Program-made: the position numbers and the translations under genes
The notes under the pieces: model-generated
What the model saw: only the letters and a program-made list of their open reading frames with translations
What the model was told of the DNA's origin: nothing
The model's database searches: none
Shown here: piece by piece, positions 1 to 64,000 of the stretch
Position numbering within the stretch: the stretch's first letter is position 1
Layout: each line of letters opens with the position of its first letter
Assembly (NCBI RefSeq): GCF_024699945.1
Contig: NZ_JAJOMY010000001.1
Location: 1-64,000 of the forward strand
Origin: Phenylobacterium sp. J426
Lineage (GTDB): Bacteria > Pseudomonadota > Alphaproteobacteria > Caulobacterales > Caulobacteraceae
DNA: 64,000 nt
Direction of reading: 5' to 3'

Positions 1-208
1 AGCCCCGCGCGTGCGCCCATTCGTGGACCCGCAGCGCCTTGCGACCTGCCTTGTCCGGCCAAGCCCTGGCGCTCGGCGGGACCACGAGGTCCAGAGCCGG
101 GATGTAGCGGGCGTAGTACACGCCCTGCGACGGGACGCTCAGATGCTCGCTGCAGAAGCGCCGGACATCCTCGCGTCGATCAAACGGCTGCTCCGTCGTT
201 CGCCCCGG
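1..208 (-). CDS. HExxH (zincin-like, possibly ArdC-type) metallopeptidase fragment
   Basis: An open minus-strand frame runs off the window edge at base 1. It encodes about 69 residues with the flow of a zincin domain: a segment reading YYARYIPALDLVVPP, then, about 25 residues on, VHEWAHARG, which carries a HExxH zinc motif (HEWAH). In ArdC-type antirestriction proteins from plasmids and phages a similar 'lists of residues, then HE..H' layout occurs near the C-terminal metallopeptidase domain. No ATG or GTG start is visible and the frame begins right after a TGA at 209-211, so the 5' part is missing or shifted into another frame. The family call rests on the motif and its surroundings only. 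Confidence 0.42.
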
Positions 209-518
209 TCACGCTAGGGCCGCTCAAATATACCGCAGGTGGTATGTCGTCGCCATTTATCAGCCCAAGTGGTGATTTGGCCCATACGGGTCCTGTGTAT
301 CGATAAAATCCGGCTTAACTAAAAGAGTATTATTACAACCGCTAGTCTTTGGACGTGTTTTGACATGCGGCGCCCAGCCGGGCGTCGCAGACAAAGTTCT
401 ATCTTGGTCATGTCATTCACACACTCTTGAGCCGGCGGTGGCTCAAGAACGCGACGGGCTAGAAGACGCGCTCCGCGACCCCGATCCTGTCGCCGGCGCT
501 GACCGGCACACGGCGGCT
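209..518. other. Intergenic stretch without a recognisable gene
   Basis: This 310-base stretch is richer in A and T than its surroundings and holds no convincing coding frame. Two inverted repeats are visible: ATACC-N6-GGTAT at 230-245, and a 9-bp stem with one G-U pair and an AGCC loop at 367-388. Neither is followed by a T run on either strand, so neither is a clear intrinsic terminator. The stretch lies between a truncated peptidase fragment and a broken gene, and could be a junction of transferred DNA. Confidence 0.4.
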
Positions 519-1392
519 TCACGCGCGGGGCGAAGCCGCGGCTCGCTCCGCGCAAGAGCTCCGCCGCACCACCGCCGCCAGAGCGCCGAGGCCTAGCCAC
601 CAGCCGAGCACCGGGCTCAGGCCCGCCCGCCAGCGGGTCGGGAAGGCGCCGAGGAAGGGCATCAGGGCGGTGAGCAGCGGGTAGACGCTGAGCGCAAAGC
701 CCGCGGCCTGCGCGTCGGCCCCGCCATTCCCGCGCCAGGACGCCGGGCGCTGCAGCGGCCGCCGGGAGCGCCACCAGGGCGAACCCTGCCGCCGTCGGGG
801 GGCAGCGGCGTAAGGCGAGCTGCAGGATCTGTTCGACTTCCGGGACCGGCTCCAACGGATCAGGGCGCAGCCGCGACGGCAGCCAGCGCCGCCGACAGGG
901 CGGCGAAGGCGCGGCGCCTCCGGGCGCCTTCGCCGCGGCGCAGCGCCAGGGCGATCAACGCCGCAGCGAAAGCTGTCGCTTGCGAAGCGTCCGGCTGGAG
1001 GACCAGCGGTCCGAGGCCGCCAGGCCGCCAGCCAGAACCACAACCGCTGCCGCATGACCGCGACCGACACCAGCGCCGCCCGGCGCCAGCAGCATCGCCA
1101 CGTTGACGGTCAGCGGCCCTAATCCCGACCCATCGATGGACGCCCAGCTGCCCCGCACTGGCGAACGTGACGACCAGGCCTGCCACCGAGGCGACAAGCA
1201 CGCCTGCGAGAAGCGCGCGCGGCCCATCGCGCGATGGCCAAGGCGACGAGACCCGCCCCCAGCCAAGCCGCCAGGTTCCGTCCCCCAGACACTGGCTGGG
1301 ACGTCATGCCGGGCGCAGATCCAGGCTCCCGCAGCCACGGCGGCCAGCGACATCAACCCGAACGCCAGCGACAGCCTCTGGGCCTCTCTCAT
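519..1392 (-). pseudogene. Polytopic membrane protein gene, multiply frameshifted
   Basis: The minus strand encodes a hydrophobic protein, but only by switching frame about seven times in 870 bases. It begins with ATG at 1392 (MREAQRLSLAFGLMSLAAVAAG). The pieces continue with hydrophobic runs such as NLAAWLGAGLVALAIARWAA, LVASVAGLVVTFASAGQ, GPLTVNVAMLLAP, RQRLWFWLAAW, ATAFAAALIALALR and PVLGWWLGLGALAAVVRR. About eight membrane segments can be pieced together. A GVHRWVGIGPL-like segment is faintly reminiscent of FtsW/RodA loops, but the length and the rest do not support that family. Frame breaks are far denser than in the rest of the window, so this is either a decayed gene or a badly sequenced stretch near a contig end. 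Function unknown. Confidence 0.5.
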
Positions 1393-1500
1393 CTCGCCTC
1401 GCCATCTGGGCAGGTACGGCCATCCGCCGACCTCGCATTGAGGCGGCCAAGGTGCTTACCCGGATCTTAACGAGCCGCTTCGCAGCCCGACGGATCGCCT

Positions 1501-2204
1501 CTAGCTGCGGGCGTACTGTCCGGTCGCCGAGAGGATCGAGCGCTGCTCTTCGAGAGACCGGAGAGGCCGCCCTCGATGGTCTCCCTTCCGCAGATCGAGC
1601 GCCCAACGTCCATGCCGCGCTGGACCGCCGGACGGGCGCCGATCTCCTTGGCCCAGCGGGCGAGGTTGGGCTCCGCGGGCCGCAGCTCGATCTGGCGCAA
1701 CACATACGGATAGGTGGCGATGTCGGCGACGGTGTAGTCCTCGCCCCCAGGAACCGACTCTGCGCCAGCCACTCGTCCAGCACCCGAGCAGCCGCTTCGC
1801 CTCGTTGGCGTAGCGGTCGATCGAATAGGGGTGCTTGTCCTTGGCGTAGAAGCTGAAGTGCGCATTCTGGCCGAACATCGGGCCCACGCCCGGCATCTGG
1901 AACATCAGCCACTGGTGGCAGATCGCCCGCGCTCTGGGCTCCGCCGGCACGAAGCCGCCGCCGTGCTTCTCGCCGAGGTACCAGAGGATGGCGCCGGACT
2001 CGGCCAGCACGGGCTCGCCGCCCGGGCCGTCCGGGTCGACGATGACCGGCTGCTTGTTGTTGGGGTTCAGCTTCGGGAAGTCGGGCTTGAACTGGTCGCC
2101 GGCCAGGATGTCCACCAGGCGATACTCGTACTCGAGCCCCAGCTCCTCCAACAGGATGGCGACCTTCCGGCCGTTGGGCGTCGGACCCCGTAGAAGGTGA
2201 TCAT
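1501..2204 (-). CDS. Glutathione S-transferase, Nu/Ure2p-like (frameshifted)
   Basis: Cytosolic GST of about 230 residues. The reading frame starts at ATG 2204 (MITFYGV), shifts, and continues as TPNGRKVAILLEELGLEYEY, the thioredoxin-fold start of Nu/Ure2p-like GSTs. ESGAILWYL marks the glutathione gamma-Glu site. The C-terminal helical domain (GEDYTVADIATYPYVLRQIE, ARWAKEIGARPAVQRG) is in a second frame and the tail (EEQRSIL..QYARS) in a third. About four or five single-base indels are needed, mostly in short G or C runs, which fits sequence error. The start overlaps the MarR stop as ATGA, so it is the last gene of the 4762-1501 operon. It is a distant paralogue of the GST at 14443-15171. 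Expected role: conjugation or thiol-disulfide chemistry on catabolic intermediates. Confidence 0.75.
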
Positions 2205-2651
2205 GCGGTTTCCTCGCTTGTGTCGCGTGACAGGTTCTCGCTCATCCGACGCAGAACGCTGAGGGTGATGCGAAGCTCTTCGGGATCGATGCCCTCGGCG
2301 GCCAGGGTGTTGATGCGGCCGGCGATCGGCAGAAGCTCCGCCTTAAGCCGCTCGCCTTCCGGGGTGAGATGGACGTTCTGCTTGCGGCGGTCCTCGGCGT
2401 TGCGCTGGCGACGGATAAGGCCGGCCTTCGTCATCCCCGTTCAGCGTTGTCACCGCAGTCGGCTCGGTGACGTTGTTGAGCTGCGACAGCCGCTTCTGGG
2501 TCGCTCCGTTCTCCTGCCACAGCGCCCGCAGGAAGCCCCAGAAACCCGCCGACACCTTGTGCTCGGCCAGGTGTTCGGTCAGCACCCGCTCGAAGGCGCG
2601 GTGACAGCGGCGGACCTGGAAGCCCAGGCTGTCTTCGGGCTTCACGTCCAT
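2201..2651 (-). CDS. MarR-family transcriptional regulator (one frameshift)
   Basis: Winged-helix MarR protein of about 150 residues, probably the local regulator of the phthalate-type operon. The N-terminal part (MDVKPEDSLGFQVRRCHRAF, then LTEHLAEHKVSAGFWGFLRALW) is the dimerisation helix. The recognition-helix part has QKRLSQLNNVTEPTAVTTLNG. The frame then shifts at about 2435 and resumes with the wing, MTKAGLIRRQRNAEDRRKQN, and the last helices. The DRR motif of the MarR wing is intact. Its ATG at 2651 shares a base with the upstream stop (TGATG), and its own stop overlaps the GST start (ATGA), which implies translational coupling. Similar in build to the MarR protein at 24086-24571. Confidence 0.82.
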
Positions 2652-3643
2652 CAGATCTTGAACGCTTCGAAGGTCTCGGGCGCAAACAGCTCTTCCACCG
2701 TCAACCGCCGCTTCGAGAGCCCCTGCTCGTGGTGGTAGCGCAGGAAGGTGTCGAGCACCGCGCGGTTGTCCGCGACGCCGTACGGCCACCAGTTCGACCC
2801 CAACACGGAGACCGCCTCCTCCACCGCCGCCACCTGCCACGGCAGCATGGAGATCATCGCCGAGGTCACCTTGAGGTTGTCGTAGGCGATCGCCTGAGCG
2901 GCCTCGAACGCCTTCAGCAGCGACCGGGCGATCCAGCGGTTCTGCTCATAGACGTCCCGCCGCAACGCGATGACGTGCATCGGCGGGAAGAAGCCGGTCC
3001 GCCTGAAGTAGTCCTTCTCGACCTCGACGAAGTTCGGGAACAGCCGCTTCACGTCGTCGGGCCGCGAATAAAACGTGGACGGCGTCCGGGCCGTGTGTAG
3101 GGCGTCGATCTCGCCGTCGGCCAACATCTGGGCCAGGGTCTTGTCCGGACCGATCGGCGTGACCCTGAATTGCGGCGGCAGGCTCAGCTTCAGCTTCTCG
3201 TCGCGGCCCGGCTCTTCCTCGCCGCCCGTGAAGTAGTCCACGCTGTCCGGCGCGACGCCGTACTCGTCGGACAGGATGCCCCGGATCCAGACCGGCGCGG
3301 TCATCTGGTACTCCGGCACGCCCACCCGCTTGCCGACCAGATCCTTCGCCTCGCGGATGCCGCTCTTCGCCGAGACGAAGATGCAGGAATGCCGGAAGAA
3401 CCGCGACGGGAAGACCGGAATGGCGATGAACGCCGGATCCTCCTTGTGCAGCGAAACGCAGTAGGACGACAGGGACATCTCCGAGGCGTCGAACTCGCGC
3501 CCGCGCAGCATGCGGAAGAACGTTTCCTCCACGTCCAGCGGCAGGAGATTGAGATCGATGCCCTCGGGCTGCACGCGGCCGTCGGCCAGCGCCCGCGTCC
3601 GGTCATAGTCCCAGCAGGCGAGCGTCAGGCTCAGGCGACTCAT
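2651..3643 (-). CDS. 4,5-dihydroxyphthalate decarboxylase-like protein (Pht5-like)
   Basis: Intact 330-residue protein resembling 4,5-dihydroxyphthalate decarboxylase, which has a periplasmic-binding-protein-like fold but no signal peptide and acts in the cytoplasm. It starts MSRLSLTLACWDYDRTRALADG and contains the family features GIDLNLLPLDVEETFFRML, EMSLSSYCVSL, FPSRFFRHSCIFV, GKRVGVPEYQMTAPVWIRGIL and DGEIDALHTARTP. Known Pht5 converts 4,5-dihydroxyphthalate to protocatechuate. The start ATG at 3643 has a strong ribosome site (GGGAGGAA). It overlaps the Gfo/Idh stop as ATGA, and its stop overlaps the MarR start. Neighbours of Pht4 and Pht3 type support the role, but the same family is also found with other aromatic acids, so the exact substrate is open. 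Confidence 0.72.
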   Translation of the reverse strand: MSRLSLTLACWDYDRTRALADGRVQPEGIDLNLLPLDVEETFFRMLRGREFDASEMSLSSYCVSLHKEDPAFIAIPVFPSRFFRHSCIFVSAKSGIREAKDLVGKRVGVPEYQMTAPVWIRGILSDEYGVAPDSVDYFTGGEEEPGRDEKLKLSLPPQFRVTPIGPDKTLAQMLADGEIDALHTARTPSTFYSRPDDVKRLFPNFVEVEKDYFRRTGFFPPMHVIALRRDVYEQNRWIARSLLKAFEAAQAIAYDNLKVTSAMISMLPWQVAAVEEAVSVLGSNWWPYGVADNRAVLDTFLRYHHEQGLSKRRLTVEELFAPETFEAFKI

Positions 3644-4762
3644 CGGGTTCCTCCCAGGGCGACCTCCCGCCCCTCCTCGCTCGATTGGATGATGGCCAGG
3701 CAAGCGGCGAGGTTGGCCTCGCCCCAGGCCCCGCCGTGCCGCGGCGGCCGCCCGTCGACAACCGCCGTCCAGAACTCGTCGATCACCCCTGGCGCGGGAC
3801 CGCCGTCGGCGGCACGGGGACGACTTCCCGCGTGTCGCCGTAGATCTCGACCGCGTGCGGCGTGGGGCGCAGGTCGGCCCGCTCGCAGCTCGCCAGGACG
3901 AAGCCGAAGTGCTCGTGGCCGACCCGCTGGAACTCCGCCGGAGGCCGCTGCCATAGGCCCGCCCCCGCTTCAGCGCGGCCTCGTCGCCTGCGGCCAGCCG
4001 GGCCCGCGCCGCCCCGTAGTCGGCCGCCGAGCGCGCCTGGCCCACCTCGCCCACCCAGTGCATCAGGGCGTCGGTATCGTACCGGCCGTGGCCCGAATAG
4101 GTGAGCTGGGCCGAAGCGCCGCCTTCGAAGGTCAGCATGGCCTGGTAGGCGCCCGCCGCCTCGCCCATCACCCGAGCCCGAACGCTGCGGACCTCGGCGC
4201 CGGCCAACCGCATGGCGATGTCGACCTGGTGCGCCGCCTGGCTCAGCACCACGCCCGCCGCCCGCTCCTCGGGTGTCCGCGGCCGGTCGAGGAAGTCGGT
4301 GAAGGTCATCAGCGTCAGCATCCGCAGCCGCCCATAGGCGCCGCCGGCGATCAGGTCCGCGGCTGCGGCGACCGGCGGGTCGTAGCCATGGCTCGGCCCC
4401 ACCTGGAGGATCACGTCCGCGGCGGTGGCCGCGGCCCTCATCGCCCGCGCGTCGTCCCGGCTCAGCGCCATGGGCTTCTCGACCAGGATGTGCCTGCCGG
4501 CGTTCGCCGCCGCGATCGCCTGGGCGGCGTGCAGGCCGTGGGGCGAGGCGATGTAGACCGCCTCCACCGCCGGATCCGCCAGCAGCGCCTCGGCGTCGGG
4601 ATAGGTCTGGCCGCCGAATTCCGCCTCGAACGCCCCGCGCGCCTCCGGCCGCGGATCCGCCGCCGCGACCAGCGCCACCCGCGGGTCGGCGAACATCGCC
4701 CGGCTCAGCACGAAGCCGCGCGACAGCCCGATGACCCCGAAGCGGATGATGCGGTCAGCCAT
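3640..4762 (-). CDS. Gfo/Idh/MocA oxidoreductase (Pht4-like; frameshifted)
   Basis: NAD(P)-dependent dehydrogenase of about 373 residues. The N-terminal Rossmann fold is clear (RFGVIGLSRGFVLSRAMF, then AAADPRPEARGAF). EKPMALSRDDARAM carries the conserved EKP lysine, and SQAAHQVDIAMRLAG the catalytic-site histidine region (H..D). The frame breaks at about 3950 and again near 3800; the tail reads VIDEFWTAVVDGRPPRHGG in a second frame. In phthalate catabolism Pht4, a member of this family, oxidises cis-4,5-dihydro-4,5-dihydroxyphthalate to 4,5-dihydroxyphthalate, which is what the decarboxylase-like product of the next gene would use. First gene of a minus-strand operon with ATGA coupling to 2651-3643. 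Confidence 0.75.
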
Positions 4763-4868
4763 GCCCTTCCCGTCGCCGCCCGCCGAAGCGCCTTCTGGAC
4801 ACTGCGGACCCCGGCTGATTAAATACTTCGAGTTCTAAGTTCTTTGCAACGACGGCCGTGACCCCGCC
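4763..4868. promoter_or_regulatory. Divergent promoter region of the phthalate-type genes
   Basis: This 106-base gap separates the Gfo/Idh operon (minus) from the Rieske oxygenase (plus). An AT-rich core at 4817-4847 is unlike the flanking GC-rich DNA. On the minus strand TTGCAA (4848-4843) lies 18 bases before TATTTAAT (4824-4817), a plausible -35/-10 pair for the operon. The core also holds the inverted repeat ACTT-N8-AAGT (4825-4840), a candidate operator for the MarR regulator encoded downstream. Promoter and operator are inferred from base composition and symmetry only. Confidence 0.45.
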
Positions 4869-6145
4869 ATGAGACCTGCCGACAACGACCTCCTCTGCCG
4901 CGTCGAAGGCGACGCCCCGATGGGCCGGATCATGCGCCAGCACTGGCTGCCCGTCTGCATGTCTGAAGAGCTGGTCTCCGACGGCGCGCCGGTGAAGAGC
5001 CGCCTGCTCGGCGTCGACCTGGTCGCCTTCCGCGACACCAAGGGCGTGGTCGGCGTCCTCGACGAACGCTGTCCGCACCGCGGCGCGTCGCTGGCGTTCG
5101 GCCGGAACGAGGACTGCGGCCTGCGCTGCCTGTACCATGGCTGGAAATTCGCCGCCGGACGGCGAGATCGTCGACATGGCGTCCGAGCCCGCCGACAGCC
5201 GCATGCGCAACCTGCGCGCCCGCGCCTACCCGGCCCACGAGGCCGGAGGGTTCGTCTGGGCCTGGCTGGGGGAGGCCGACGCCGTCCGGCCGTTCGAGAC
5301 GCCAGCCTGGGCTCCGACGCCCGACACCAACATCGCCATCGTCAAGATGCATGCAGCCTGCAACTGGGCCCAGGTGCTGGAGGGCTCGATCGACAGCGCC
5401 CACTCCTCCAGCCTGCACTCGACCAACATGCCGACCGCCGAGGTCGAGGGCTCGACAGCGACCGACACCGCCTGGCTGCGGCCGTCCAACGACAAGGCCC
5501 CGCGCCTCGAAGCCGAGGTCACCGACTACGGCTTCCACTACGCCGCCCTGCGTCGCCCGATCCGCGATCCCGAGACCCACGTCTATGTCCGCAGCACGGT
5601 CTTCATCGCGCCCTTCACGGTGCTCATCCCGCCGAACGACAAGTACAACCTGGCCCAGATGCTGGTGCCGGTCGATGACGTGAACTGCATGTTCTACTGG
5701 ATCGCCTGGCATCCGACGGGCGGCATCGGCCAGGACGCCTGGCGGAAGTTCTGCGCCGCCGTGCCCGGCGTCGACCTGAACGCCGACTGGACCAAGAAGC
5801 GCAACCTCCAGAACCATTTCCTGCAGGACCGCGCCGCCATGGCCGCCGGCGACTTCACCGGCATCGAGGGCATCCCGGCCCAGGACATGGCCATGTGGGA
5901 GAGCATGGGCCCGATCGCCGACCGCTCGGAGGACCACCTCGGCTCGTCCGACGTCGCCATCATCCAGTTCCGCCGCCAGATGGTCGCCGCCGCCAAGGCG
6001 GTGCAGAACGGGGAGCCCGCCATCGGCACGACCTCGGCCACGCGCCAGGTCGACCTCGCCTCCTTCGAGGGCGTCGTGCCCAGGACCGCGGATTGGCGGA
6101 CCTTCACGACGCGGAACGCCCGGGGGCGCCGAAGCGGCCGAATAG
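4869..6145 (+). CDS. Rieske non-heme iron oxygenase, phthalate 4,5-dioxygenase-like (frameshifted)
   Basis: Oxygenase component of about 425 residues. The N-terminal Rieske domain has Cys68-x-His70 (CPHRG) and Cys87-x-x-His90 (CLYHGWKF). The frame shifts by one extra G at about 5157, then continues with the catalytic domain, where NWAQVLEGSIDSAHSSSLHS carries the mononuclear-iron Asp and His ligands. A last shift at about 6110 gives a short tail ending with TAG at 6143-6145. This subfamily includes phthalate 4,5-dioxygenase (Pht3/OphA2) and aromatic O-demethylases. It is divergent from the Gfo/Idh and decarboxylase genes, which together would convert phthalate to protocatechuate. No ferredoxin reductase partner lies in the window, so electrons must come from elsewhere. 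Confidence 0.8.
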
Positions 6146-6166
6146 GCCGCCTGGCGCGTCAGCCGG

Positions 6167-8344
6167 CTACATCCGCCAGGTCAGCGTCACGCCGTAGGTC
6201 CGCGGCGGCTGGTAGGGCACCAGCGTCTGCCGGAACAGGCCGAAGTAGGTGACGTAGGTGGCCACCAGCTCGTCCGACAGGTTCTTGCCCCAGACGGCGA
6301 CTTCCCACCGGTCGTCGGGCGAACTGACCGCGATCCGGCCGTCCCAGTTGATGTAGCCTTCCTGCTTCTGCTGCGGGATGTTCGAGGCCTCGAAGTACAT
6401 CTTCGACTGATTGGAATAGTCGACCCGGGCCAGCACGCCCCAGCCGCCGGCCAGCTCGGTCTCGTACTGCACGCCGATGTTGATCTTGTCCTCGGGCGAG
6501 CGCGGCAAGCGGTTGCCGCTGTAATTGGCGGTGGCGCCGGTGGCGAAGCTCTCGAACTTGGCGTTCAGCCAGGCGTAGCTGCCGTCGATCTGGAAGCCGT
6601 CGAACGGCCGGGCCACGAACTCCAGCTCGGCGCCCTCGATCTTCGCGGTCGCGGCGTTGCCGACCACCACGCAGCACAGCGGCACCAGCTGGCTGACCTG
6701 CAGGTCCTTGTAGTCGGTCCTGAACATCGCAAGGTTCAGCCGCAGCCGGTTGTCCAGCCACTGGGTCTTCGCGCCGGCCTCATAGCTCCAGGCGAACTCG
6801 GGATCGTAGGGCGTAGATTGGCTGGCGGCCGTCCCGGCGGTGCCCTGGAAGCCGCCGCTCTTGAAGCCGCGGGCGGCCGAGGCATAGAGCAGGATGTCGT
6901 CGGTCGGCTTCCAGTCCAGGGCGAACCTCGGCGTGAAGGCCTTCCAGCTCTCGTCGGCGGTGACGTCGTAGTCCTCGGCGCCCAGCGGCGGCGGCCGGCC
7001 GGGCCCGCTGATCTTGCGGCCGATGAAGTGGCCCTCCTTCTCCTCCCACGTCATCCGTGCGCCGACGGTGGCCGTGAGGCTCGGCAGGATGTCGTAGCTG
7101 AGCTGGCCGAACAGGGCCGTGCTCTTGGAGTCCACCGCCTGGGGATAGGTGGCGAGGCCCGTCTGGGCCGGCGCCGGGAACTGCTGCAACAGCCAGGCCG
7201 TGCGGTTGATGTCCTCGGTCAGGAAATAGGCGCCCACCTGGCCGCGCAGCCGCGCGTCCATGAGGTCGAAGGCCAGCCGCACCTCCTGGCTGAACTGCTG
7301 GTTCTTCTCGTAGCCGGTCTCGGTCGACTCGATCTGGGTCGGCGGGTTGACCGGATTGGCGAAGAACGGCGTGACGTAGTTCAGCTTCACGTCGCGCAGC
7401 CCGGTGATCGAGGTCAGCGTCCCGACGGGCGTCTTCCAGTTCACTTCGGCGCGGTAGGTCTTCAGCAGCCGGCGCATCACGCCGTCGGTGTAGGCGTTGG
7501 TGATCCGGGGGTCGGGGTTCACGCCCACGCAGTGGACGCCGTTGTTGAAGCTGGTCGGACAGATGTTGTCGCGCGGATTGCCCTTCTGGTCCTGGTCGGT
7601 GACGTCGAAGGCCAGCACCACGTCCAGGGCGTCGGTCGGCCGGAACCGCAGCGCCGCGTGGGCCGTCCTGAGGTCCTCGTTGTTGACGCGGTTGCCCGTG
7701 GTCTCGTTGAACTCGTAACCATCGCGCTTCTTGATCGATGCGCCGCCGGCAACCGCCAGCGTCTCGCTGATCGGCAGGTTGCCGCGGATGTTGAACGCCC
7801 GGCGGTCGTAGTTGCCGAGCTGGCCTTGAATGCGCAGCGCCGGCTCGTCGTCGGGCTTGCGGGTGACGAACTGCACCAGGCCGCCGATGGTGTTCTTGCC
7901 GAACAGGGTGCCCTGCGGACCGCGCAGCACTTCCACCCGCTCGAGGTCGAGGGCGTCGAGATCCGGCGCCCCGCCGCGGCCGGCGTAGATGCCGTCCACG
8001 AACAGCACCACCGAGGGGTCGCCGCCGGCGTTCTGGCTGATCCCCTGGGCCGAGCCGATGCCGCGGATGGCGAAGTTCTGCTGGATGGGATCGACCTTGC
8101 CCATGCTGAAGCCGGGCGTGCGGATGGCGATGTCGTCCAGGGTCTCCACGTTCGACCGCGCCAGGGCCGCGGCGCTGAAGGCCGTCACCGCCACCGGCGC
8201 GTCCTGGAGGTTCTCCTCCACCCGCTGGGCGGTGACGATGATCTCCTCGACCTGAGTTCCGGTCTGAGCCAGGGCTGGCCAGGCGGCGCCCAGAGCCGCC
8301 GCCATGGCGGCCACGGAAGCGCCATACGCGAGACGCGTGGTCAT
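6167..8344 (-). CDS. TonB-dependent outer-membrane receptor
   Basis: Intact receptor of 725 residues. ATG 8344 is chosen because GGGGAGGA lies six bases upstream; in-frame ATGs further up lack one. The first 26 residues form a signal peptide ending near ALAQ. A TonB-box-like stretch, EEIIVTAQRVEENLQDAPVAV, follows, then the plug (LERVEVLRGPQGTLFGKNTIGG) and a 22-strand-type barrel ending in an aromatic/hydrophobic strand (YGVTLTWRM). This is the family expanded in Caulobacter and sphingomonads for import of plant or aromatic compounds rather than only siderophores. Gene order (the MFS carrier lies directly upstream on the same strand, 100 bases away) suggests an outer plus inner membrane uptake pair. 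Confidence 0.9.
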   Translation of the reverse strand: MTTRLAYGASVAAMAAALGAAWPALAQTGTQVEEIIVTAQRVEENLQDAPVAVTAFSAAALARSNVETLDDIAIRTPGFSMGKVDPIQQNFAIRGIGSAQGISQNAGGDPSVVLFVDGIYAGRGGAPDLDALDLERVEVLRGPQGTLFGKNTIGGLVQFVTRKPDDEPALRIQGQLGNYDRRAFNIRGNLPISETLAVAGGASIKKRDGYEFNETTGNRVNNEDLRTAHAALRFRPTDALDVVLAFDVTDQDQKGNPRDNICPTSFNNGVHCVGVNPDPRITNAYTDGVMRRLLKTYRAEVNWKTPVGTLTSITGLRDVKLNYVTPFFANPVNPPTQIESTETGYEKNQQFSQEVRLAFDLMDARLRGQVGAYFLTEDINRTAWLLQQFPAPAQTGLATYPQAVDSKSTALFGQLSYDILPSLTATVGARMTWEEKEGHFIGRKISGPGRPPPLGAEDYDVTADESWKAFTPRFALDWKPTDDILLYASAARGFKSGGFQGTAGTAASQSTPYDPEFAWSYEAGAKTQWLDNRLRLNLAMFRTDYKDLQVSQLVPLCCVVVGNAATAKIEGAELEFVARPFDGFQIDGSYAWLNAKFESFATGATANYSGNRLPRSPEDKINIGVQYETELAGGWGVLARVDYSNQSKMYFEASNIPQQKQEGYINWDGRIAVSSPDDRWEVAVWGKNLSDELVATYVTYFGLFRQTLVPYQPPRTYGVTLTWRM

Positions 8345-8444
8345 AGCATTCCTCCCCATGTGCGCCCCGTCGCGCGCTGGCGCGGGGCTTGTTGGAAAGG
8401 AAGCTACACCCAATTACATAGAATACTAAGCTTTTGTGCGTCGC

Positions 8445-9815
8445 TCAGAGCAGCTGCTCCATCTGCCGGCGCGCAGGCTTCATCGCGAGCGCGAGCAGCA
8501 GCACGCCGACCGAGAGCGAGACCACCGTCGTCACCGCCAGCGAGACGCCGACCATCTTCGGCCCGCCGAAGACGTGCTCGGTCATCCAGGCCGTCCAGGT
8601 GGGCGCCAGCCCCAGGCCGATCATGTTGGCGATGGTCAGGTACAGCGCCGCGACCTGGCCGCGCATCCGGTTAGGCGTCAGCGCCTGGATGGCCGCCGCC
8701 TGCAGACCGCCGTAGATGCTGCCGAAGAACAGCGCCACGATGAACAGCGCCGCCGCCGCCAGCGGCGCGGGCGCCAGATAGGCGCCGACGAACAGCGGCG
8801 CCTGGATCACCGCCGACCACATCGACACCCGGATCGGCGCGTCCAGGGCGCCCTTCGCCGCGAACCGGTCCGAGATCGCCCCGCCGCTCAGCACGCCCAG
8901 CGTTCCAAACAGCGCGAACCCGATGCCGTAGATCACGCCCACGCCCGCCGGCGTATAGCCGTGCACGCGCATGAAATAGGCCGGGCCCCAGACGTTGAAG
9001 GCGTAGCCGGCGATGACGATGGCCGAGAACCCGGCGAACAGCGGCGCATAGACCCGCTTGTTGCGCCAGAGGTAGCCGACCACCTCCGAGATCTTGGGAG
9101 CCACCGAGGCCGCCCCGCCCTTCTCCAGCCGCCGCGGCGGCTCGCGCACCGTCGTGAACACGACCAGCGCCACGATCAGGCCGGGCAGCCCGACCACCAG
9201 GAACGGCACCTTCCAGGCGGCCACCTGCCCCACCACCGGCAGCACCGGATTGGCCGTCGCCGCCCACTGCACCACCAGACCGCCCAGCAGCATCGCCAGC
9301 CCGCCGCCCAGGGTGACGCCGCAGGAATAGACCCCCATGGCGAAGCCCAACCGCTTCGGCGTGAAATAGTCGGGGATGATCGAATAGGCCGCCGGCGACA
9401 GGGTGGCCTCTCCGACCCCCACGGCCATGCGCGCGAAGAACAGCCGCCAGAAGCTGGTGGCCAGCCCGCAGAAGACCGTCGCCACGCTCCACAGCGCGAT
9501 GCCTATGGCGATCAGGTTGCGCCGCCCTCGCGTGTCGACCCAGCGGCCGAACGGCAGGCCCAGCAGCGTGTAGAAGGCCGCGAAGGCGAAGCCGACCAGC
9601 AGGCTGATCTGGGTCTCCGACAGGCCCAGGTCCTTGCGGATGGGGTCGATCACCAGGCTCAGCAGCGTCCGGTCGATGAACGAGAACATGTAGGCGACCA
9701 TCAGGACGCCAACGACATAGAAGCCATAGGCCTCGCTGGGGGCCCCCTCGCGGGACGGGCCGGCCGCCGGGGCCTCTGGGGTGTCGCCCGCGACCGTGCC
9801 TTCGGATGGGGTCAT
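8445..9815 (-). CDS. MFS transporter, spinster/sphingomonad type
   Basis: Intact 456-residue carrier with twelve predicted membrane helices. The first helix has FSFIDRTLLSLVIDPIRKDL, typical of the spinster-like MFS group. GRWVDTRGRRNLIAIGIALW is the loop 2-3 signature, and RMAVGVGEATLSPAAYSIIPDYF the fourth/fifth helix motif. Members near catabolic clusters import aromatic or hydrophobic acids through the inner membrane. It is divergent from the MarR gene at 9956, with 140 bases between them that contain two palindromes. It lies upstream of the TonB receptor on the same strand and may be transcribed with it, although the 100-base gap leaves room for a separate promoter. Confidence 0.88.
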   Translation of the reverse strand: MTPSEGTVAGDTPEAPAAGPSREGAPSEAYGFYVVGVLMVAYMFSFIDRTLLSLVIDPIRKDLGLSETQISLLVGFAFAAFYTLLGLPFGRWVDTRGRRNLIAIGIALWSVATVFCGLATSFWRLFFARMAVGVGEATLSPAAYSIIPDYFTPKRLGFAMGVYSCGVTLGGGLAMLLGGLVVQWAATANPVLPVVGQVAAWKVPFLVVGLPGLIVALVVFTTVREPPRRLEKGGAASVAPKISEVVGYLWRNKRVYAPLFAGFSAIVIAGYAFNVWGPAYFMRVHGYTPAGVGVIYGIGFALFGTLGVLSGGAISDRFAAKGALDAPIRVSMWSAVIQAPLFVGAYLAPAPLAAAALFIVALFFGSIYGGLQAAAIQALTPNRMRGQVAALYLTIANMIGLGLAPTWTAWMTEHVFGGPKMVGVSLAVTTVVSLSVGVLLLALAMKPARRQMEQLL

Positions 9816-9882
9816 GTGCCGGATTCCTCGCCGCTTCTTTTCCTTAGAGATCGAAGTGATTTGCCGTCAGGCCCGGCCAGGG

Positions 9883-9899
9883 TGTCAACGGTTTTGACA
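9883..9899. promoter_or_regulatory. GTCAA-N5-TTGAC palindrome, site 1
   Basis: TGTCAA-CGGTT-TTGACA, a perfect 6-base inverted repeat with a 5-base spacer, lies in the gap between the divergent MFS (8445-9815) and MarR (9956-10423) genes. The right arm doubles as a TTGACA -35 box for the plus strand. The same pattern recurs at 11419, 12049, 15959, 18931 and 32163. Its position just upstream of a marR gene makes that MarR protein a candidate for the binding protein. Confidence 0.6.
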
Positions 9900-9903
9900 A
9901 TCC

Positions 9904-9921
9904 CAGTGAAGCGCTCCACTG
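9904..9921. promoter_or_regulatory. 18-bp palindrome with AGCGCT core
   Basis: CAGTG-A-AGCGCT-C-CACTG is symmetrical except for one base pair. It lies five bases after palindrome site 1 and 35 bases before the MarR start codon, so a bound protein would block that promoter. The AGCGCT centre is shared with LacI-family operators (compare 41688-41705), but no LacI gene is adjacent, so the binder is unknown. Confidence 0.5.
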
Positions 9922-9955
9922 AAATCGCTGGCTGATTTGGGAATGGGCGTACCCC

Positions 9956-10423
9956 GTGGCGGCGCAGGAAAACCTCAAGCCTCTGCTGCTGTCGCTGCTG
10001 CAGGCGTTCTACTGGTGCGACGAGAGCCTCCAGAACTACCTGCGTTCCCGCGGCTGGCCCGAAGTCACGCGGCCCCAGTCGATGGTCATGGCCAACATCG
10101 TGCTGGGCGTGAACCGGCCCTCCGACATCGCCCGCAACATGGGCGTCAGCCGCCAGGCCATCCACTCCACCATCAACCAGATGGTCGACACCGGCATCGT
10201 CGCCCTCGCCGACGACCCGGTGAACCGGCGGGTGAAGATCGTCACCCCGACCAAGCTCGGCGAGACCATGCGCGTCGACGCCCAGCAGGCGATGTTCATC
10301 CAGGCCGAGGAGCTGAGCGCCCGCCTCGGCGAAGACGACTTCCGCCAGCTCACCCGCATCCTCAGCCGCGCCTGGGGCCCCGCCCTCACCTTCGGGCCGG
10401 GGCTGGCGGGTTCGGACGCTTAG
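9956..10423 (+). CDS. MarR-family transcriptional regulator
   Basis: Intact 155-residue winged-helix regulator starting with GTG at 9956. The DNA-binding part is around residues 50-95: RPSDIARNMGVSRQAIHSTI is the recognition helix, and ADDPVNRRVKIVTPTKLG the wing. The N-terminal ENLKPLLLSLLQAFYWCDESLQNYL is the dimer helix. It faces the MFS carrier gene and probably controls it and itself through the palindromes at 9883-9899 and 9904-9921. Because the first palindrome type also occurs at five other catabolic promoters nearby, this protein may act beyond its neighbours; that is inference. No strong ribosome site is visible before the GTG. Confidence 0.82.
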   Translation: MAAQENLKPLLLSLLQAFYWCDESLQNYLRSRGWPEVTRPQSMVMANIVLGVNRPSDIARNMGVSRQAIHSTINQMVDTGIVALADDPVNRRVKIVTPTKLGETMRVDAQQAMFIQAEELSARLGEDDFRQLTRILSRAWGPALTFGPGLAGSDA

Positions 10424-10552
10424 GCGAGCCTCCGCGCCGGCGATCCCCGGACTTGGCCAAGCTCCGCTCCGGGGACCGAGCCTCTCTGACCTCGCTGAGG
10501 CTGGAGCGCGCTCGCCGGACCCCGGCTCCGGCGCATGACGCTTGTGTGGCGC

Positions 10553-11254
10553 TTACGCCTTCACGGCGTGCCAGCCTCTGATCATGAAGGCCTGGAAGAA
10601 CGGAACCGGTCGCGGGAAGCCAGCAGCTTTCCACAGGTCTTCCGTTTCCGTGGGGGTTAGGACGCCGAGCACGCCGCGCATCATGTCTTCCAGCCTCGCC
10701 AGCGACTCCGGTGTCGCGCCCATCAGGACCTGAACGCGCTTCCAGTCCTCCAACGCCTGGGGAAACTCCGCAGCGTCCAGGTCGCCGCTGATCTCGGCGG
10801 TGGCGAGCCGGCCGCCCGGTTTCAAACGATCATGAATGGCCGAATAGAACGCTGGCCGATCGGCTCGCTTGATGAAGTGCGCGACCAGCAAGCTGACAGC
10901 GGCGTCGAACGGGCCGATGGGGGCTTCGTGCACGTATCCTCTGAAGAGCTGGCAACGAGACAGCACGCCAGCCGCTTCGAGACGGCGCCGTCCAACGGCT
11001 AGCATCTCCTCGGAGGGATCGATCCCCACGAACGACCAGCCTGGGTACGCAGCGGCCAAGGACAAGATCTCAGCCCCCGTGCCGACGCCGACGCAAAGCA
11101 CCCGCGCGTCGTCAGGCAGGTCCGCAAGAACGAGTCGCAGGAGAAAGTGCAAGCCGCCGGAGATGGGTGCGAGCGGGCTGTTCCGACGATCGTAGGCGTC
11201 GGCCGCCTCCTGGCTGAAGAAGGCGTGCGAGGCAGGCGCGTCAGTCTGAGTCAT
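10553..11254 (-). CDS. Class I SAM-dependent methyltransferase
   Basis: Intact cytoplasmic methyltransferase of 233 residues. Motif I is VLCVGVGTGAEILSLA, followed by the acidic motif II end FVGIDPSEEML; motif IV is FDAAVSLLVAHF, and LKPGGRLATAEI is the post-IV strand. The substrate is not evident; the N-terminal SHAFFSQEAADAYDRRN is typical of small-molecule rather than nucleic-acid methyltransferases. ATG 11254 is chosen over an in-frame GTG at 11269; neither has a ribosome site. The start lies in the inverted repeat TGTTA-N5-TAACA (11254-11268), possibly an operator. The gene is convergent with the MarR gene upstream and divergent from the SnoaL-like gene. Confidence 0.82.
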   Translation of the reverse strand: MTQTDAPASHAFFSQEAADAYDRRNSPLAPISGGLHFLLRLVLADLPDDARVLCVGVGTGAEILSLAAAYPGWSFVGIDPSEEMLAVGRRRLEAAGVLSRCQLFRGYVHEAPIGPFDAAVSLLVAHFIKRADRPAFYSAIHDRLKPGGRLATAEISGDLDAAEFPQALEDWKRVQVLMGATPESLARLEDMMRGVLGVLTPTETEDLWKAAGFPRPVPFFQAFMIRGWHAVKA

Positions 11255-11418
11255 GTTATAATGTAACACTCAAACAGGGGCGCGGCCAGTCGCCGATCGC
11301 CGGGGCGCCCAACGCATCGGCTCGCATGCCCTTGTGGACCAGGCTCGACGTGCGCCTACCCCTTGCCGGCGTACACGGTGGGCAACGCTCGGACCTAGGC
11401 CGCCGCCCCGACCATGAG

Positions 11419-11435
11419 CGTCAATATTGTTGACG
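11419..11435. promoter_or_regulatory. GTCAA-N5-TTGAC palindrome, site 2
   Basis: CGTCAA-TATTG-TTGACG is a perfect 6-base inverted repeat with a 5-base spacer, 30 bases upstream of the SnoaL-like gene's ATG at 11465. The right arm gives a TTGACG -35 box. An ATG at 11414 would place this site inside the coding region, which argues for the later start. Confidence 0.6.
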
Positions 11436-11464
11436 AACGCCGCTTCCCTCGTGACGCTCCCCTG

Positions 11465-11951
11465 ATGCCGACCTCGCCCGCTGATCCGGCCATGCGCACG
11501 ATCCTGGCCGACATGGTTGTCGCCTATGCGTCCGCACTCGACGACCGCGACTGGGCGCTGATGCGCAGCCTGCTCATGGATCCAGTAGAGATCGACTACA
11601 GCTCGATGGGCTCCATCCGGGGAGACGATCGCAGTCGACGCCTGGTTGAAGCGGTTGGACACCCTCAAGGGCTTCGACGCCACTCAGCACGTCGTCACCA
11701 ACTTCCGGGTCGCGGCCCAGGCCGATGAGGCGACCTGCACATCCTACGTCAACGCCCTCCACTTCCTGACGGAGGACGGGCGGGAGCACGTCGCCCATGC
11801 CTGCGGCGCCTATGTCCACGGCTTCGTCCGCACCCCGGACGGTTGGCGGATCCGAAAGGCGACCTTCCGACTGATCGGTCACCAGAACGGCGCCCGGGCC
11901 TTCCAGGACGCGTTTGCCATCGCTCGTGCGCGGGCCGCTCGGCAACCCTGA
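11465..11951 (+). CDS. SnoaL-like / NTF2-fold protein (frameshifted)
   Basis: Small alpha+beta cone-fold protein of about 162 residues, SnoaL_4 type. It starts MPTSPADPAMRTILADMVVA and has YASALDDRDWALMRSLLMDPVEIDY, the first helix and strand of the fold. The frame shifts at about 11635, then continues with DTLKGFDATQHVVTNFRV and DGWRIRKATFRLIGH. Members serve as isomerases, dehydratases or ring hydroxylase-associated small subunits in aromatic and steroid catabolism. Catalytic residues cannot be fixed from sequence. Start 11465 is preferred because the palindrome at 11419-11435 lies before it. Confidence 0.7.
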
Positions 11952-12048
11952 GCGGAAGTCGCCAAAGCGCCTCGCCCGCACGTTGCGGACCCGACAGAAG
12001 ACTGGACAAAACGGCTCACCTAGGGTCACAATTCTTCGACATCTAAGC

Positions 12049-12063
12049 GTCAAGTGAATTGAC
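12049..12063. promoter_or_regulatory. GTCAA-N5-TTGAC palindrome, site 3
   Basis: GTCAA-GTGAA-TTGAC, a perfect 5-base inverted repeat with a 5-base spacer, lies 78 bases upstream of the TonB receptor gene at 12141. The right arm extends to TTGACA and can serve as the -35 box of that gene. Confidence 0.58.
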
Positions 12064-12140
12064 AGTTCGCAGAACGGCGCCACTCTCCCGCTCAAGTCCG
12101 GTCAACGGACAGGATCGAAACCACAAGGGGGAGGACGGCC

Positions 12141-14364
12141 ATGACCGCCCGGGTTCTGCTTTGCACCACCATGCTTGTCAGCCTGGCCGCCGGCGCGGCC
12201 GCCGCTCAGACCGCTGAGGGCTCCGCCTCGACGCTCGGCGAGATCGTCGTCACCGCCCAGAAGCGCGAGCAAAACCTCCAGGATGTGCCCATCTCGATGG
12301 AGGTCGTCTCCGGCGACAAGATCGAGGACTTCAACACCAACGACTTCAAGCAGCTGGTCTCGTTCGCCCCGAACGTCGCGGTGCAGACCACCGCCGGCAA
12401 CGACACCATCTACATCCGCGGCTTCGGCTCTCCGCCGTCGAACTTCTCGTTCGACCAGGCGGTCAGCCTCTACATGGACGGCGTCTACGCCGGCCGGAAC
12501 CGCCAGGCCCAGTCGCCCTTCTTCGACCTGGCCCGCGTGGAGGTCCTTCGCGGCCCGCAGGGCGCCCCTCTTCGGCAAGAACACGCCGGCCGGCGCCGTC
12601 AGCATCGTCTCGGCGGGCCCGACCTCGACCTTCGAGGGCGAGGTCAACGGCCTCTACAACTTCAGTCTCCGCGGCTACGACGTCTGGGGCCACGTCTCGG
12701 GCCCGATCAGCGACACGCTGGGCGCGCGCCTGGCGGTCAAGGTCACCGACAACAAGGGCTTCCTGCGCAACCTCGCGCTCGACCGGCGCGAGCCGCAGAA
12801 CGAACAGGCGCTGGCCCGACTGACGCTCGCCTGGAACCCCACCGATGCGATCGACTACACGCTGAAGGTCGAGTACGCGAACCGCGAGGTGGCCGGCGGC
12901 GTCAACGTCTCCAGCCCGGTGAACACCGCCCAGAACCCGGACAAGACCCGCTACAGCACGGTCAACCCGATCGGGCCGGAAGGCACCAAGGCGACCTCGT
13001 GGCTGGTGTCGGCCACCGGCAACTTCGACCTGGGCGACTTCACCCTGACGTCGATCACCGGCTACTCGTTCTTCCGGTCGAACATCGTCAACAACTTCGA
13101 CCAGTCGATCCCCGGCGGCGGCTTCACGGCCAACAGCGTCTACAACAGCTATCCCGAGCACTTCCGCCAGTGGTCGCAGGAAGTGCGGCTGCTGTCCCCG
13201 ACCGGTCAGCGCTTCGAGTACATCGTCGGCGCCTACTACGACCAGTCGCTGTACCAGCTGACCCAGCTGGGCGGCTTCAACATCGCGTCGCTGAACTACT
13301 TCGGCCTGCTCAACACCGAGTTCCGGCAGCGCGCCGAGAGCTTCTCGGTCTTCGGCCAAGGCACCTTCAATGTCACCGACGACCTGCGCCTGATCGGCAG
13401 CCTGCGCTACACCACGATCGACAAGCGCGGCGCCTTCTGGGGCCGCCTCCGCTACGGCCCGTTCGCGCTGCGTCCGGTCAACACGACGGCCAACGGCGAG
13501 ATCAAGGGCGAGGACAACTTCGATCCCTCGATCACCGCCCAGTACGACGTCTCGGACCAGATCATGGTCTACGCCACCTATGGCCGCGGTTCGAAGTCGG
13601 GCGGCTTCGTGTCCAACACCTACGGGACGACGAACTCGACGTTCATCTACCGGCCCGAGAAGTCCGAGAACTACGAAGTGGGCGTCAAATCCACCTTCGC
13701 CGACGGCCGCGTGGTGCTGAACCTGTCGGCCTACGACACGAGCTTCAAGGACCTGCAGGTCTCGGTCTACAACCCCACCATCTCCACCTACCAGACGACG
13801 AACGCGGCGAGCGCCAGCTCGAAGGGCGTCGAGGGCTCGCTCTCGCTGTTCCCGATGCGCAACTTCGACATCACGCTGGCCGCCGCCTACCAGGACGCCA
13901 AGTACGACGACTATCCGGGCGCGGCCTGCCTGGCCTCGCAGCCGATCACTCAGTGCAACCCGGCGGTTCCGGCCAGCATCGCGGCGAACAACATCGCCGG
14001 AGCCCCGCTGCAGCACGCGTCGAAGTGGAGCGGCACCCTGCAGGTGCATCAGAAGATCGAACTCGACAACGACATGATGATCGACTGGCGGGCCGCCGCG
14101 TCGGGCCGTTCGAAGTTCTTCAACGCCGACAACCAGGCGCCGACCTTCGGCGTGCAGAAGGGCTACACCAAGATCGACCTGCGGGTTCAGTACGGCCCCG
14201 AAGACGAGCGCTGGCATGTGGCCTTCGTCGGCAAGAACCTGACCGACGAGCTGACCACCGGCTCCAGCTTCAACCTTCCCGCCCCGATCACGGCTGTGCC
14301 GCGGGCGATCCTGTACCTCGAGGAAGGCCGCACCCTCTCGCTTGAGGCGGGTCTGCGCTTCTAA
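12141..14364 (+). CDS. TonB-dependent outer-membrane receptor (one frameshift)
   Basis: Receptor of about 740 residues with a signal peptide (VLLCTTMLVSLAAGAAAA), a TonB-box region (LGEIVVTAQKREQNLQDVPI), a plug with LARVEVLRGPQGA..LFGKNTPAGAV, and a barrel ending SLEAGLRF. The frame breaks only once, at about 12565: GCCCCTC where the family's GTLFGKN would need GCCCTC, a clear C-run insertion. The rest reads without interruption. The ribosome site AAGGGGGAGGA precedes the ATG at a suitable distance. GST 14443-15171 follows 78 bases downstream on the same strand. Likely imports a hydrophobic or aromatic compound; the substrate is unknown. Confidence 0.88.
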
Positions 14365-14442
14365 GGGGCCAAGGGCGGCGCGCTACCTCTTCCCGGCGCG
14401 CCGCCCGCCAGCTTTCCCTGTCTGCGTTCTCCGGAGGCCGGC

Positions 14443-15171
14443 ATGATCGACGTCCACTTCGTTCCCACGCCGAACGGGAACAAGGTCAGCATCATGCTGG
14501 AGGAGGTCGGCCTCCCCTATCGCCTGATCCCGTACGACATGCTGGCGGGCGACCACCTGAAGCCCGAGTTCCGGCGGATCAATCCGAACGGGCGGCTTCC
14601 CGCCATAGAGGACCACGAGCCGCTGGGCGGCGGCGGGCCCGGCTCCTTCTGCGTCTTCGAGTCAGGCGCCATCCTGCTCTACCTCTCGGAGAAGGCCGGC
14701 GGCGCGCTGATGCCCGCCGACCCCCGCGGGCGTTCCGTCGCGATGCAGTGGCTTATGTGGCAGATGGCCGGCTTCGGCCCGATGCAGGGCCAGGCGCACC
14801 ACTTCGTCCGGTACGCCCCGGAAGGCCAGGACTATCCGGTCGGCCGCTACATGAACGAGACGCGGCGCATGCTGGCCGTGCTCGACCGGCGCCTGGCCGA
14901 GGCCGAGTACCTGGCCGGCGACGCCTATTCCGTGGCCGACGTCTCGACCTGGCCGTGGACGCGGGCGATCCGCGCCATCGGCCTCGATCCGGCCGACTGG
15001 CCGAACGTGAACCGCTGGTTCGAGGCCATCGCCGCCCGGCCGGCGGTGCAGCGTGGCACCGAGGTGAAGAACGCCGCCAACCTGTCCAGCGCGCGGCCGG
15101 TGCTGACGCCGGAGCAGTGGTCCAACCTCTTCGGCGAGAACATGCTCAAGAGCGCCGGGGTCGAGGTCTAG
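14443..15171 (+). CDS. Glutathione S-transferase, Nu/Ure2p-like
   Basis: Intact 242-residue GST. The thioredoxin-fold half starts MIDVHFVPTPNGNKVSIMLE with the TPNG motif typical of Nu/Ure2p-like members; FESGAILLYLSEK is the glutathione-binding turn. The C-terminal half holds LAGDAYSVADVSTWPW, the conserved N-capping box/hydrophobic staple region (S..D). It is the intact relative of the GST at 1501-2204. Following a TonB receptor gene, it may act on the imported compound, for example in thiol-dependent ether cleavage or isomerisation. It is convergent with the SDR gene: both stop codons lie in the same CTAG (15168-15171). Confidence 0.88.
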   Translation: MIDVHFVPTPNGNKVSIMLEEVGLPYRLIPYDMLAGDHLKPEFRRINPNGRLPAIEDHEPLGGGGPGSFCVFESGAILLYLSEKAGGALMPADPRGRSVAMQWLMWQMAGFGPMQGQAHHFVRYAPEGQDYPVGRYMNETRRMLAVLDRRLAEAEYLAGDAYSVADVSTWPWTRAIRAIGLDPADWPNVNRWFEAIAARPAVQRGTEVKNAANLSSARPVLTPEQWSNLFGENMLKSAGVEV

Positions 15172-15923
15172 GCGGGCTCGTCGTGGCCCCACTGGCGCTC
15201 CACCCGGCCGCCGGACCGCCGGACCGCCACCCAGTCCCCGCCCGGCAGGCTGTCGTCCCGCACCAGGTCGATCACGGCGTCGGCGATGTCGCGCGGCGCG
15301 CACCGCTCGTTGTTCGCCAGGATCGGCGCCATCCAGTCGGCCGCGCCGTCGGCGCCGGTCTTGTGCAGGATCGGCGTGTCGGTGAGTCCGGGCAGCACGC
15401 CCGCCACCCGCACGTTCCAGTCGCCCTTCAGGCCGGCGCAGCAGCGGGTGAACATCATCACGCCCGACTTGGTGGCTGCGTACATGGCGTCGCTGAAGCC
15501 TTTGCCCAGGACGACCGTGGAGACCGTGTTGACGATCACGCCGCCGCGTCCCCGCATGGCCTGCGCCGCCGTCTGGGTCGCCACGACCACCGACGTCAGG
15601 TTCACGTCGACGATCCACTGCAGCTTCTCGAGCGGCGCTTCCGGGAAGGCCGGGGCGCCGGCCACGACGCCGGCGTTGTTGAACAGCACGTCGTAATCGC
15701 CCAACCCGTTCAGCCAGCCCGGGATCTTCGCGACTTCGGCCAGGTCGATCCGGTGGACGGTCGCCGCCTGGCCGATCCGTTCCGCCGTTTCGGCCAAGCC
15801 CGCCGCATGGACGTCGGCCAGGTGGATCCGCCCGGCGCCCAGCTCCGCGAACGCGAGCGCCGTCGCCTGGCCGATGCCGGCCGCCGCGCCGGTCACCACA
15901 ATGGTGCGTCCCGCAATGTCCAT
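15168..15923 (-). CDS. Short-chain dehydrogenase/reductase
   Basis: Intact classical SDR of 251 residues, NAD(P)-dependent, cytoplasmic. Cofactor motif TGAAAGIGQ is at residues 10-18, followed by the acidic residue of LADV that suggests NAD preference. The structural NNAG motif, the catalytic Ser region NTVSTVV and the YAATK active site (Tyr-x-x-x-Lys) are all present. ATG 15923 follows GGGAGG and begins MDIAGRTIVVTG. It is divergent from the MFS gene at 16035, with palindrome site 4 between them. Likely oxidises a hydroxyl group in the pathway; the substrate cannot be read from the sequence. Confidence 0.88.
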   Translation of the reverse strand: MDIAGRTIVVTGAAAGIGQATALAFAELGAGRIHLADVHAAGLAETAERIGQAATVHRIDLAEVAKIPGWLNGLGDYDVLFNNAGVVAGAPAFPEAPLEKLQWIVDVNLTSVVVATQTAAQAMRGRGGVIVNTVSTVVLGKGFSDAMYAATKSGVMMFTRCCAGLKGDWNVRVAGVLPGLTDTPILHKTGADGAADWMAPILANNERCAPRDIADAVIDLVRDDSLPGGDWVAVRRSGGRVERQWGHDEPA

Positions 15924-15958
15924 CGCCTCGCGCCTCCCGTTTTCGTCACGGCTAAACC

Positions 15959-15973
15959 GTAAACTTTCTTGAC
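15959..15973. promoter_or_regulatory. GTCAA-N5-TTGAC-like palindrome, site 4 (degenerate left arm)
   Basis: GTAAA-CTTTC-TTGAC has the same 5-5-5 layout as sites 1-3 with one changed base in the left arm. It lies between the divergent SDR (15923) and MFS (16035) genes. The right arm, TTGACA at 15969-15974, is a good -35 box for the plus-strand operon. Confidence 0.42.
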
Positions 15974-16034
15974 ATCTTGGGTAGCCCGCCGGACCCTCGG
16001 GATCAAGGCGCGACAGACGCCCGAGGGAGTGGAA

Positions 16035-17341
16035 ATGGCCGAGGCCGCCATCGTGAATCCCGCCGCGCCAGCGGCGGCCCGGCCTGGGCGTCGCCTGGCC
16101 TTGGTGGTTCTGACGGCCATCGGGGCCATCAACTTCCTCGACCGCCAGATCCTCTCGGTGCTGGCCGAGCCTATCCGCCGGGAGCTGCACCTTTCCGACA
16201 CCCAGCTGGGCCTGCTGACCGGCCTCAGCTTCGCCCTGTTCTACGCCGTGCTCGGCGTCCCCGCCGCCATGCTCGCCGACCGGGTCAACCGGGTGAAGCT
16301 GGTCGGCTGCGCCTGCGCCATCTGGAGCCTGTTCACCGGCGCCTGCGGCTTCGCGACCAGCTTCTGGCATCTGGCGGTCGCCCGCTGCGGCGTGGGCCTG
16401 GGCGAGTCCGGCGGCACCGCGCCCTCGCTCTCGATCCTGGCCGACTACTTCCCCCGGAGAAGCGGCCGGCGATCATCGGGATCTTCACCGTCAACGGGCC
16501 CATCGGGGTGTTCCTCGGGGCCACGGTCGGAGGCTGGGCGGCGATCCAGTTCGGCTGGCGCGGCGCGTTCTTCCTGGTCGCCGGCGTCGGGCTCGCCGCC
16601 GCCGCCCTGCTGGTCCTGCTCGTGCGCGAGCCGGTCCGCGGGGGTCTGGACCGCGGCTATGCCGCCAAACCCGCCGCCGCCATGAGTCTCCCGGCCTCGG
16701 CGCGGCTGTTCCTTTCGAAGCCCACCCTTCGCATCCTGTTGGTGGCGAGCGGGCTCGCCGCCTTCGTCAGCACCGGCATGCTGAACTGGATTCCGGCCTA
16801 TCTCATGCGGGTCCAGCAGATGCCCCTGGCCGAGGTCGCCCGCTGGTTCGGCCCGGCGGCCGGCCTCTGCATGGGGGTCGGCATCTGGGGCGGCGGCGCC
16901 CTGGTGAACTGGGCCGGCCGCCGGAGTCCGAAAGCCTATGCCTGGATCCCCGGCCTCTCGATGCTGCTGACCGCGCCCACCCTGGCGCTGGCCTGTTTGG
17001 CTCCCTCCTGGCAGACCTCGCTCGCGCTGATGTGCGTGCCGATGATCTGCTGCACGATGTACGTCGCCCCCGCCCTGGCCCTGGTCCAGAACCTGTCGCC
17101 GGTCGCGGCGCGCGCCACCGCCACCTCTCTGCTGCTGCTGGCCTTCAACATCCTGGGACCCGGCGGCGGCCCGCTGGCCATCGGGATGATGAGCGACGGC
17201 TTCGCCGCGGCCGGGGCCGCCCAGCCGCTGAAGCTGGCGCTCATCGCCACCGCGCCGATCGCACTGGTCTCCGCCCTTCTCTACGCCCGGCTGGCGCGGG
17301 TGGTGGACGCCGACACCCGCAAGGTCCTCGAGGAAACCTGA
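16035..17341 (+). CDS. MFS transporter, spinster-like (one frameshift)
   Basis: Inner-membrane carrier of about 436 residues with twelve helices. GAINFLDRQILSVLAEPIRREL is the first-helix signature, also seen in the MFS gene at 8445-9815. DRVNRVKLVGCACAIW is the loop 2-3 motif, and GVGLGESGGTAPSLSILADYF the helix 4-5 motif. The frame breaks at about 16452, where five C occur and six are needed (YFPPEKRP). The rest is intact. ATG 16035 follows GGGAG. The stop is two bases from the next gene's ATG, so it forms an operon with the SDR and carboxymuconolactone-decarboxylase-like genes. Confidence 0.86.
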
Positions 17342-17343
17342 CG

Positions 17344-18237
17344 ATGAAAGACATCAACGGCCAGACCGCGTTCATCACCGGAGGCGCCAGCGGCATCGGG
17401 CTGGCCACCGGCCGCGCGCTCGCCCGCCGCGGAGCGCGCCTGATCCTGGCCGACCTGGACGCCGAGCGGGTCGAGGCCGTGGCCAAGGACTTCCGCAACG
17501 AAGGCGTCGATGCGCTCGCCGTCCGGCTGAACGTCGCCGAGGAGGCCGAGTGGGCCGCCGCCGGCGAGGCGGCCGCGAACTTCGGGGACGTCCGCATCCT
17601 GTTCAGCAACGCCGGCGTCGGCGGCGGCTCGGGCAGCTTCGAAACCTACGACACCGACGTCTGGCGCTGGGCCTACGCCGTCAACGCCCACGCGCACCTC
17701 TACGCGTGCCGCACCTTCCTGGGCGCCATGAAGGCCAGCGGCAAGCCAGCCCACGTCGCCATCACCGCCTCCATGGTCGGCATCGTCCCGCCGCCCATTT
17801 CCGTGGCCTACATCTCCTCGAAGTTCGCCACCCTCGGCATCGCGCTGGGTCTGCGCAACGAGCTGGCGGATACGAATGTGGGCTTGTCGGTGCTGTGCCC
17901 GGGCATGTCCGCCACGCGCATCGTCGAGACCACCCAGAAGCTACGCCCCGGCGCCGCCGAAGGGGGCCAGGCGGCCCAGACGGCACAGAACATGGGCTCG
18001 GTCCTGGCCTCCGGCATGTCGCCCGACAAGATCGGCGAGCGGGTCGTCCGCGCCATCGAGGCGGACGAATTCTACATCTTCACACATCCCGAGTGGAAAG
18101 CTCTGGCCGAGGCTCAGTTCGCCGACCTGCTGGCCGGCTTCGGCGAGTCCGCCGACCCCGACTATCCCGGCGACGATCTGGAAGGCCTCGTCGCCGCCAA
18201 CGGCGCGCGGCGGATGACCGCCGGCGTCGCGTCCTGA
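17344..18237 (+). CDS. Short-chain dehydrogenase/reductase
   Basis: Intact SDR of 297 residues, longer than the usual 250 because of a C-terminal extension (EWKALAEAQFADLLAGFGES). TGGASGIGLA is the cofactor loop, LADLDAERV carries the acidic residue that favours NAD, SNAGVGGG replaces the NNAG motif, and YISSK supplies Tyr and Lys; ITASM supplies the Ser. The long form with FYIFTHPEWK resembles SDRs of sphingomonad aromatic and steroid clusters. It begins two bases after the MFS stop and is followed 25 bases on by the CMD-like gene. Confidence 0.86.
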   Translation: MKDINGQTAFITGGASGIGLATGRALARRGARLILADLDAERVEAVAKDFRNEGVDALAVRLNVAEEAEWAAAGEAAANFGDVRILFSNAGVGGGSGSFETYDTDVWRWAYAVNAHAHLYACRTFLGAMKASGKPAHVAITASMVGIVPPPISVAYISSKFATLGIALGLRNELADTNVGLSVLCPGMSATRIVETTQKLRPGAAEGGQAAQTAQNMGSVLASGMSPDKIGERVVRAIEADEFYIFTHPEWKALAEAQFADLLAGFGESADPDYPGDDLEGLVAANGARRMTAGVAS

Positions 18238-18262
18238 TCACTCGAAGCCCAAGGATCGAACC

Positions 18263-18903
18263 ATGCCCGTCCTCCGTCAGGTCCCGCGCTCGGAAGTCAC
18301 TGCCGACGTCGTCAACGCCTACTATGATCGTCTCTTCGGACCTGGCCGCGACCCGGTCTCGGAACCCGGCACAGCCACCGGCACCCCTGGCGACTGGTGG
18401 ACGGTCTATGCGCTGTGCCCTGACATCTTCCAGCACGCGGTCGACGGCTTCGCCGTCTATCGGCACCCCAGCCGCAAGATCGATCCAATCCTGCGCGAAC
18501 TCGGCCAGACGCGCGCCGGTTGGGTGAAGGGCAGCCAGTTCGTCTTCTCGCAACACTGCAAGGCGATGCGGGCGCTGGGCGCCCCGAGGAGAAGATCGCC
18601 GCGATCCCGCACTGGACGGTGTCGGATGTCTATGACGAGAAGGAGCGCGCAGTGCTGGCCTACGCCGACTGCCTCACCCTCGGAGACGGGCGCACGCCGA
18701 CCGAAGTGTTCGAGAAGCTCCGCACCTTCTGGGGCGACGAGGAGATCTTCGAGTTCACCTACATCACCACGCTCTACGCCATGCACGCCGTGATCACGCG
18801 TGCGCTGCGCATGGAGTTCGACAACCGCGAGGATCCGATCGTCGAGGTTGCGGCGCCCGAAGGCTTCAACGCCACAGACTTCCTCAGTGGCGCGCGCCGC
18901 TGA
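18263..18903 (+). CDS. Carboxymuconolactone decarboxylase-family protein (one frameshift)
   Basis: AhpD/CMD-fold protein of about 213 residues. The conserved helix QFVFSQHCKAMRALGA has a single Cys-less-than-usual centre (HCKA), where AhpD-like members have CxxC and CMD members have other residues. The frame shifts at about 18580 (GCGCCCCGAG, one C short), then EEKIAAIPHWTVSDVYDEKE and AVLAYADCLT follow, the usual CMD second half. The N-terminal part GDWWTVYALCPDIFQHAVDGF is typical of proteins found beside SDRs in catabolic operons. The reaction is unknown; it is not PcaC, which is encoded at 28487-28867. Confidence 0.72.
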
Positions 18904-18930
18904 GGTCCCGAAAGCGTGATGGCCAAGAAC

Positions 18931-18945
18931 ATCAAGTAAGTTGAC
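18931..18945. promoter_or_regulatory. GTCAA-N5-TTGAC-like palindrome, site 5, and promoter of the VOC-enolase operon
   Basis: ATCAA-GTAAG-TTGAC differs from the consensus in the outermost left base only. The right arm extends to TTGACG (18941-18946), followed 15 bases on by TTAGAT (18962-18967), a candidate -10. The first gene of the operon starts at 19069. The location between the upstream MFS-SDR-CMD operon and the new operon supports a separate promoter. Confidence 0.5.
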
Positions 18946-19068
18946 GTTTGAGCGTAAAACCTTAGATTCCTATCTACTGAAACCCATTTGCCGCTGTGCG
19001 AGGCGGCGCAGGCCGGTATCGTCTCTCAGAAACCGCGCCACGCCGCACAGACGGCGACGGAGGAAGCC

Positions 19069-19677
19069 ATGGCGAAGCCGAACACCGAATTCGAGATCCG
19101 CGGCGTCAACCACCTCGCCCTCGTCTGCAAGGACATGGCCGAGACGGTGAAATTTTACCGCGACATCCTGGGCATGCCGCTGACCAAGACTATCGATCTG
19201 CCCCGCGACCTGGGCCAGCACTTCTTCTTCGATATCGGCAACGGCGACAGCCTGGCCTTCTTCTGGTTCAAGGACGCTCCTCCCGCTCAACCAGGCCATG
19301 CTTCCCCAAGCGCGTTGCCGACCCAAGGCTCCTTTGTCTCGGCGCATGGCTCGATGAACCACATCGCCTTCGACGTACCGGCCGAGAAGTTCGACGCCTA
19401 CGTTCAGAAGCTGAAGGACAAGGGGATCGCGGTGTCGCAGATCCTCAACCACGACAACTCGGAGACCGGCTCCAGCGCCGAGGTCACCGACGACGTCTTC
19501 GTCCGTTCCGTCTACTTCTTCGACCCCGACGGCGTGTGCCTGGAGTTCGCCTCATGGGTGGGCAAGCCGTTCGACGACGATGACGTGGCGCATGCTCCGA
19601 TGAAGGCCGACGGCGTCCGCGACGAGAGCGTGATCACCCCGCTCGCCAAGCGCCGGAAGCTGCAACCCGCCGAGTAG
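19069..19677 (+). CDS. VOC (glyoxalase/extradiol dioxygenase-like) metalloenzyme
   Basis: Intact 202-residue VOC-fold protein. The first beta-alpha-beta-beta-beta unit starts VNHLALVCKDMAETVKFYRD (metal-ligand His in NHLAL). The second starts GSMNHIAFDVPAEKFDAYV with a further His, and YFFDPDGVCLEFASW carries the terminal Glu ligand. A His-His-Glu set fits a divalent metal site. VOC enzymes include extradiol dioxygenases, epimerases and glyoxalases; the sequence does not decide between them. ATG 19069 has GGAGGAAGCC upstream. It is the first gene of the operon to 24037. Confidence 0.85.
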   Translation: MAKPNTEFEIRGVNHLALVCKDMAETVKFYRDILGMPLTKTIDLPRDLGQHFFFDIGNGDSLAFFWFKDAPPAQPGHASPSALPTQGSFVSAHGSMNHIAFDVPAEKFDAYVQKLKDKGIAVSQILNHDNSETGSSAEVTDDVFVRSVYFFDPDGVCLEFASWVGKPFDDDDVAHAPMKADGVRDESVITPLAKRRKLQPAE

Positions 19678-19706
19678 AGCGGGCCATCACAACCTGGAGG
19701 ACTCCG

Positions 19707-20090
19707 ATGGATGAGGCCGCGATCCGCGCCTTCGCCAAGCGCTTCTTCGACGCCATCGAACAGGGCGACGTCGACACGGTGCGCGACAGCTACACGCCCG
19801 ACGTCGAGATCTGGCACAACTTCGACGACCTCATCCAGACCCGCGAGGAGAACGTCGAGACACTGAAGGGCATGGTCGGCCGCATCAGCGACCGCGTGTA
19901 TGACAACCGACGCCTGGAAGTGTTCGCCGACGGCTTCGTGCAGCAGCATGTGCTGCGCGGCACCCGCAAGGACGGGAAGCGCGTGAGCCTGCCGGCCGCC
20001 CTGATCGTCAAGCTGAGGGACGGGAAGATCGCCCGCCTCGACGAATACATCGACAGCGCCCACGTGGCCGTCTTCCGACAGACGTTCTGA
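19707..20090 (+). CDS. SnoaL-like / NTF2-fold protein
   Basis: Intact 127-residue cone-fold protein. AIRAFAKRFFDAIEQGDVDT is the first helix, YTPDVEIWHNFDD the strand with a conserved aromatic/His pair, and RLDEYIDSAHVAVF the last strand, typical of the SnoaL-like family (compare limonene-epoxide hydrolase and ketosteroid isomerase folds). Possible roles are isomerisation, hydration or dehydration. The ribosome site CTGGAGGA lies just before ATG 19707. It is followed by the kinase gene after 10 bases. Confidence 0.8.
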   Translation: MDEAAIRAFAKRFFDAIEQGDVDTVRDSYTPDVEIWHNFDDLIQTREENVETLKGMVGRISDRVYDNRRLEVFADGFVQQHVLRGTRKDGKRVSLPAALIVKLRDGKIARLDEYIDSAHVAVFRQTF

Positions 20091-20100
20091 CATCCCCGCA

Positions 20101-21102
20101 ATGGGGGCGGCGTCCGACATCCTCGGCTGGCTGCGGGACGCGGGTCTCGCCGCGCCCGATGAAGCGCCGGCGATCGCGCCGCTGACCGGCGGCGTCTCGA
20201 GCGACGTGTTCCGCGTCGAACTGCGAAGCGGGCCTGTCTGCGTGAAGGCGGCGCTCGACAAGCTGCGGGTGGCCGCCGATTGGCGCGCCCCGGTCGAGCG
20301 CTCGGCCAACGAGGCTGCCTATCTGCGCGTCGTGGCGGGACTGGGCGGCCTGACCGTGCCGCAGGTGCTGGCTGCGGACGGGCGTCGAAACATCTTCGCC
20401 ATGACGTGGTTCGAACCCGTCGATCATCCGGTGTGGAAAGCCGAACTCGCCGCTGGGCGCATCGATCCGGGCTTCGCCGCCACCGTCGGCGCAGGGCTGG
20501 CGCGCATCCATTCGGCGACGGCGCGCGAGCCGGAGATCGCCCGGGCCTTCGACACCACGGCGATGTTCGACGCCCTGCGGCTGGAGCCCTATCTCACGCA
20601 CACTGCCGTGGCGCATCCAGGCCTCGCCGCCCGGATCGGCGCCATCGCCGAGGTCACGCGGACGACCCGGCTCGCCCTCGTCCACGGGGACGTCAGCCCC
20701 AAGAACATCCTCGTCGGCCCGCACGGCCCCGTGCTGTTGGACGCCGAGTGCGCCTGGTACGGCGATCCTGCGTTCGACGTCGCATTCTGCCTCAATCATC
20801 TGCTGCTCAAGGCCGTCTGGAACCCTTCCCACAAGGCCGCTTACGGCGAAGCGTTCGACGCGCTGGCCGCGGGCTATCTCGCCGGTGTCGAATGGGAGCC
20901 GCCCGCGGCGCTCCAGGGCCGCGCGGCGCCATTGCTCGCCACGCTTCTGCTGGCCAGGATCGACGGCAAGTCGCCCGTCGAATACCTGACGGCGGAGGCG
21001 GACAAGGCGCTGGTCCGCGAGACCGCCTGCGCGCTGCTGGCCGGAGAGATTGCGCGCTTCGCGGACGTGCGGCAGGCGCTGTTCGCAAGACTGGGACCCT
21101 GA
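20101..21102 (+). CDS. APH-type small-molecule kinase
   Basis: Intact 333-residue protein of the aminoglycoside/choline phosphotransferase fold. A glycine-rich loop (TGGVSSDVFRV, residues 29-39) is followed by Lys49 in VCVKA and Glu71 in NEAAYL. The catalytic loop HGDVSPKNIL has Asp197, and LLDAECAWYGDPAFDVAF supplies the metal-binding Asp214 region. All the residues needed for ATP-dependent phosphoryl transfer to a hydroxyl are present. Such kinases next to catabolic genes often phosphorylate alcohols or hydroxyacids rather than drugs. The stop shares a base with the enolase-like start (TGATG), so the two products are made together; the kinase may supply the phosphorylated substrate. Confidence 0.85.
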   Translation: MGAASDILGWLRDAGLAAPDEAPAIAPLTGGVSSDVFRVELRSGPVCVKAALDKLRVAADWRAPVERSANEAAYLRVVAGLGGLTVPQVLAADGRRNIFAMTWFEPVDHPVWKAELAAGRIDPGFAATVGAGLARIHSATAREPEIARAFDTTAMFDALRLEPYLTHTAVAHPGLAARIGAIAEVTRTTRLALVHGDVSPKNILVGPHGPVLLDAECAWYGDPAFDVAFCLNHLLLKAVWNPSHKAAYGEAFDALAAGYLAGVEWEPPAALQGRAAPLLATLLLARIDGKSPVEYLTAEADKALVRETACALLAGEIARFADVRQALFARLGP

Positions 21103-22400
21103 TGAAACACACAATCACCGCCGTCCGGGCCCGGCAGTTGTGGGACAGCCGAGGGCGCCCGACCGTCGAAGCCGAGATCGAACTCGCGGGTGGTTCGATC
21201 GGCCGCGCCATGGCCCCCGCCGGCGCCTCGCGCGGGGCCCACGAGGCGATCGATCTGCGCGACGGCGGCGAGGCGTTTGGCGGCTATGGCGTCGCGCGCG
21301 CCACGGCGGCGGTGAACGGCGCGATCGCCAAGGCCCTCGTCGGCCGCGACGTGCGCGACCAGGCCGGCCTCGACGCCGTCCTGGAACAGCTCGACGGCAC
21401 GCCCGCCTTCGCGCGTCTGGGGGCCAACGCGGCCGTCTCCACCTCGCTCGCCGCCGTCCATGCCGCGGCGGCCGCGGAGGGAATGCCGCTCTGGCGCTAT
21501 CTGGCGGACGGCCGCAAGGTCCGCGTCCCGCTGCCCGAGATCCAGATCTTCGGCGGCGGCGCTCATGCCGGGCGGCGGACCGATGTGCAGGACTTCATGG
21601 TGATGTGTCCGCGCGCGCCCACCGTGCGGCGCGCGTTCGAGATCACCGCGGACGTCTACCGGGCGGCGGGCGCGATCATGGAAGAGTCCGGGCGCCTGGC
21701 CGGCGTCGCCGATGAGGGCGGCTGGTGGCCGCTGTTCACCTCCAACGAGGAGGCTCTGGAGACCCTGGCCCACGCAATCGACCGCAGCGGCCATAAGGCC
21801 GGCCACGACGTCTTCATCTCGCTGGACGTTGCGGCGAACGAACTCTCCCACGACGGTGGCTACCGCCTGCCGCTGGACGGGGCCGAGCTCACCTCCGAGC
21901 AGATCGTCGACCGCGTCGCGGTCTGGACCGCCAAATACCCGATCCTGTCGATCGAGGACCCCGTCAGCCAGGACGACATGGCCGGCATGGCGCTGGCCAC
22001 CGAACGTTTCGGCGGCACGGTCCAGCTCATCGGCGACGACTTTCTGGTGACCAACGCCGAGCGCGTCCGCCGCGCGGCGGAGAACCGCGCCTGCAACGCG
22101 GTGCTGGTGAAAGTGAACCAGGCCGGAACGGTCAGCCGCGCCAAGGCCGCGCTCGACGCGGCGCGCGAGCTCGGCTGGAGCGCCATCGTCTCGGCCCGCT
22201 CAGGCGAGACGGAGGACGTCAGCATTTCGCATCTGTCGGTGGGCTGGGACGCCGGCCAGCTGAAAGTCGGCTCGTTCACCCGCTCCGAGCGCATGGCGAA
22301 GTGGAACGAGCTGCTCCGCATCGAGGAGCAGATGGGATCGGACGCGGAGTATGCGGGCTTCGGGGCCCTTCCGGCGTCGGTTGCGGCGGCGCACGCATGA
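21102..22400 (+). CDS. Divergent enolase paralogue
   Basis: Intact 432-residue enolase homologue of full family length, cytoplasmic. DSRGRPTVEAEI matches the enolase N-terminus. Kept catalytic or metal residues by motif: His155 (GGGAHAG), Glu205 (DEGG), Asp242 (SLDVA), Glu285 (SIEDP), Asp312 (IGDD), base Lys337 (VKVNQ) and Lys388 (LKVGS). Changed: the loop reads PAGASRG where enolase has PSGASTG, and Ala365 (VSARSGETED) replaces the histidine of VSHRSGETED that contacts the substrate phosphate region. Glycolytic enolase keeps that His, so this one probably acts on another substrate, by the same proton abstraction alpha to a carboxylate. It overlaps the kinase (TGATG) and the dehydrogenase (ATGA). 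Confidence 0.85.
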   Translation: MKHTITAVRARQLWDSRGRPTVEAEIELAGGSIGRAMAPAGASRGAHEAIDLRDGGEAFGGYGVARATAAVNGAIAKALVGRDVRDQAGLDAVLEQLDGTPAFARLGANAAVSTSLAAVHAAAAAEGMPLWRYLADGRKVRVPLPEIQIFGGGAHAGRRTDVQDFMVMCPRAPTVRRAFEITADVYRAAGAIMEESGRLAGVADEGGWWPLFTSNEEALETLAHAIDRSGHKAGHDVFISLDVAANELSHDGGYRLPLDGAELTSEQIVDRVAVWTAKYPILSIEDPVSQDDMAGMALATERFGGTVQLIGDDFLVTNAERVRRAAENRACNAVLVKVNQAGTVSRAKAALDAARELGWSAIVSARSGETEDVSISHLSVGWDAGQLKVGSFTRSERMAKWNELLRIEEQMGSDAEYAGFGALPASVAAAHA

Positions 22401-23345
22401 AGGCCGTCCTGCAGTACCGCGCGAGCCCTGGCTTCCTCGCCGAACTCGAACGACGCGCCGTCGTCGACGGGTTTGACTGGGCCTGCGTCGACGAGACGGA
22501 CGAGGCGGCCTTTGCACACGAGATCGCCCAGGCGGAGGTGCTGCTGCACGTCCTCAAGCCGGTCAGCGCGGCCATGATGGATCAGGCTCCCGGCCTGAAG
22601 CTGATCCAGAAGCTGGGGGTCGGCGTGAACACGATCGACCTGGAGGCCGCCAAGGCGCGCGGGATCGCCGTCTCCAACATGCCCGGCACGAACAGCCAGG
22701 CGGTGGCCGAGATGACGCTGGCCCTGCTGTTCGCCGTGCTGCGGCGCATCCCCTACTTCGATCCGCTGGTCCGGGCCGGCGAGGGCTGGCGGCCGGACCC
22801 TGCCGTCATCGACGCGAGCGGCGAGGTGGCCGGACGGACCGTCGGCTTCCTCGGCTATGGCGGCGTGCCGGCCCGGCTAGCCCCGGTGTTCAAGGCGCTC
22901 GGCGCCGAGGTGATCTACAACGCCCGCACGCCGAAGCCCGACGTCCTTGGCCGCGCGGTCAGCTTCGACGAACTGATCGCGAGGGCCGACATCCTGTCGC
23001 TGCATGCGCCGCTCACGGAAGAGACCCGCGGCATTATCGACGCGGACGTGCTCGCCCGCATGAGTCCAGGCGCGATCCTCATCAACACCGCGCGCGGGGA
23101 ACTGGTGGATCAGTCGGCGCTGCACGCCGCATTGGCCTCCGGCCACCTCCGCGGCGCGGGCCTGGATGTCTTCTCGCAGGAGCCGGTCGACCAGACCGAT
23201 CCGCTCTTCGCGCTGCCAAACGTCGTGGTGGCGCCCCCACGTGGCCTGGCTCACCCCCGAGACGTTGTCGCGCAGCCTCGATGCTGCGTTCGAGAACTGT
23301 CGCCGGCTGCGCGACGGCCGGCCGCTCAATAACCAGGTGGTCTGA
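22397..23345 (+). CDS. D-isomer-specific 2-hydroxyacid dehydrogenase (one frameshift)
   Basis: NAD(P)-dependent dehydrogenase of about 315 residues (SerA/GyaR type without an ACT domain). VGFLGYGGVPARLAPVFKAL is the nucleotide-binding loop, INTARGELVD carries the catalytic Arg, and DVFSQEPV the Glu. The frame breaks at about 23235 (five C where four are needed); repairing it gives APHVAWLTPET with the catalytic His and an end NNQVV. Such enzymes interconvert 2-oxo and 2-hydroxy acids. ATG 22397 overlaps the enolase-like stop, and the repaired stop shares a base with the hydrolase ATG (23345), so all three are coupled. Confidence 0.84.
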
Positions 23346-24037
23346 TGGCCGTTGTCCTCGTCACCGGCCAGCTCCTGACCCACGAGGTCTGGGGTGAAAG
23401 CCTCCCGGCGCTCCAGGCGGGCCACGAGGTCATGCTCGCCGACCACACCCGCGACGACTCGATCGGCGGCATGGCCGAGCGGCTGCTGGCCGCCGCGCCC
23501 GCGCAGTTCGACCTGATCGGCCAGGCCATGGGCGGCTTCGTCGCCTTCGAGGTGTTGCGCCGGGCGCCCGAGCGGGTCCGCCGCCTCGCCCTTCTCACAA
23601 CGCTCGCGCCTAACGACGGCCCGGCTCAGACCAAGCGGCGGATGGGCTACATTCGCCTGGTGGAGGATGGCCGGTACGCCGACGTGGTCGAGGAGCGGAT
23701 CCCGATCCTGGTGCACCCTGCCCGTCGCGAGGACCGCCCGCTGCTCGGGATCGTCCGCCGCATGGCGGAGGACACCGGCGCGGAGACCTTCCTGATCCAG
23801 CAACGGGCGATCATGTCCCGCGCCGATAGCCGCCCCGGCCTCGGCCAGATCCGTTGCCCGACGCTGGTCGTCTGGGGGCGTCAGGACGGCATCACCACCG
23901 AGCAGCACGCGACGGAGATCGCCGCCGGCATACCCGGCGCGACGCTCGAGACGATCGAGGACTGTGGTCACCTGACGACGCTGGAAAAGCCGGCGACGAC
24001 CGCCCGCCTGCTCGCGGAATGGTTCGGCGCGGCCTGA
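23345..24037 (+). CDS. Alpha/beta-hydrolase-fold protein lacking the nucleophile
   Basis: Intact 230-residue alpha/beta-hydrolase-fold protein. The nucleophile elbow reads GQAMGG (residues 59-64) where GHSMGG is usual, so Ala61 stands in the serine position. The acid (Asp181 in WGRQDGI) and base (His209 in DCGHLT) are kept. No signal peptide. Loss of the serine with a retained His-Asp pair suggests chemistry other than ester hydrolysis, such as lyase or cofactor-free dioxygenase-like activity; a non-catalytic role is also possible. Last gene of the 19069-24037 operon, coupled to the dehydrogenase (TGATG). Confidence 0.82.
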   Translation: MAVVLVTGQLLTHEVWGESLPALQAGHEVMLADHTRDDSIGGMAERLLAAAPAQFDLIGQAMGGFVAFEVLRRAPERVRRLALLTTLAPNDGPAQTKRRMGYIRLVEDGRYADVVEERIPILVHPARREDRPLLGIVRRMAEDTGAETFLIQQRAIMSRADSRPGLGQIRCPTLVVWGRQDGITTEQHATEIAAGIPGATLETIEDCGHLTTLEKPATTARLLAEWFGAA

Positions 24038-24085
24038 GCTCGCCCTCCCGTTGCAGACCTTGGGTTTGAATGCGAAGGAACGGCC

Positions 24086-24571
24086 ATGAGCAAAGCCCGC
24101 CCGACGGACTTCTACGCCGATCCCAACAACAGCATCGGCTACCTCACGCGGATCGCCTTCCGCAGCTTCTCGCGCGCGCTGGAGAAGCGCACCCTGCCCC
24201 ACGGCGTCACCGCCGGCCAATGGCGCTTCCTGCGGGTTCTCTGGCGCGAGGACGGCCTGACCCAACGCGAGCTTTCCCGCCGCGTCGGCATGCGCGAGCC
24301 CACCACCGTCACCGCCCTGAAGAGCCTTGAGCGCAGCGGCTTCGTCACACGCAGGCAGAGCGCCGAGGACCGGCGCAAGACCCACGTCTTCCTCACGCCC
24401 GAAGCCAAGGCGCTGCAGGCGACGCTCGCGCCCTGTGTCGCCGAAGTGAACGAGATCGCGCTTCAGGGCCTGAACGACGATGAGGTCGCGACCCTGCGCC
24501 GGCTGCTGCAGCACGTCGGCCGCAACCTCGGCCCGGAGGGCGACGACGCCCCGCTGGACGCACCTGTCTGA
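24086..24571 (+). CDS. MarR-family transcriptional regulator
   Basis: Intact 161-residue winged-helix regulator. IGYLTRIAFRSFSRALEKR is the dimer helix. LTQRELSRRVGMREPTTVTALKSLERSGFV is the DNA-recognition region, and RRQSAEDRRKTHVFLT the wing with its DRR signature. It resembles the MarR protein at 2201-2651 in length and order. It lies 48 bases after the enolase-like operon on the same strand and 60 bases before the FMN reductase, so it may regulate either; no operator was recognised in the gaps. Confidence 0.86.
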   Translation: MSKARPTDFYADPNNSIGYLTRIAFRSFSRALEKRTLPHGVTAGQWRFLRVLWREDGLTQRELSRRVGMREPTTVTALKSLERSGFVTRRQSAEDRRKTHVFLTPEAKALQATLAPCVAEVNEIALQGLNDDEVATLRRLLQHVGRNLGPEGDDAPLDAPV

Positions 24572-24631
24572 GCTTGGCTGCCCCTGCGGTAACGCATAGA
24601 TAGCTAAGGAATAGACGAGCGGGAGGACACG

Positions 24632-25201
24632 ATGCCGAGACTGCTGGCCGTCGCCGGAAGCACCCGGGCTGGGTCCTTCAATCAGCGCCTCCTGGACGTC
24701 GCCGTGGAGATCGCGCGGGCCGAGGGCGCGGAGGTGACGTCCATCAGCCTGCGTGACCTGCACCTGCCGCTCTACGACGGCGACCTTGAGGCCGAGGCTT
24801 TTCCCGCTGTCGCCGACGAGTTGCGGCAGCACTTCATCGACGCCGATGGCTTCCTGTTCGCGTCTCCAGAGTACAACGGTTCGGTCTCGGGCGTGCTGAA
24901 GAACGCCATCGACTGGGCCTCGCGGCCGCGCGAGGGCGAGAGCCTCGTCGCCCTGCCGGCCTTCCGCGGCAAGGTCGCGGGCCTGATGTCGGCGTCGATA
25001 AGCCCGTTCGGCGGCCTGCGTGGGCTCCTGGCCCTTCGTCAGATCCTCGCCACGATCCAGACGATCGTCGCCACCGAACAGGTGCTGGTCCCGTTCGCCG
25101 ACAAGGCTTTCGGACGGCGCGGAGCTCACCGAGGCCATGCCAAAGCAACTCCTGCCGGTGATGGTGAAGCGGGTGATCTTCCTGGCGGAGCGCCTGAAGG
25201 C

Positions 25202-25205
<4 letters not shown>
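24632..25205 (+). CDS. NADPH-dependent FMN reductase (flavodoxin-like; one frameshift)
   Basis: Flavodoxin-fold reductase of about 190 residues. AGSTRAGSFNQRLLDVAVEIA is the phosphate-binding loop, and ASPEYNGSVSGVLKNAIDWASRP the second FMN-contacting motif that defines the NAD(P)H-dependent FMN/quinone reductase family. The frame breaks at about 25115 and the tail ELTEAMPKQLLPVMVKRVIF lies in another frame. It may reduce quinones or supply FMNH2 to an oxygenase; the partner is unknown. Its TAA stop overlaps the ligase's stop on the other strand (25202-25205). Confidence 0.8.
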
Positions 25206-26803
<1,598 letters not shown>

Positions 26804-26860
26804 CAGGCCCTCCCACCATTATTGCTTAGATACCGAACTATAAGATGAGGGGACGCGTCG

Positions 26861-27994
26861 ATGGAAGGCTTGAGCGAGTTGCTGGCGAAGGTGGACACGC
26901 AGTTCCTGGGCTTCGCCTCCCCGACCGCGCCGAGAATCCAGGCGGGCGGCCATCCGTGCCAGGGCATCTACTGGACACCGAAGGGCCAGAAGCCGAAGGC
27001 TGCGTTCATCGCCACCCACTACAACGTCGACTTCTCCGAGCATTACATCGCGCCCTATCTCGCCACCCGCGGGTTCGGCTTCCTCGGCTGGAACACGCGC
27101 TATCGTGGCTTCGAGGACCAGTTCCTGCTGGAGCACGCCATCCTCGACATCAGCGTCGGCATGAAGTGGCTGCGCGATGTGGCGGGTGTCGAGACCATCA
27201 TCATCCTCGGCAATTCCGGCGGGGGCTCCCTGATGGGCGCCTACCAGGGCGAGGCCATCAAGCCGACGATGACCCACCTGCTCACCGGCGCCGCTGCAGA
27301 AGCCTATCAGAGCCTGCCCAGAGCTGACCTCTACGTGTCGCTGAACGCGCACCAGGGCCGGCCGGAAGTCCTCACCGACTGGATGGACGCTTCGGTCATC
27401 GACGAGACCGATCCCGTGGCCACGGATCCCGAGCTCGACCCGTTCAGCGAGGCCAACACGCCGCCCTACTCCCAGGAGTTCATCGCCAAGTACCGCGCCG
27501 CCCAGCGCGCTCGGAACCAGCGCATCACCGACTGGGCCAAGGCAGAGTTGAAGCGGCTGAACGAGGCCGGCATTCCCGATCGGGTTTTCCCGCTTTTCCG
27601 CTGCTGGGGCGATCTTCGCATGATGGACGGCACCATCGACCCGTCCGACCGCGCCACGCCGATGTGCTACCGCGGCCATCCCGCGGTGGCGAACAAGACG
27701 CCCTCGATCGGCCGCGCCAACAACATCAAGACCTGGCTGTCGATGTGGAGCCTTGAGACGTCGAACTGCCAGGGACGTCCGCACTTGCAGAAGTTCACCC
27801 AGCCCGCGCTGGTCGTGCAGGGCACCGCCGACACCGGCGTCTTCCCCCAGGACGCCCGCGACATCCACAGCTTCCTCGGCTCGAAGGACAAGACGCTGGA
27901 GCTGATCCCCGGCGCCCACTACTTCGAAGACAGCCCCGAAGTGCGCAACGCCGCCGCCTCTCTGGTCGCCGATTGGGCCCGCGCGCGGCTCTAG
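26861..27994 (+). CDS. Alpha/beta hydrolase, large type
   Basis: Intact 377-residue alpha/beta hydrolase. The nucleophile elbow is ILGNSGGGSLMG (Ser). Near the C-terminus VVQGTADTGVFPQDAR carries the acid and GAHYFEDSP the base His. An insert of about 100 residues in the middle (residues 150-260) forms a helical cap. No signal peptide. The family occurs beside acyl-CoA ligases in proteobacterial catabolic clusters, perhaps as an esterase or C-C hydrolase releasing the acid used by the ligase. The 57-base gap to the divergent ligase is AT-rich (26820-26843) and must hold both promoters. Its stop lies in CTAG shared with the DUF3237 gene. Confidence 0.82.
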   Translation: MEGLSELLAKVDTQFLGFASPTAPRIQAGGHPCQGIYWTPKGQKPKAAFIATHYNVDFSEHYIAPYLATRGFGFLGWNTRYRGFEDQFLLEHAILDISVGMKWLRDVAGVETIIILGNSGGGSLMGAYQGEAIKPTMTHLLTGAAAEAYQSLPRADLYVSLNAHQGRPEVLTDWMDASVIDETDPVATDPELDPFSEANTPPYSQEFIAKYRAAQRARNQRITDWAKAELKRLNEAGIPDRVFPLFRCWGDLRMMDGTIDPSDRATPMCYRGHPAVANKTPSIGRANNIKTWLSMWSLETSNCQGRPHLQKFTQPALVVQGTADTGVFPQDARDIHSFLGSKDKTLELIPGAHYFEDSPEVRNAAASLVADWARARL

Positions 27995-28476
27995 CGCAAG
28001 CCGTAGATCCGGTAGCGCACGCCCGCAGCGGTGCGGCGCCCGAAGCCCACGGCCACCGTTCGGTTCAGCCAGCCGTAGCGGGCGTCCGCCGTCTCGAAGA
28101 GTGGCTGGATGCGGAAGTAGTAGCGGTCGGTCGACAGCGCCTCCACGCGGGTCGAATCGCGGAAGTCCTCCAGCACGTCGGCAGGGATCACCAACCGACC
28201 CTGATAGGTGACGTGGATGAGGGCTCCGTCGTGTGTCCGCCACGCCGAGCGGACGTCCACAAGGGTGAGCGCGTCACCGGCGTCGTCGGCTCCGCCTTCG
28301 GACCAGTCGCCGCCGCCCGGTAGCACCTCGCCGGACAGACGCGGACCGGCGACGGCGCCGCCGGAAATCACGCTGAGCCTGCGGTTGCGCCAGGGCGAGC
28401 GGCCGAACACGAGGGGATGGCCGTCCTCCAGCCGGATGTCGACGTCACAGAGGTGTTCGGCGGGGAGGCTGTCCAT
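27991..28476 (-). CDS. DUF3237-family protein
   Basis: Intact 161-residue protein of the DUF3237 (UPF0311) family, a small beta-barrel of unknown function often encoded beside aromatic catabolic genes. LVDVRSAWRTHDGALIHVTYQGR and DRYYFRIQPLFETADARYGWLN are the family's two conserved blocks. ATG 28476 is chosen: it begins MDSLPAEHLCDVDIRL, follows GAGGAC and leaves 10 bases to the pcaC stop; upstream in-frame residues are proline-rich and overlap pcaC. Last gene of the pca operon. Its stop shares CTAG with the convergent hydrolase. Confidence 0.8.
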   Translation of the reverse strand: MDSLPAEHLCDVDIRLEDGHPLVFGRSPWRNRRLSVISGGAVAGPRLSGEVLPGGGDWSEGGADDAGDALTLVDVRSAWRTHDGALIHVTYQGRLVIPADVLEDFRDSTRVEALSTDRYYFRIQPLFETADARYGWLNRTVAVGFGRRTAAGVRYRIYGLR

Positions 28477-28486
28477 GAATGCGTCC

Positions 28487-28867
28487 TCAGGCACGCTTGG
28501 CGAGGATTTCGGCGGCGGCGTGGAAGGCGGCATTGGCCGCTGGCACACCGCAGTAGATCGCGCTCTGCAGCAGCACTTCCTTTAGCGTTTCGGCCGGCAC
28601 GCCGCCGTCGAGCGCCGCCTCGATGTGCAGGCGCAGTTCCTGCTCGCGGCCGAGCGCCACCATCATGCCGATGGTGATCAGCCTCCGCGTCTGCTGGTCG
28701 AGGCCCGGACGCGTCCAGATCTCGCCCCAGGCGTAGCGGGTCAGCAGGTCCTGGAACTCGGCCGTGAATGGCGTCGTCCGCGCCTGGGCGCGATCGACGT
28801 ACGCCGCGCCCAGCACCTGCCGCCGGGTCTCCATGCCGCGACTATGACGTTCGGACTCATCCATCAT
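28487..28867 (-). CDS. pcaC: 4-carboxymuconolactone decarboxylase
   Basis: Intact 126-residue AhpD-fold enzyme of the usual PcaC length. It decarboxylates 4-carboxymuconolactone to 3-oxoadipate enol-lactone in the protocatechuate branch of the beta-ketoadipate pathway. YAWGEIWTRPGLDQQTRRL and AAANAAFHAAAEIL are the standard family blocks, with the conserved HIEAAL..G region between. The gene lies in the pca order (H-G-B-D-C) and overlaps pcaD by 11 bases, which leaves little doubt about the assignment. Confidence 0.93.
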   Translation of the reverse strand: MMDESERHSRGMETRRQVLGAAYVDRAQARTTPFTAEFQDLLTRYAWGEIWTRPGLDQQTRRLITIGMMVALGREQELRLHIEAALDGGVPAETLKEVLLQSAIYCGVPAANAAFHAAAEILAKRA

Positions 28868-29646
28868 GCGCCTCCAGATGGCTCAGCAGGGCGGCATTGA
28901 AGGGGCCCGGCTGCTCGAGGTTCGAAAGGTGGCCGGCGTCCAGCTCGACAAAGTACGAGTCGGGCAGCGTGGCGGCGAATTCCGCCATGGCTTCCGCGGT
29001 CGTGGAGACGTCGCGCGTGCCGGCGACGATGAGCGTCGGCAGGTCGAGGCGCGTGCGCCCCAGATCGGCGTCGCGAAGGGCGCCGCAGCAGCCCACGTAG
29101 CCCTCCGGGCTGGTGGCAAGCAGTGTCGTATGGGCCGCGGCCACGACGCCCGGGGCGCACACGCAGAAACCGGGCGAGAAGAACCGCGCCATCGCCAGGT
29201 CGGCGATCGCCGCGAGGCCCTGGGCGCGAACCAGTTCGGCGCGGGCCGTCCAGCCTTCCGCATCGCCGATCCTCGGCAGCGTATTGGCTAGTGTGAGGGA
29301 AGCGACGCGATGGGGGGGCGGCATGATCCAGCGCCTGGGCGATCACGCCGCCCAAAGACAAGCCGACGACGTGGGCCCGCGGCGCTTCGACGTGGTCGAG
29401 CAGTTCGAGCGCGTCCTGCACCAGGCGGTCCAGCGGATAGTCGCCCGACGGGGCGTCCGACCCGCCGTGGCCCCGGATGTCGGGCCGGATCACGCGCCGG
29501 CCGCCCGCCACGAGCGCCTGCGCCTGGGCGTCCCAGAGCCTGTGATCGCAGCCGAGGGAATGAAGCAGCAGCACAGGCCGCGCCTCGGCGGGGCCTTCAG
29601 CGTCGAAGGCCAGGCGGCAGCCGTCGGACGCCATGAAGCGGCTCAT
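28857..29646 (-). CDS. pcaD: 3-oxoadipate enol-lactonase (frameshifted)
   Basis: Alpha/beta hydrolase of about 262 residues that opens 3-oxoadipate enol-lactone. The triad is visible: GLSLGGV (Ser), AGTRDVST (Asp) and DAGHLSNLEQP (His). HSLGCDHRLWD is the oxyanion loop. The frame breaks at a run of seven G (29311-29317), a typical homopolymer error; both halves fit the family without gap. ATG 29646 overlaps the pcaB stop as ATGA. Unlike the hydrolase at 23345, this one keeps its nucleophile. Confidence 0.9.
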
Positions 29647-30775
29647 GGCGCGCCCGCCGCCAGCGCGCGCGCGACCAGCGCCTCCGCCTCTCCGGGATCG
29701 CCTTCGACCCCCCGCGGCCTCCAGGTTGCGCCGCATTGCGTCGGCGTCGACCTCGAGCCCCTCGAGCACCGTCGCCATCGCGGCAGCCGCGCCGCCGGTC
29801 AGCACGAACAGCTCCGCCAGGACCGGGCGCCTCGGCTTGCCAGGCTCCCAGCGCCCGCTCGTGCTCCCCCGCGACGCTCGCCAGCAGTGTCGCCGCCAGA
29901 TGCGGCGCGCGAAGGCCCGCGGAACGGGCGACCTGGCAACCGGTCGGATTGCGCTTGTGCGCCATGGCCGAAGATCCGCCGCGACCGGGGACACGGGGCT
30001 CGAAGGCCTCGCGGACCTCCCCCTGGCTCATCAGCGCAACGTCCGTGGCGATCTTGGCGAGGCCCACCGTCGCGATGGCCAAGGCGGCGCCGAGACCCGC
30101 AATGGCGTCGCGCCGGCTGTGCCAGGGCGCAACCGAGACCCCCAGGCCCAGCTCCGCCGCCATGGCCACGGCGATCTCGACGCTGCGGCCGCCCTGATCC
30201 TTCAGCGTCCCCGCGGGCCCTCCCAGCTGCAGACGCAGAGCCGCGTTTCCCTCGCGCGAGAGGCGTCGGCGCGCGTCGGCGCCCAGCAGACGCCACTGCG
30301 CGGCCTTGAGGCCGAAGGTTGTGGGCAGGGCCGGCTGCAGCAGGGTGCGCGCCAGCATGGGCGTTCGCGCGTGCCTGCGCGCCAAGGCCTCGAGCGCCAC
30401 GCCGATACGCCCGAAGTCGCGGTCGAGAGCTGCCAGACCCGCCTTGGCCTGCAGCATCAGGGCTGTGTCGGCCACGTCCTGGCTGGTGGCGCCCAGATGC
30501 GCCTTTGCCGCGCCTCGGGCCCTCAGTTCCGCGACCAGCGGGATGGCGAAGGTCCCGGCGTGCGCGCCCTCCGTGGCCAGGATGTCGATGTCGAACGGCT
30601 CCGCGCACGCGGTCACGACCGCCGCCGCGTCCTCGGCACACAGAAGACCGCCGCCGGCTTGCGCCCGGGCAAGCGCCGCCTCGAACTCCAGCGCGTGGCC
30701 GACCAGCGCCTCATCGCCGAAGATGTCCAGCATCTCGGCCGTCCCGGCGGCCAGGTCGCGGATCCGCGAGACCAC
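29643..30775 (-). CDS. pcaB: 3-carboxy-cis,cis-muconate cycloisomerase (frameshifted)
   Basis: Member of the fumarase/aspartase superfamily, about 377 residues, that lactonises 3-carboxymuconate. LGATSQDVADTALML is conserved region 2 (substrate Thr-Ser), and GSSAMAHKRNPTGCQ the superfamily signature with catalytic Ser loop and Lys. The frame breaks near 29850 and again at six C (29708-29713); the tail is DPGEAEALVARALAAGAP. GTG 30775 lies two bases after the pcaG stop. It sits between pcaG and pcaD in the usual gene order. Confidence 0.9.
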
Positions 30776-30777
30776 CG

Positions 30778-31386
30778 TCAGAACTCGAAGAAGACGGTTT
30801 CGCCCTGGCCCTGCAGGACGATGTCGAACCGGAAACGGCCTGCGCCGTCTGCGCGGGCCATCAGGGTGTCGCGGCGCTCCGCGGGGACGAGCGTAAGGAC
30901 CGGATCCTCATCATGGCCTTCGTCGCCTTCGAAGTAGGCGCGTGTCACGAGCCGCTTCAGCAGTCCGCGCCCGATAATCCCCACGGCGACGTGAGGCGCC
31001 TGCACGCTGTCGCCCGGGCCGCCGGCCCGGCCCGGCTTGATGAGACGGAGGCGGAAGGTTCCGTCCTCTCCCGTCGCGCAGCGGCCCAGGCCTTGAAAGC
31101 CCGGCGCGCCATAGCGGCCGTCGCAGTCCGCCTGCCAGGTTTCAATCAGGACGTCCGGCGTCGGGTCACCTGCGCCGTCCAGAACGCAGCCGACGAGTTC
31201 AATCACTTCTCCGGCCGGGCGGGCGCCCGACCCCGGCGCGAACAGCCGATGCCCGTCGGGAACAAGGTCAAGCCGGCAGCCGATCGGCTCCGAGCCGCCG
31301 CCCGCCACGTCGCCGCACCCCGGCCAGGGCAGAGCGTAGTGGAAGAACGGACCGACTGTCTGTGAAGGGGTCTGCGCGCGCTTCAA
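30778..31386 (-). CDS. pcaG: Protocatechuate 3,4-dioxygenase, alpha subunit
   Basis: Intact 202-residue alpha subunit of the intradiol dioxygenase that cleaves protocatechuate to 3-carboxymuconate. AQTPSQTVGPFFHYALPWPG is the N-terminal PcaG motif, and LIETWQADCDGRYGAPGFQG and DSVQAPHVAVGIIGRGLL are the core strands. The iron ligands are in the beta subunit, as usual. The most likely start is TTG 31386, which overlaps the pcaH stop (TTGA) so that the subunits are made in equal amounts; no ATG lies near. The pcaB start follows two bases after the stop. Confidence 0.93.
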   Translation of the reverse strand: MKRAQTPSQTVGPFFHYALPWPGCGDVAGGGSEPIGCRLDLVPDGHRLFAPGSGARPAGEVIELVGCVLDGAGDPTPDVLIETWQADCDGRYGAPGFQGLGRCATGEDGTFRLRLIKPGRAGGPGDSVQAPHVAVGIIGRGLLKRLVTRAYFEGDEGHDEDPVLTLVPAERRDTLMARADGAGRFRFDIVLQGQGETVFFEF

Positions 31387-32093
31387 GCGGGGTCCTCCGT
31401 CGGCGTCGACGCCGGCCCGCGCAGGACGATGTCGAAGACGTATCCCAGGGCGAAGCTCGGCTCCGTCAGGCCAAGGTCGAAGCGCGCGATCAACCGCTCC
31501 CTCGCGCCCTCGGGAACCGACGCCGCGATGGGATCGAGCGCGATCAGCGGATCGCCTTCGAAGTAGCACTGCGTCACGAGACGGGACGCGAAGGCCGCCC
31601 CGAAGAGGGAGAGGTGGATGTGCGCAGGACGCCAGGCATTGTCGTGGTTGCCCCAAGGGTACGCGCCGGGCCTGATCGTCGTCAGACGATAACGGCCCTC
31701 GTCGTCGGTGACGAGGCGGCCCGCGCCGGTGAAGTTGGGGTCGAGCGGCGCATCCCACTGATCCTTGGCGTGAGCGTAGCGACCGGCCGCGTTGGCCTGC
31801 CAAACCTCGATCAGGGTGCGGGGAACCGGCCGGCCCGCTTCGTCGAGCACACGGCCCGCCATCACGATCCGCTGGCCGAGCGGCGCGCCGGCATGTTGCT
31901 TCGTCAGGTCGCTGCAGGCCGGACCGCCCAGGCTTTCCCAGGCGCTCGCAGGACCCGTGATCTCGGTGAGCGTCTGTGGAATCCGCACGGGCGGGCGCTT
32001 CGGCGCCCGGAGCACGGTGGATCGGTAAGGCGGGAAAAGGAGCGGCGGCTGCGCCTCTTCATCTTCCGCAACGTATCGGCTGGCGCTGATCAT
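31383..32093 (-). CDS. pcaH: Protocatechuate 3,4-dioxygenase, beta subunit
   Basis: Iron-bearing subunit of about 236 residues, intact. The four ferric ligands fall at Tyr106 (GRYAHAK), Tyr145 (PGAYPWGN), His158 and His160 (RPAHIHLSLFG) when numbered from ATG 32093. TLIEVWQANAAGRYAHAKDQ is the intradiol dioxygenase signature. Alternatives at 32108 and 32159 are in frame, but none of the three has a ribosome site, so the start is uncertain; 32093 (MISASRYVAEDE) best matches the family N-terminus. First gene of the pcaHGBDC operon, divergent from the CoA-transferase. Confidence 0.93.
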   Translation of the reverse strand: MISASRYVAEDEEAQPPLLFPPYRSTVLRAPKRPPVRIPQTLTEITGPASAWESLGGPACSDLTKQHAGAPLGQRIVMAGRVLDEAGRPVPRTLIEVWQANAAGRYAHAKDQWDAPLDPNFTGAGRLVTDDEGRYRLTTIRPGAYPWGNHDNAWRPAHIHLSLFGAAFASRLVTQCYFEGDPLIALDPIAASVPEGARERLIARFDLGLTEPSFALGYVFDIVLRGPASTPTEDPA

Positions 32094-32162
32094 TTGAATT
32101 CTAAGCATGTCGCGCGGCGTGGCGGTATGCAATGAGAAGCACAGCTCCGGCGGCGACATAAT

Positions 32163-32177
32163 GTCAGTTTACTTGAC
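32163..32177. promoter_or_regulatory. GTCAA-N5-TTGAC-like palindrome, site 6
   Basis: GTCAG-TTTAC-TTGAC matches the consensus except for one inner base of the left arm. It lies between pcaH (start 32093, minus) and the CoA-transferase (start 32225, plus), so a bound protein could control both. This ties the pca operon to the same putative regulon as sites 1-5. Confidence 0.48.
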
Positions 32178-32200
32178 GCTTCGGCGCCGGCCGCTAGGTT
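32173..32200 (+). promoter_or_regulatory. Caulobacter-type promoter of the CoA-transferase gene
   Basis: TTGACG at 32173-32178, 14 bases of spacer and GCTAGGTT at 32193-32200 match the Caulobacter housekeeping promoter pattern (TTGACGS, 10-14 bases, GCTANAWC) with two differences in the second box. The ATG lies 25 bases further on, after AAGGAG. Confidence 0.55.
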
Positions 32201-32224
32201 TCGCCTGACGTTCAAGGAGTGCTC

Positions 32225-33436
32225 ATGACCCAGCCGTCCGCCTTCACCGGTCAGATCGGCCCGCTCGAGGGGCTCGTCGTCGTGGAAGCCGGCCAGCTCA
32301 TCGCCGGCCCGTTCTGCGGGCAGCTGCTGGGCGACATGGGGGCCACGGTGATCAAGCTCGAACCGCCGGGCGCGGGCGATCCCATGCGCCAATGGGGACA
32401 GGGCGCGCCGGTCTGGTGGGAGGTCATCGCGCGCAACAAGAAGTCGGTGTCCCTGAACCTCCGCAAGCCTGAGGGCCAGGAGATCGCCCGCAAGCTCATC
32501 GCCGGCGCCGACGTCTTCATCGAGAACTTCCGGCCCGGCACGGTCGAGGGCTGGGGCCTGGGCCCCGAGCGCCTGCAGGAAACGAACCCCGGCCTCGTCG
32601 TCGTGCGGATGTCGGGCTATGGCCAGAACGGGCCCTACGCGCAGCGTGCCGGCTTTGGAGGCATCGGCGAGGCCATGGGCGGCTGGCGCGCTATCGTAGG
32701 CGAGCCCGACCGCCCCCCGTCGCGCATGGGGGTGTCGATCGGCGATTCGCTGTGCGCCACCTATGGGGCGATGGGCGCGCTCGCCGCGCTCCGCGCGCGC
32801 GATCTGAACGGCAAAGGCCAGGTGGTGGACTGCGCGCTGTACGAGGCCGTGCTCCAGGTGATGGAGGGTCTGATCCCCGAGTACGTCGCCACGGGCCACA
32901 GCCGCAAGCGAAGCGGCGCCATTCTGCCCGGCATCGCCCCGTCGAACGTCTATCCCTGCAGCGACGGCGAGTACCTGATCGGGGCCAACGGCGACGGCGT
33001 GTTCCGGCGGCTGTGCGAGGCCATGGGTCGGCCTGGCCTGGCGGACGATCCCCGCTACGCCACTCACACCGCCCGAGGCGAGCGCCAGGCGGAACTCGAC
33101 GGCCTGATCTCGGACTGGACGCGCACCTTGACCGTGGAGCAGCTCGAGGCGCTGATGCTGGAGCACGGAGTGCCTGCCGGACGGATCTACGGTCCCGCCG
33201 ACATGCTGCACGACCCACACTTCGCGGCGCGCGAGGCGATCATCGAGATGCCCGATCATCCCCGCTGGCCGGGGCTCAAGATGCAGGGGGCCTTTCCCAA
33301 GTTCTCCGCGACGCCTGGCGGCGTTCGCGGACTGGCCCCGCAGACGGTGGGCGAACACAACGCCGAAGTGCTTGGCGGCCGACTTGGCCTGGACGCTGCG
33401 TCCCTGGAGAAACTCGCCGCCGCCGGGGTGATCTAG
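32225..33436 (+). CDS. CaiB/BaiF (family III) CoA-transferase
   Basis: Intact 403-residue family III CoA-transferase, which moves CoA between acids through an aspartyl-CoA thioester. LVVVEAGQLIAGPFCGQLLG is the N-terminal motif, GATVIKLEPPGAGDPMR the CoA-binding block, GVSIGDSLCATYGAMGALA carries the catalytic Asp, and AGRIYGPADMLHDPHF the C-terminal block. ATG 32225 follows AAGGAG. It is divergent from pcaHGBDC. No pcaIJ lies in the window, so this enzyme may activate 3-oxoadipate instead; alternatively it serves another acid. Its stop shares CTAG with the cytochrome gene. Confidence 0.88.
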   Translation: MTQPSAFTGQIGPLEGLVVVEAGQLIAGPFCGQLLGDMGATVIKLEPPGAGDPMRQWGQGAPVWWEVIARNKKSVSLNLRKPEGQEIARKLIAGADVFIENFRPGTVEGWGLGPERLQETNPGLVVVRMSGYGQNGPYAQRAGFGGIGEAMGGWRAIVGEPDRPPSRMGVSIGDSLCATYGAMGALAALRARDLNGKGQVVDCALYEAVLQVMEGLIPEYVATGHSRKRSGAILPGIAPSNVYPCSDGEYLIGANGDGVFRRLCEAMGRPGLADDPRYATHTARGERQAELDGLISDWTRTLTVEQLEALMLEHGVPAGRIYGPADMLHDPHFAAREAIIEMPDHPRWPGLKMQGAFPKFSATPGGVRGLAPQTVGEHNAEVLGGRLGLDAASLEKLAAAGVI

Positions 33437-33795
33437 CGCCCGAGCGTCGCGAAGTAGGCGACGAGATCCTCCGCTTCCGAGCGTGTGATCTCGATCGGCG
33501 GCATCTCGCCCGAACCGTGCTGCGAGATCTCGGCGAAGCGCTTCTGCAGCGACAGGGCGTTGTAGCGGCGTTGCAGTTGCCAGAACGGGGGACCGTTGGC
33601 CGCCGGGCTGCCGTCGAGGCCCACCGCGTGGCAGCCGCTGCACCGACGCACCGCGAAAGCTTCGCCCCGCGCCGCCGCCGGATCGACGCCCGGGCCAGAG
33701 GACGGGCCAGAGGACGGGCCAGAGGACGGGCCGGCCGACGCGCAGGCCGACAGCAGGGCGGCGCCGGCGACCAGCAAGGAAAGCGTCCGCAGCAT
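33433..33795 (-). CDS. Small c-type cytochrome lipoprotein
   Basis: Intact 120-residue monoheme cytochrome c. LLSAC at residues 14-18 is a lipobox, so Cys18 is likely lipidated and the protein anchored in a membrane facing the periplasm. CSGCH (Cys52, Cys55, His56) binds heme, and Met98 (GEMPPIE) is the likely sixth ligand. Between anchor and heme domain lies a linker with three SSGP units, encoded by a 12-base tandem repeat (33692-33732). Function: electron carrier, partner not known; it is convergent with the CoA-transferase and not in the pca operon. Confidence 0.86.
   Translation of the reverse strand: MLRTLSLLVAGAALLSACASAGPSSGPSSGPSSGPGVDPAAARGEAFAVRRCSGCHAVGLDGSPAANGPPFWQLQRRYNALSLQKRFAEISQHGSGEMPPIEITRSEAEDLVAYFATLGR
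33692..33732 (+). repeat. 12-bp tandem repeat in the cytochrome linker
   Basis: GGGCCAGAGGAC occurs three times in a row with a partial fourth copy. On the coding (minus) strand it encodes repeated Ser-Ser-Gly-Pro in the linker behind the lipid anchor. Copies are identical, so unit number probably varies between strains or between assemblies. Confidence 0.85.
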
Positions 33796-34059
33796 GATCT
33801 TGGTCTCCCAGTAGCTGGCTGAGCATGACGGGAAAGGCGCAGCTTGGCGCTTCCGTACGGCTACTTAGTCCCGAGCGAAGCGGCGCCTCCTGGATTCCGG
33901 CGGCCGGGAGAGCGCCGAATGCTCGCCCCGTCCCACGACGCGGCGACGACTTGATCACCCAAACCCGGCTCGCCACCAGACCGGCGTCACGGCCAAGATT
34001 CGGTTTCTCGTTGCACACGAACGCGTGATGAGGTTCCTGCCGCAGGGTCGGGAGTAGCC

Positions 34060-35893
34060 ATGAGTCTGACAGCTACAGCGCCGGTTCAAGTCCGCGTCGC
34101 CCTGCAGGAGCGTGAGGGCGTCCGCGCGCCTGCACGCGAACGGCGGGCCGATCTGGACTGGATCCGGGTCGGAGCCTTCGGTCTGCTGATCCTGTTCCAC
34201 GTGGCGCTCGTCTACGCGCCCTACGATTGGCACATCCGCAGCACGCATCGGTTCGAGTGGATGCGGGAGGCGATCCTCCTGACAGGGCCTTGGCGTCTGA
34301 CGCTCCTGTTCCTGGTGGCCGGCTCCGCCTTGCGGCTGATGGCCCAGCGCCGCACGACGTCCGAGGTGGCCTCCAGCCGTATCGCACGGCTGCTCCCGCC
34401 GTTGCTGTTCGGCATCGTCGCCCTCGTCCCACTGCAGTCCTGGATCGAGGCGGTCGACAAGGGGTACTGGCAGGACGGGCTGTTGCCCTGGATGGGCCGT
34501 GAGTTCAGCTTCAGCGGCCTCGCCAACGGCGTCCCCGTCAACCACCTATGGTTCCTGGTCTTCCTTACGGCCTACACGGTGGCGATCCTGCCGCTGATGG
34601 CGCGCCCCGGAGCCATGGAGCGGCTGGGCGATGCGCTGGAGCGGGCGCTGTCAGGCTGGCGCGTCCTCTGGGTCCCCGCCGCCTACCTGATCGTCATCCG
34701 GCTGACGCTGTTCCCCGTCTTCGGCATCACCAACCGGCTTTCGCTGGACTGGTACAACCACGCGCTTTCCTTCGGCGCCTTCACGTTCGGCTTCCTCGTC
34801 GTGAATCGCGAGACGATCTGGCGCGAGCTGGAAGACCGCCGCTGGACGTTTCTTGGGCTGTCCGCGCTGAGCCTTTCCCTGGTGATGATCCAGGCCTGGC
34901 ATCCGGGCGGCGGCGCGTTCTTCGACATCCCGCGCAACACCGTCTTCGGCATCGCCCAGTGGGTCACCATCGCCGCCATTCTGGCCTTCGGCAGCCGGCA
35001 CTTGCGCCGCGCGAATTCACCCGTCCTGCGCTACCTGAACGACGGCATCTTCCCCTGCTATCTCGCCCACCAGACCATCCTCGTCGCGGCGGTCTTCCTG
35101 CTGAAGCCGGCGGGCATTCCGGCCGCACCCGAGGCGCTGATCCTGACAAGCGTGACGTTCGGGGGCAGTCTGCTCGTCTATGAGATCGTCCGCCGCATCC
35201 CCGTCATGCGCCCGCTTTGGGGGTTGAAACCGCTCGACGCCGTCCCTGACGCGCCCCGTCACTCCCGGGGTCGGGCCCTGCTCAGACTGGGCGTGGCGGC
35301 CCCCCGTCTTCGCCGCGGCCGCGGTCGCGGCGGCCACCCTCGCCTATCCAGATTTCAACCACGCCCGGCAGTACCTCAGCGAGCTCGGCGGAGCGACCGC
35401 GCCTCAGCCCATGATCTTCAACCTTGGAGTCCTGACGGCTGGTCTCATGGCGGGGCTGGCGGGGATCGGCTTCGGCCTGGCCATTCAGCGGCTGACCGGA
35501 GCCCGGATCGCCGGCGCCCTGGTGGCCATCGTCTTCATCCTCGCCGGCTACGGCCTCGTGGCGGCCGCCATCTTCCCTTGGCCTGACCCGCGGCACCTGG
35601 CCATCAACCTCGCGCTCGGCATCCAACTCGCGCCGTTGCTGCTCCTGTGGTCGCTGCGCTCGACTCGCGACATGGCCGGCCTGAAGTGGTTCCTCGCCGC
35701 CGCCTTCCTGGCGATGGGGGTGCTCACCGTGATCACCAAGCATCTGGTGATGCCGGGCCTTGTGAACGACGCCAACGTCGGGTGGTGGGAGCGCAGCTAC
35801 GCCGTGATCCTGGTCGGATGGGTCGCCGTGGCCGCATGGCTCCTCGACCGCAAGCTCAAAGGGCCGGCGGCGGCCCAGGCGTACGGCGCCTGA
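34060..35893 (+). CDS. Acyltransferase-3 / DUF998 fusion membrane protein (one frameshift)
   Basis: About 611 residues. Residues 1-380 form an acyltransferase-3 (OpgC-like) domain with ten helices: RRADLDWIRVGAFGLLILFH opens it with the usual Asp-Trp-Arg, LFLVAGSALRLM and PVNHLWFLVFLTAYTVAI follow, and the C-terminal NDGIFPCYLAHQTILV carries the conserved His. The frame shifts at six C near 35303; with five C it reads LLRLGVAAPVFAAAAV, the start of a DUF998 domain (YPDFNHARQYLSELGG, six helices). No stop lies between, so the two form one chain. Next to opgH it could substitute periplasmic glucans, as OpgC does with succinyl groups. The 264 bases before it hold nothing I can name. Confidence 0.78.
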
Positions 35894-35909
35894 GGCAAAT
35901 TGCGCCTAA

Positions 35910-35958
35910 AGAGCGATCACGCTCTCGTTAGACTGGCTTTAATCACGAGTCCGTGATT
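35910..35958 (+). terminator. Two adjacent hairpins between the fusion gene and opgH
   Basis: AGAGCG-ATCA-CGCTCT (35910-35925) and AATCACG-AGTC-CGTGATT (35941-35958) are both perfect inverted repeats with 4-base loops. They follow the stop codon of the acyltransferase-DUF998 gene by 17 and 48 bases. No run of T follows either, so termination or RNA processing is a guess; a protein-binding site is also possible for the second. Confidence 0.4.
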
Positions 35959-36044
35959 GAAGGGTGACGAATCTAGCCGAGGCTAGGTCGGCGCAGCTCC
36001 GCGAGGGTCGCGCCGCCGGGTGCAGTTTCGGGGGCGAGCGGTAA

Positions 36045-37937
36045 ATGAACAGCGTTGCGAGTCTCTTCCAGCCCGTCGCGCCGTGGCGAGCCGAGGAAGT
36101 TCCCGGCGCGCCCTGGATGCCGGACGAGGCGCCGCTCGCCATGCCCCGCCAGCCGCTGGGCCGCGGCGAGCCGGCGGAACTCGCGCCGGCCCCCGCCACG
36201 TCCCCGCGCCACGTCAACCGCCGCCGGGCGGCGCTGTTCGGCGGCTCGCTGATCCTGACCGCCCTGCTGCTTTGGGGCCCCTTCGTCCTCTATGCCCGGA
36301 AGGGGTGGCAACCGCTCGAGGCGGCCGGCTTCGCCGTGTTCGTGCTGCTGGGCGCAGCCATGTGCCTCTGGTTCTGCAACGCCGTCGCCGGCCTCTATGT
36401 GCTGGCCACCGGCCGGGAGCAGGACGACCTCGCCTTCTCGCCGCATCCCAGCGCCCCCACGACGCGGACGGCGTTGCTGATGCCGCTCTATCACGAGGAC
36501 GCCCATGCGGCGCTCGCGCGTCTGAGCGCTCTGGACGGCGCCCTCGGACGTCTCGGCGTGGCGGACGCATTCGACATCTTCGTCCTGAGCGACTCCCGTC
36601 GGGAAGACATCGCCGCCGAAGAACGCTCGGCTTATGTCGCACTGCGCAGCCACGCGCATTGCAACGTCTACATGCGGCGCCGGACCGAGAACATCGAGCG
36701 CAAGGCCGGCAACGTCGCCGACTGGGTTCGCCGCTACGGCGCGGCCTACGAGTGCATGATCGTGCTCGACGCGGACAGCACCATGGCCGGTGAGACTGTG
36801 CTGCGGCTGGTCGACGCCATGGAGCGCAACCCGCGCATCGGACTGATCCAGACGGCCCCGACCATCGTCGGAGCCCAGACGCTCTTCGCCCGTCTGTCGC
36901 AGTTCGGCGTCCAGATGTACGGCCGTGTCGCCGCCGCCGGGCTCGCCTGGTGGACGGGCGCGGAGTCCAGCTACTGGGGCCACAACGCAATCGTGCGCGT
37001 GCGCGCCTTCGCGGAAAGCTCCGGCCTGCCGATCCTGCCCGGCGCCAAGCCGTTCGGGGGTCACATCCTCAGCCATGACGTCGTCGAAGGCGCCCTGCTC
37101 CGGCGCAACGGCTGGGCCGTCCACCTGACCGCCGCCCTGGACGGCAGCTGCGAACAGACGCCGCCGACCATCTTCGACTTCATGCGTCGGGACCAGCGCT
37201 GGTGCCAGGGCAACCTGCAGCACCTCAACCTGCTGGATGCGAAGGGCCTGCATCCGGTGAGCCGCCTGCAGCTGTTCTTCGGATGCCTCGCCTACCTCGC
37301 CTCGCCGCTCTGGTTCGCGGCCCTGGTGATCGGCCTGGCCATGCAGCTGCAGTACCCGGTGGACTGGAACTCCTTCCTATACGTGCTGAACCCCGAGTTC
37401 ACGCCGTTCATGCTGACGACCGTGCTCTCGGCCATCCTGCTCGTCAGCCCCAAGATCATGGGCGCGCTCCTGGTGCTGAGCCGTCCGCGCGAGCGCCGCG
37501 CGTTCGGCGGGACCCGCACGGTCCTGAAGAGCGTGGGTCTCGAGATACTGCTGGCAGCCATCCTGGCTCCCATACAGATGGTGGCGAACACCCACTCGGT
37601 GATGCAGACCTTCCGCGGCCACGACGCCGGCTGGTTGCCGCAGCAACGCGAAGCCGACGAGCTGCCGTGGAACGTCGCCTTCAAGGCCATGCAATGGCAG
37701 ATGGTTACGGGGGTGGTGTTCCTGGCCGGGCTCTGCTTCCGCCCGGATCTGTCGCTGTGCTTCGCCCCGGTCGTGTTGCCGCTGCTGTTCGCCGCCCCGC
37801 TGGCGGTCTGGACTTCTCGTCGGGCCGCTCGCCGGCGGGCCCGCCAGGCGCTGTTCGCCACGCCTGAGGAGCAGCTGGTCAGCGCGACCCTCGCCCTCCT
37901 GGCGGCCTCGCCGCGCAAGGCCGCAACGTCGGCCTAG
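36045..37937 (+). CDS. opgH: Glucans biosynthesis glucosyltransferase H
   Basis: Intact 630-residue inner-membrane glycosyltransferase family 2 enzyme that makes the beta-glucan backbone of osmoregulated periplasmic glucans from UDP-glucose. Two helices (residues 65-115) precede the cytoplasmic domain. TRTALLMPLYHEDAHAALA starts the catalytic domain, FVLSDSRRED and VLDADSTMAGE (DxD) bind the nucleotide sugar, GHNAIVRVRAF and GHILSHDVVEGALLRR follow, and RRDQRWCQGNLQHLNLL contains the QxxRW motif. Five to six helices close the chain. No opgG lies beside it; the OpgC-like fusion gene upstream is the likely partner. Confidence 0.93.
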   Translation: MNSVASLFQPVAPWRAEEVPGAPWMPDEAPLAMPRQPLGRGEPAELAPAPATSPRHVNRRRAALFGGSLILTALLLWGPFVLYARKGWQPLEAAGFAVFVLLGAAMCLWFCNAVAGLYVLATGREQDDLAFSPHPSAPTTRTALLMPLYHEDAHAALARLSALDGALGRLGVADAFDIFVLSDSRREDIAAEERSAYVALRSHAHCNVYMRRRTENIERKAGNVADWVRRYGAAYECMIVLDADSTMAGETVLRLVDAMERNPRIGLIQTAPTIVGAQTLFARLSQFGVQMYGRVAAAGLAWWTGAESSYWGHNAIVRVRAFAESSGLPILPGAKPFGGHILSHDVVEGALLRRNGWAVHLTAALDGSCEQTPPTIFDFMRRDQRWCQGNLQHLNLLDAKGLHPVSRLQLFFGCLAYLASPLWFAALVIGLAMQLQYPVDWNSFLYVLNPEFTPFMLTTVLSAILLVSPKIMGALLVLSRPRERRAFGGTRTVLKSVGLEILLAAILAPIQMVANTHSVMQTFRGHDAGWLPQQREADELPWNVAFKAMQWQMVTGVVFLAGLCFRPDLSLCFAPVVLPLLFAAPLAVWTSRRAARRRARQALFATPEEQLVSATLALLAASPRKAATSA

Positions 37938-37950
37938 CGCGCCGCCCCGG

Positions 37951-37972
37951 ATGCCCGTAGCAATACGGGCAT
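37951..37972 (+). terminator. Perfect 9-bp hairpin with GCAA tetraloop after opgH
   Basis: ATGCCCGTA-GCAA-TACGGGCAT, 13 bases after the opgH stop. The loop is a GNRA tetraloop, which makes a very stable RNA hairpin. No T run follows, so it may act as an mRNA 3' end stabiliser rather than a classical terminator. Confidence 0.5.
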
Positions 37973-38041
37973 GCCCGCGTCGGGGAGGCTCCAGGAACCT
38001 TCACCGTGCGCGCGACATTCCACCAGAAGTTGGAGTCCGGC

Positions 38042-38374
38042 ATGCATGCACTGATCATCGAAGACGAGATGCTGATTGCGCTCGAAATCGAGCAGCTGCT
38101 GCGCGACCTGGGCTATGAGTCATTCGACTGGGCCGACAGTCCCCCCAGCGCCTTGGCATGCGCTCGAGGCCAGCGCCCGGACCTGATCACCGCCGACCTG
38201 CGCATCATCGGCGGCACCGGCATCGAGGCGGTGAGCGCCATCACCGAGGAGTTGGGTCCGCTCCCAGTCGTCTATGTGACGGCGAACGCCGACCTGCTGC
38301 GCGGCGAACCTGGTGCCAAGGTCGTCTCCAAACCGATCCAGCCGCGGCGCCTGGCCGAGGCCTGCGCCTTCTGA
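38042..38374 (+). CDS. Single-domain response regulator
   Basis: Intact 110-residue receiver domain without an output domain. IIEDEM gives the acidic pair (Glu7, Asp8), TADLRI the phosphorylated Asp52, VTANAD the switch Thr80, and VSKPIQ the Lys97. ATG 38042 follows GGAG and begins MHALIIEDEML; an in-frame ATG at 38006 gives an unlikely extension. Short receivers of this type are common in Caulobacterales, where they tune kinase cascades. No histidine kinase lies nearby. Confidence 0.85.
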   Translation: MHALIIEDEMLIALEIEQLLRDLGYESFDWADSPPSALACARGQRPDLITADLRIIGGTGIEAVSAITEELGPLPVVYVTANADLLRGEPGAKVVSKPIQPRRLAEACAF

Positions 38375-38457
38375 CGCCGGTCGCAAGGCGGTTGCCACGC
38401 GGCGGGTTTGCATCGATCACTGCTTGCGATGCAGTCCGCGCGGCCGAGCCTGACCCG

Positions 38458-38850
38458 ATGACGACGCCGCCACCGCCGGGCAATCCGCCTCGCCGACGGA
38501 CGATGATCTACCGGGGCATCGGCCTGATCGCCCTTGGTTTGGCCGCCATCGGGGTCGTCCTGCCCGTGATGCCGACGACGATCTTCCTGCTCATCGCGCT
38601 CTGGGCCTTTGCGCGCGGGTCACCCGAATGGGCAGAGCGCCTGCGCCAGAACCCCACCTTCGGGCCGTACATCCGCGACTGGGAAGAGCGCGGCGCCATC
38701 CCCCGGCGGGCCAAGCTCCTGGCCGTGACGATGATGACCTTGAGCTGGGTGATCGTCGCCGTGACCACCCATAACGGCTGGATCGCCGCCGGCGTGGGCG
38801 TGGTGCTCGCTTGCGTTGCGGCCTACGTGGTGAGCCGCCCCGCCGCCTGA
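38458..38850 (+). CDS. YbaN-family (DUF454) membrane protein
   Basis: Intact 130-residue inner-membrane protein. IYRGIGLIALGLAAIGVVLPVMPTT, LLIALWAFARGSPEWAERLR and PTFGPYIRDWEERGAIPRRAK are the DUF454 signatures, with three to four membrane segments; AVTTHNGWIAAGVGVVLACV forms the last. Function is unknown in all members. ATG 38458 gives a proline-rich lead of 15 residues; ATG 38503 is a shorter alternative. The stop codon falls inside a 12-base tandem repeat. Confidence 0.82.
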   Translation: MTTPPPPGNPPRRRTMIYRGIGLIALGLAAIGVVLPVMPTTIFLLIALWAFARGSPEWAERLRQNPTFGPYIRDWEERGAIPRRAKLLAVTMMTLSWVIVAVTTHNGWIAAGVGVVLACVAAYVVSRPAA

Positions 38851-38872
38851 CCCGCCGCCTGACCCGCCGCCG
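38839..38872 (+). repeat. 12-bp tandem repeat at the end of the YbaN-like gene
   Basis: CCCGCCGCCTGA is repeated 2.8 times. The first copy contains the gene's TGA stop, and each full copy brings another in-frame TGA, so changes in unit number leave the protein unchanged. Confidence 0.8.
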
Positions 38873-38973
38873 CGCGCAGCCCCAGCCGTTCTGATGTCCA
38901 CGATAGAAATTCCGCCGCGCGGCATTCCCTACTCGCGGGCTAGAGATAGGGCGGGCAGAGCTCGAGGGTTATC

Positions 38974-40338
38974 ATGGCGACGGCTGCGCGCTCCACTGGC
39001 GGGCCCTCGGGCGGCGACCGCTTCATCAGCGGCTTCGGACTGCAGGTGCTGGCCGGCATGGCGCTGGGCCTGCTGCTCGGGCTCCTGGCGCGCAGCCTCG
39101 GCGCCGGCGAGGGCGAGGCCGGCCACGGCTTGGCCGAGGCGCTGCGGATCACCGGATCTACGTTCATCCAGCTCCTGCGGGCGCTCGTGCCGCCGCTGGT
39201 GTTCACCGCCATCGTCGCCAGCATCGCCCGCCTGGGCGAGCTTCAGAACGCCGCCGCCCTCGCGTGGCGCACCCTCCTGTGGTTTGCGGTCACGGCGTTG
39301 ATCGCGGTTGTCATCGGCATCGGGCTCGGTCTGGCGCTCGAGCCGGGCCTCCACACCGCCGTCGCGGCGGAAGCGGCCCACGCGCCGGCCACCAGGGGCA
39401 CGTGGCTCGACTTCCTCGTCGGTCTGGCGCCTTCGAACTTCCTCGGGCTCGCCGCCTCGACCAAGCTGGCGGACGGTGGGGCCACGACCACGCTCAACTT
39501 CAACGTCCTGCAGATCCTGGTCATCGCCCTCGTGATCGGCGCGGCGGCTCTGAAGACCGGCGAGGCCGCTCGGCCGTTCCTCGCGTTCAACGCCGCCGCC
39601 CTTGCGGTGGTGCGGAAGGTGCTCTGGTGGGTGATCCGGCTGACCCCGATCGGCACCGTCGGGCTCCTGGGCAACGCCGTCGCCAAGTACGGCTGGGATG
39701 CTCTGGGCCAGCTCGGGCAGTTCACGGCCGCCGTCTACCTCGGCCTGGCGATCGTGCTGCTGGTCGTCTACCCGGCCTTGCTGGCCGCCCACGGTCTCAG
39801 CCCATCGCGGTTCTTCCGCGCGGTGTGGCCGGCCGTGCAACTCGGCTTCGTCTCGCGATCGTCCATCGGCACGCTGCCCGTGACGGAAAGCGTGACCATC
39901 CACCGACTGGGCGTGCCGCAAGCCTACGCCGCCTTCGCCGTGCCGTTGGGCGCCACCACGAAGATGGATGGCTGCGCTGCGATCTACCCGGCCATCTCCG
40001 CGATCTTCGTCGCACAGTTCTTCGGCGTCCCGCTGCAGATCACCGACTATCTGCTGATCGTCTTCGTGTCTGTGATCGGATCGGCGGCCACCGCCGGCCT
40101 GACGGGCGCCACGGTCATGCTGACGCTGACCCTTTCGACGCTGGGCCTTCCGCTGGAAGGCGCGGGACTGCTGCTCGCCATCGACCCGATCCTCGACATG
40201 GGGCGGACGGCCGTGAACGTCGCCGGTCAGGCGCTGGTCCCCACCCTCGTCGCAAAGGAAGAGGGCCTTCTGGACCGCGAAGCCTATGACGGCGCCTGGA
40301 CGGCGGAGGCGCCGTCGGCGAGCCTCGCCGGCGGTTGA
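38974..40338 (+). CDS. Dicarboxylate/amino acid:cation symporter (SLC1/DAACS family)
   Basis: Intact 454-residue elevator-type symporter. RSSIGTLPVTESV is the hairpin 1 serine-rich motif (SRSSIGT), GATTKMDGCAAIYPAISAIF the GA.x.NM.G-type helix 7 motif with TKMDG in place of NMDG, and DPILDMGRTAVNVAGQALVP the helix 8 motif with the substrate-binding DMGRT. Eight helices and two hairpins can be assigned. Likely substrates are C4-dicarboxylates or acidic amino acids, driven by Na+ or H+. No regulator or kinase partner is next to it. Confidence 0.9.
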   Translation: MATAARSTGGPSGGDRFISGFGLQVLAGMALGLLLGLLARSLGAGEGEAGHGLAEALRITGSTFIQLLRALVPPLVFTAIVASIARLGELQNAAALAWRTLLWFAVTALIAVVIGIGLGLALEPGLHTAVAAEAAHAPATRGTWLDFLVGLAPSNFLGLAASTKLADGGATTTLNFNVLQILVIALVIGAAALKTGEAARPFLAFNAAALAVVRKVLWWVIRLTPIGTVGLLGNAVAKYGWDALGQLGQFTAAVYLGLAIVLLVVYPALLAAHGLSPSRFFRAVWPAVQLGFVSRSSIGTLPVTESVTIHRLGVPQAYAAFAVPLGATTKMDGCAAIYPAISAIFVAQFFGVPLQITDYLLIVFVSVIGSAATAGLTGATVMLTLTLSTLGLPLEGAGLLLAIDPILDMGRTAVNVAGQALVPTLVAKEEGLLDREAYDGAWTAEAPSASLAGG

Positions 40339-40385
40339 CGGCTCTCGCATTGGCTGCGCGCTGCAGGCGTGCTGGCATCCTCGGA

Positions 40386-40433
40386 GCTCATGGCCTGCGG
40401 CCGGCCGCCGCTCATGGCCTGCGGCCGACCGCC
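40386..40433 (+). repeat. 24-bp direct repeat
   Basis: GCTCATGGCCTGCGGCCGGCC begins the first unit and the second follows at once with one base changed (GGCC to GACC). It lies in the 140-base gap between the symporter and the LacI-family gene, with no coding frame. Probably a local duplication. Confidence 0.75.
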
Positions 40434-40478
40434 TCCGTGACACGAGGCCGGGGGGCCGGAGGATTCGACCAGGTCTGC

Positions 40479-41525
40479 CTAGGGCGGCTTGGGCGGACCG
40501 TCCGACCCTCGACGGATCAGGGCAAAGGCCTGCAGCGCATGGCGAGGGTGAGCCTCATCACCCGAGCGGCGGGCGCGGATCTCGTTGGCCAGCAGTGTCA
40601 CCGCCTCTCGCGACATGTCGCCGATCGGCTGCCGGATGGTGGTGAGTTCGGGCCAGGTGGCGGTCGCAAGTGTGCTGTCGCCATAGCCCACGACGGTCAC
40701 GTCCCGCGGCACGTCCAGGCCGCGGCGCTGAGCGGCGGCGACCGCTGCAGCGGCCATGTCGTCGTTGCTCGCGAAGATCGCAGTCGGCGGCTCAGCCAGG
40801 GCCAGCAGTCGCGCGGCCGCGTCGAGGCCCGAACGATAGGTGGAGTCCCCCTGCTGGATCAGGCTCTGCTCGGCCGCAACGCCAACCTCCGAGAGGCCGG
40901 CAAGGTAGCCATCGAGGCGCTGACCGCTGGCCGTCTGGTCAGGGTGGCCCTTGATGAAGCCGATGCGCCGATGGCCTAGGCCCACCAGATGGCGCGTCAT
41001 CTCGTGAGCGGCCTGGACGTCGTCAATGCGAACAGCCGAGACGTCGGCCGGCGGACGGCCGGCGGCGACGACCACGACGGGGATCTGGCTCGCGGCCAGG
41101 GCGCGGGTGACTTCAGGCGCGTCGCAAAGCGGCGGCGGGAGGATGACGCCGTCGATGGCTGAGTTTGCGAGCTGCGCGGCCACGGCCTCGGCGTGCGCCG
41201 CGTCGCATTGCTCGACGATCAGCTGGATATTGCTGCGGCTGCACTGGTCGAGGCAGCCTATGAGCAACTCGCCGAGGTGGACGGACCGCGCGTTCGAATG
41301 CAGCAGACCGATGCGGATCAGGCCCGCCCCCGCCAGACTCCGCGCCGCGGGGTTTGGCTGGTAGTTGAGGTCGCGGATCGCGGCGTTCACCGCCTCGCGC
41401 GTCGCGTCGCGGACGTTCTTCTCGCCGTTGATCACACGCGACACCGTCATCGGCGAGACGCCGGCGTGGCGGGCCACATCATGAATTGTGAGCGCGCTTT
41501 TCTGGCGTCCCGCGGACCTTGGCAT
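40479..41525 (-). CDS. LacI-family transcriptional regulator
   Basis: Intact 348-residue regulator. The N-terminal DNA-binding part is TIHDVARHAGVSPMTVSRVI (helix-turn-helix, residues 13-32), with NGEKNVRDATREAV and the hinge NPAARSLAG. The rest is the two-lobed sugar-binding domain (IRIGLLHSNARSVHLGELL, IFASNDDMAAAAV, VTVVGYGDSTLATATWPELTTIRQP). The SNDDMA motif is typical. Its target is not evident: neighbours are a symporter and pstS, not sugar enzymes. A LacI-type operator lies upstream at 41688-41705, which suggests self-regulation. Confidence 0.92.
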   Translation of the reverse strand: MPRSAGRQKSALTIHDVARHAGVSPMTVSRVINGEKNVRDATREAVNAAIRDLNYQPNPAARSLAGAGLIRIGLLHSNARSVHLGELLIGCLDQCSRSNIQLIVEQCDAAHAEAVAAQLANSAIDGVILPPPLCDAPEVTRALAASQIPVVVVAAGRPPADVSAVRIDDVQAAHEMTRHLVGLGHRRIGFIKGHPDQTASGQRLDGYLAGLSEVGVAAEQSLIQQGDSTYRSGLDAAARLLALAEPPTAIFASNDDMAAAAVAAAQRRGLDVPRDVTVVGYGDSTLATATWPELTTIRQPIGDMSREAVTLLANEIRARRSGDEAHPRHALQAFALIRRGSDGPPKPP

Positions 41526-41687
41526 TCATCCTCCGGACGGCGAACGACGCCTTGTCTGGCGCACTGGACCGTCGATAACCCAACGGCCGGGGAGGGTTTG
41601 ACGCCTCCGCCCGCCCGGGCGTCTTAACGGCCAAGGCGGGCGCCTCGGCCTGACCCCTATACAGCGGTCATCCGAGTCCTAGCAGAG

Positions 41688-41705
41688 AATGCTAGCGCTC
41701 TCATT
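41688..41705. promoter_or_regulatory. LacI-type operator
   Basis: AATG-CT-AGCGCT-CT-CATT has matching outer arms (AATG/CATT) and a symmetrical AGCGCT core; only the CT pairs do not match. This is the layout of LacI/GalR-family operators. It lies 163 bases upstream of the LacI start and just after the pstS terminator (in genomic order), so it most likely serves the LacI gene. Confidence 0.6.
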
Positions 41706-41714
41706 GCAGGCGCG

Positions 41715-41742
41715 AAAAAGCCCCGCCTTTGCAGGCGGGGCT
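41715..41742 (-). terminator. Intrinsic terminator of pstS
   Basis: Read on the minus strand, AGCCCCGCC-TGCAAA-GGCGGGGCT is a perfect 9-base stem with a 6-base loop, followed directly by TTTTT. It lies 21 bases after the pstS stop. The strongest Rho-independent terminator in the window. Confidence 0.9.
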
Positions 41743-41762
41743 GATCGGAACGCCAGGCGGGC

Positions 41763-42846
41763 CTACTTCGCGGGCGCGCTCATCGTCGTACCCGCCTTCA
41801 CCGCGGCGCGTTGGGCGGCCAGCTGGTCCGCCGGCAGCGGGATCAGGCCGCGCTGCAGCAGGTAGCCGCCGCGGCCGACGGCAGCCTCCGACACGAAGGC
41901 GTCCATGAACTCCCGCAAGCCCGGCGTGACGCCGAGGTTGCCCTTCTTGACGTAGACGTAGAGCGAGCGCGACAGCGGGTAATCACCGCTCGAGATCGTC
42001 TCGAGCGTCGGCGAGACCCCTTCGACCTTGGCCGCCTTCACCTTGTCGAGGTTGTTCTCCAGGAACGAGTAGCCGAACACGCCAACGGCGCCTGGCGTCT
42101 TTTTCCAGGGTCTGGACGATGACGTTGTCATTCTCGCCGGCGTCGATCCACGCGCCGTCCTTGCGCAAGGTGTGAGCGCGGGCCTTGAAGCCGTCTTCGT
42201 CGGACTTCTTGAGGGCCGCCATGGCGGGCGCCTTCTCGGCGCCCTTCTCCATGGCGAGTTCCACGAAGGCGTCACGGGTGCCGGACGTCGGCGGGGGACC
42301 ATAGGCCACGATGCGCTCGGCCGGCAGGGTGGCGGCGACATTGTTCCAGGCAGCGGCGGTGTTCGTCGCGAAGCCCGAGCCCTGCGGCGTCTCGGCGGCG
42401 AGCGCCCTGTAGATCTGCTCGCGGGTGATGTCGAAAGCCGGCGCGGCCTTGGCGTTGGCGATGACGATCCCGTCGTAACCGATCTTGATCTCGATGATGT
42501 CCGTGACGCCATTGGCCTGGCAGGCGTCCCACTCCGATTTCTTCATGGCGCGCGAGGCGTTGGCCACGTCGGGGAAGTTCTTCCCGGCGCCGCCGCAGAA
42601 CAGCTTGAAGCCGCCGCCGGTGCCGAGGCTCTCGACCTTGGCCGGCGCGCCGCCGGTGGTGCGCGCCACGGTCTCGGCGACGCGGGTGGCGAACGGGAAG
42701 ACGGTGGAGGAGCCGGCGGCCCACACCTGGCCCTGGGCCGCACTCTTTGGCGCCGGCGTGGAGGCCTGCTCGGTTCGTCCGCAGGCGGATAGTGCGACCG
42801 CGGCGGTCGTGAGGACGGCTACGGCGGTAAGGGTCTGGAATCGCAT
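41763..42846 (-). CDS. pstS: Phosphate ABC transporter substrate-binding lipoprotein (one frameshift)
   Basis: Periplasmic phosphate-binding protein of about 360 residues. LSAC at 19-22 is a lipobox, so Cys22 anchors it. GQVWAAGSSTVFPFATRVAE carries the phosphate-binding Ser-Ser-Thr loop, and SGTRDAFVEL a later binding loop. The frame breaks at five A (minus strand, about 42100); with four A it reads LEKTPGAVGVFGYSFLENNL, the family pattern. ATG 42846 follows GGGAG. No pstCAB or phoU genes lie nearby, so it is separated from its transporter; a high-affinity or signalling role is possible. Its terminator is at 41715-41742. Confidence 0.88.
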
Positions 42847-42913
42847 GACATGCTCCCGGTCTGCGGCGAGACGGGCGCTAACACCGCTCTGTGACAATTG
42901 TGCGAAGCTTCGA

Positions 42914-43738
42914 TTACGCCTCGTCGTTGGGGATGTTCAACAGCACGCCGCAGGCCTTGCAATGAACGGCGTCCGGATCGTGTCGCATGAGCCCGCAGGA
43001 CGGGCATGTGAAGTGGACCTTGTACGGACGGATCAGAGTCTGGGCGAGGCGTACGAACAGGGTGATGCCGCTGACCATAATCACGATGGTGAGCAGCTTG
43101 CCCCAGGCGCCGGGCAGGATGATGTCGCCGAAGCCCGTCGTCGTCAGCGCCGTCATGGTGAAGTAGAGCGCGTCCAGATAGCCCTGGATGCCGGGGTGCT
43201 CCCGCGCGAAGCTCGCGTAGACGAACCCCGTGGCCACGAACACGAAGGTCACCAGCGTGGCGACTGTCTTGAACACGTCCTCCCATCGCGTGTCGTCGTA
43301 GCGACGCCCGACCGTCTCCCAGAAGAAGTCGGAGTGGAACAGCGACCAGAGCCGGAGCACCCGCAGGAAGGCGAGGTTGAACAGCCACAGCGGGAACAGC
43401 AGGGTCAGGAGGACGAACAGGTCGACCCACACGGCCGGCCGCTTGATCCAGTCCTTGAGGCTGGCGTGGGACAGCGCTCGGGCCAGCAGATCGAGCGCCA
43501 GGACGAAGGCCACAAGGTAGTCGATCGCCAGATACACGGGGTACTCCCGCAAGAACGGCGAGGCCACGAAGAAGGCGATCAGCACGAAGTCGAGCGCGAT
43601 CACGCTCAGCCGGAAACGCACGGCCCGTGGGGAGGAGCCGTGGTAGAGCTCGCGCAGCCGCACCCGCAACCGAGGCAGTCGCCGTCGCGCCGTTTCCAGG
43701 GCTGGATCCGCCAAGCCGTCTCTCCCGTCGATCGTCAT
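42914..43738 (-). CDS. Potassium channel with C-terminal zinc ribbon
   Basis: Intact membrane protein of about 274 residues. It has a voltage-sensor-like set of four helices (FVLIAFFVASPFL through RVLRLWSLFH, the last with several Arg), then a pore domain: ALYFTMTALTTTGFGDIILP contains the K+ filter TTGFGD. The tail carries CPSCGLMRHDPDAVHCKACG, two CxxC pairs that would bind zinc in the cytoplasm. ATG 43738 (MTIDGRDGLADP) is chosen; ATGs at 43765 and 43807 are possible. It starts 68 bases downstream (in transcription) of nothing else on this strand. Likely a ligand- or voltage-gated K+ channel with a zinc-ribbon regulatory tail. Confidence 0.85.
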   Translation of the reverse strand: MTIDGRDGLADPALETARRRLPRLRVRLRELYHGSSPRAVRFRLSVIALDFVLIAFFVASPFLREYPVYLAIDYLVAFVLALDLLARALSHASLKDWIKRPAVWVDLFVLLTLLFPLWLFNLAFLRVLRLWSLFHSDFFWETVGRRYDDTRWEDVFKTVATLVTFVFVATGFVYASFAREHPGIQGYLDALYFTMTALTTTGFGDIILPGAWGKLLTIVIMVSGITLFVRLAQTLIRPYKVHFTCPSCGLMRHDPDAVHCKACGVLLNIPNDEA

Positions 43739-43810
43739 GAACCCCGCGCCGCGCCGCGGGTTCATCGGATGGCCGCGCACGCTGGCGCGGCGAAGCCCGC
43801 GAGACAAGCC

Positions 43811-43999
43811 ATGCCCGCCAAATCAGCAGCCCAGCAGAAGGCCGCCGGCGCCGCCCTGTCGGCCAAGCGCGGCGACACGCCGAAGAGCAAGCTGAAGGGT
43901 CCCTCGAAGGAGATGGCCGAGTCGATGAGCGAGAAGGAGCTCGAGAGGATGGCCTCCACCAAACGGAAGGGTAAGCCGGAACACGCCGCCCGCGGCTGA
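43811..43999 (+). CDS. DUF3008-family small protein
   Basis: Intact 62-residue basic protein matching the DUF3008 family: MPAKSAAQQKAAGAALSAKR, then GDTPKSKLKGPSKEMAESMS and EKELERMASTKRKGKPE. The lysine-rich tail resembles small stress or nucleic-acid-associated proteins found in proteobacteria, but no function is known. It is divergent from the channel gene and separated from the amidase by 65 bases. Confidence 0.86.
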   Translation: MPAKSAAQQKAAGAALSAKRGDTPKSKLKGPSKEMAESMSEKELERMASTKRKGKPEHAARG

Positions 44000-44064
44000 G
44001 GCTATCTTCCCGGCGGCGCTGGCTTGCGCCAAGCTCCTTCCAAACGTTCCTTCAGGGGGAGCCG

Positions 44065-45549
44065 ATGCTTGAGATCACCCGCCGTGCTCTTGTCGGAGCG
44101 CCGCTGGCCGTAGCAGCCTGCGCCAGCGTGCCCGCTGCACCTGCGTCAGGTTCGGCCTGGCCGGACGCGACGGAGACCGCCGCACGCATCCGGGCGGGCG
44201 CGCTCACGCCGCACCATGCGGTATCCACCGCGATCGATCGTGCGCTCCGACTGCAGCCGCAGCTGAACTTCCTGGTCCAGTCGGATTTCGAGCGCGCCCT
44301 GGCCAAGGCCGCCCAGGACCCGACGTCGGGTCCCTTCCCCGGCGTGCCGTTCCTGATCAAGGACCTCGACGACTACGCCGGGCTGCCGACCCGATCCGGC
44401 TCGCGGTCCCAGCTCGCGCTCCCGGCCGCCAGCCGTCAGGGTGCGTTGGTGGACGCATTCGTGCAGCGCGCGGGCGTGGTGGTCGTCGGCAAGTCGTCGA
44501 CGCCGGAATACGGCTTCCTGCCCACCACCGAGCCGGCGGCCTTCGGCCCGACCCGTAACCCCTGGGACCCGAGCCGTTCCAGCGGCGGCTCCTCGGGCGG
44601 TGCGGCGGCGGCGGTCGCGGCCGGGGTCGTGCCCTTCGCTCACGCCAGCGACGGCGACGGATCGATCCGCATCCCCGCTTCGTGCTGCGGCCTGTTCGGT
44701 CTCAAGCCGTCGCGCGGACGGATGATCGGCTCGCGCGGCGACACGCGGATCAGCGATCTGTCCGTCGACCATGTGCTGACCCGCAGCGTCCGGGACTCGG
44801 CGGCCATGTTCGCCTCGCTCGAGGACAACGGCGAAGGCGCGCAGCATCCGGCCGTCGGCTTCGTCTCGACGCCGATCCGCCGCAAGCTGAGGATCGGCCT
44901 GGTGATGCAGGGCATGGCGGGACACGCGCCCTCGCCCGAGGTTCGCACCGCCACCCTGGCCACCGTCGCCTTGCTGGAGACGATCGGCCACACCGTCGTC
45001 GAGACGCGCTGGCCCACGGGGCCGGAGTTTATCGACGACTTCCTGCTCCTATGGGCGTCCGGCGCGGCCCAGCTGGCGGACGCGGTTGGCAAGGCGGCCG
45101 GTCGGCGTCCGGATGCGACGATGCTGGAGCCGTTCAGCCTGGGCATGGCCGAGATGTTCCGGAAGGCGCCGCCGGGCGCGCTGGATGCGGCCCTTCAGCG
45201 GCTGCATGCCGCCGCCATGGCCTACGATCCCTGGTTCGTCAGCAACCAGTTCGACGTCATCCTGTCGCCCGTTCTGGCGGCTCCGCCGCCGCCGCTGGGC
45301 TTCCTCGGACCCGACGTCGCGTTCGACGCCCTGGTGGCGCGGCTGACGGAATACGTGGGCTACACGACCTACCACAACGTCGTGGGGGCGCCGGCGATGA
45401 GCGTGCCGCTCAACTGGACACCCTCCGGCCTGCCCGTGGGCAGCCAATTCGCGGCCCGGGTCGGCCACGAAGCTCTGCTCTTCCAGCTCGCCTACCAGCT
45501 CGAGGCGGCCCGGCCCTGGGCGGGCCGCACGCCACCGGTGCACGCCTAG
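44065..45549 (+). CDS. Amidase-signature family hydrolase, exported lipoprotein
   Basis: Intact 494-residue amidase-signature enzyme. The triad is Lys99 (FLIKDLDD), cis-Ser176 (GGSSGG) and nucleophile Ser200 (DGSIRIP). The N-terminus [15 protein letters not shown] has a twin Arg and a lipobox ending at Cys19, so export by Tat and lipidation are likely. The family hydrolyses amides, including aromatic and aryl-alkyl amides. It is convergent with the acyl-CoA dehydrogenase gene: both stops lie in CTAG (45546-45549). Confidence 0.9.
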
Positions 45550-46619
45550 GCCGCCAGCCCCTGAAGTTGGGCGGCGATCGCGCGGACGCGTTCGGGTCCG
45601 CCGAGCAACTGGCGGTTCAGCCCGATGCGCTTGAACCAGTAGTGCAGGCCCAGGAGATCGGTGATGCCGATGCCGCCGTGCACCTCGGTCGCGGTTCGCG
45701 CCACGAAGCGTCCGATCTCGCTGGTGTGGGCCTTTGCGTGAGCGGCCATCAGCGACGCCTCGTCCGGTGCGTGATCGAAGGCGTAGGCGGCGTACCAGAC
45801 CAGCGCGCGGGTCGGCTCGATCTCAGCCGCCATCTCCGCGCAAAGGTGCTTCACGGCCTGGAACGAGCCGATCACCCGCCCGAACTGCCGCCTTTCCCTG
45901 GCGTAGGCCACGGCCTTCTCGAGCATCGCCTCGCAGGCTCCGAGCGTGTCGGCGGCGATCATCGTCCAGGCCGCGTCGCGCAGGCGCTCCAGCGCCCGGT
46001 TCGAAGCGAGCGGCTCGGCGGGCGTGTCGCGGAAGATGATCTCGGTCACGCGGCGTGTCGCATCGATCGTGGACATCGGCTCCACCGCCTCGGCCTGCTG
46101 CGCCAGGTGCAATCCGCCCGCCCGGTCGGCGACGATCAGCAAGTCGGCGCCGGCGGCGCCGATCGCGAACAGGGTCCGGCCGTTCAGCCGGCCGCCCTCG
46201 GCGGCGACGCCTGCGCCGTCGCGGGCGCCGGCCACGGGCTCGTGGATGGCGACGCCGGCCGTCACCGCGCCCGCCGCCAGCCGCGGCAGCCAGCGCGCCT
46301 GCTGCTCGCGCGACCCCGCCGCCATCAAGGCGAGCGGCGCCAGCACGGCGGAGCCGAGGAACGGCGTCGGCGCCACGGCGCGCCCCAGCGCCTGGGCCGC
46401 CAAGGCCGCCTCGACGAGCCCAAGACCCAGCCCCCCATGCTCTTCGGGGATCAGCAGTCCCGGCAGGCCGAGCTCGATCAGGCCGGCCCAGATGTCCGGC
46501 GCCGAGCGCTCGCCCTCATCGGCGAAGCGGCGCACCCGATCCAGCGGCGCCAGTTCCGCCAAGGCCTTCGTCAGGCTGTCCTGCAGCAGGACCTGGTCCT
46601 CCGAGAGTGCGAACCGCAT
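45546..46619 (-). CDS. Acyl-CoA dehydrogenase, small subunit type
   Basis: Intact 357-residue acyl-CoA dehydrogenase. LIELGLPGLLIPEEHGGLGL starts the family; VHGGIGITDLLGLHYWFKRI is the C-terminal FAD-contact block. It is short and poorly conserved in the middle, like the partner subunits of heteromeric (alpha2beta2) dehydrogenases known from steroid side-chain degradation. Its ATG follows the stop of the larger dehydrogenase directly (TGAATG), so the two are co-translated and probably form one enzyme. It introduces a double bond into an acyl-CoA; the substrate is unknown. Confidence 0.88.
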   Translation of the reverse strand: MRFALSEDQVLLQDSLTKALAELAPLDRVRRFADEGERSAPDIWAGLIELGLPGLLIPEEHGGLGLGLVEAALAAQALGRAVAPTPFLGSAVLAPLALMAAGSREQQARWLPRLAAGAVTAGVAIHEPVAGARDGAGVAAEGGRLNGRTLFAIGAAGADLLIVADRAGGLHLAQQAEAVEPMSTIDATRRVTEIIFRDTPAEPLASNRALERLRDAAWTMIAADTLGACEAMLEKAVAYARERRQFGRVIGSFQAVKHLCAEMAAEIEPTRALVWYAAYAFDHAPDEASLMAAHAKAHTSEIGRFVARTATEVHGGIGITDLLGLHYWFKRIGLNRQLLGGPERVRAIAAQLQGLAA

Positions 46620-47786
46620 TCAGCCCTCCACCGTCTTCGGCTCGCGCGGCAGGCCCAGGCCCCGCTCGGCGATGATGTTCTTTTGGATCTGCGCGGTGCC
46701 GCCGCCGATGATCAGCCCGAGGTCGAACATGTAGTTCCACTGCCAGCGGCCGCCGGCGCGCAGGTGCGGGCCGTCGTGGTAGAGCACGCCGAGCTCCCCC
46801 AGGGCGTCGATGGCCAGGGCTGCGATCTGGTGGTTCAGTTCGCAGCCCTGCAGCTTGACGATCAGCCGCGCGAGCCCGGCCGTCTCGTCGGTCATCACGC
46901 GCAGGCCGTTGAACTTCATGGACAGCACGCGGGCCTGAAGCTGCATCAGACGATCCCGCAAGGCCGGATCATCGATGAGCCGCTGGCCGTCGACGGTCTC
47001 GGTCCTCATCAGCTCGATCAGTGCGGCCAGCCGCGCCTCGGTGGCGTTGGGGTCCCCCAACATGCCGCGTTCATGCTTCAGCGTCGTGTTGGCCACGATC
47101 CAGCCGCGGCCACGCCCGCCGACCACATTCGCCTGCGGCACCCGCACGTCGGTGAAGAACACCTCGTTGAACTCTGCCCCGCCGGTCATGGTCTTCAGCG
47201 GCCGGACCTCGATGCCCGGCGTATCCATCGGGATCAGGACATAGGAAATGCCCTCGTGCTTGGGCTTCTCAGGCTCGGTGCGGACCAGGCAGAACATCAT
47301 GTCCGCGAGGTGCGCCGTGGACGTCCAGATCTTGCTGCCCGTGATGACGAAGTCGGCGCCGTCCTCGACCGCCCGGGTCTGCAGCGCCGCGAGGTCCGAG
47401 CCCGCCCCCGGTTCGGAATAGCCCTGGCACCAGACCACCTCGCCCCGCAGGGTCGGGCCGATCCAGCGGGTCTTCTGCTCCTCGGAGCCAACCTCCAGCA
47501 GCGTCGGCGCCAGCATGGAGACGCCCTGGTTGGCGATCCCCGGGGGGGCGCCCGCGGCGATGAACGCCTCGGCGATGATCCGGGTCTTCAGCACGTCCGG
47601 CTCCGCGCCGTAGCCCCCGTAGGCCTTGGGAATGGTGCGGGCCGCGTAACCGTTCTCGATCAGCAACCTCTGCCAGGCCCGAGCGTCCTTCGGCTGACCG
47701 GCCTCATACTCGGAGCGATGCGCCTCGAGGAACGCCCTCACCTCGTCCCGGAACGCTTCCAGTTCCGGCGTCAGCGTCAGGTCCAT
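46620..47786 (-). CDS. Acyl-CoA dehydrogenase, large subunit type
   Basis: Intact 388-residue acyl-CoA dehydrogenase. [40 protein letters not shown] (FAD-binding) and [17 protein letters not shown] are standard blocks. At the C-terminus [20 protein letters not shown] stands where many family members have YEGTSQIQ, so the usual Glu is Gly here. ATG 47786 ([14 protein letters not shown]) follows GGAGGAGACC. The pair with 45546-46619 resembles heteromeric dehydrogenases. Confidence 0.9.
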
Positions 47787-47878
47787 GGTCTCCTCCGTGG
47801 CCCGATCGGAGCCCCATTCTCGACCGCGCGCAACGGCGCCGCGACGTAAGCTATACTCGCGAAAAGTGGAGGACGCCC

Positions 47879-49232
47879 ATGACCCGCCCCTGGCTCGCAC
47901 TCGCGCTGGTCGCTTCGCTCGGCGGCGCCGTGGTCGCCTGTTCCACCAGCTCCGGCTCGACGGACCCGTGGGCGGGCTTCGGCCCGACGCCCGATCTGCC
48001 GGCGCCGCAGAAGAGCCTGCTCCCGACGGTGAAGATCGCCGAGGTGAAGGGTTGGGCCGCGGGCGAGACGCCGACGGCGCCGCCCGGCTTCGTGGTGACC
48101 CGCTTCGCCGACGGCTTCGACCACCCCCGCTGGTTCCTGGTGCTGCCGAACGGCGATGTGCTCGTCGCCGAGTCCTCGTCCGAGGCCAAGCCGCCCAAGG
48201 GCGTGCGCGGCTTCTTCCAGAACCTGCTGATGAAGAAGTCGGGCGGCGCCCAGACGAAGAGCCCGGATCGGGTGATGCTGCTGCGGGATGCGGACGGCGA
48301 CGGCGTGGCCGAGCTGAAGACGGTCTTCGCCCCCAGCATCCGGCGGCCCTTCGGCATGGCCCTGGTGGGGAGCACCCTCTACATCGCCCGCGACGACGGC
48401 GTCGTGCGCTTCGCCTATGCGCCAGGCCAGACCCGCGTGGATGGACCCGGCGAGCGCGTGTTCGACCTGCCGGCCGGCCGCAATCACCACTGGACCAAGA
48501 GCCTGATCGCCAGCCCCGACGGCGCGAAGCTCTACGCCACCGTCGGCTCCAATTCGAACGTCGGCGAGAATGGGATGGACGAGGAGGTCGGGCGTGCGGC
48601 GATCCACGAATACGACATCGCGACGGGCAAGCTGCGCCTGTTCGCCAGCGGGCTGCGCAATCCCAACGGCCTGGCGTGGGAGCCGGTGACCGGCGCGCTC
48701 TGGACCACGGTCAACGAGCGGGACGAGATCGGCAACGACCTGGTCCCCGACTACATGACCGTCGTCCGGGACGGCGGCTTCTACGGCTGGCCCTACAGCT
48801 ACTACGGCGGCCGGGTGGACGAACGGGTCAAGCCGCAGCGGCCGGACCTGGTGGCGACGGCGATCGCCCCGGACTACGCCCTTGGGCCGCATACCGCCTC
48901 GCTCGGGCTGGCCTTCTACACGGCGGCCGCGTTCCCTGCGCCGTACCGGGGCGGCGCCTTCATCGGCCAGCACGGCTCGTGGAACCGCAAGCCGCTGAAC
49001 GGCTATCAGGTCGTGTTCGTCCCCTTCGCCGGGGGGACGGCCGCAGATGCCGCCTCAGGCGTTCCTGACCGGTTTCCTCGACGCCGACGGCAAGGTGCGC
49101 GGGCGTCCGGCGGGCGTGGCCGTGGACGCCCGCGGCGGCCTGCTGGTGGCTGACGACGTGGGCGAGATCGTCTGGCGGGTCGCCCCGGGCGGACCCCCCG
49201 GACCGCCGGCTGCGCCGGTCAGCCCATCTTGA
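47879..49232 (+). CDS. Sorbosone dehydrogenase-type PQQ lipoprotein (one frameshift)
   Basis: Six-bladed beta-propeller of about 450 residues, L-sorbosone/glucose dehydrogenase family (PQQ- and Ca2+-dependent). A lipobox ends at Cys21 (GAVVAC). [48 protein letters not shown] and [19 protein letters not shown] are the family blocks; HHWTK and RNPNGLA contain the PQQ-facing residues. The frame breaks at six G near 49035; the tail [20 protein letters not shown] completes the last blade. Its role is oxidation of a sugar or aldehyde in the periplasm; no cytochrome partner is adjacent. Confidence 0.85.
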
Positions 49233-49271
49233 GACCGGCGGCAGGCCCGAGAACCCGCCGCCGAGCCCAGG

Positions 49272-51825
49272 TCAGCGGTAGCGCCAGGAGACGCCGACGC
49301 CGACCATCCGGGGCGCGCCCGCGATGAAGGTGGGCAGGCCCAGATTGTCGCCGGTGTTGCCGGCGTCGATGATGTAGGCCTCGTCGGTAAGGTTGGTGGC
49401 GAAGGCCTCCACCGTCACCGGCGCGCGGTTCGACGTCCACGCCAGACGCAGGTTCAGCAGGCCGTAGGCCTTCTGGAACTCGTCCCGAACGTTGTCGGCC
49501 ACGAAGGCGTTCGGCGGCTGCTGGAAGATCGCCCGGTCGTTGCTGTTGTCGAAGAACACCTTCGACTGCCAGGTGTAGCTCGGCCGGATCTCGAACTCGC
49601 CGTCGCCCAGCGGGAAGCGGTACGAGGCCGCCAGCGAGAACGAGTGGTCGGGCGACAGGCGGAAGCGGTTGCCGTCATAGGCCCCCGTTTCGAACCGCGC
49701 ATGGCTGTAGGCGTAGGTGGCCAGCAGGTCGAAGTCAGACGTGACTGCAAGGTCGGCCTGGGCCTCCACGCCGTAGGCCTTGGCCTTGCCGGCGTTGGTG
49801 GTGACGAACAGCGTGCCCCGCTGCTCGACGGTCTGGAAGTTGTCGTAGTCGTAGCGGTACGCCGAGGCGTCGAGCCGGAGGCGACGGTTCATGAGCGCCG
49901 CCTTGGCTCCGAGCTCATAGCTGTCGACCGTCTCGGCCTCGACCGCGGCGAAGCGGCCGGCGGTTCCCGGCTGGGCCGGCCCCGACGCCGCCAGAACCTC
50001 GGGCCGGCGGCCACGGGCGTAGGACGCGTAGAGGTTGGCGTCGTCCGACAGCGCGTAGCGACCGACCAGGCGCCAGGTGACGCCGTCATCCTCCAGGTCC
50101 TGCTCGGAAATCTCGCCGTTGTTGGTCGTCGGCTGGAAGGTCAGGCCGAAAAGCGGCAGCTGGCCCGCGGGGATTTGCTGCACGAGCGGGGACTGCAGGG
50201 GCGCCGATGATGGCCTGCGCCTGGGAGAGCCCCTGGGGCGTCCCGCTCGCAGCCAGCTGCGCCGCGCCGATCGCCCCGCCCAGCACGCTGCGCCCGCCGA
50301 CGACGCTGGAGCCGAAGCCGGTGGTCTTCTCATCCCGGGTGAAGCGGATTCCCGCCGACACCTCGAGGCGCTCGGTCACGTCGAAGCTGACGTCGGCGAA
50401 GACGTCGAAGGCGTCGAGGTCCGACGTCGCCAGCGTCTGCTCCACGTGGTTGGCGCGCAGATTGGCGGCGATCGCCGTGGCCTGGGCCGGCGTGAGGATC
50501 AGCCGGTTGCCGCTCTGGGCCGCCACGAGGCCGCGCAGCAGCGCGCCGGTGAAGGCGGTGTTGCCGAACACCGCCGCAGGAGCCGGCGTCGTCGCCGGCA
50601 GGCCGGAGCCGGCCGCGCCCGCGTTCAGCTGCCCCGTGACGGTCGCCAGCGCAATGCGCTCGTCGAACTGGATCGGAGTGCGCTGAGTGTCGTCGGACTT
50701 GAACAGGCCCGCGCCGATGAAGCCGCGCACGCGGCCGCCGGCGTCGTAGTTCAGGCGCAGCTCCTGGCTCAGCTGTTCGCCGTCGCCGTCATTCAGGCCG
50801 GAGAGGATGGGCAGCGAAATCCCGTCGGGGTCGAACACCTCCTCGCTGTGGTACTCGCGGTAGGCGGTGATGGAATTCAGCGTCAGGCTGTCGGTGAGCT
50901 CGAAGCTGGCCAGGCCGGCGACGCCCCAGACCTTGCGGTCGATACCCAGGCTCTTGCCGCCCTGGAAGCCGGCCGGAGCGGCCAGCGCCGCGGCGGACTG
51001 GGGGCGGCGGTCGCTCAGCACGGCGCCGGTCTGCGGGTTCGTCGGCGCGAAGCCGTTCGACTTGAAGGCCGTTCCGGTCGGCTCGTCCTTCTGGAAGTTC
51101 GCGATCACGTCGAGGCTGACGCGCTCGGTGGGCTCCAGCTTCACGCTGGCCCGCACGGCCTTGGTGTCCACGGACTGGAAGGCGTCGCCGCCCAGCGCGT
51201 TGTCGACGTAGCCGTCGCGATAGCGCATCCGGCCCGCGAGGCGGACGGCTGCCTGCTCGCCGAGCGGCACGTTCACCGCCGCCTCGCCCAGCCGGTAGCT
51301 GTAGTCGCCGCCCTCGACCTTGGCGTAGCCGTCGAAGCCGCGAGTCGAGGCCTTGGCCTGGATCAGATTCACCGCGCCGATCAGCGCGCCGCGGCCGAAG
51401 AGCGTCGACTGCGGGCCCTTGGCCACCTCCACCCGCTCGAGGTCGAACAGTTCGACGTAGGAGCCCTGCGCCTTGGAGATCGAGACGCCATCCTGGAACA
51501 CCGAGACGCGGGCCTCGGCGAAGGCGTCGGTGGAATCCGAGGTGATGCCGCGCATCACGAAACCCGGGTTGTTCGGCGATTGGTCCTGGACCTCGAAGCC
51601 AGGCGTGAACAGCGACAGGTCGGCGAAGTCCTGGACGCCAAGCGCCTCCAGGCGCTCGGCGCCGTAGGCCGTCAGTGCGATCGGCACGTCGATGGCCTGT
51701 TGCTGGGTCTTCTGGGCGGTGACCACGATCTCTTCGACCGCGGCCTCCTGCCCTTGGGCGGCGCCGGCGATCGACAGCACGGCGACGCTCGCGGCGGCCA
51801 TCAGCCGCGCACGTGACATGAACAT
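49272..51825 (-). CDS. TonB-dependent outer-membrane receptor (frameshifted)
   Basis: Receptor of about 850 residues. Signal peptide to about residue 26 (AAASVAVLSIAGAAQGQ), TonB-box VEEIVVTAQKTQQQAIDVPI, plug LERVEVAKGPQSTLFGRGAL, and barrel ending MVGVGVSWRYR. The frame breaks once near 50200; both halves fit. ATG 51825 follows GGGGA. The plug reads FGRGALIGAVNLIQAKAS, which differs from the FGKNTxxG of the other two receptors, so it is from another subgroup. Alone on its strand; the substrate is unknown. Confidence 0.86.
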
Positions 51826-51910
51826 GAAAACTATCCCCTACGCTTCATGCGTAAGCGGGGCCGTAAGCCGGATTTGATAAGGAGTCATGACAGCCGCGCG
51901 CGGCGCGGCG

Positions 51911-52591
51911 TCACACGCGTCCTGTGACGGGCAGGAGGGCCCCCGTCACCGCGCCCGCCGCCTCCGACGCCAGGAACAGGATCACGGCCGCCAGATCCTT
52001 CGGCGCCACCCAGGCCGAGACGTCGGCGTCGGGCATGTCTGCGCGGTTGGCCGGCGTGTCGATGATCGAGGGCAGCACGGCGTTGACGGTGACCCCTTCG
52101 GCCTTCAGCTCCTCCGCGAGCGACTGCGTCAGCGCATGCACCCCGGCCTTCGAGGCCGCGTAGGGCCCCATGCCGAACCCGGCCTTCAGCGCCGCGGCCG
52201 AGCCGACGTTGACGATCCGACCCGCGGCGCTGCGCTTCAGGTGCGGTATCGCCGCGCGGCTGGCGTTGGCGGCCGTCAGCACGTTCAGCCGGTAGAGGTC
52301 CGGCCAGGTGTCGTCGGATCCGCCCTCTATCGTCTCCCAGCGGAAACCGCCGGCGATGTTGAGCAGCACGTCGAGGCCGCCCAGTCGGTCGGCCACGGCG
52401 TCCACGGCGGCCCCGGCCTGCGCTGCGTCCGTGAGATCCACGCTGCTCTGCACGAACGCTCCGGACGGACCGGCGAAGTCGGCGGCATAGTCGATGAGCG
52501 CGAGCTGATACGGAAGCTCCGCCGCAGCGTGCGCTACGGCGGAGCCCGGGACGCCGGCGGCGCCCGTAATTGCGATGATGCGGTCGGCCAT
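51911..52591 (-). CDS. Short-chain dehydrogenase/reductase
   Basis: Intact SDR of 226 residues. ITGAAGVPGSAVA is the cofactor loop, LDVLLNIAGGF replaces the NNAG motif, VGSAAAL has the catalytic Ser, and YAASKAG gives Tyr and Lys. Just downstream of the thiolase gene (22 bases), so probably the same operon; a 3-hydroxyacyl-CoA dehydrogenase role feeding the thiolase is plausible but not proven. Confidence 0.85.
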   Translation of the reverse strand: MADRIIAITGAAGVPGSAVAHAAAELPYQLALIDYAADFAGPSGAFVQSSVDLTDAAQAGAAVDAVADRLGGLDVLLNIAGGFRWETIEGGSDDTWPDLYRLNVLTAANASRAAIPHLKRSAAGRIVNVGSAAALKAGFGMGPYAASKAGVHALTQSLAEELKAEGVTVNAVLPSIIDTPANRADMPDADVSAWVAPKDLAAVILFLASEAAGAVTGALLPVTGRV

Positions 52592-52613
52592 GATGGTCGC
52601 CGCTATAGCGCGG

Positions 52614-53786
52614 TCAGAGCGCCTCGACGATGGTGACGTTGGCCATGCCGCCGCCTTCGCACATCGTCTGCAGGCCCCACTTCTTGTTGCGGGCCTTCAG
52701 CGCATAGACGAGCGTGGTCATCAGCTTGGTGCCCGAGGCGCCGAGCGGGTGGCCCAGCGCGATGGCGCCGCCGTTGACGTTCAGGCGGTCGGGGTCGGCG
52801 CCCAGCTTCTGCAGGAAGGCCACCGGCACCGAGGCGAACGCCTCGTTGACCTCGAACAGATCGATGTCGTCGATCGACATGCCCGCCTTCTTCAGCGCGC
52901 GCTCCGTCGCCGGGATGGGCGCCTCCAGCATGATCACCGGGTCGTGGCCCAGCAGCGACAGGTGGTGGATGCGGGCCAGCGGCGTCAGGTTGTGCTCCTT
53001 CAGCGCCTTCTCGGAAACGACCATCACGCCCGATGCGCCGTCGCAGATCTGGCTGGACGTCGCCGCGGTGATCCGGCCGCCCTCGCGCAGCAGCTTCACG
53101 CCCTTCATGCCCTCGAGGCTGACGTCGAAGCGGATACCCTCGTCCGAGTCGTGACGCACCGAGTTGCCCTCGGCGTCCAGTCCGTCGATGGCCAGGATCT
53201 CGTCCTTGAAGGCCCCACCCTGGGTCGCCGCGATGGCGCGCTGATGGGACAGGTAGCCGTACTCGTCCAGCTGGTCCTTCGTCAGGCCGTACTTCTCGGC
53301 GACCATTTCGGCGCCCATGAACTGGCTGAACTGGATGTTGGGGTAGCGTTCTTCCTGGCGAGGGCTCTTCGGGTGGCCGAAGCCTTCCTTGAAGGGCAGA
53401 GACACCGACAGGCCCATCGGCACGCGGGTCATGCTCTCGACGCCGGAGGCGATCACGATGTCCTGGGTGCCGCTCATCACGGCCTGGGCGGCGAAGTGCA
53501 GGGCCTGCTGGGACGAACCGCACTGGCGGTCGACCGACGTGCCCGGCACGCTTTCCGGCAGCTTCGACGCCAGGACCGCGTTACGGGCGATGTTGGTGGA
53601 CTGCTCGCCCACCTGCATCACGCAACCCATCACCACGTCCTCGACGGCGTCGGGCGCCACGCCCGACCGGTCGATCAGCTCGTTCAGGACCACCGCGCCC
53701 AGGTCCGCCGGGTGCCAGCCGCGCACGCGGCCGCCCTTGCGCCCGCCGGCGGTCCGCGTTGCGGCAACGATATAGGCCTCGCCCAT
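52614..53786 (-). CDS. Acetyl-CoA C-acyltransferase (thiolase)
   Basis: Intact 390-residue thiolase. Cys89 in VDRQCGSSQQA is the nucleophile, His346 in ALGHPLGASG and Cys376 in CEGGGMANVTIVEAL complete the active site. VNEAFASVPVAFL contains the conserved Asn. It catalyses the last step of beta-oxidation, cleaving a 3-oxoacyl-CoA. It could serve as the missing 3-oxoadipyl-CoA thiolase of the pca pathway, but its sequence reads as a general thiolase. It lies 84 bases after msrC on the same strand. Confidence 0.93.
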   Translation of the reverse strand: MGEAYIVAATRTAGGRKGGRVRGWHPADLGAVVLNELIDRSGVAPDAVEDVVMGCVMQVGEQSTNIARNAVLASKLPESVPGTSVDRQCGSSQQALHFAAQAVMSGTQDIVIASGVESMTRVPMGLSVSLPFKEGFGHPKSPRQEERYPNIQFSQFMGAEMVAEKYGLTKDQLDEYGYLSHQRAIAATQGGAFKDEILAIDGLDAEGNSVRHDSDEGIRFDVSLEGMKGVKLLREGGRITAATSSQICDGASGVMVVSEKALKEHNLTPLARIHHLSLLGHDPVIMLEAPIPATERALKKAGMSIDDIDLFEVNEAFASVPVAFLQKLGADPDRLNVNGGAIALGHPLGASGTKLMTTLVYALKARNKKWGLQTMCEGGGMANVTIVEAL

Positions 53787-53870
53787 CTCAACAGCTCCGT
53801 TCGTTCAGGTGCGCCTTCGACAAACTGGCGCGTCGAAACAGATGTATGAGGGCGACGCAGCGTAAGACAA

Positions 53871-54372
53871 TCACCCCCGCGCGAACGTCTCGCGAAGTAT
53901 CCTCTCGAGCCACTCCCGATCGGTCTCGTCGAAGGCGGCCGGCCGCTCGGAATCGACATCGAACACGGCGAGCAGCGCGCCCCCTGGCGTCGAACACCGG
54001 GACCACGATTTCGCTGGCCGAGCGGCTGTCGCAGGCGATGTGGCCCGGAAACGCGTGTACGTCGGGCACCAGTTGGGTCTCGCCCGTCGCCGCAGCGGTT
54101 CCGCAGACGCCGCGCCCGAAGGCGATGCGCAGGCAGCCCAGCGTGCCCTGGTAGGGCCCCACCACCAGTTCGTCGCCCTTGGCCGGATCCACCACGTAGA
54201 AGCCGGTCCAGAAGTAGTCGTCGAAGCTGTTGGCCAGCATCGAGGCCACGGTGGCCATGCGGGCGGTCAGGTTCGGCTCTCCGTCCAGGACCGAGGCGAT
54301 CTCCTCGGCGGCGGCGGCGTAGCGCGCGGCCTTGGCGGCCGGCAGCGCGAGGTCGTTGAAGGCTTCGGCCAT
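53871..54372 (-). CDS. msrC: Free methionine-R-sulfoxide reductase (GAF type; one frameshift)
   Basis: GAF-domain enzyme of about 167 residues that reduces free methionine-R-sulfoxide. The three catalytic cysteines are Cys80 (LGCLRI), Cys90 (GVCGTA) and Cys114 (HIACDSRS), spaced 10 and 24 residues apart exactly as in E. coli YebR. WTGFYVVDPAKGDELVVGP is the GAF start. The frame breaks at five G (about 53990, minus strand) where six are needed, and the tail DREWLERILRETFARG ends at TGA 53871. Confidence 0.9.
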
Positions 54373-54471
54373 GGCCCCGCATGTAGCGATGCCCGGCCGC
54401 TGGACAAAGCCCCTGCGGCGGCTTTCTCTGCGCCCCTTGTTCAGCTCCGGCTTCCTTGGGGGACTTCCTAC

Positions 54472-56509
54472 ATGCGTGCAGCGGTTCTGGCGTCAATCCT
54501 GGCGCTCGCGGCGACGACGGTCTCGGCGCAGGTTGCGGAAGGGCCCTCGCGCACCTTCTCCGCCCGCGACCTGTTCGGACTGCAGCAGGTCTCGGACCCG
54601 CAGGTGCGGCCCGATGGCGGCGCGGTGGCCTATGTCCGCGCGCGCAACGACATCATGACGGACCGGGCCCAGCGGTCGATCTGGCTTGCCGACCTGTCCA
54701 CCGGCGTGCAGTCCCCGCTGGTCGTCGAGGAGGGCGCCAGCTTCGCGCCGCGCTGGTCACCGGACGGCACGCGCCTCGCCTACGTCGCCGCCCAGCCCGG
54801 CCAGGGCGCCGCAGCTTTTCGTCCGCTGGGTCGCGACGGGCCGGTCGGCGAAGGTCGCCACCCTGGAGCAGGCGCCCGACGACATCGCGTGGTCGCCCGA
54901 CGGCAAGACCCTGGCCTTCACCATGATTGAGCTGGACGAGGGCAAGACGCTGGGCGCGCCCCTGAAGAAGCCGGAGGGCGCGACCTGGGCGGCGCCGCTG
55001 AAGGTGATCGACCGCGTCACCTACCGGTTCGACGGTCAGGGCTTTCTGAAGCCGGGCTTCCGGCAGATCTTCGTGGTCTCAGCCGACGGCGGCCAGCCGC
55101 GGCAGGTGACCTTCGGCAAGTTCGACAGCGGCGGCCCGATCAACTTCACCGCCGACAGCCGCGGCATCCTGTTCAGTTCCAACCGAAACCCAACCTGGGA
55201 GCGCGAACCGAACGAGTCCGAGATCTGGCGCGTAGGGATCGTGGACGGACAGATGACCCGGCTGACCACGCGCAAGGGCCAGGACGGCGCGCCGGTCCCC
55301 TCGCCCGACGGCTCGAAGATCGCATTCGTCGCCAGCGACGACGTGGGCCGCAGCTATGAGGGCAACGACCTCTACGTCATGGACGCCGACGGCCGGAACG
55401 TCCGCCGCCTCGCCGCCAACCTCGACCGCAGCGTCGGGGTCCCGCAATGGTCCGCCGACGGCCGCAGCATCTACTTCGACTACGTCGACAAGGGCGTCAC
55501 CAAGGTGGGCCGGGCGAGCCTCGACGGCCGCGTCGAGACGGTGGTTTCGGGCCTCGCAGGCGGTGGCCTCGACCGGCCCTATGCCGGCGGCGAATTCTCG
55601 GTCGGCCGGGGCGGCGTCATCGCCTACACCATGGGGACACCCGAGCACCCCGCCGACCTGGCCGTGCAGCGCGGCGGCAGGACGACCCGCCTGACGCGGC
55701 TCAACGACGGCCTCTTCGCCGGCAAGACCCTGGCTCGGGTCGAACACCTGCCGGTGACCTCGTCCTACGACCAGAAGCCGATCGACGCCTGGATCGCGAC
55801 GCCGCCGAACTTCGATCCTTCGAAGAAGTACCCGCTGATCCTCGAGATCCACGGTGGGCCGCACCAGGCCTACGGGCCAGCCTTCTCCACGGACGTGCAG
55901 CTCTACGCCCAGGCGGGCTATGTGGTCCTCTACACGAACCCGCGCGGCTCGACGTCCTACGGCGAGGCCTTCGCCAACGAGATCGACAAGAAGTACCCCG
56001 GCAACGATTACGACGACCTGATAAGCTCCGTGGACGCCGCCATCGCCAAGGGCTTCGTCGACCCTAACCGCCTGTATGTGACCGGGGGCTCCGGTGGCGG
56101 CGTCCTCACATCGTGGATCGTCGGCAAGACGAACCGCTTCAAGGCCGCCGCGACCCAGAAGCCGGTCATCAACTGGACGAGCCAGATGCTGACGGCCGAC
56201 GGCTACGTGGGCATGACACAGAACTGGTTCGGCAAGATGCCCTGGGAGGATCCGGAGGGTTACTGGGCGCGGTCGCCGCTTTCGCTCGTCGGAAACGTGA
56301 CCACGCCGACGCTGGTCGTGGTGGGCGAGGAGGATCTCCGCACACCGGTGTCCGAGGCCGAGCAGTACTATCAGGCGCTCCAGCTGAAGGGCGTGCCGAC
56401 CGCCCTCGTCCGGGTGCCCGGCGCCGGCCACGGCGGCCTGGCGGCGCGGCCGTCCCAATCCGCCGCCAAGGCGTCAGCGATCCTGGCCTGGTTCGACCGC
56501 TACAAGTAA
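54472..56509 (+). CDS. S9-family prolyl oligopeptidase, exported (one frameshift)
   Basis: About 679 residues: signal peptide (VLASILALAATTVSAQ), a WD40-like beta-propeller (PRWSPDGTRLAYVAA, DIAWSPDGKTLAFTM, PVPSPDGSKIAFVAS) and a C-terminal alpha/beta hydrolase domain. The triad is Ser in TGGSGGGVLTSW, Asp in GEEDLRTPVSE and His in GAGHGGLAARP. ILEIHGGPHQAYGPAF is the oxyanion motif. The frame breaks at about 54814; both parts fit. Two strong hairpins follow the stop. Probably degrades short peptides in the periplasm. Confidence 0.9.
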
Positions 56510-56515
56510 CGCTGC

Positions 56516-56575
56516 GCTCGGCCCGGCGGCGCCGGGCCGAGCCCCTATCCGCGGTTGCACCGGCGGCAACCGCGG
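56516..56575 (+). terminator. Two perfect GC-rich hairpins after the S9 peptidase gene
   Basis: GCTCGGCCCGGC-GGC-GCCGGGCCGAGC at 56516-56542 is a perfect 12-base stem with a 3-base loop. Six bases on, CCGCGGTTGC-ACCGGCG-GCAACCGCGG at 56549-56575 is a perfect 10-base stem. Neither has a T run. Being directly behind the stop they probably end or protect the mRNA. The remaining 255 bases to the XRE gene show nothing else I can name. Confidence 0.55.
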
Positions 56576-56830
56576 GAATCGCCTCCGGCGCGCGAGACAA
56601 TCGGACGCACCTTCCGGGGCCGAAGCTGCGCCTTGAAGGCGCTCCCGAGGCGGTCCCCCCCGAGACACGATCGAGATCGGCGTTATCCGCGCGATCAAAA
56701 CGGGAACTCGCCTACACCCCAAAATGAGTAGGGTTGAGCTTTCGCAGCGCAGCATCTTCTCGCAACCTCAGGACGTACCTTGGGGGAGGTGGCGGCGATC
56801 CGTTCACGGAGACCCGCGGGAGATGTCGGA

Positions 56831-57273
56831 ATGAACAAGCCGTTGCAGAGAGATGTCGTGGGGGCGTTGGTGGCCGTGGACGAAGCTTTGGACACCCGGG
56901 ACGATGGTCCCCATCCGGTGGACCGCCATGTCGGCCTCCGCATTCGCATGCGCCGCAAGGAGATCGGCGTCAGCCAGGAGCGCCTCGCCGAGGCGCTGGG
57001 CATCACGTTCCAGCAGGTCCAGAAGTATGAGCGCGGCGCAAACCGCGTGAGCGCGTCCAAGCTCTGGGAGATCGCGCGGGCGCTGAAGACCTCCGTGACC
57101 TACTTCTACGAGGGCCTTTCGGGGAAGACGCCGCGCCGGCCGGCCAGGACGCGCAGGACTTCATGCTCACCAGCGAGGGCCTGGAGCTGATGGCCGCCTT
57201 CCCGCGGATCAACCAGCCCGCGCTGCGGCGCAAGCTGCTCGAGCTCGTCCGCACGGTCTCGGAAGAGGCGTAG
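56831..57273 (+). CDS. XRE-family helix-turn-helix regulator (one frameshift)
   Basis: DNA-binding protein of about 147 residues. [20 protein letters not shown] and [20 protein letters not shown] form the Cro/C1-type helix-turn-helix (residues 36-75), the form widespread in alphaproteobacteria. The frame shifts at about 57135; the tail [20 protein letters not shown] and [16 protein letters not shown] is typical of this group. ATG 56831 follows a weak ribosome site. The target is unknown. Confidence 0.84.
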
Positions 57274-57295
57274 ACCGCCGACACGCCGCGGCCGC

Positions 57296-58843
57296 TCAGG
57301 CGTTGGCCGGGGCCTTGTAGGCGTCGCGCAGTTCCCGCTTCAGCACCTTGCCGATATGGCTGCGCGGCAGGCTGTCGACGATCTGGAGGTCCGCCAGCCG
57401 CTGCGTCTTCCCGAGCCGGCCGTTGACCCAGGCTTTCAGTTCGTCGGCGGCGATCCCCTGGCCCGGCTTCAGCGCGATGAAGGCCACCGGCGTTTCGCCC
57501 CACTGCTCGGACGGGACGCCGACCACCGCCGCCTCCAGCACCGCCGGATGCTGCACGATCTCGGCCTCCAGGTCGCTCGGGTAGATGTTGAACCCGCCCG
57601 AGATGATCATGTCCTTCTTGCGGTCCATGAGGGTGAGGAAGCCGTCCTCGTCGAAGCGGCCGACATCGCCGGTGCGGATGTAGCGCAGGCCTTCCGGGCT
57701 CCACCACTCGGCCTCCGAGGTCTTGCCGGGCTGGTTGTGGTAGCCGACCATCATCGCGCCCGAGCGTCCCACGACCTCGCCGATCTCGCCCTGTGGCACT
57801 TCCTGGCCGTCTTCGCCGATGAGCCGGATGTCGTGCCCTGGCAGCGGCTTGCCCACCGTGTGCAGCTTGTCGGGGAACTCGTGGCACTGCAGGCCGCACG
57901 AGCCGCCGCCCTCGGTCATCCCGTAGTACTCCACCAGGCCGCCCGGCCAGCGCCGCAGCACCTCCGCCTTCAGCTCCGCTAGAAAGGCGCCGAAGTGGAA
58001 AACTTCATCTGGAAGGCCGACAGGTCGTACTTGTCGAAATCCGGATGCGACATCAGCCGGCGGTACTGCACCGGCACCAGCATGGCGTGCGTGACGCGGT
58101 GCTTCTCGGAGAGCTTCAGGAACTGCTCCACGTCGAACTTCGGCAGCAGCACGACGGTCCCGCCGTTCGAGATCGTCGGGAGGAACGAGACCAGGGTGGT
58201 GTTCGAATAGAGTGGCGTCGAGACGAGGCTCACCGCATCCGGCGGATGAACTCCGCGGCGGATCTGGCCCCAGCGCATCCGATGCGGCTGGACGATGCCT
58301 TTCGGCGCACCTGTCGTGCCGGACGAATAGATGATGTTGAAGCCCTGGTCGGGCTCGACCTCATGCAGAACGGGCTTGCCGCCTTCCGGAGCCAGCCACT
58401 GCTCGAACGGCGTGCCGACGTCGGAGCCGTCGAGCGACACACGCTTCGCCGTCACGTCGCCCATGACGCCGGCCATGGCGTCGGCCACGCCCTTGTCGAG
58501 GAAGAACACCTTGGCCCCGCTGTCCCTCAACTGCAGCGCCAGGCTCTCCGGCGTCGAGGACGGCGCCAGGGGGCGCTACGATCGCGCCGGCCCGCAGGAT
58601 GCCGAAGAACGTCGCCCCGTACTCCGCCGAGGTCGTCGCGCAGATCGCCGCCACCTCCGCCTTGCCCACGCCGTCCCGCTGCAGGGCCGCCGCAATGCGG
58701 TCCATCAAGCTGTCGAGCTCCGCATAGGAGATCGTGCGGACGGCGTCGATGATCGCCGGCTTGTCCCCCAGCGCCTGCGCCTGGGCGCGGATCACGTCGG
58801 CGATGGTCCCGAAATCCTGCGACAGCAGCTCCTCGACGGTCAC
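57296..58843 (-). CDS. Acyl-CoA synthetase (AMP-forming; two frameshifts)
   Basis: ANL-superfamily ligase of about 515 residues in three frames: 58843 to about 58570 (N-terminal TISYAELDSLMDRIAAALQR), then to about 57980 (IIYSSGTTGAPKGIVQPHRM, the A3 motif), then to 57296 (EYYGMTEGGGSC, A5; YIRTGDVGRFDEDGFLTLMD, A7; SGGFNIYPSDLEA, A8; IGKVLKRELRD, A10 with Lys). The breaks fall in or near C/G runs. It lies 10 bases after the GPH transporter, so the acid brought in is probably the one activated. Confidence 0.88.
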
Positions 58844-58853
58844 GGTCTACTCC

Positions 58854-60351
58854 CTACCCGTTCAGCGGCCCCTCGCGGATCGCCTCCGCGCGGGCGGCGA
58901 GCTGGCGCAAGGTCTCGGCATGGCTCGCCCGGCTGATCCCGTACCCCAGCAACAGGAGGGTGGCGAGCCCATAGAGCAGGATCTGCACCGGCACATACAC
59001 AAGGCCCAGATTGCGCAGGATGTCCGGGTCCACCGCGCCCGGCGCCGCCCCCTGGGGGAACTTCACCAGGCCCACGATCATCGCCGCGCCGAAGATGCCC
59101 AGGCCTGAGACGGCCTTGTTCACGAACGCCGCGGCCGCGAAGAACAGGCCCTCCTGGCGCCGGCCGGTCTTGAGCTCGGCGTCCTCCACCACGTCGGCGA
59201 TCATGGACGTGAAGACGATGGCCGCCGTCGTCGCGGTCGAGGCCGAAATGACGTTGGCGACGAAGACGGTCCCGTAGAGGGCGATCGTACCGTTCTCCGG
59301 CATCAGGCCGAAGAGGCGCAGCGTGACCGGCGCGATCGTGAAGAGCAGGGCGGCGGGCACGAGGGCGACAGCCGCCGGCTTCTTGTCGAAGCGCCGGGCC
59401 ACCGGCGGCGCCGCCGCGAAGCCGATCACCGCGGCGATCAGGCTGGAGATGGTGAAGCCCGCGATCTGCCCCGAGCTGAACGCCCAGAAGTAGGTCGCAA
59501 AATAGAGGCTGATCGCGAAGCCCAGGCCCACCGCCATGGCGAGGCAGAATGCAGAACCCAGGATCATCAGGAACGAGCGGTTGGCCAGCGTGCCGGCCAT
59601 CTCGCGCCAGAACCGGCTCATGCTGATCTTCTCGTGCGGAGCCTCGCGCAGGCGCTTGATCTCGCTGTGCGTCCCGAGCGCCGACACGACGATGGCGACG
59701 AACATCACCGCCGCGGCGAAGATCCCATAGTTGGAGTAGCCGGCGGCGTTGAGTTGGCCGACCGGCTGTTCGGGCGTCGGCTTCAGGAAGATCGCCAACG
59801 CCGCCGCGTAGGTCGCAAGCCCGCCCACCCAGGCGAACAGGAAGCGGTACGCCAGGAGCTGGGTGCGCTCGTCATAGTCGGTGGTGAGCTCGGCGGCGAG
59901 CGCGGCCGAGGGGATCTCGTAGGTGCTGATGAAGGTGCGGATGAAGATGGCCGTCACGATCAGATAGGCGATCAGTGCGTTCTCGCTCCAGCCCTGCGGC
60001 GGGTTCCACAGCAGCAGGTAGGAGAGCGCCACCGGTACGGCCGCGGCGTACATGAACGGATGCCGCCGGCCCCAGCGGGAGCGTGTGTTGTCCGAGATCT
60101 GCCCGAGGACGGGGTCGATGAAGGCGTCGATGATCAGGGCCGCGGCGATCGCCAGCCCGACCTTGGCCGCCGGCAGCCCCACCACCTGTGAATAGAAGAA
60201 GGCCAGGAAGTACGAGAAGCCGTTGTCCTTGGCGCCGAACGCGACCGATCCAAAACCGTAGAACAGCCGGATGGGAAAGCTGAGGCGCGGCGCCGCCGTA
60301 GGCGGCCGCTGCAACGACGGACCGGGGGGGATGCAGAGCTTCCTTGTTCAA
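58854..60351 (-). CDS. GPH-family sodium:solute (MelB-like) symporter (one frameshift)
   Basis: Twelve-helix carrier of about 498 residues. RLFYGFGSVAFGAKDNGFSY opens the first helix, and DAFIDPVLGQISDNTRSRWG the second/third (GPH signature D..DP..G..SD.T..RWG). The start is TTG 60351 after GGAGGACGCG; the first 12 codons are in another frame because of seven G (plus strand, 60324-60330) where six are needed. GPH carriers import sugars, glucuronides or other organic acids with Na+. It sits with a CoA ligase and a double TetR regulator. Confidence 0.87.
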
Positions 60352-60384
60352 CGCGTCCTCCCGGATGTCCTTTTCTGCACCGCC

Positions 60385-61636
60385 CTATGCGGCCGGTGAA
60401 ACGAGCCCCTCGAACAGAGACCGCACGTAGAGCTCGGCCACCGCCTCCGGCGCGATGCCGGGGGCCCAGGAGCGGAGTTCGGCCGCAGCGTTGATCGCCG
60501 CCGTCAGCGTCTGAGCCGCGATGTTGACGTCGAGCGGCCGGACCGAGCCGTCGGCGATCCCGTCGCAGATGATCGACGCGAACCGATAGGAGAGCCGATC
60601 GAAAGCCTCGAGGAAGCCCGCCCTCAGAGCCTCGGGAACCGTCGTCAGCGCCGAGCTGCGCAGCAGCGGCGCACCGCCCACCTGCCGCTCGATCAGCGCC
60701 GTCGTCAGGCCGGCCAGCACCTCGAGGCCCGAGCCGCGCTCGGACTCGGCTGCGCGGATCGCTCGCCACATGATGTCGAAGGTGCGCTGGAAGCAGGCGG
60801 CCACCAGATCATCCTTCGTGGCGATGTGGTGATAGAAGGCGCCCTTGCTCAGGTTCAGCCGCGCCGAGATCCGCTCGACGGAGGCGCCGTGGTAGCCCTC
60901 TTCGTTGATCAGCTCGGTCGCCGCTCGCAGGAAGAGCTCGGTGGAGGCCTGGGCGTCGGGATCGTCGGCACGCTCCAGGTTCAGCGGCCGCACCGTGGGC
61001 CAGGCCACGCCCCCCCGCCAGGAAGCCGTTCGCCAGGATGTCGATCATCCGGCCCGCGGTGCGCCCGTAGTCAGCGGGCTCCACCTGCCCGAGCCAGGCG
61101 GGCGCCCAGAGCATCTGGGACAGCAGCAGGTGGGCGCGGGCGTTGGCATGCGGCCTGGGCAGAGAGCCCTCCGACGCCAGCAGGTCCCGGACGCGCCGAA
61201 AGAGCTGGACAAAAGCCGCGTCGACCTGCGGGCAGTTCAGGGCGCGGATGTCGTTGAAGACCGGGATGTCGTCGGCCTCGCCCGCAGCGAGGCGAAGGCG
61301 GTGGTCGAACCATGCGCGCACAAAGGCCGCCAGAGCCTCCGAAGCGCTCGCCGCGCCCTCTCCGGCCCCCACCAGCGCCTCGAAGGCGTCCAGCCCCCGC
61401 AGCAGCGCCGCCTGAGCCAGTTCCTCCTTGTTCTTGAAGTAGTAGATGACGCCGGTGGGCACGAGGTTCAGCCGGGCGGCCACCTCGCCCAGGGTCATGC
61501 CCCGCACGCCCTTGCGGTTCATCTCGGCGACGGCCGAACGGATGATCGCACTGCGCCGGGCCTCGAAGCGACGGGTCGGCGCGCGCCGCGGCGACGCGAC
61601 GCCCTGAACCTCGATGTCGTTCGCGCGCTCGACCAT
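60385..61636 (-). CDS. Double (tandem) TetR-family regulator (one frameshift)
   Basis: About 417 residues with two complete TetR units in one chain. The first starts MVERANDIEVQG and has RRSAIIRSAVAEMNRKGVRG then TLGEVAARLNLVPTGVIYYF (helix-turn-helix); the second has LFLRAATELINEEGYHG then SVERISARLNLSKGAFYHHI. They are joined at about 61012, where seven C (plus strand) break the frame; with six the chain reads GFLAGGVAWPTVRPLNLERA without a stop. Each unit has its own helical ligand domain. It lies upstream of the GPH transporter and CoA ligase on the same strand and likely regulates them. Confidence 0.8.
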
Positions 61637-61669
61637 CGAACCTGCTTAACGACCCGCCGCCACGGAAAC

Positions 61670-63505
61670 CTAGGCCCGCGCCGGGAAGGTCTCCTGCACC
61701 ACCTGTTCCAGCACCACTAGCGGCATGGCCCCTCGCCGCAGCACGTCATGGAAAGTCTTCAGGTCGAACCGCGAACCCGCTCGCGCCTTGGCCTCGTCGC
61801 GTAGGCGGACCCACTCGGTGTGACCGATCTTGTAGCTGCAGGCTTGTCCCGGCCAGATCGCGTAGCGGTCGATCTCGCGCTGGGCGCGCGTGCGCACGAA
61901 GCCGGTCTTGGCGACCATGTAGTCGGTGGCCTGCGCGCGGCTCCAGCGCTTGGCGTGCATGCCGGTGTCGACCACCACGCGGACGGCCCGGAACTGCAGC
62001 GACTGCAGGAAGCCCAGCTTGCCCAGCGGATCGCCCTCGTAGGCGCCGAGCTCGTCGGCCAGCTGTTCGGCGTAGAGGCCCCACCCCTCGCCATACGCCG
62101 CGAAGCCGAGCGACACCTGGCGCAGACGCGGGATCTCGGTGGAGGCCAGGGAGATCGAACCCTCCCATTGATGCCCCGGCAACGCCTCGTGATAGGTCAG
62201 CGTCGGCAGGGTGAACTTCGGCCACTCGGCCGTGTCTTTCAGATTGATGTAGAAGCGGCCGGCGCGGGAGCCGTCCAGCGCCGGCGGCGTGGCGTAGCCG
62301 TTGGGCGCGCCGTCCTGGATCTCGGGCGGCACCCTGACAATCTCCACAGGCGCCTTCGGCAGCGTGCGGAACGCCAGCGGCATCTTCGCCCGCATCGCCT
62401 CGGTCTGTTCGTTCAGGGCCTTCAGAAGCTCGGCTCGGCCGGCGTCGGTATTGGGATAGAGCTGATCGGGGCGCTTGGAGAGCTGGGTCATCCGCTCGCC
62501 CACCGTGCCCGCGATCAGGCCTTCGGCCCGCAGCAGGGCGTCCATCTGGGCCTCGAGCTCAGCCACCTGTCTGAGGCCCAGCTCGTGAGCCTGATCGGGG
62601 GTCAGCTTGGTGGTGGTCTGGAACGCCAGGGCTCCAGCGTAGAACGCCTCGCCGTCCGGCAGCTTCCAGACTCCCGGATCGGGCTTCGCCTGCGGCCGCG
62701 CTGCGGTGACGGCCGCGATCTGCCGGTCCAGCGCCGGGTAGACCTTTCCGGAGACGAGAGCCGCGGCGCGCGCCTTCCAGTCGCCGGCGATCTTGGCCTC
62801 GGCCGCTCGGCGCGAGAGCGACGTGGTCAGGCCGTGCGCCTCCGCCGCGGGCTCGCGCAACTTCTTCAGCTGAGCCAGCGTGGCGTCGAGCGCGAAGTCT
62901 GGCGCCAACACGCCGCGGGCGGCGTCACGCTGGAAGTCCCCGGTGTTGGCGTCCAGCACGCCGGCGAAGGCGTTCAGCCGCGCCAGATACGCCTCGGCGT
63001 CAGAGGCGTTCTTGACCGGATGGACGGAGTCCAGGAAGTCCGGGATCGACTGATAGGCGCCCGACAGCTGGCTCAGCACATAGGGCGAGTACGGCGCATA
63101 GGAGAAGCCGGCTGCGCCTTCGCCATACGGGAACCGCTCGCCGCCTTCGACGATCGTCCGGTAGGCGTAGGTCACCACATCGAGATCGGTTCGGCTGGCG
63201 GCCGACAGCTTGGCGGCGTCGATGCGGCTGAGCTGCGCCAGGCGCGCCTTCCGCGCTGCGACCCAGCGCGTCCGGCCAGCGAAGGAGAGATCGCCCAACT
63301 GGCTGCGCTGGCCTGCGCGCTTACCGACATCCAGCCCGAAGATCGTGGCCGACTCCGGCGACTCGTCGAGGTCGGCCTCGAAGAACGCGTCCAGCAGCGC
63401 GCGCAGGCGCGCATCTTCCGGCGTCGCCGCCTGGGCGCGGAGCGGCGCGACAGCGCCCGTGACGGCGAGCGCGGCGGCGCTCCCGAGGAAAACACGACGA
63501 TCCAT
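61670..63505 (-). CDS. DUF885-family metallopeptidase-like protein, Tat-exported
   Basis: Intact protein of 611 residues. The N-terminus MDRRVFLGSAAALAVTGAVA has a twin-Arg signal, so it is exported folded. TYHEALPGHQWEGSISL contains HEALPGH, the HExxPGH-type zinc motif of the DUF885 family, and YGEGWGLYAEQLADELGAY supplies the downstream Glu ligand. The rest is helical. Members are annotated as putative carboxypeptidases or dipeptidases. ATG 63505 is chosen: the ribosome site GGGGAAGG lies six bases before it and touches the ATG at 63511. It precedes the TetR gene by 33 bases. Confidence 0.88.
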   Translation of the reverse strand: MDRRVFLGSAAALAVTGAVAPLRAQAATPEDARLRALLDAFFEADLDESPESATIFGLDVGKRAGQRSQLGDLSFAGRTRWVAARKARLAQLSRIDAAKLSAASRTDLDVVTYAYRTIVEGGERFPYGEGAAGFSYAPYSPYVLSQLSGAYQSIPDFLDSVHPVKNASDAEAYLARLNAFAGVLDANTGDFQRDAARGVLAPDFALDATLAQLKKLREPAAEAHGLTTSLSRRAAEAKIAGDWKARAAALVSGKVYPALDRQIAAVTAARPQAKPDPGVWKLPDGEAFYAGALAFQTTTKLTPDQAHELGLRQVAELEAQMDALLRAEGLIAGTVGERMTQLSKRPDQLYPNTDAGRAELLKALNEQTEAMRAKMPLAFRTLPKAPVEIVRVPPEIQDGAPNGYATPPALDGSRAGRFYINLKDTAEWPKFTLPTLTYHEALPGHQWEGSISLASTEIPRLRQVSLGFAAYGEGWGLYAEQLADELGAYEGDPLGKLGFLQSLQFRAVRVVVDTGMHAKRWSRAQATDYMVAKTGFVRTRAQREIDRYAIWPGQACSYKIGHTEWVRLRDEAKARAGSRFDLKTFHDVLRRGAMPLVVLEQVVQETFPARA

Positions 63506-63598
63506 GAACATCCTTCCCCTGCTGCGAGGGCAGCATCATTGCCGCCCACGCTATTCGGGGACGGGAGGCCGAAACAAGGCGAAGCTTGCTCGGCGAGG

Positions 63599-64000
63599 TC
63601 AGACTGGCCGGTCGATCGCCGGCTGCGGCTCGGTGAACCAGGCGGCGCCGTCTTCCGTCACGCGGAAGTGGTCCTCGAGCCGGATGCCGAAGAGGCCGGG
63701 CACGACGATCATCGGCTCGTTGGAGAAGCACATGCCGGGCGCCAGCGGCGTCCTGTCGCCGCGCACCAGATACGGCGCCTCGTGGATCGAGAGGCCGATG
63801 CCGTGGCCCGTGCGGTGCGGCAGGCCCGGCAGCCGGTAATCCGGCCCGAAGCCCTCGGCCTCCAGAACGCCGCGCGCCACGGCGTCGATCTCTTCGCAGG
63901 GCACACCCGGCTTCACCGCGGCGAAGGCGGCCGCCTGGGCCTTCTTCTCCACCTCCCAGATGCGGATCATCTCCCGCGTCGGCTCGCCGAACACGTAGGT
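63599..64000 (-). CDS. M24-family metallopeptidase (Xaa-Pro type), C-terminal part
   Basis: The frame continues past the window edge at 64000; the visible 133 residues are the C-terminal half of the pita-bread fold. TYVFGEPTREMIRIWEVEKK follows the first metal-binding Asp pair, which lies beyond the edge. GHGIGLSIHEAPYLV carries a metal His and the substrate His, FSNEPMIVVPGLFGIRLEDH the two Glu ligands, and a conserved end DGAAWFTEPQP. Probably cleaves X-Pro dipeptides or a related aminopeptidase substrate. Confidence 0.88.
   Translation of the reverse strand, partial: TYVFGEPTREMIRIWEVEKKAQAAAFAAVKPGVPCEEIDAVARGVLEAEGFGPDYRLPGLPHRTGHGIGLSIHEAPYLVRGDRTPLAPGMCFSNEPMIVVPGLFGIRLEDHFRVTEDGAAWFTEPQPAIDRPV

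Follow-up and report, generated by a model that had tools for sequence, protein, structure and literature searches.

A conserved pair of an APH-fold kinase and a variant enolase as a candidate ATP-dependent dehydratase for 2,3-dihydroxy acids

In a stretch of 64,000 nucleotides from Phenylobacterium sp. J426 (hereafter the window), the gene encoding an APH-fold kinase overlaps a gene for an enolase with an altered active site, and the same pair is found in Proteobacteria, Acidobacteriota, actinobacteria and haloarchaea. Based on the conservation of this pair and on the residues changed in the enolase, it is proposed, with a probability only a little above one half, that both proteins together constitute a two-step ATP-dependent dehydratase acting on a 2,3-dihydroxy acid larger than glycerate, most likely of the sugar-acid (aldonate) type. 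No description of the kinase-enolase pair was found among the titles listed from the open-licence literature searched, in which matching was by words and not by meaning. The features of the window are the following:

18928..18948, + strand: MarR-type palindrome AACATCAAN5TTGACGTT, AACATCAAGTAAGTTGACGTT, in the operon promoter (site 5), one mismatch from the ideal
19069..19677, + strand: VOC-family protein, 202 aa (Pfam Glyoxalase, 72.6 bits)
19707..20090, + strand: SnoaL-like protein, 127 aa (Pfam SnoaL_2, 54.1 bits)
20101..21102, + strand: APH-fold (APH-family) kinase, 333 aa (Pfam APH, 72.3 bits)
21102..22400, + strand: variant enolase, 432 aa (Enolase_C 281.1 and Enolase_N 151.1 bits; TIGR01060 448.8 bits, cut-off 300)
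22397..23345, + strand: D-2-hydroxyacid dehydrogenase, frame broken (Pfam 2-Hacid_dh_C, 171.8 bits)
23345..24037, + strand: alpha/beta hydrolase, 230 aa (Abhydrolase_1, 64.9 bits)
24086..24571, + strand: MarR-family regulator (Pfam MarR, 56.7 bits)

An earlier note on this DNA had described a same-strand operon of these families, with a palindrome in its promoter and overlaps between its last four genes, and these elements were confirmed: all the genes lie on the + strand with Pfam or NCBIfam support, the palindrome is present with a single mismatch, and the junctions read TGATG (kinase/enolase), ATGA (enolase/dehydrogenase) and TGATG (dehydrogenase/hydrolase), suggesting that these four genes may be translated together. 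Upstream, 29 bases separate the VOC and SnoaL genes and 10 bases the SnoaL and kinase genes. The idea that VOC and SnoaL are fixed members of the operon was not supported by the comparison with 11 family-level relatives carrying the kinase-enolase pair: the VOC gene is directly divergent from the kinase gene in 6 and lies elsewhere, behind another gene, or is absent in 5, and SnoaL was detected in 6 of the 11 and adjoins the kinase in none. VOC is a neighbour of the core whose position varies among relatives, and SnoaL has no fixed partnership with it. The hydrolase is PcaD-like, yet it scores under the family cut-off (TIGR02427, 79.8 vs 255.85). As interpreted here, aromatic-type genes outnumber sugar-type genes in the window's own cluster, which was counted against the sugar-acid reading.

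Regarding the dehydrogenase, the family and the 5' overlap attributed to it were borne out, but the gene is not intact. Its frame breaks inside a run of C at 23234-23238, and the frame ending in the TGATG overlap starts only downstream of this run. The break falls just before the place where the C-terminal histidine motif is presumably to be expected and is probably an assembly error; the dehydrogenases of relatives are longer single ORFs (e.g., 348 codons in locus L039).

The window contains 4 copies of the core of the promoter palindrome, TCAAN5TTGA, where 0.21 would be expected, and in 8 of the 15 relatives that were scanned this core also lies between the VOC gene and the kinase gene. The perfect form GTCAAN5TTGAC, from which site 5 is one base off, is found genome-wide at only three places, all in this cluster and no more than 2.2 kb apart, plus duplicates in a contig end. 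Since the reversed control pattern gives 5 matches per strand genome-wide, the number of perfect sites is ordinary and it is their crowding that is unusual. The possibility that this genome truly holds the cluster twice was considered and rejected, as the duplicate is an untrimmed contig end. A MarR gene is also located near the cluster in relatives, and the MarR-family regulator encoded at 24086..24571 is the probable reader of the palindrome.

The search for conserved neighbourhoods evidenced that the association between kinase and enolase is not unique to this genome, so that the earlier note was not refuted by its own criterion of a neighbourhood restricted to this DNA. Among the matches listed, an enolase gene is part of the kinase's operon at 84 of 111 kinase loci (the window among them; these represent 108 distinct kinase sequences, and additional pairs of loci, e.g., L044/L104, belong to a single organism), and of the 88 same-strand neighbour pairs 82 show the order kinase-enolase and 67 overlap, 53 of them by exactly four bases. 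Many of the loci are MAGs. The kinase matches from genome contigs are limited to the best 80 of the 440 that were confirmed and therefore favour close relatives; a fairer estimate is provided by a sample of 385 alphaproteobacterial genomes, in which an enolase was found near the kinase (within the stretch taken) at 32 of 38 loci, L214 being left out because it had been chosen via its second enolase. One of the six loci without enolase (G473) is cut by a contig end, at which the start of an enolase was found. When no enolase is near the kinase, a variant enolase is encoded elsewhere in 10 of 15 genomes (G473 is also counted here), and in the remaining 5 only a canonical enolase was found, a result counted against the main reading. 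The reverse test pointed in the same direction as the linked loci: 150 order-level genomes were searched for enolase, 8 besides the window's own gave multiple matches, complete second enolases account for 5 of the 8, and the kinase adjoins all five. Altogether, the conservation, the four-base overlaps, the co-occurrence in unlinked genomes and the active-site changes described below support the prediction that the kinase and the variant enolase are a functional pair. The earlier note had proposed that the kinase prepares a hydroxyacid for dehydration by the enolase-like protein; its pairing of the two gains support, the acid acted upon and the order of the steps being still putative.

At E 0.001 the only Pfam match of the kinase is APH (PF01636), well over the cut-off of 23.2 bits. 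The catalytic motif of the APH superfamily is HGD...N plus a later D, and the residues H195, G196, D197, N202 and D214 of the kinase are invariant in 21 of 21 sequences; judged by these residues and the PF01636 match, the protein is a member of this superfamily. Its best solved relatives in a PDB profile search were 2pyw, listed as uncharacterized (E 2.5e-13), and 2olc, a methylthioribose kinase (E 4.9e-11). Methylthioribose kinase also belongs to the APH family by Pfam; however, the window kinase reaches only 54.9 bits with TIGR01767 (cut-off 275) and its partner is an enolase. Methionine salvage was considered on account of this similarity and of a MetE-like gene, and was dropped. The glycerate kinases of classes I, II (MOFRL) and III are described as three unrelated families, of which classes I and II can yield the 2-phosphate, and the word aminoglycoside is absent from that text (PMC2063504). 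The window kinase would resemble them in acting on a 2-hydroxy acid, but, with APH as its sole Pfam match, it falls in none of the three families as described there.

The enolase fold of the partner is settled by its full-length match to TIGR01060, and its active site sets it apart. In E. coli numbering (Met = 1), the window enolase has D168, A207 and A370; among the matches listed, all 86 kinase-linked enolases carry D168 and all 83 in which the site is covered carry A370, whereas each of 30 canonical enolases has E168, G207 and H370. These 86 copies, about 42-51% identical to E. coli enolase, were counted at any position in the stretch retrieved per locus (86 of 105 loci), so that some do not adjoin the kinase. 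The Mg ligands D246/E290/D317, the base K342, the general acid of enolase, E209, and the phosphate and carboxylate residues are kept wherever covered. In a tree built with a quick method, with no bootstrap and no canonical haloarchaeal copy, a single branch (SH-aLRT 100) split 38 kinase-linked from 26 canonical enolases, and both types occur together in 10 of 12 genomes searched. In E. coli enolase, the inhibitor hydroxyl standing for the C3-OH bonds Glu167, Lys392 and His369 (numbers one lower than those used here); two of these three contacts (E168 and H370) are changed in the variant, and the phosphate, carboxylate, Mg and base residues given in the article are all retained (PMC6863902). 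On the basis of the substitutions E168D, G207A and H370A, the separate branch, the tie to the kinase gene and the presence as a second copy in the genome, the kinase-linked enolase is not, in terms of its sequence, the glycolytic one (phosphopyruvate hydratase, EC 4.2.1.11), with which it shares the metal ligands, base, acid, phosphate and carboxylate residues. In public annotation the variant genes are called eno (phosphopyruvate hydratase) and carry a glycolysis term.

According to the dehydratase proposed here, the dehydrogenase would form the 2,3-dihydroxy acid by reduction of a 3-hydroxy-2-oxo acid, and the kinase would transfer phosphate to the C2 oxygen of the dihydroxy acid. In the variant enolase, Lys342 would then take the C2 proton and the C3 hydroxyl would be expelled, yielding a C3-substituted phosphoenolpyruvate, which amounts to the enol phosphate of a 2-oxo-3-deoxy acid. 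Once the phosphate has left, hydrolases (alpha/beta in the window, FAH elsewhere) or aldolases could cleave the 2-oxo acid. The dehydrogenase would more likely act ahead of the kinase, as the source of the 2,3-dihydroxy acid, than after the loss of phosphate, where the earlier note had placed it. Its gene was found in only 45 of the 111 kinase operons, with the enolase too in 36 (among the matches listed), which was counted against the main reading. In a tentative and rather unlikely version of this scheme ATP would be only catalytic, the kinase returning the phosphate from the enol phosphate to ADP and leaving the 2-keto-3-deoxy acid. The kinase could reclaim the phosphate because dehydration leaves it on the C2 oxygen to which it was already attached, and room for this version is left by the rarity of a pyruvate kinase gene, which is on one contig only (seen as 2 of 153 loci); a dedicated pyruvate kinase was dropped on this ground.

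In Paracoccus and Roseibium, kinase-enolase-FAH-SDR genes adjoin a sugar ABC transporter and LacI, and no dehydratase is annotated in about 19 kb (the plasmid gene table may be incomplete). With 2,4-didehydro-3-deoxy-L-rhamnonate hydrolase, for which the cut-off is 500, the Paracoccus FAH protein reaches 352 bits. These loci resemble the Route III non-phosphorylative sugar pathway, whose set comprises an acid-sugar dehydratase, SDR, FAH hydrolase, transporter and regulator (PMC6336799). They differ from it in that an annotated acid-sugar dehydratase is missing and the kinase and variant enolase stand in its position; the layout of the window differs as well, with an alpha/beta hydrolase there. 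Other kinase-enolase loci contain GFO/IDH/MocA or aldose-epimerase genes. In L087 a GarD/UxaA-type dehydratase adjoins the pair, implying that the pair is not always a substitute for a dehydratase, and other substrates are suggested by HpaD-like dioxygenases encoded close by in Rhizobium, Cupriavidus and Sphingobium. A PNPOx/PdxH-type gene is located upstream of the pair in 8 loci and an FBPase gene in 6. Pairs in this setting have no evident pathway, which was counted against the main reading. A vitamin B6 branch was dropped, since the presence of the FBPase gene makes this look like a housekeeping neighbourhood.

The main rival explanation, unlikely as it is, is an alternative glycerate branch. 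In it, hydroxypyruvate or tartronate semialdehyde would be converted to D-glycerate by the dehydrogenase, the APH-fold kinase would represent another type of glycerate 2-kinase, and the product of the second enolase would be ordinary PEP. All the enzyme classes would fit. Glycerate and glyoxylate reductases are among the dehydrogenase matches, neither the window genome nor five relatives from the same order showed a MOFRL glycerate kinase, and a PEP carboxylase gene adjoins the dehydrogenase and kinase genes on two Rhizobium plasmids, as suits plain PEP. However, a MOFRL glycerate kinase is already present in 8 of 15 genomes with the kinase, and such a branch would explain neither the need for a second enolase beside the canonical one nor the replacement of two C3-hydroxyl contacts in every covered copy.

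As the changed residues are contacts of the leaving group in the E. coli study (PMC6863902), the variant enolase might instead expel another C3 group (e.g., sulfite, amine, thiol or aryloxy) from a 2-phosphorylated acid to give ordinary PEP, an option that is regarded as quite doubtful. GST and MetE-like (Meth_synt_2) genes recur in Phenylobacterium-type clusters, but a sulfur or amine theme was not noticed in other annotated loci or scanned neighbours, where it would have been an incidental observation and not the result of a targeted search. Moreover, the retention of E209 indicates hydroxide as the leaving group. That the enolase is catalytically dead and instead acts on the kinase as a scaffold or regulator is highly improbable. 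Two active-site positions do differ from the canonical ones in all covered copies, but the residues for metal, base, acid, phosphate and carboxylate show no variation where covered, and the variant can be encoded apart from the kinase.

In spite of the public annotation shared by both types, the marker residues tell the variant from canonical eno at once. If the proposed two-step dehydratase is correct, enolase, held to be among the most fixed of metabolic enzymes, would have a sister family that works on a different substrate and is served by a dedicated kinase, and a defined and assayable central step could be assigned to many orphan catabolic clusters. If, in addition, ATP were only catalytic, the pair would provide a soluble, iron-sulfur-free route to 2-keto-3-deoxy acids derived from the chemistry of lower glycolysis.

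The six genes of the operon described in the earlier note all lie as described on the + strand, and profile matches confirm their families:

19069-19677, + strand, VOC protein
19707-20090, + strand, SnoaL-like protein
20101-21102, + strand, APH-family kinase
21102-22400, + strand, variant enolase
from 22397, + strand, dehydrogenase
23345-24037, + strand, hydrolase

The overlaps are also as claimed, TGATG at kinase/enolase, ATGA at enolase/dehydrogenase and TGATG at dehydrogenase/hydrolase. The dehydrogenase, of a type that reduces 2-oxo acids according to its family matches, is not one continuous frame and shifts inside a C run (23234-23238). The contig ends in a 19,950-base stretch (G000:C1:4101400-4121349) that duplicates window 1786-21728; the two copies are 99.785% identical and differ by 8 mismatches and by 35 gap positions that almost always involve a single G or C. 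This repeat is an untrimmed circular overlap and also a gauge of the indel error rate of the assembly, as 35 gap positions between two readings of one circle amount to an indel difference about every 570 bases. An assembly error is the best and a probable explanation of the dehydrogenase break; the duplicated end stops within the variant enolase and so leaves the dehydrogenase uncovered. The housekeeping enolase of this genome (G000:C1:3197003-3197855) likewise lies in two frames, probably through another assembly indel. Apparent frame changes were also observed in an MFS-type gene (about 15969-17341) and in a gene resembling CMD by eye (about 18263-18903), both with different open frames in the contig-end copy; the pieces of the latter had no Pfam match.

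The proposed check for conserved neighbourhoods was run and the kinase-enolase pair proved widespread, occurring in Alpha- and Betaproteobacteria, Acidobacteriota, actinobacteria and haloarchaea. At family level 39 of 199 genomes matched and the kinase region was fetched from 20; the enolase adjoins the kinase in 11 of these 20, accompanied by the dehydrogenase in 11/11 and the hydrolase in 10/11. Named genomes, plasmids and relatives, together with the window itself, supplied 111 kinase loci, including the best 80 of 440 confirmed matches; the predicted kinase operon holds the enolase in 84 of them, the dehydrogenase in 45 and both in 36. In a fairer sample of 385 alphaproteobacterial genomes the kinase was found at 160 bits or more in 38, own genome not counted; the enolase lay within the stretch taken in 32 of the 38 loci, all but one with less than 130 bases between the two matches. 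Same-strand neighbours overlap in 67 of 88 cases, by exactly four bases in 53, and the kinase precedes the enolase in 82/88. Of 15 genomes whose kinase has no enolase nearby, ten carry a variant enolase elsewhere, which in three cases lies close to VOC genes like that of the window; the other five showed only a canonical enolase. With the enolase alone as query, eight of 150 order-level genomes, besides the own genome, had more than one match, five of them a complete second enolase, with the kinase next door in 5/5.

A MetE-like (Meth_synt_2) gene lies near the hydrolase and MarR genes at L055:14077-15138 and 15 other loci, mostly of Phenylobacterium type, and had no match across the whole window. 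In the order-level relative L252 (G307:C26) the partners are nearly the same (VOC, MarR, MetE-like, hydrolase, dehydrogenase, kinase), and its variant enolase is of another subtype (S155 instead of G155), as if subtypes had been swapped.

The kinase-tied enolase is a distinct, widespread subfamily. In E. coli numbering (Met = 1), the covered copies of kinase-linked enolases carry D168 in 86/86, A370 in 83/83 and A207 in 84/84, as does every covered position in the alphaproteobacterial sample; one additional variant copy carries C207. In canonical enolases these positions are E168, G207 and H370, in 30/30 and in all further canonical copies read. A tree of 64 sequences built by a quick method, containing no canonical haloarchaeal sequences, parts 38 kinase-linked from 26 canonical enolases by one branch (SH-aLRT 100). 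Where covered, the variant keeps the Mg residues, the base K342, the acid E209, the phosphate residues S42, H159, R371 and S372 and the carboxylate residues Q167 and K393. In a study on the E. coli enzyme, the hydroxyl of the inhibitor SF2312 matching the substrate C3-OH bonds Glu167, Lys392 and His369 (numbers one lower) (PMC6863902); two of these three contacts are replaced in the variant. From its residues, the variant should still abstract the C2 proton of an acid phosphorylated at C2 and meet something different at C3.

Several gene contexts point to sugar acids as the substrates of the pair. Paracoccus and Roseibium loci combine LacI, kinase-enolase-FAH-SDR, sugar ABC and TTT transporter genes; no dehydratase is annotated in them, in a plasmid gene table that is possibly incomplete, and the family closest to the Paracoccus FAH protein is 2,4-didehydro-3-deoxy-L-rhamnonate hydrolase, at a score below the cut-off. 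The described Route III runs through an acid-sugar dehydratase, an SDR and a FAH-family hydrolase in sequence, and its genes often cluster with sugar ABC transporters (PMC6336799). Elsewhere the pair is accompanied by FAH, two GFO/IDH/MocA genes and DUF6807 (L196), aldose 1-epimerase (L253), RraA, MR/MLE and ADH genes (L119) or a GarD-type dehydratase (L087), and haloarchaeal loci include annotated galactonate dehydratase, MR/MLE and RraA genes. DUF6807 proteins were observed close to kinase-enolase genes at L196:8218-9141 and L085:8306-9205. Of the two solved structures that match the kinase best, one is a methylthioribose kinase, which is a sugar kinase. The L107 operon lacks the dehydrogenase and has a ketopantoate-reductase-type gene upstream of the kinase. 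The simplest common reading of the contexts is that kinase and enolase likely carry out the dehydration jointly.

A conversion of glycerate to PEP, with the APH-fold kinase acting as glycerate 2-kinase and the second enolase making ordinary PEP, is kept alive by evidence that argues against sugar acids: PEP carboxylase adjoins the genes on two Rhizobium plasmids, HpaD-like dioxygenases lie nearby in Rhizobium, Cupriavidus and Sphingobium, the L087 dehydratase adjoins the pair and some pairs stand in housekeeping surroundings. Around the pair in the window, the cluster includes TonB receptors, an MFS transporter, a GST, SDRs, a GFO/IDH/MocA protein and a CoA-transferase.

Upstream of the VOC gene, the palindrome called site 5 (18928-18948) is a near-match to AACGTCAA-N5-TTGACGTT, one base short of GTCAAN5TTGAC, which occurs genome-wide at only three places in this cluster and their duplicates at the contig end. 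For this longer form the crowding is unusual and the number is not, since a reversed control pattern has five matches per strand genome-wide. The window has four copies of the core TCAAN5TTGA, where 0.21 would be expected. Of 15 relatives scanned for the core, eight carry it between the VOC and kinase genes and a ninth ahead of VOC, and four lack it throughout the stretch scanned. The MarR gene at 24086 is likely the reader of the palindrome; the cluster has another MarR-type gene at 9956. Further sites are:

window 9883, 11419, 12048, 15958 and 32162, each matching the MarR-type palindrome fully or nearly so

The genes after or flanking them, including a MarR-type gene, a TonB receptor, an SDR and a CoA-transferase, form a candidate regulon.

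A search of the open-licence literature by words, not by meaning, found no publication on the kinase-enolase pair among the titles listed. The pathway proposed in the earlier note is partly supported: dehydration by kinase and enolase is likely, and the other steps are tentative. The underlying observation is sound and reaches further than had been seen, to a distinct group of enolases that is widespread and coupled to a kinase.
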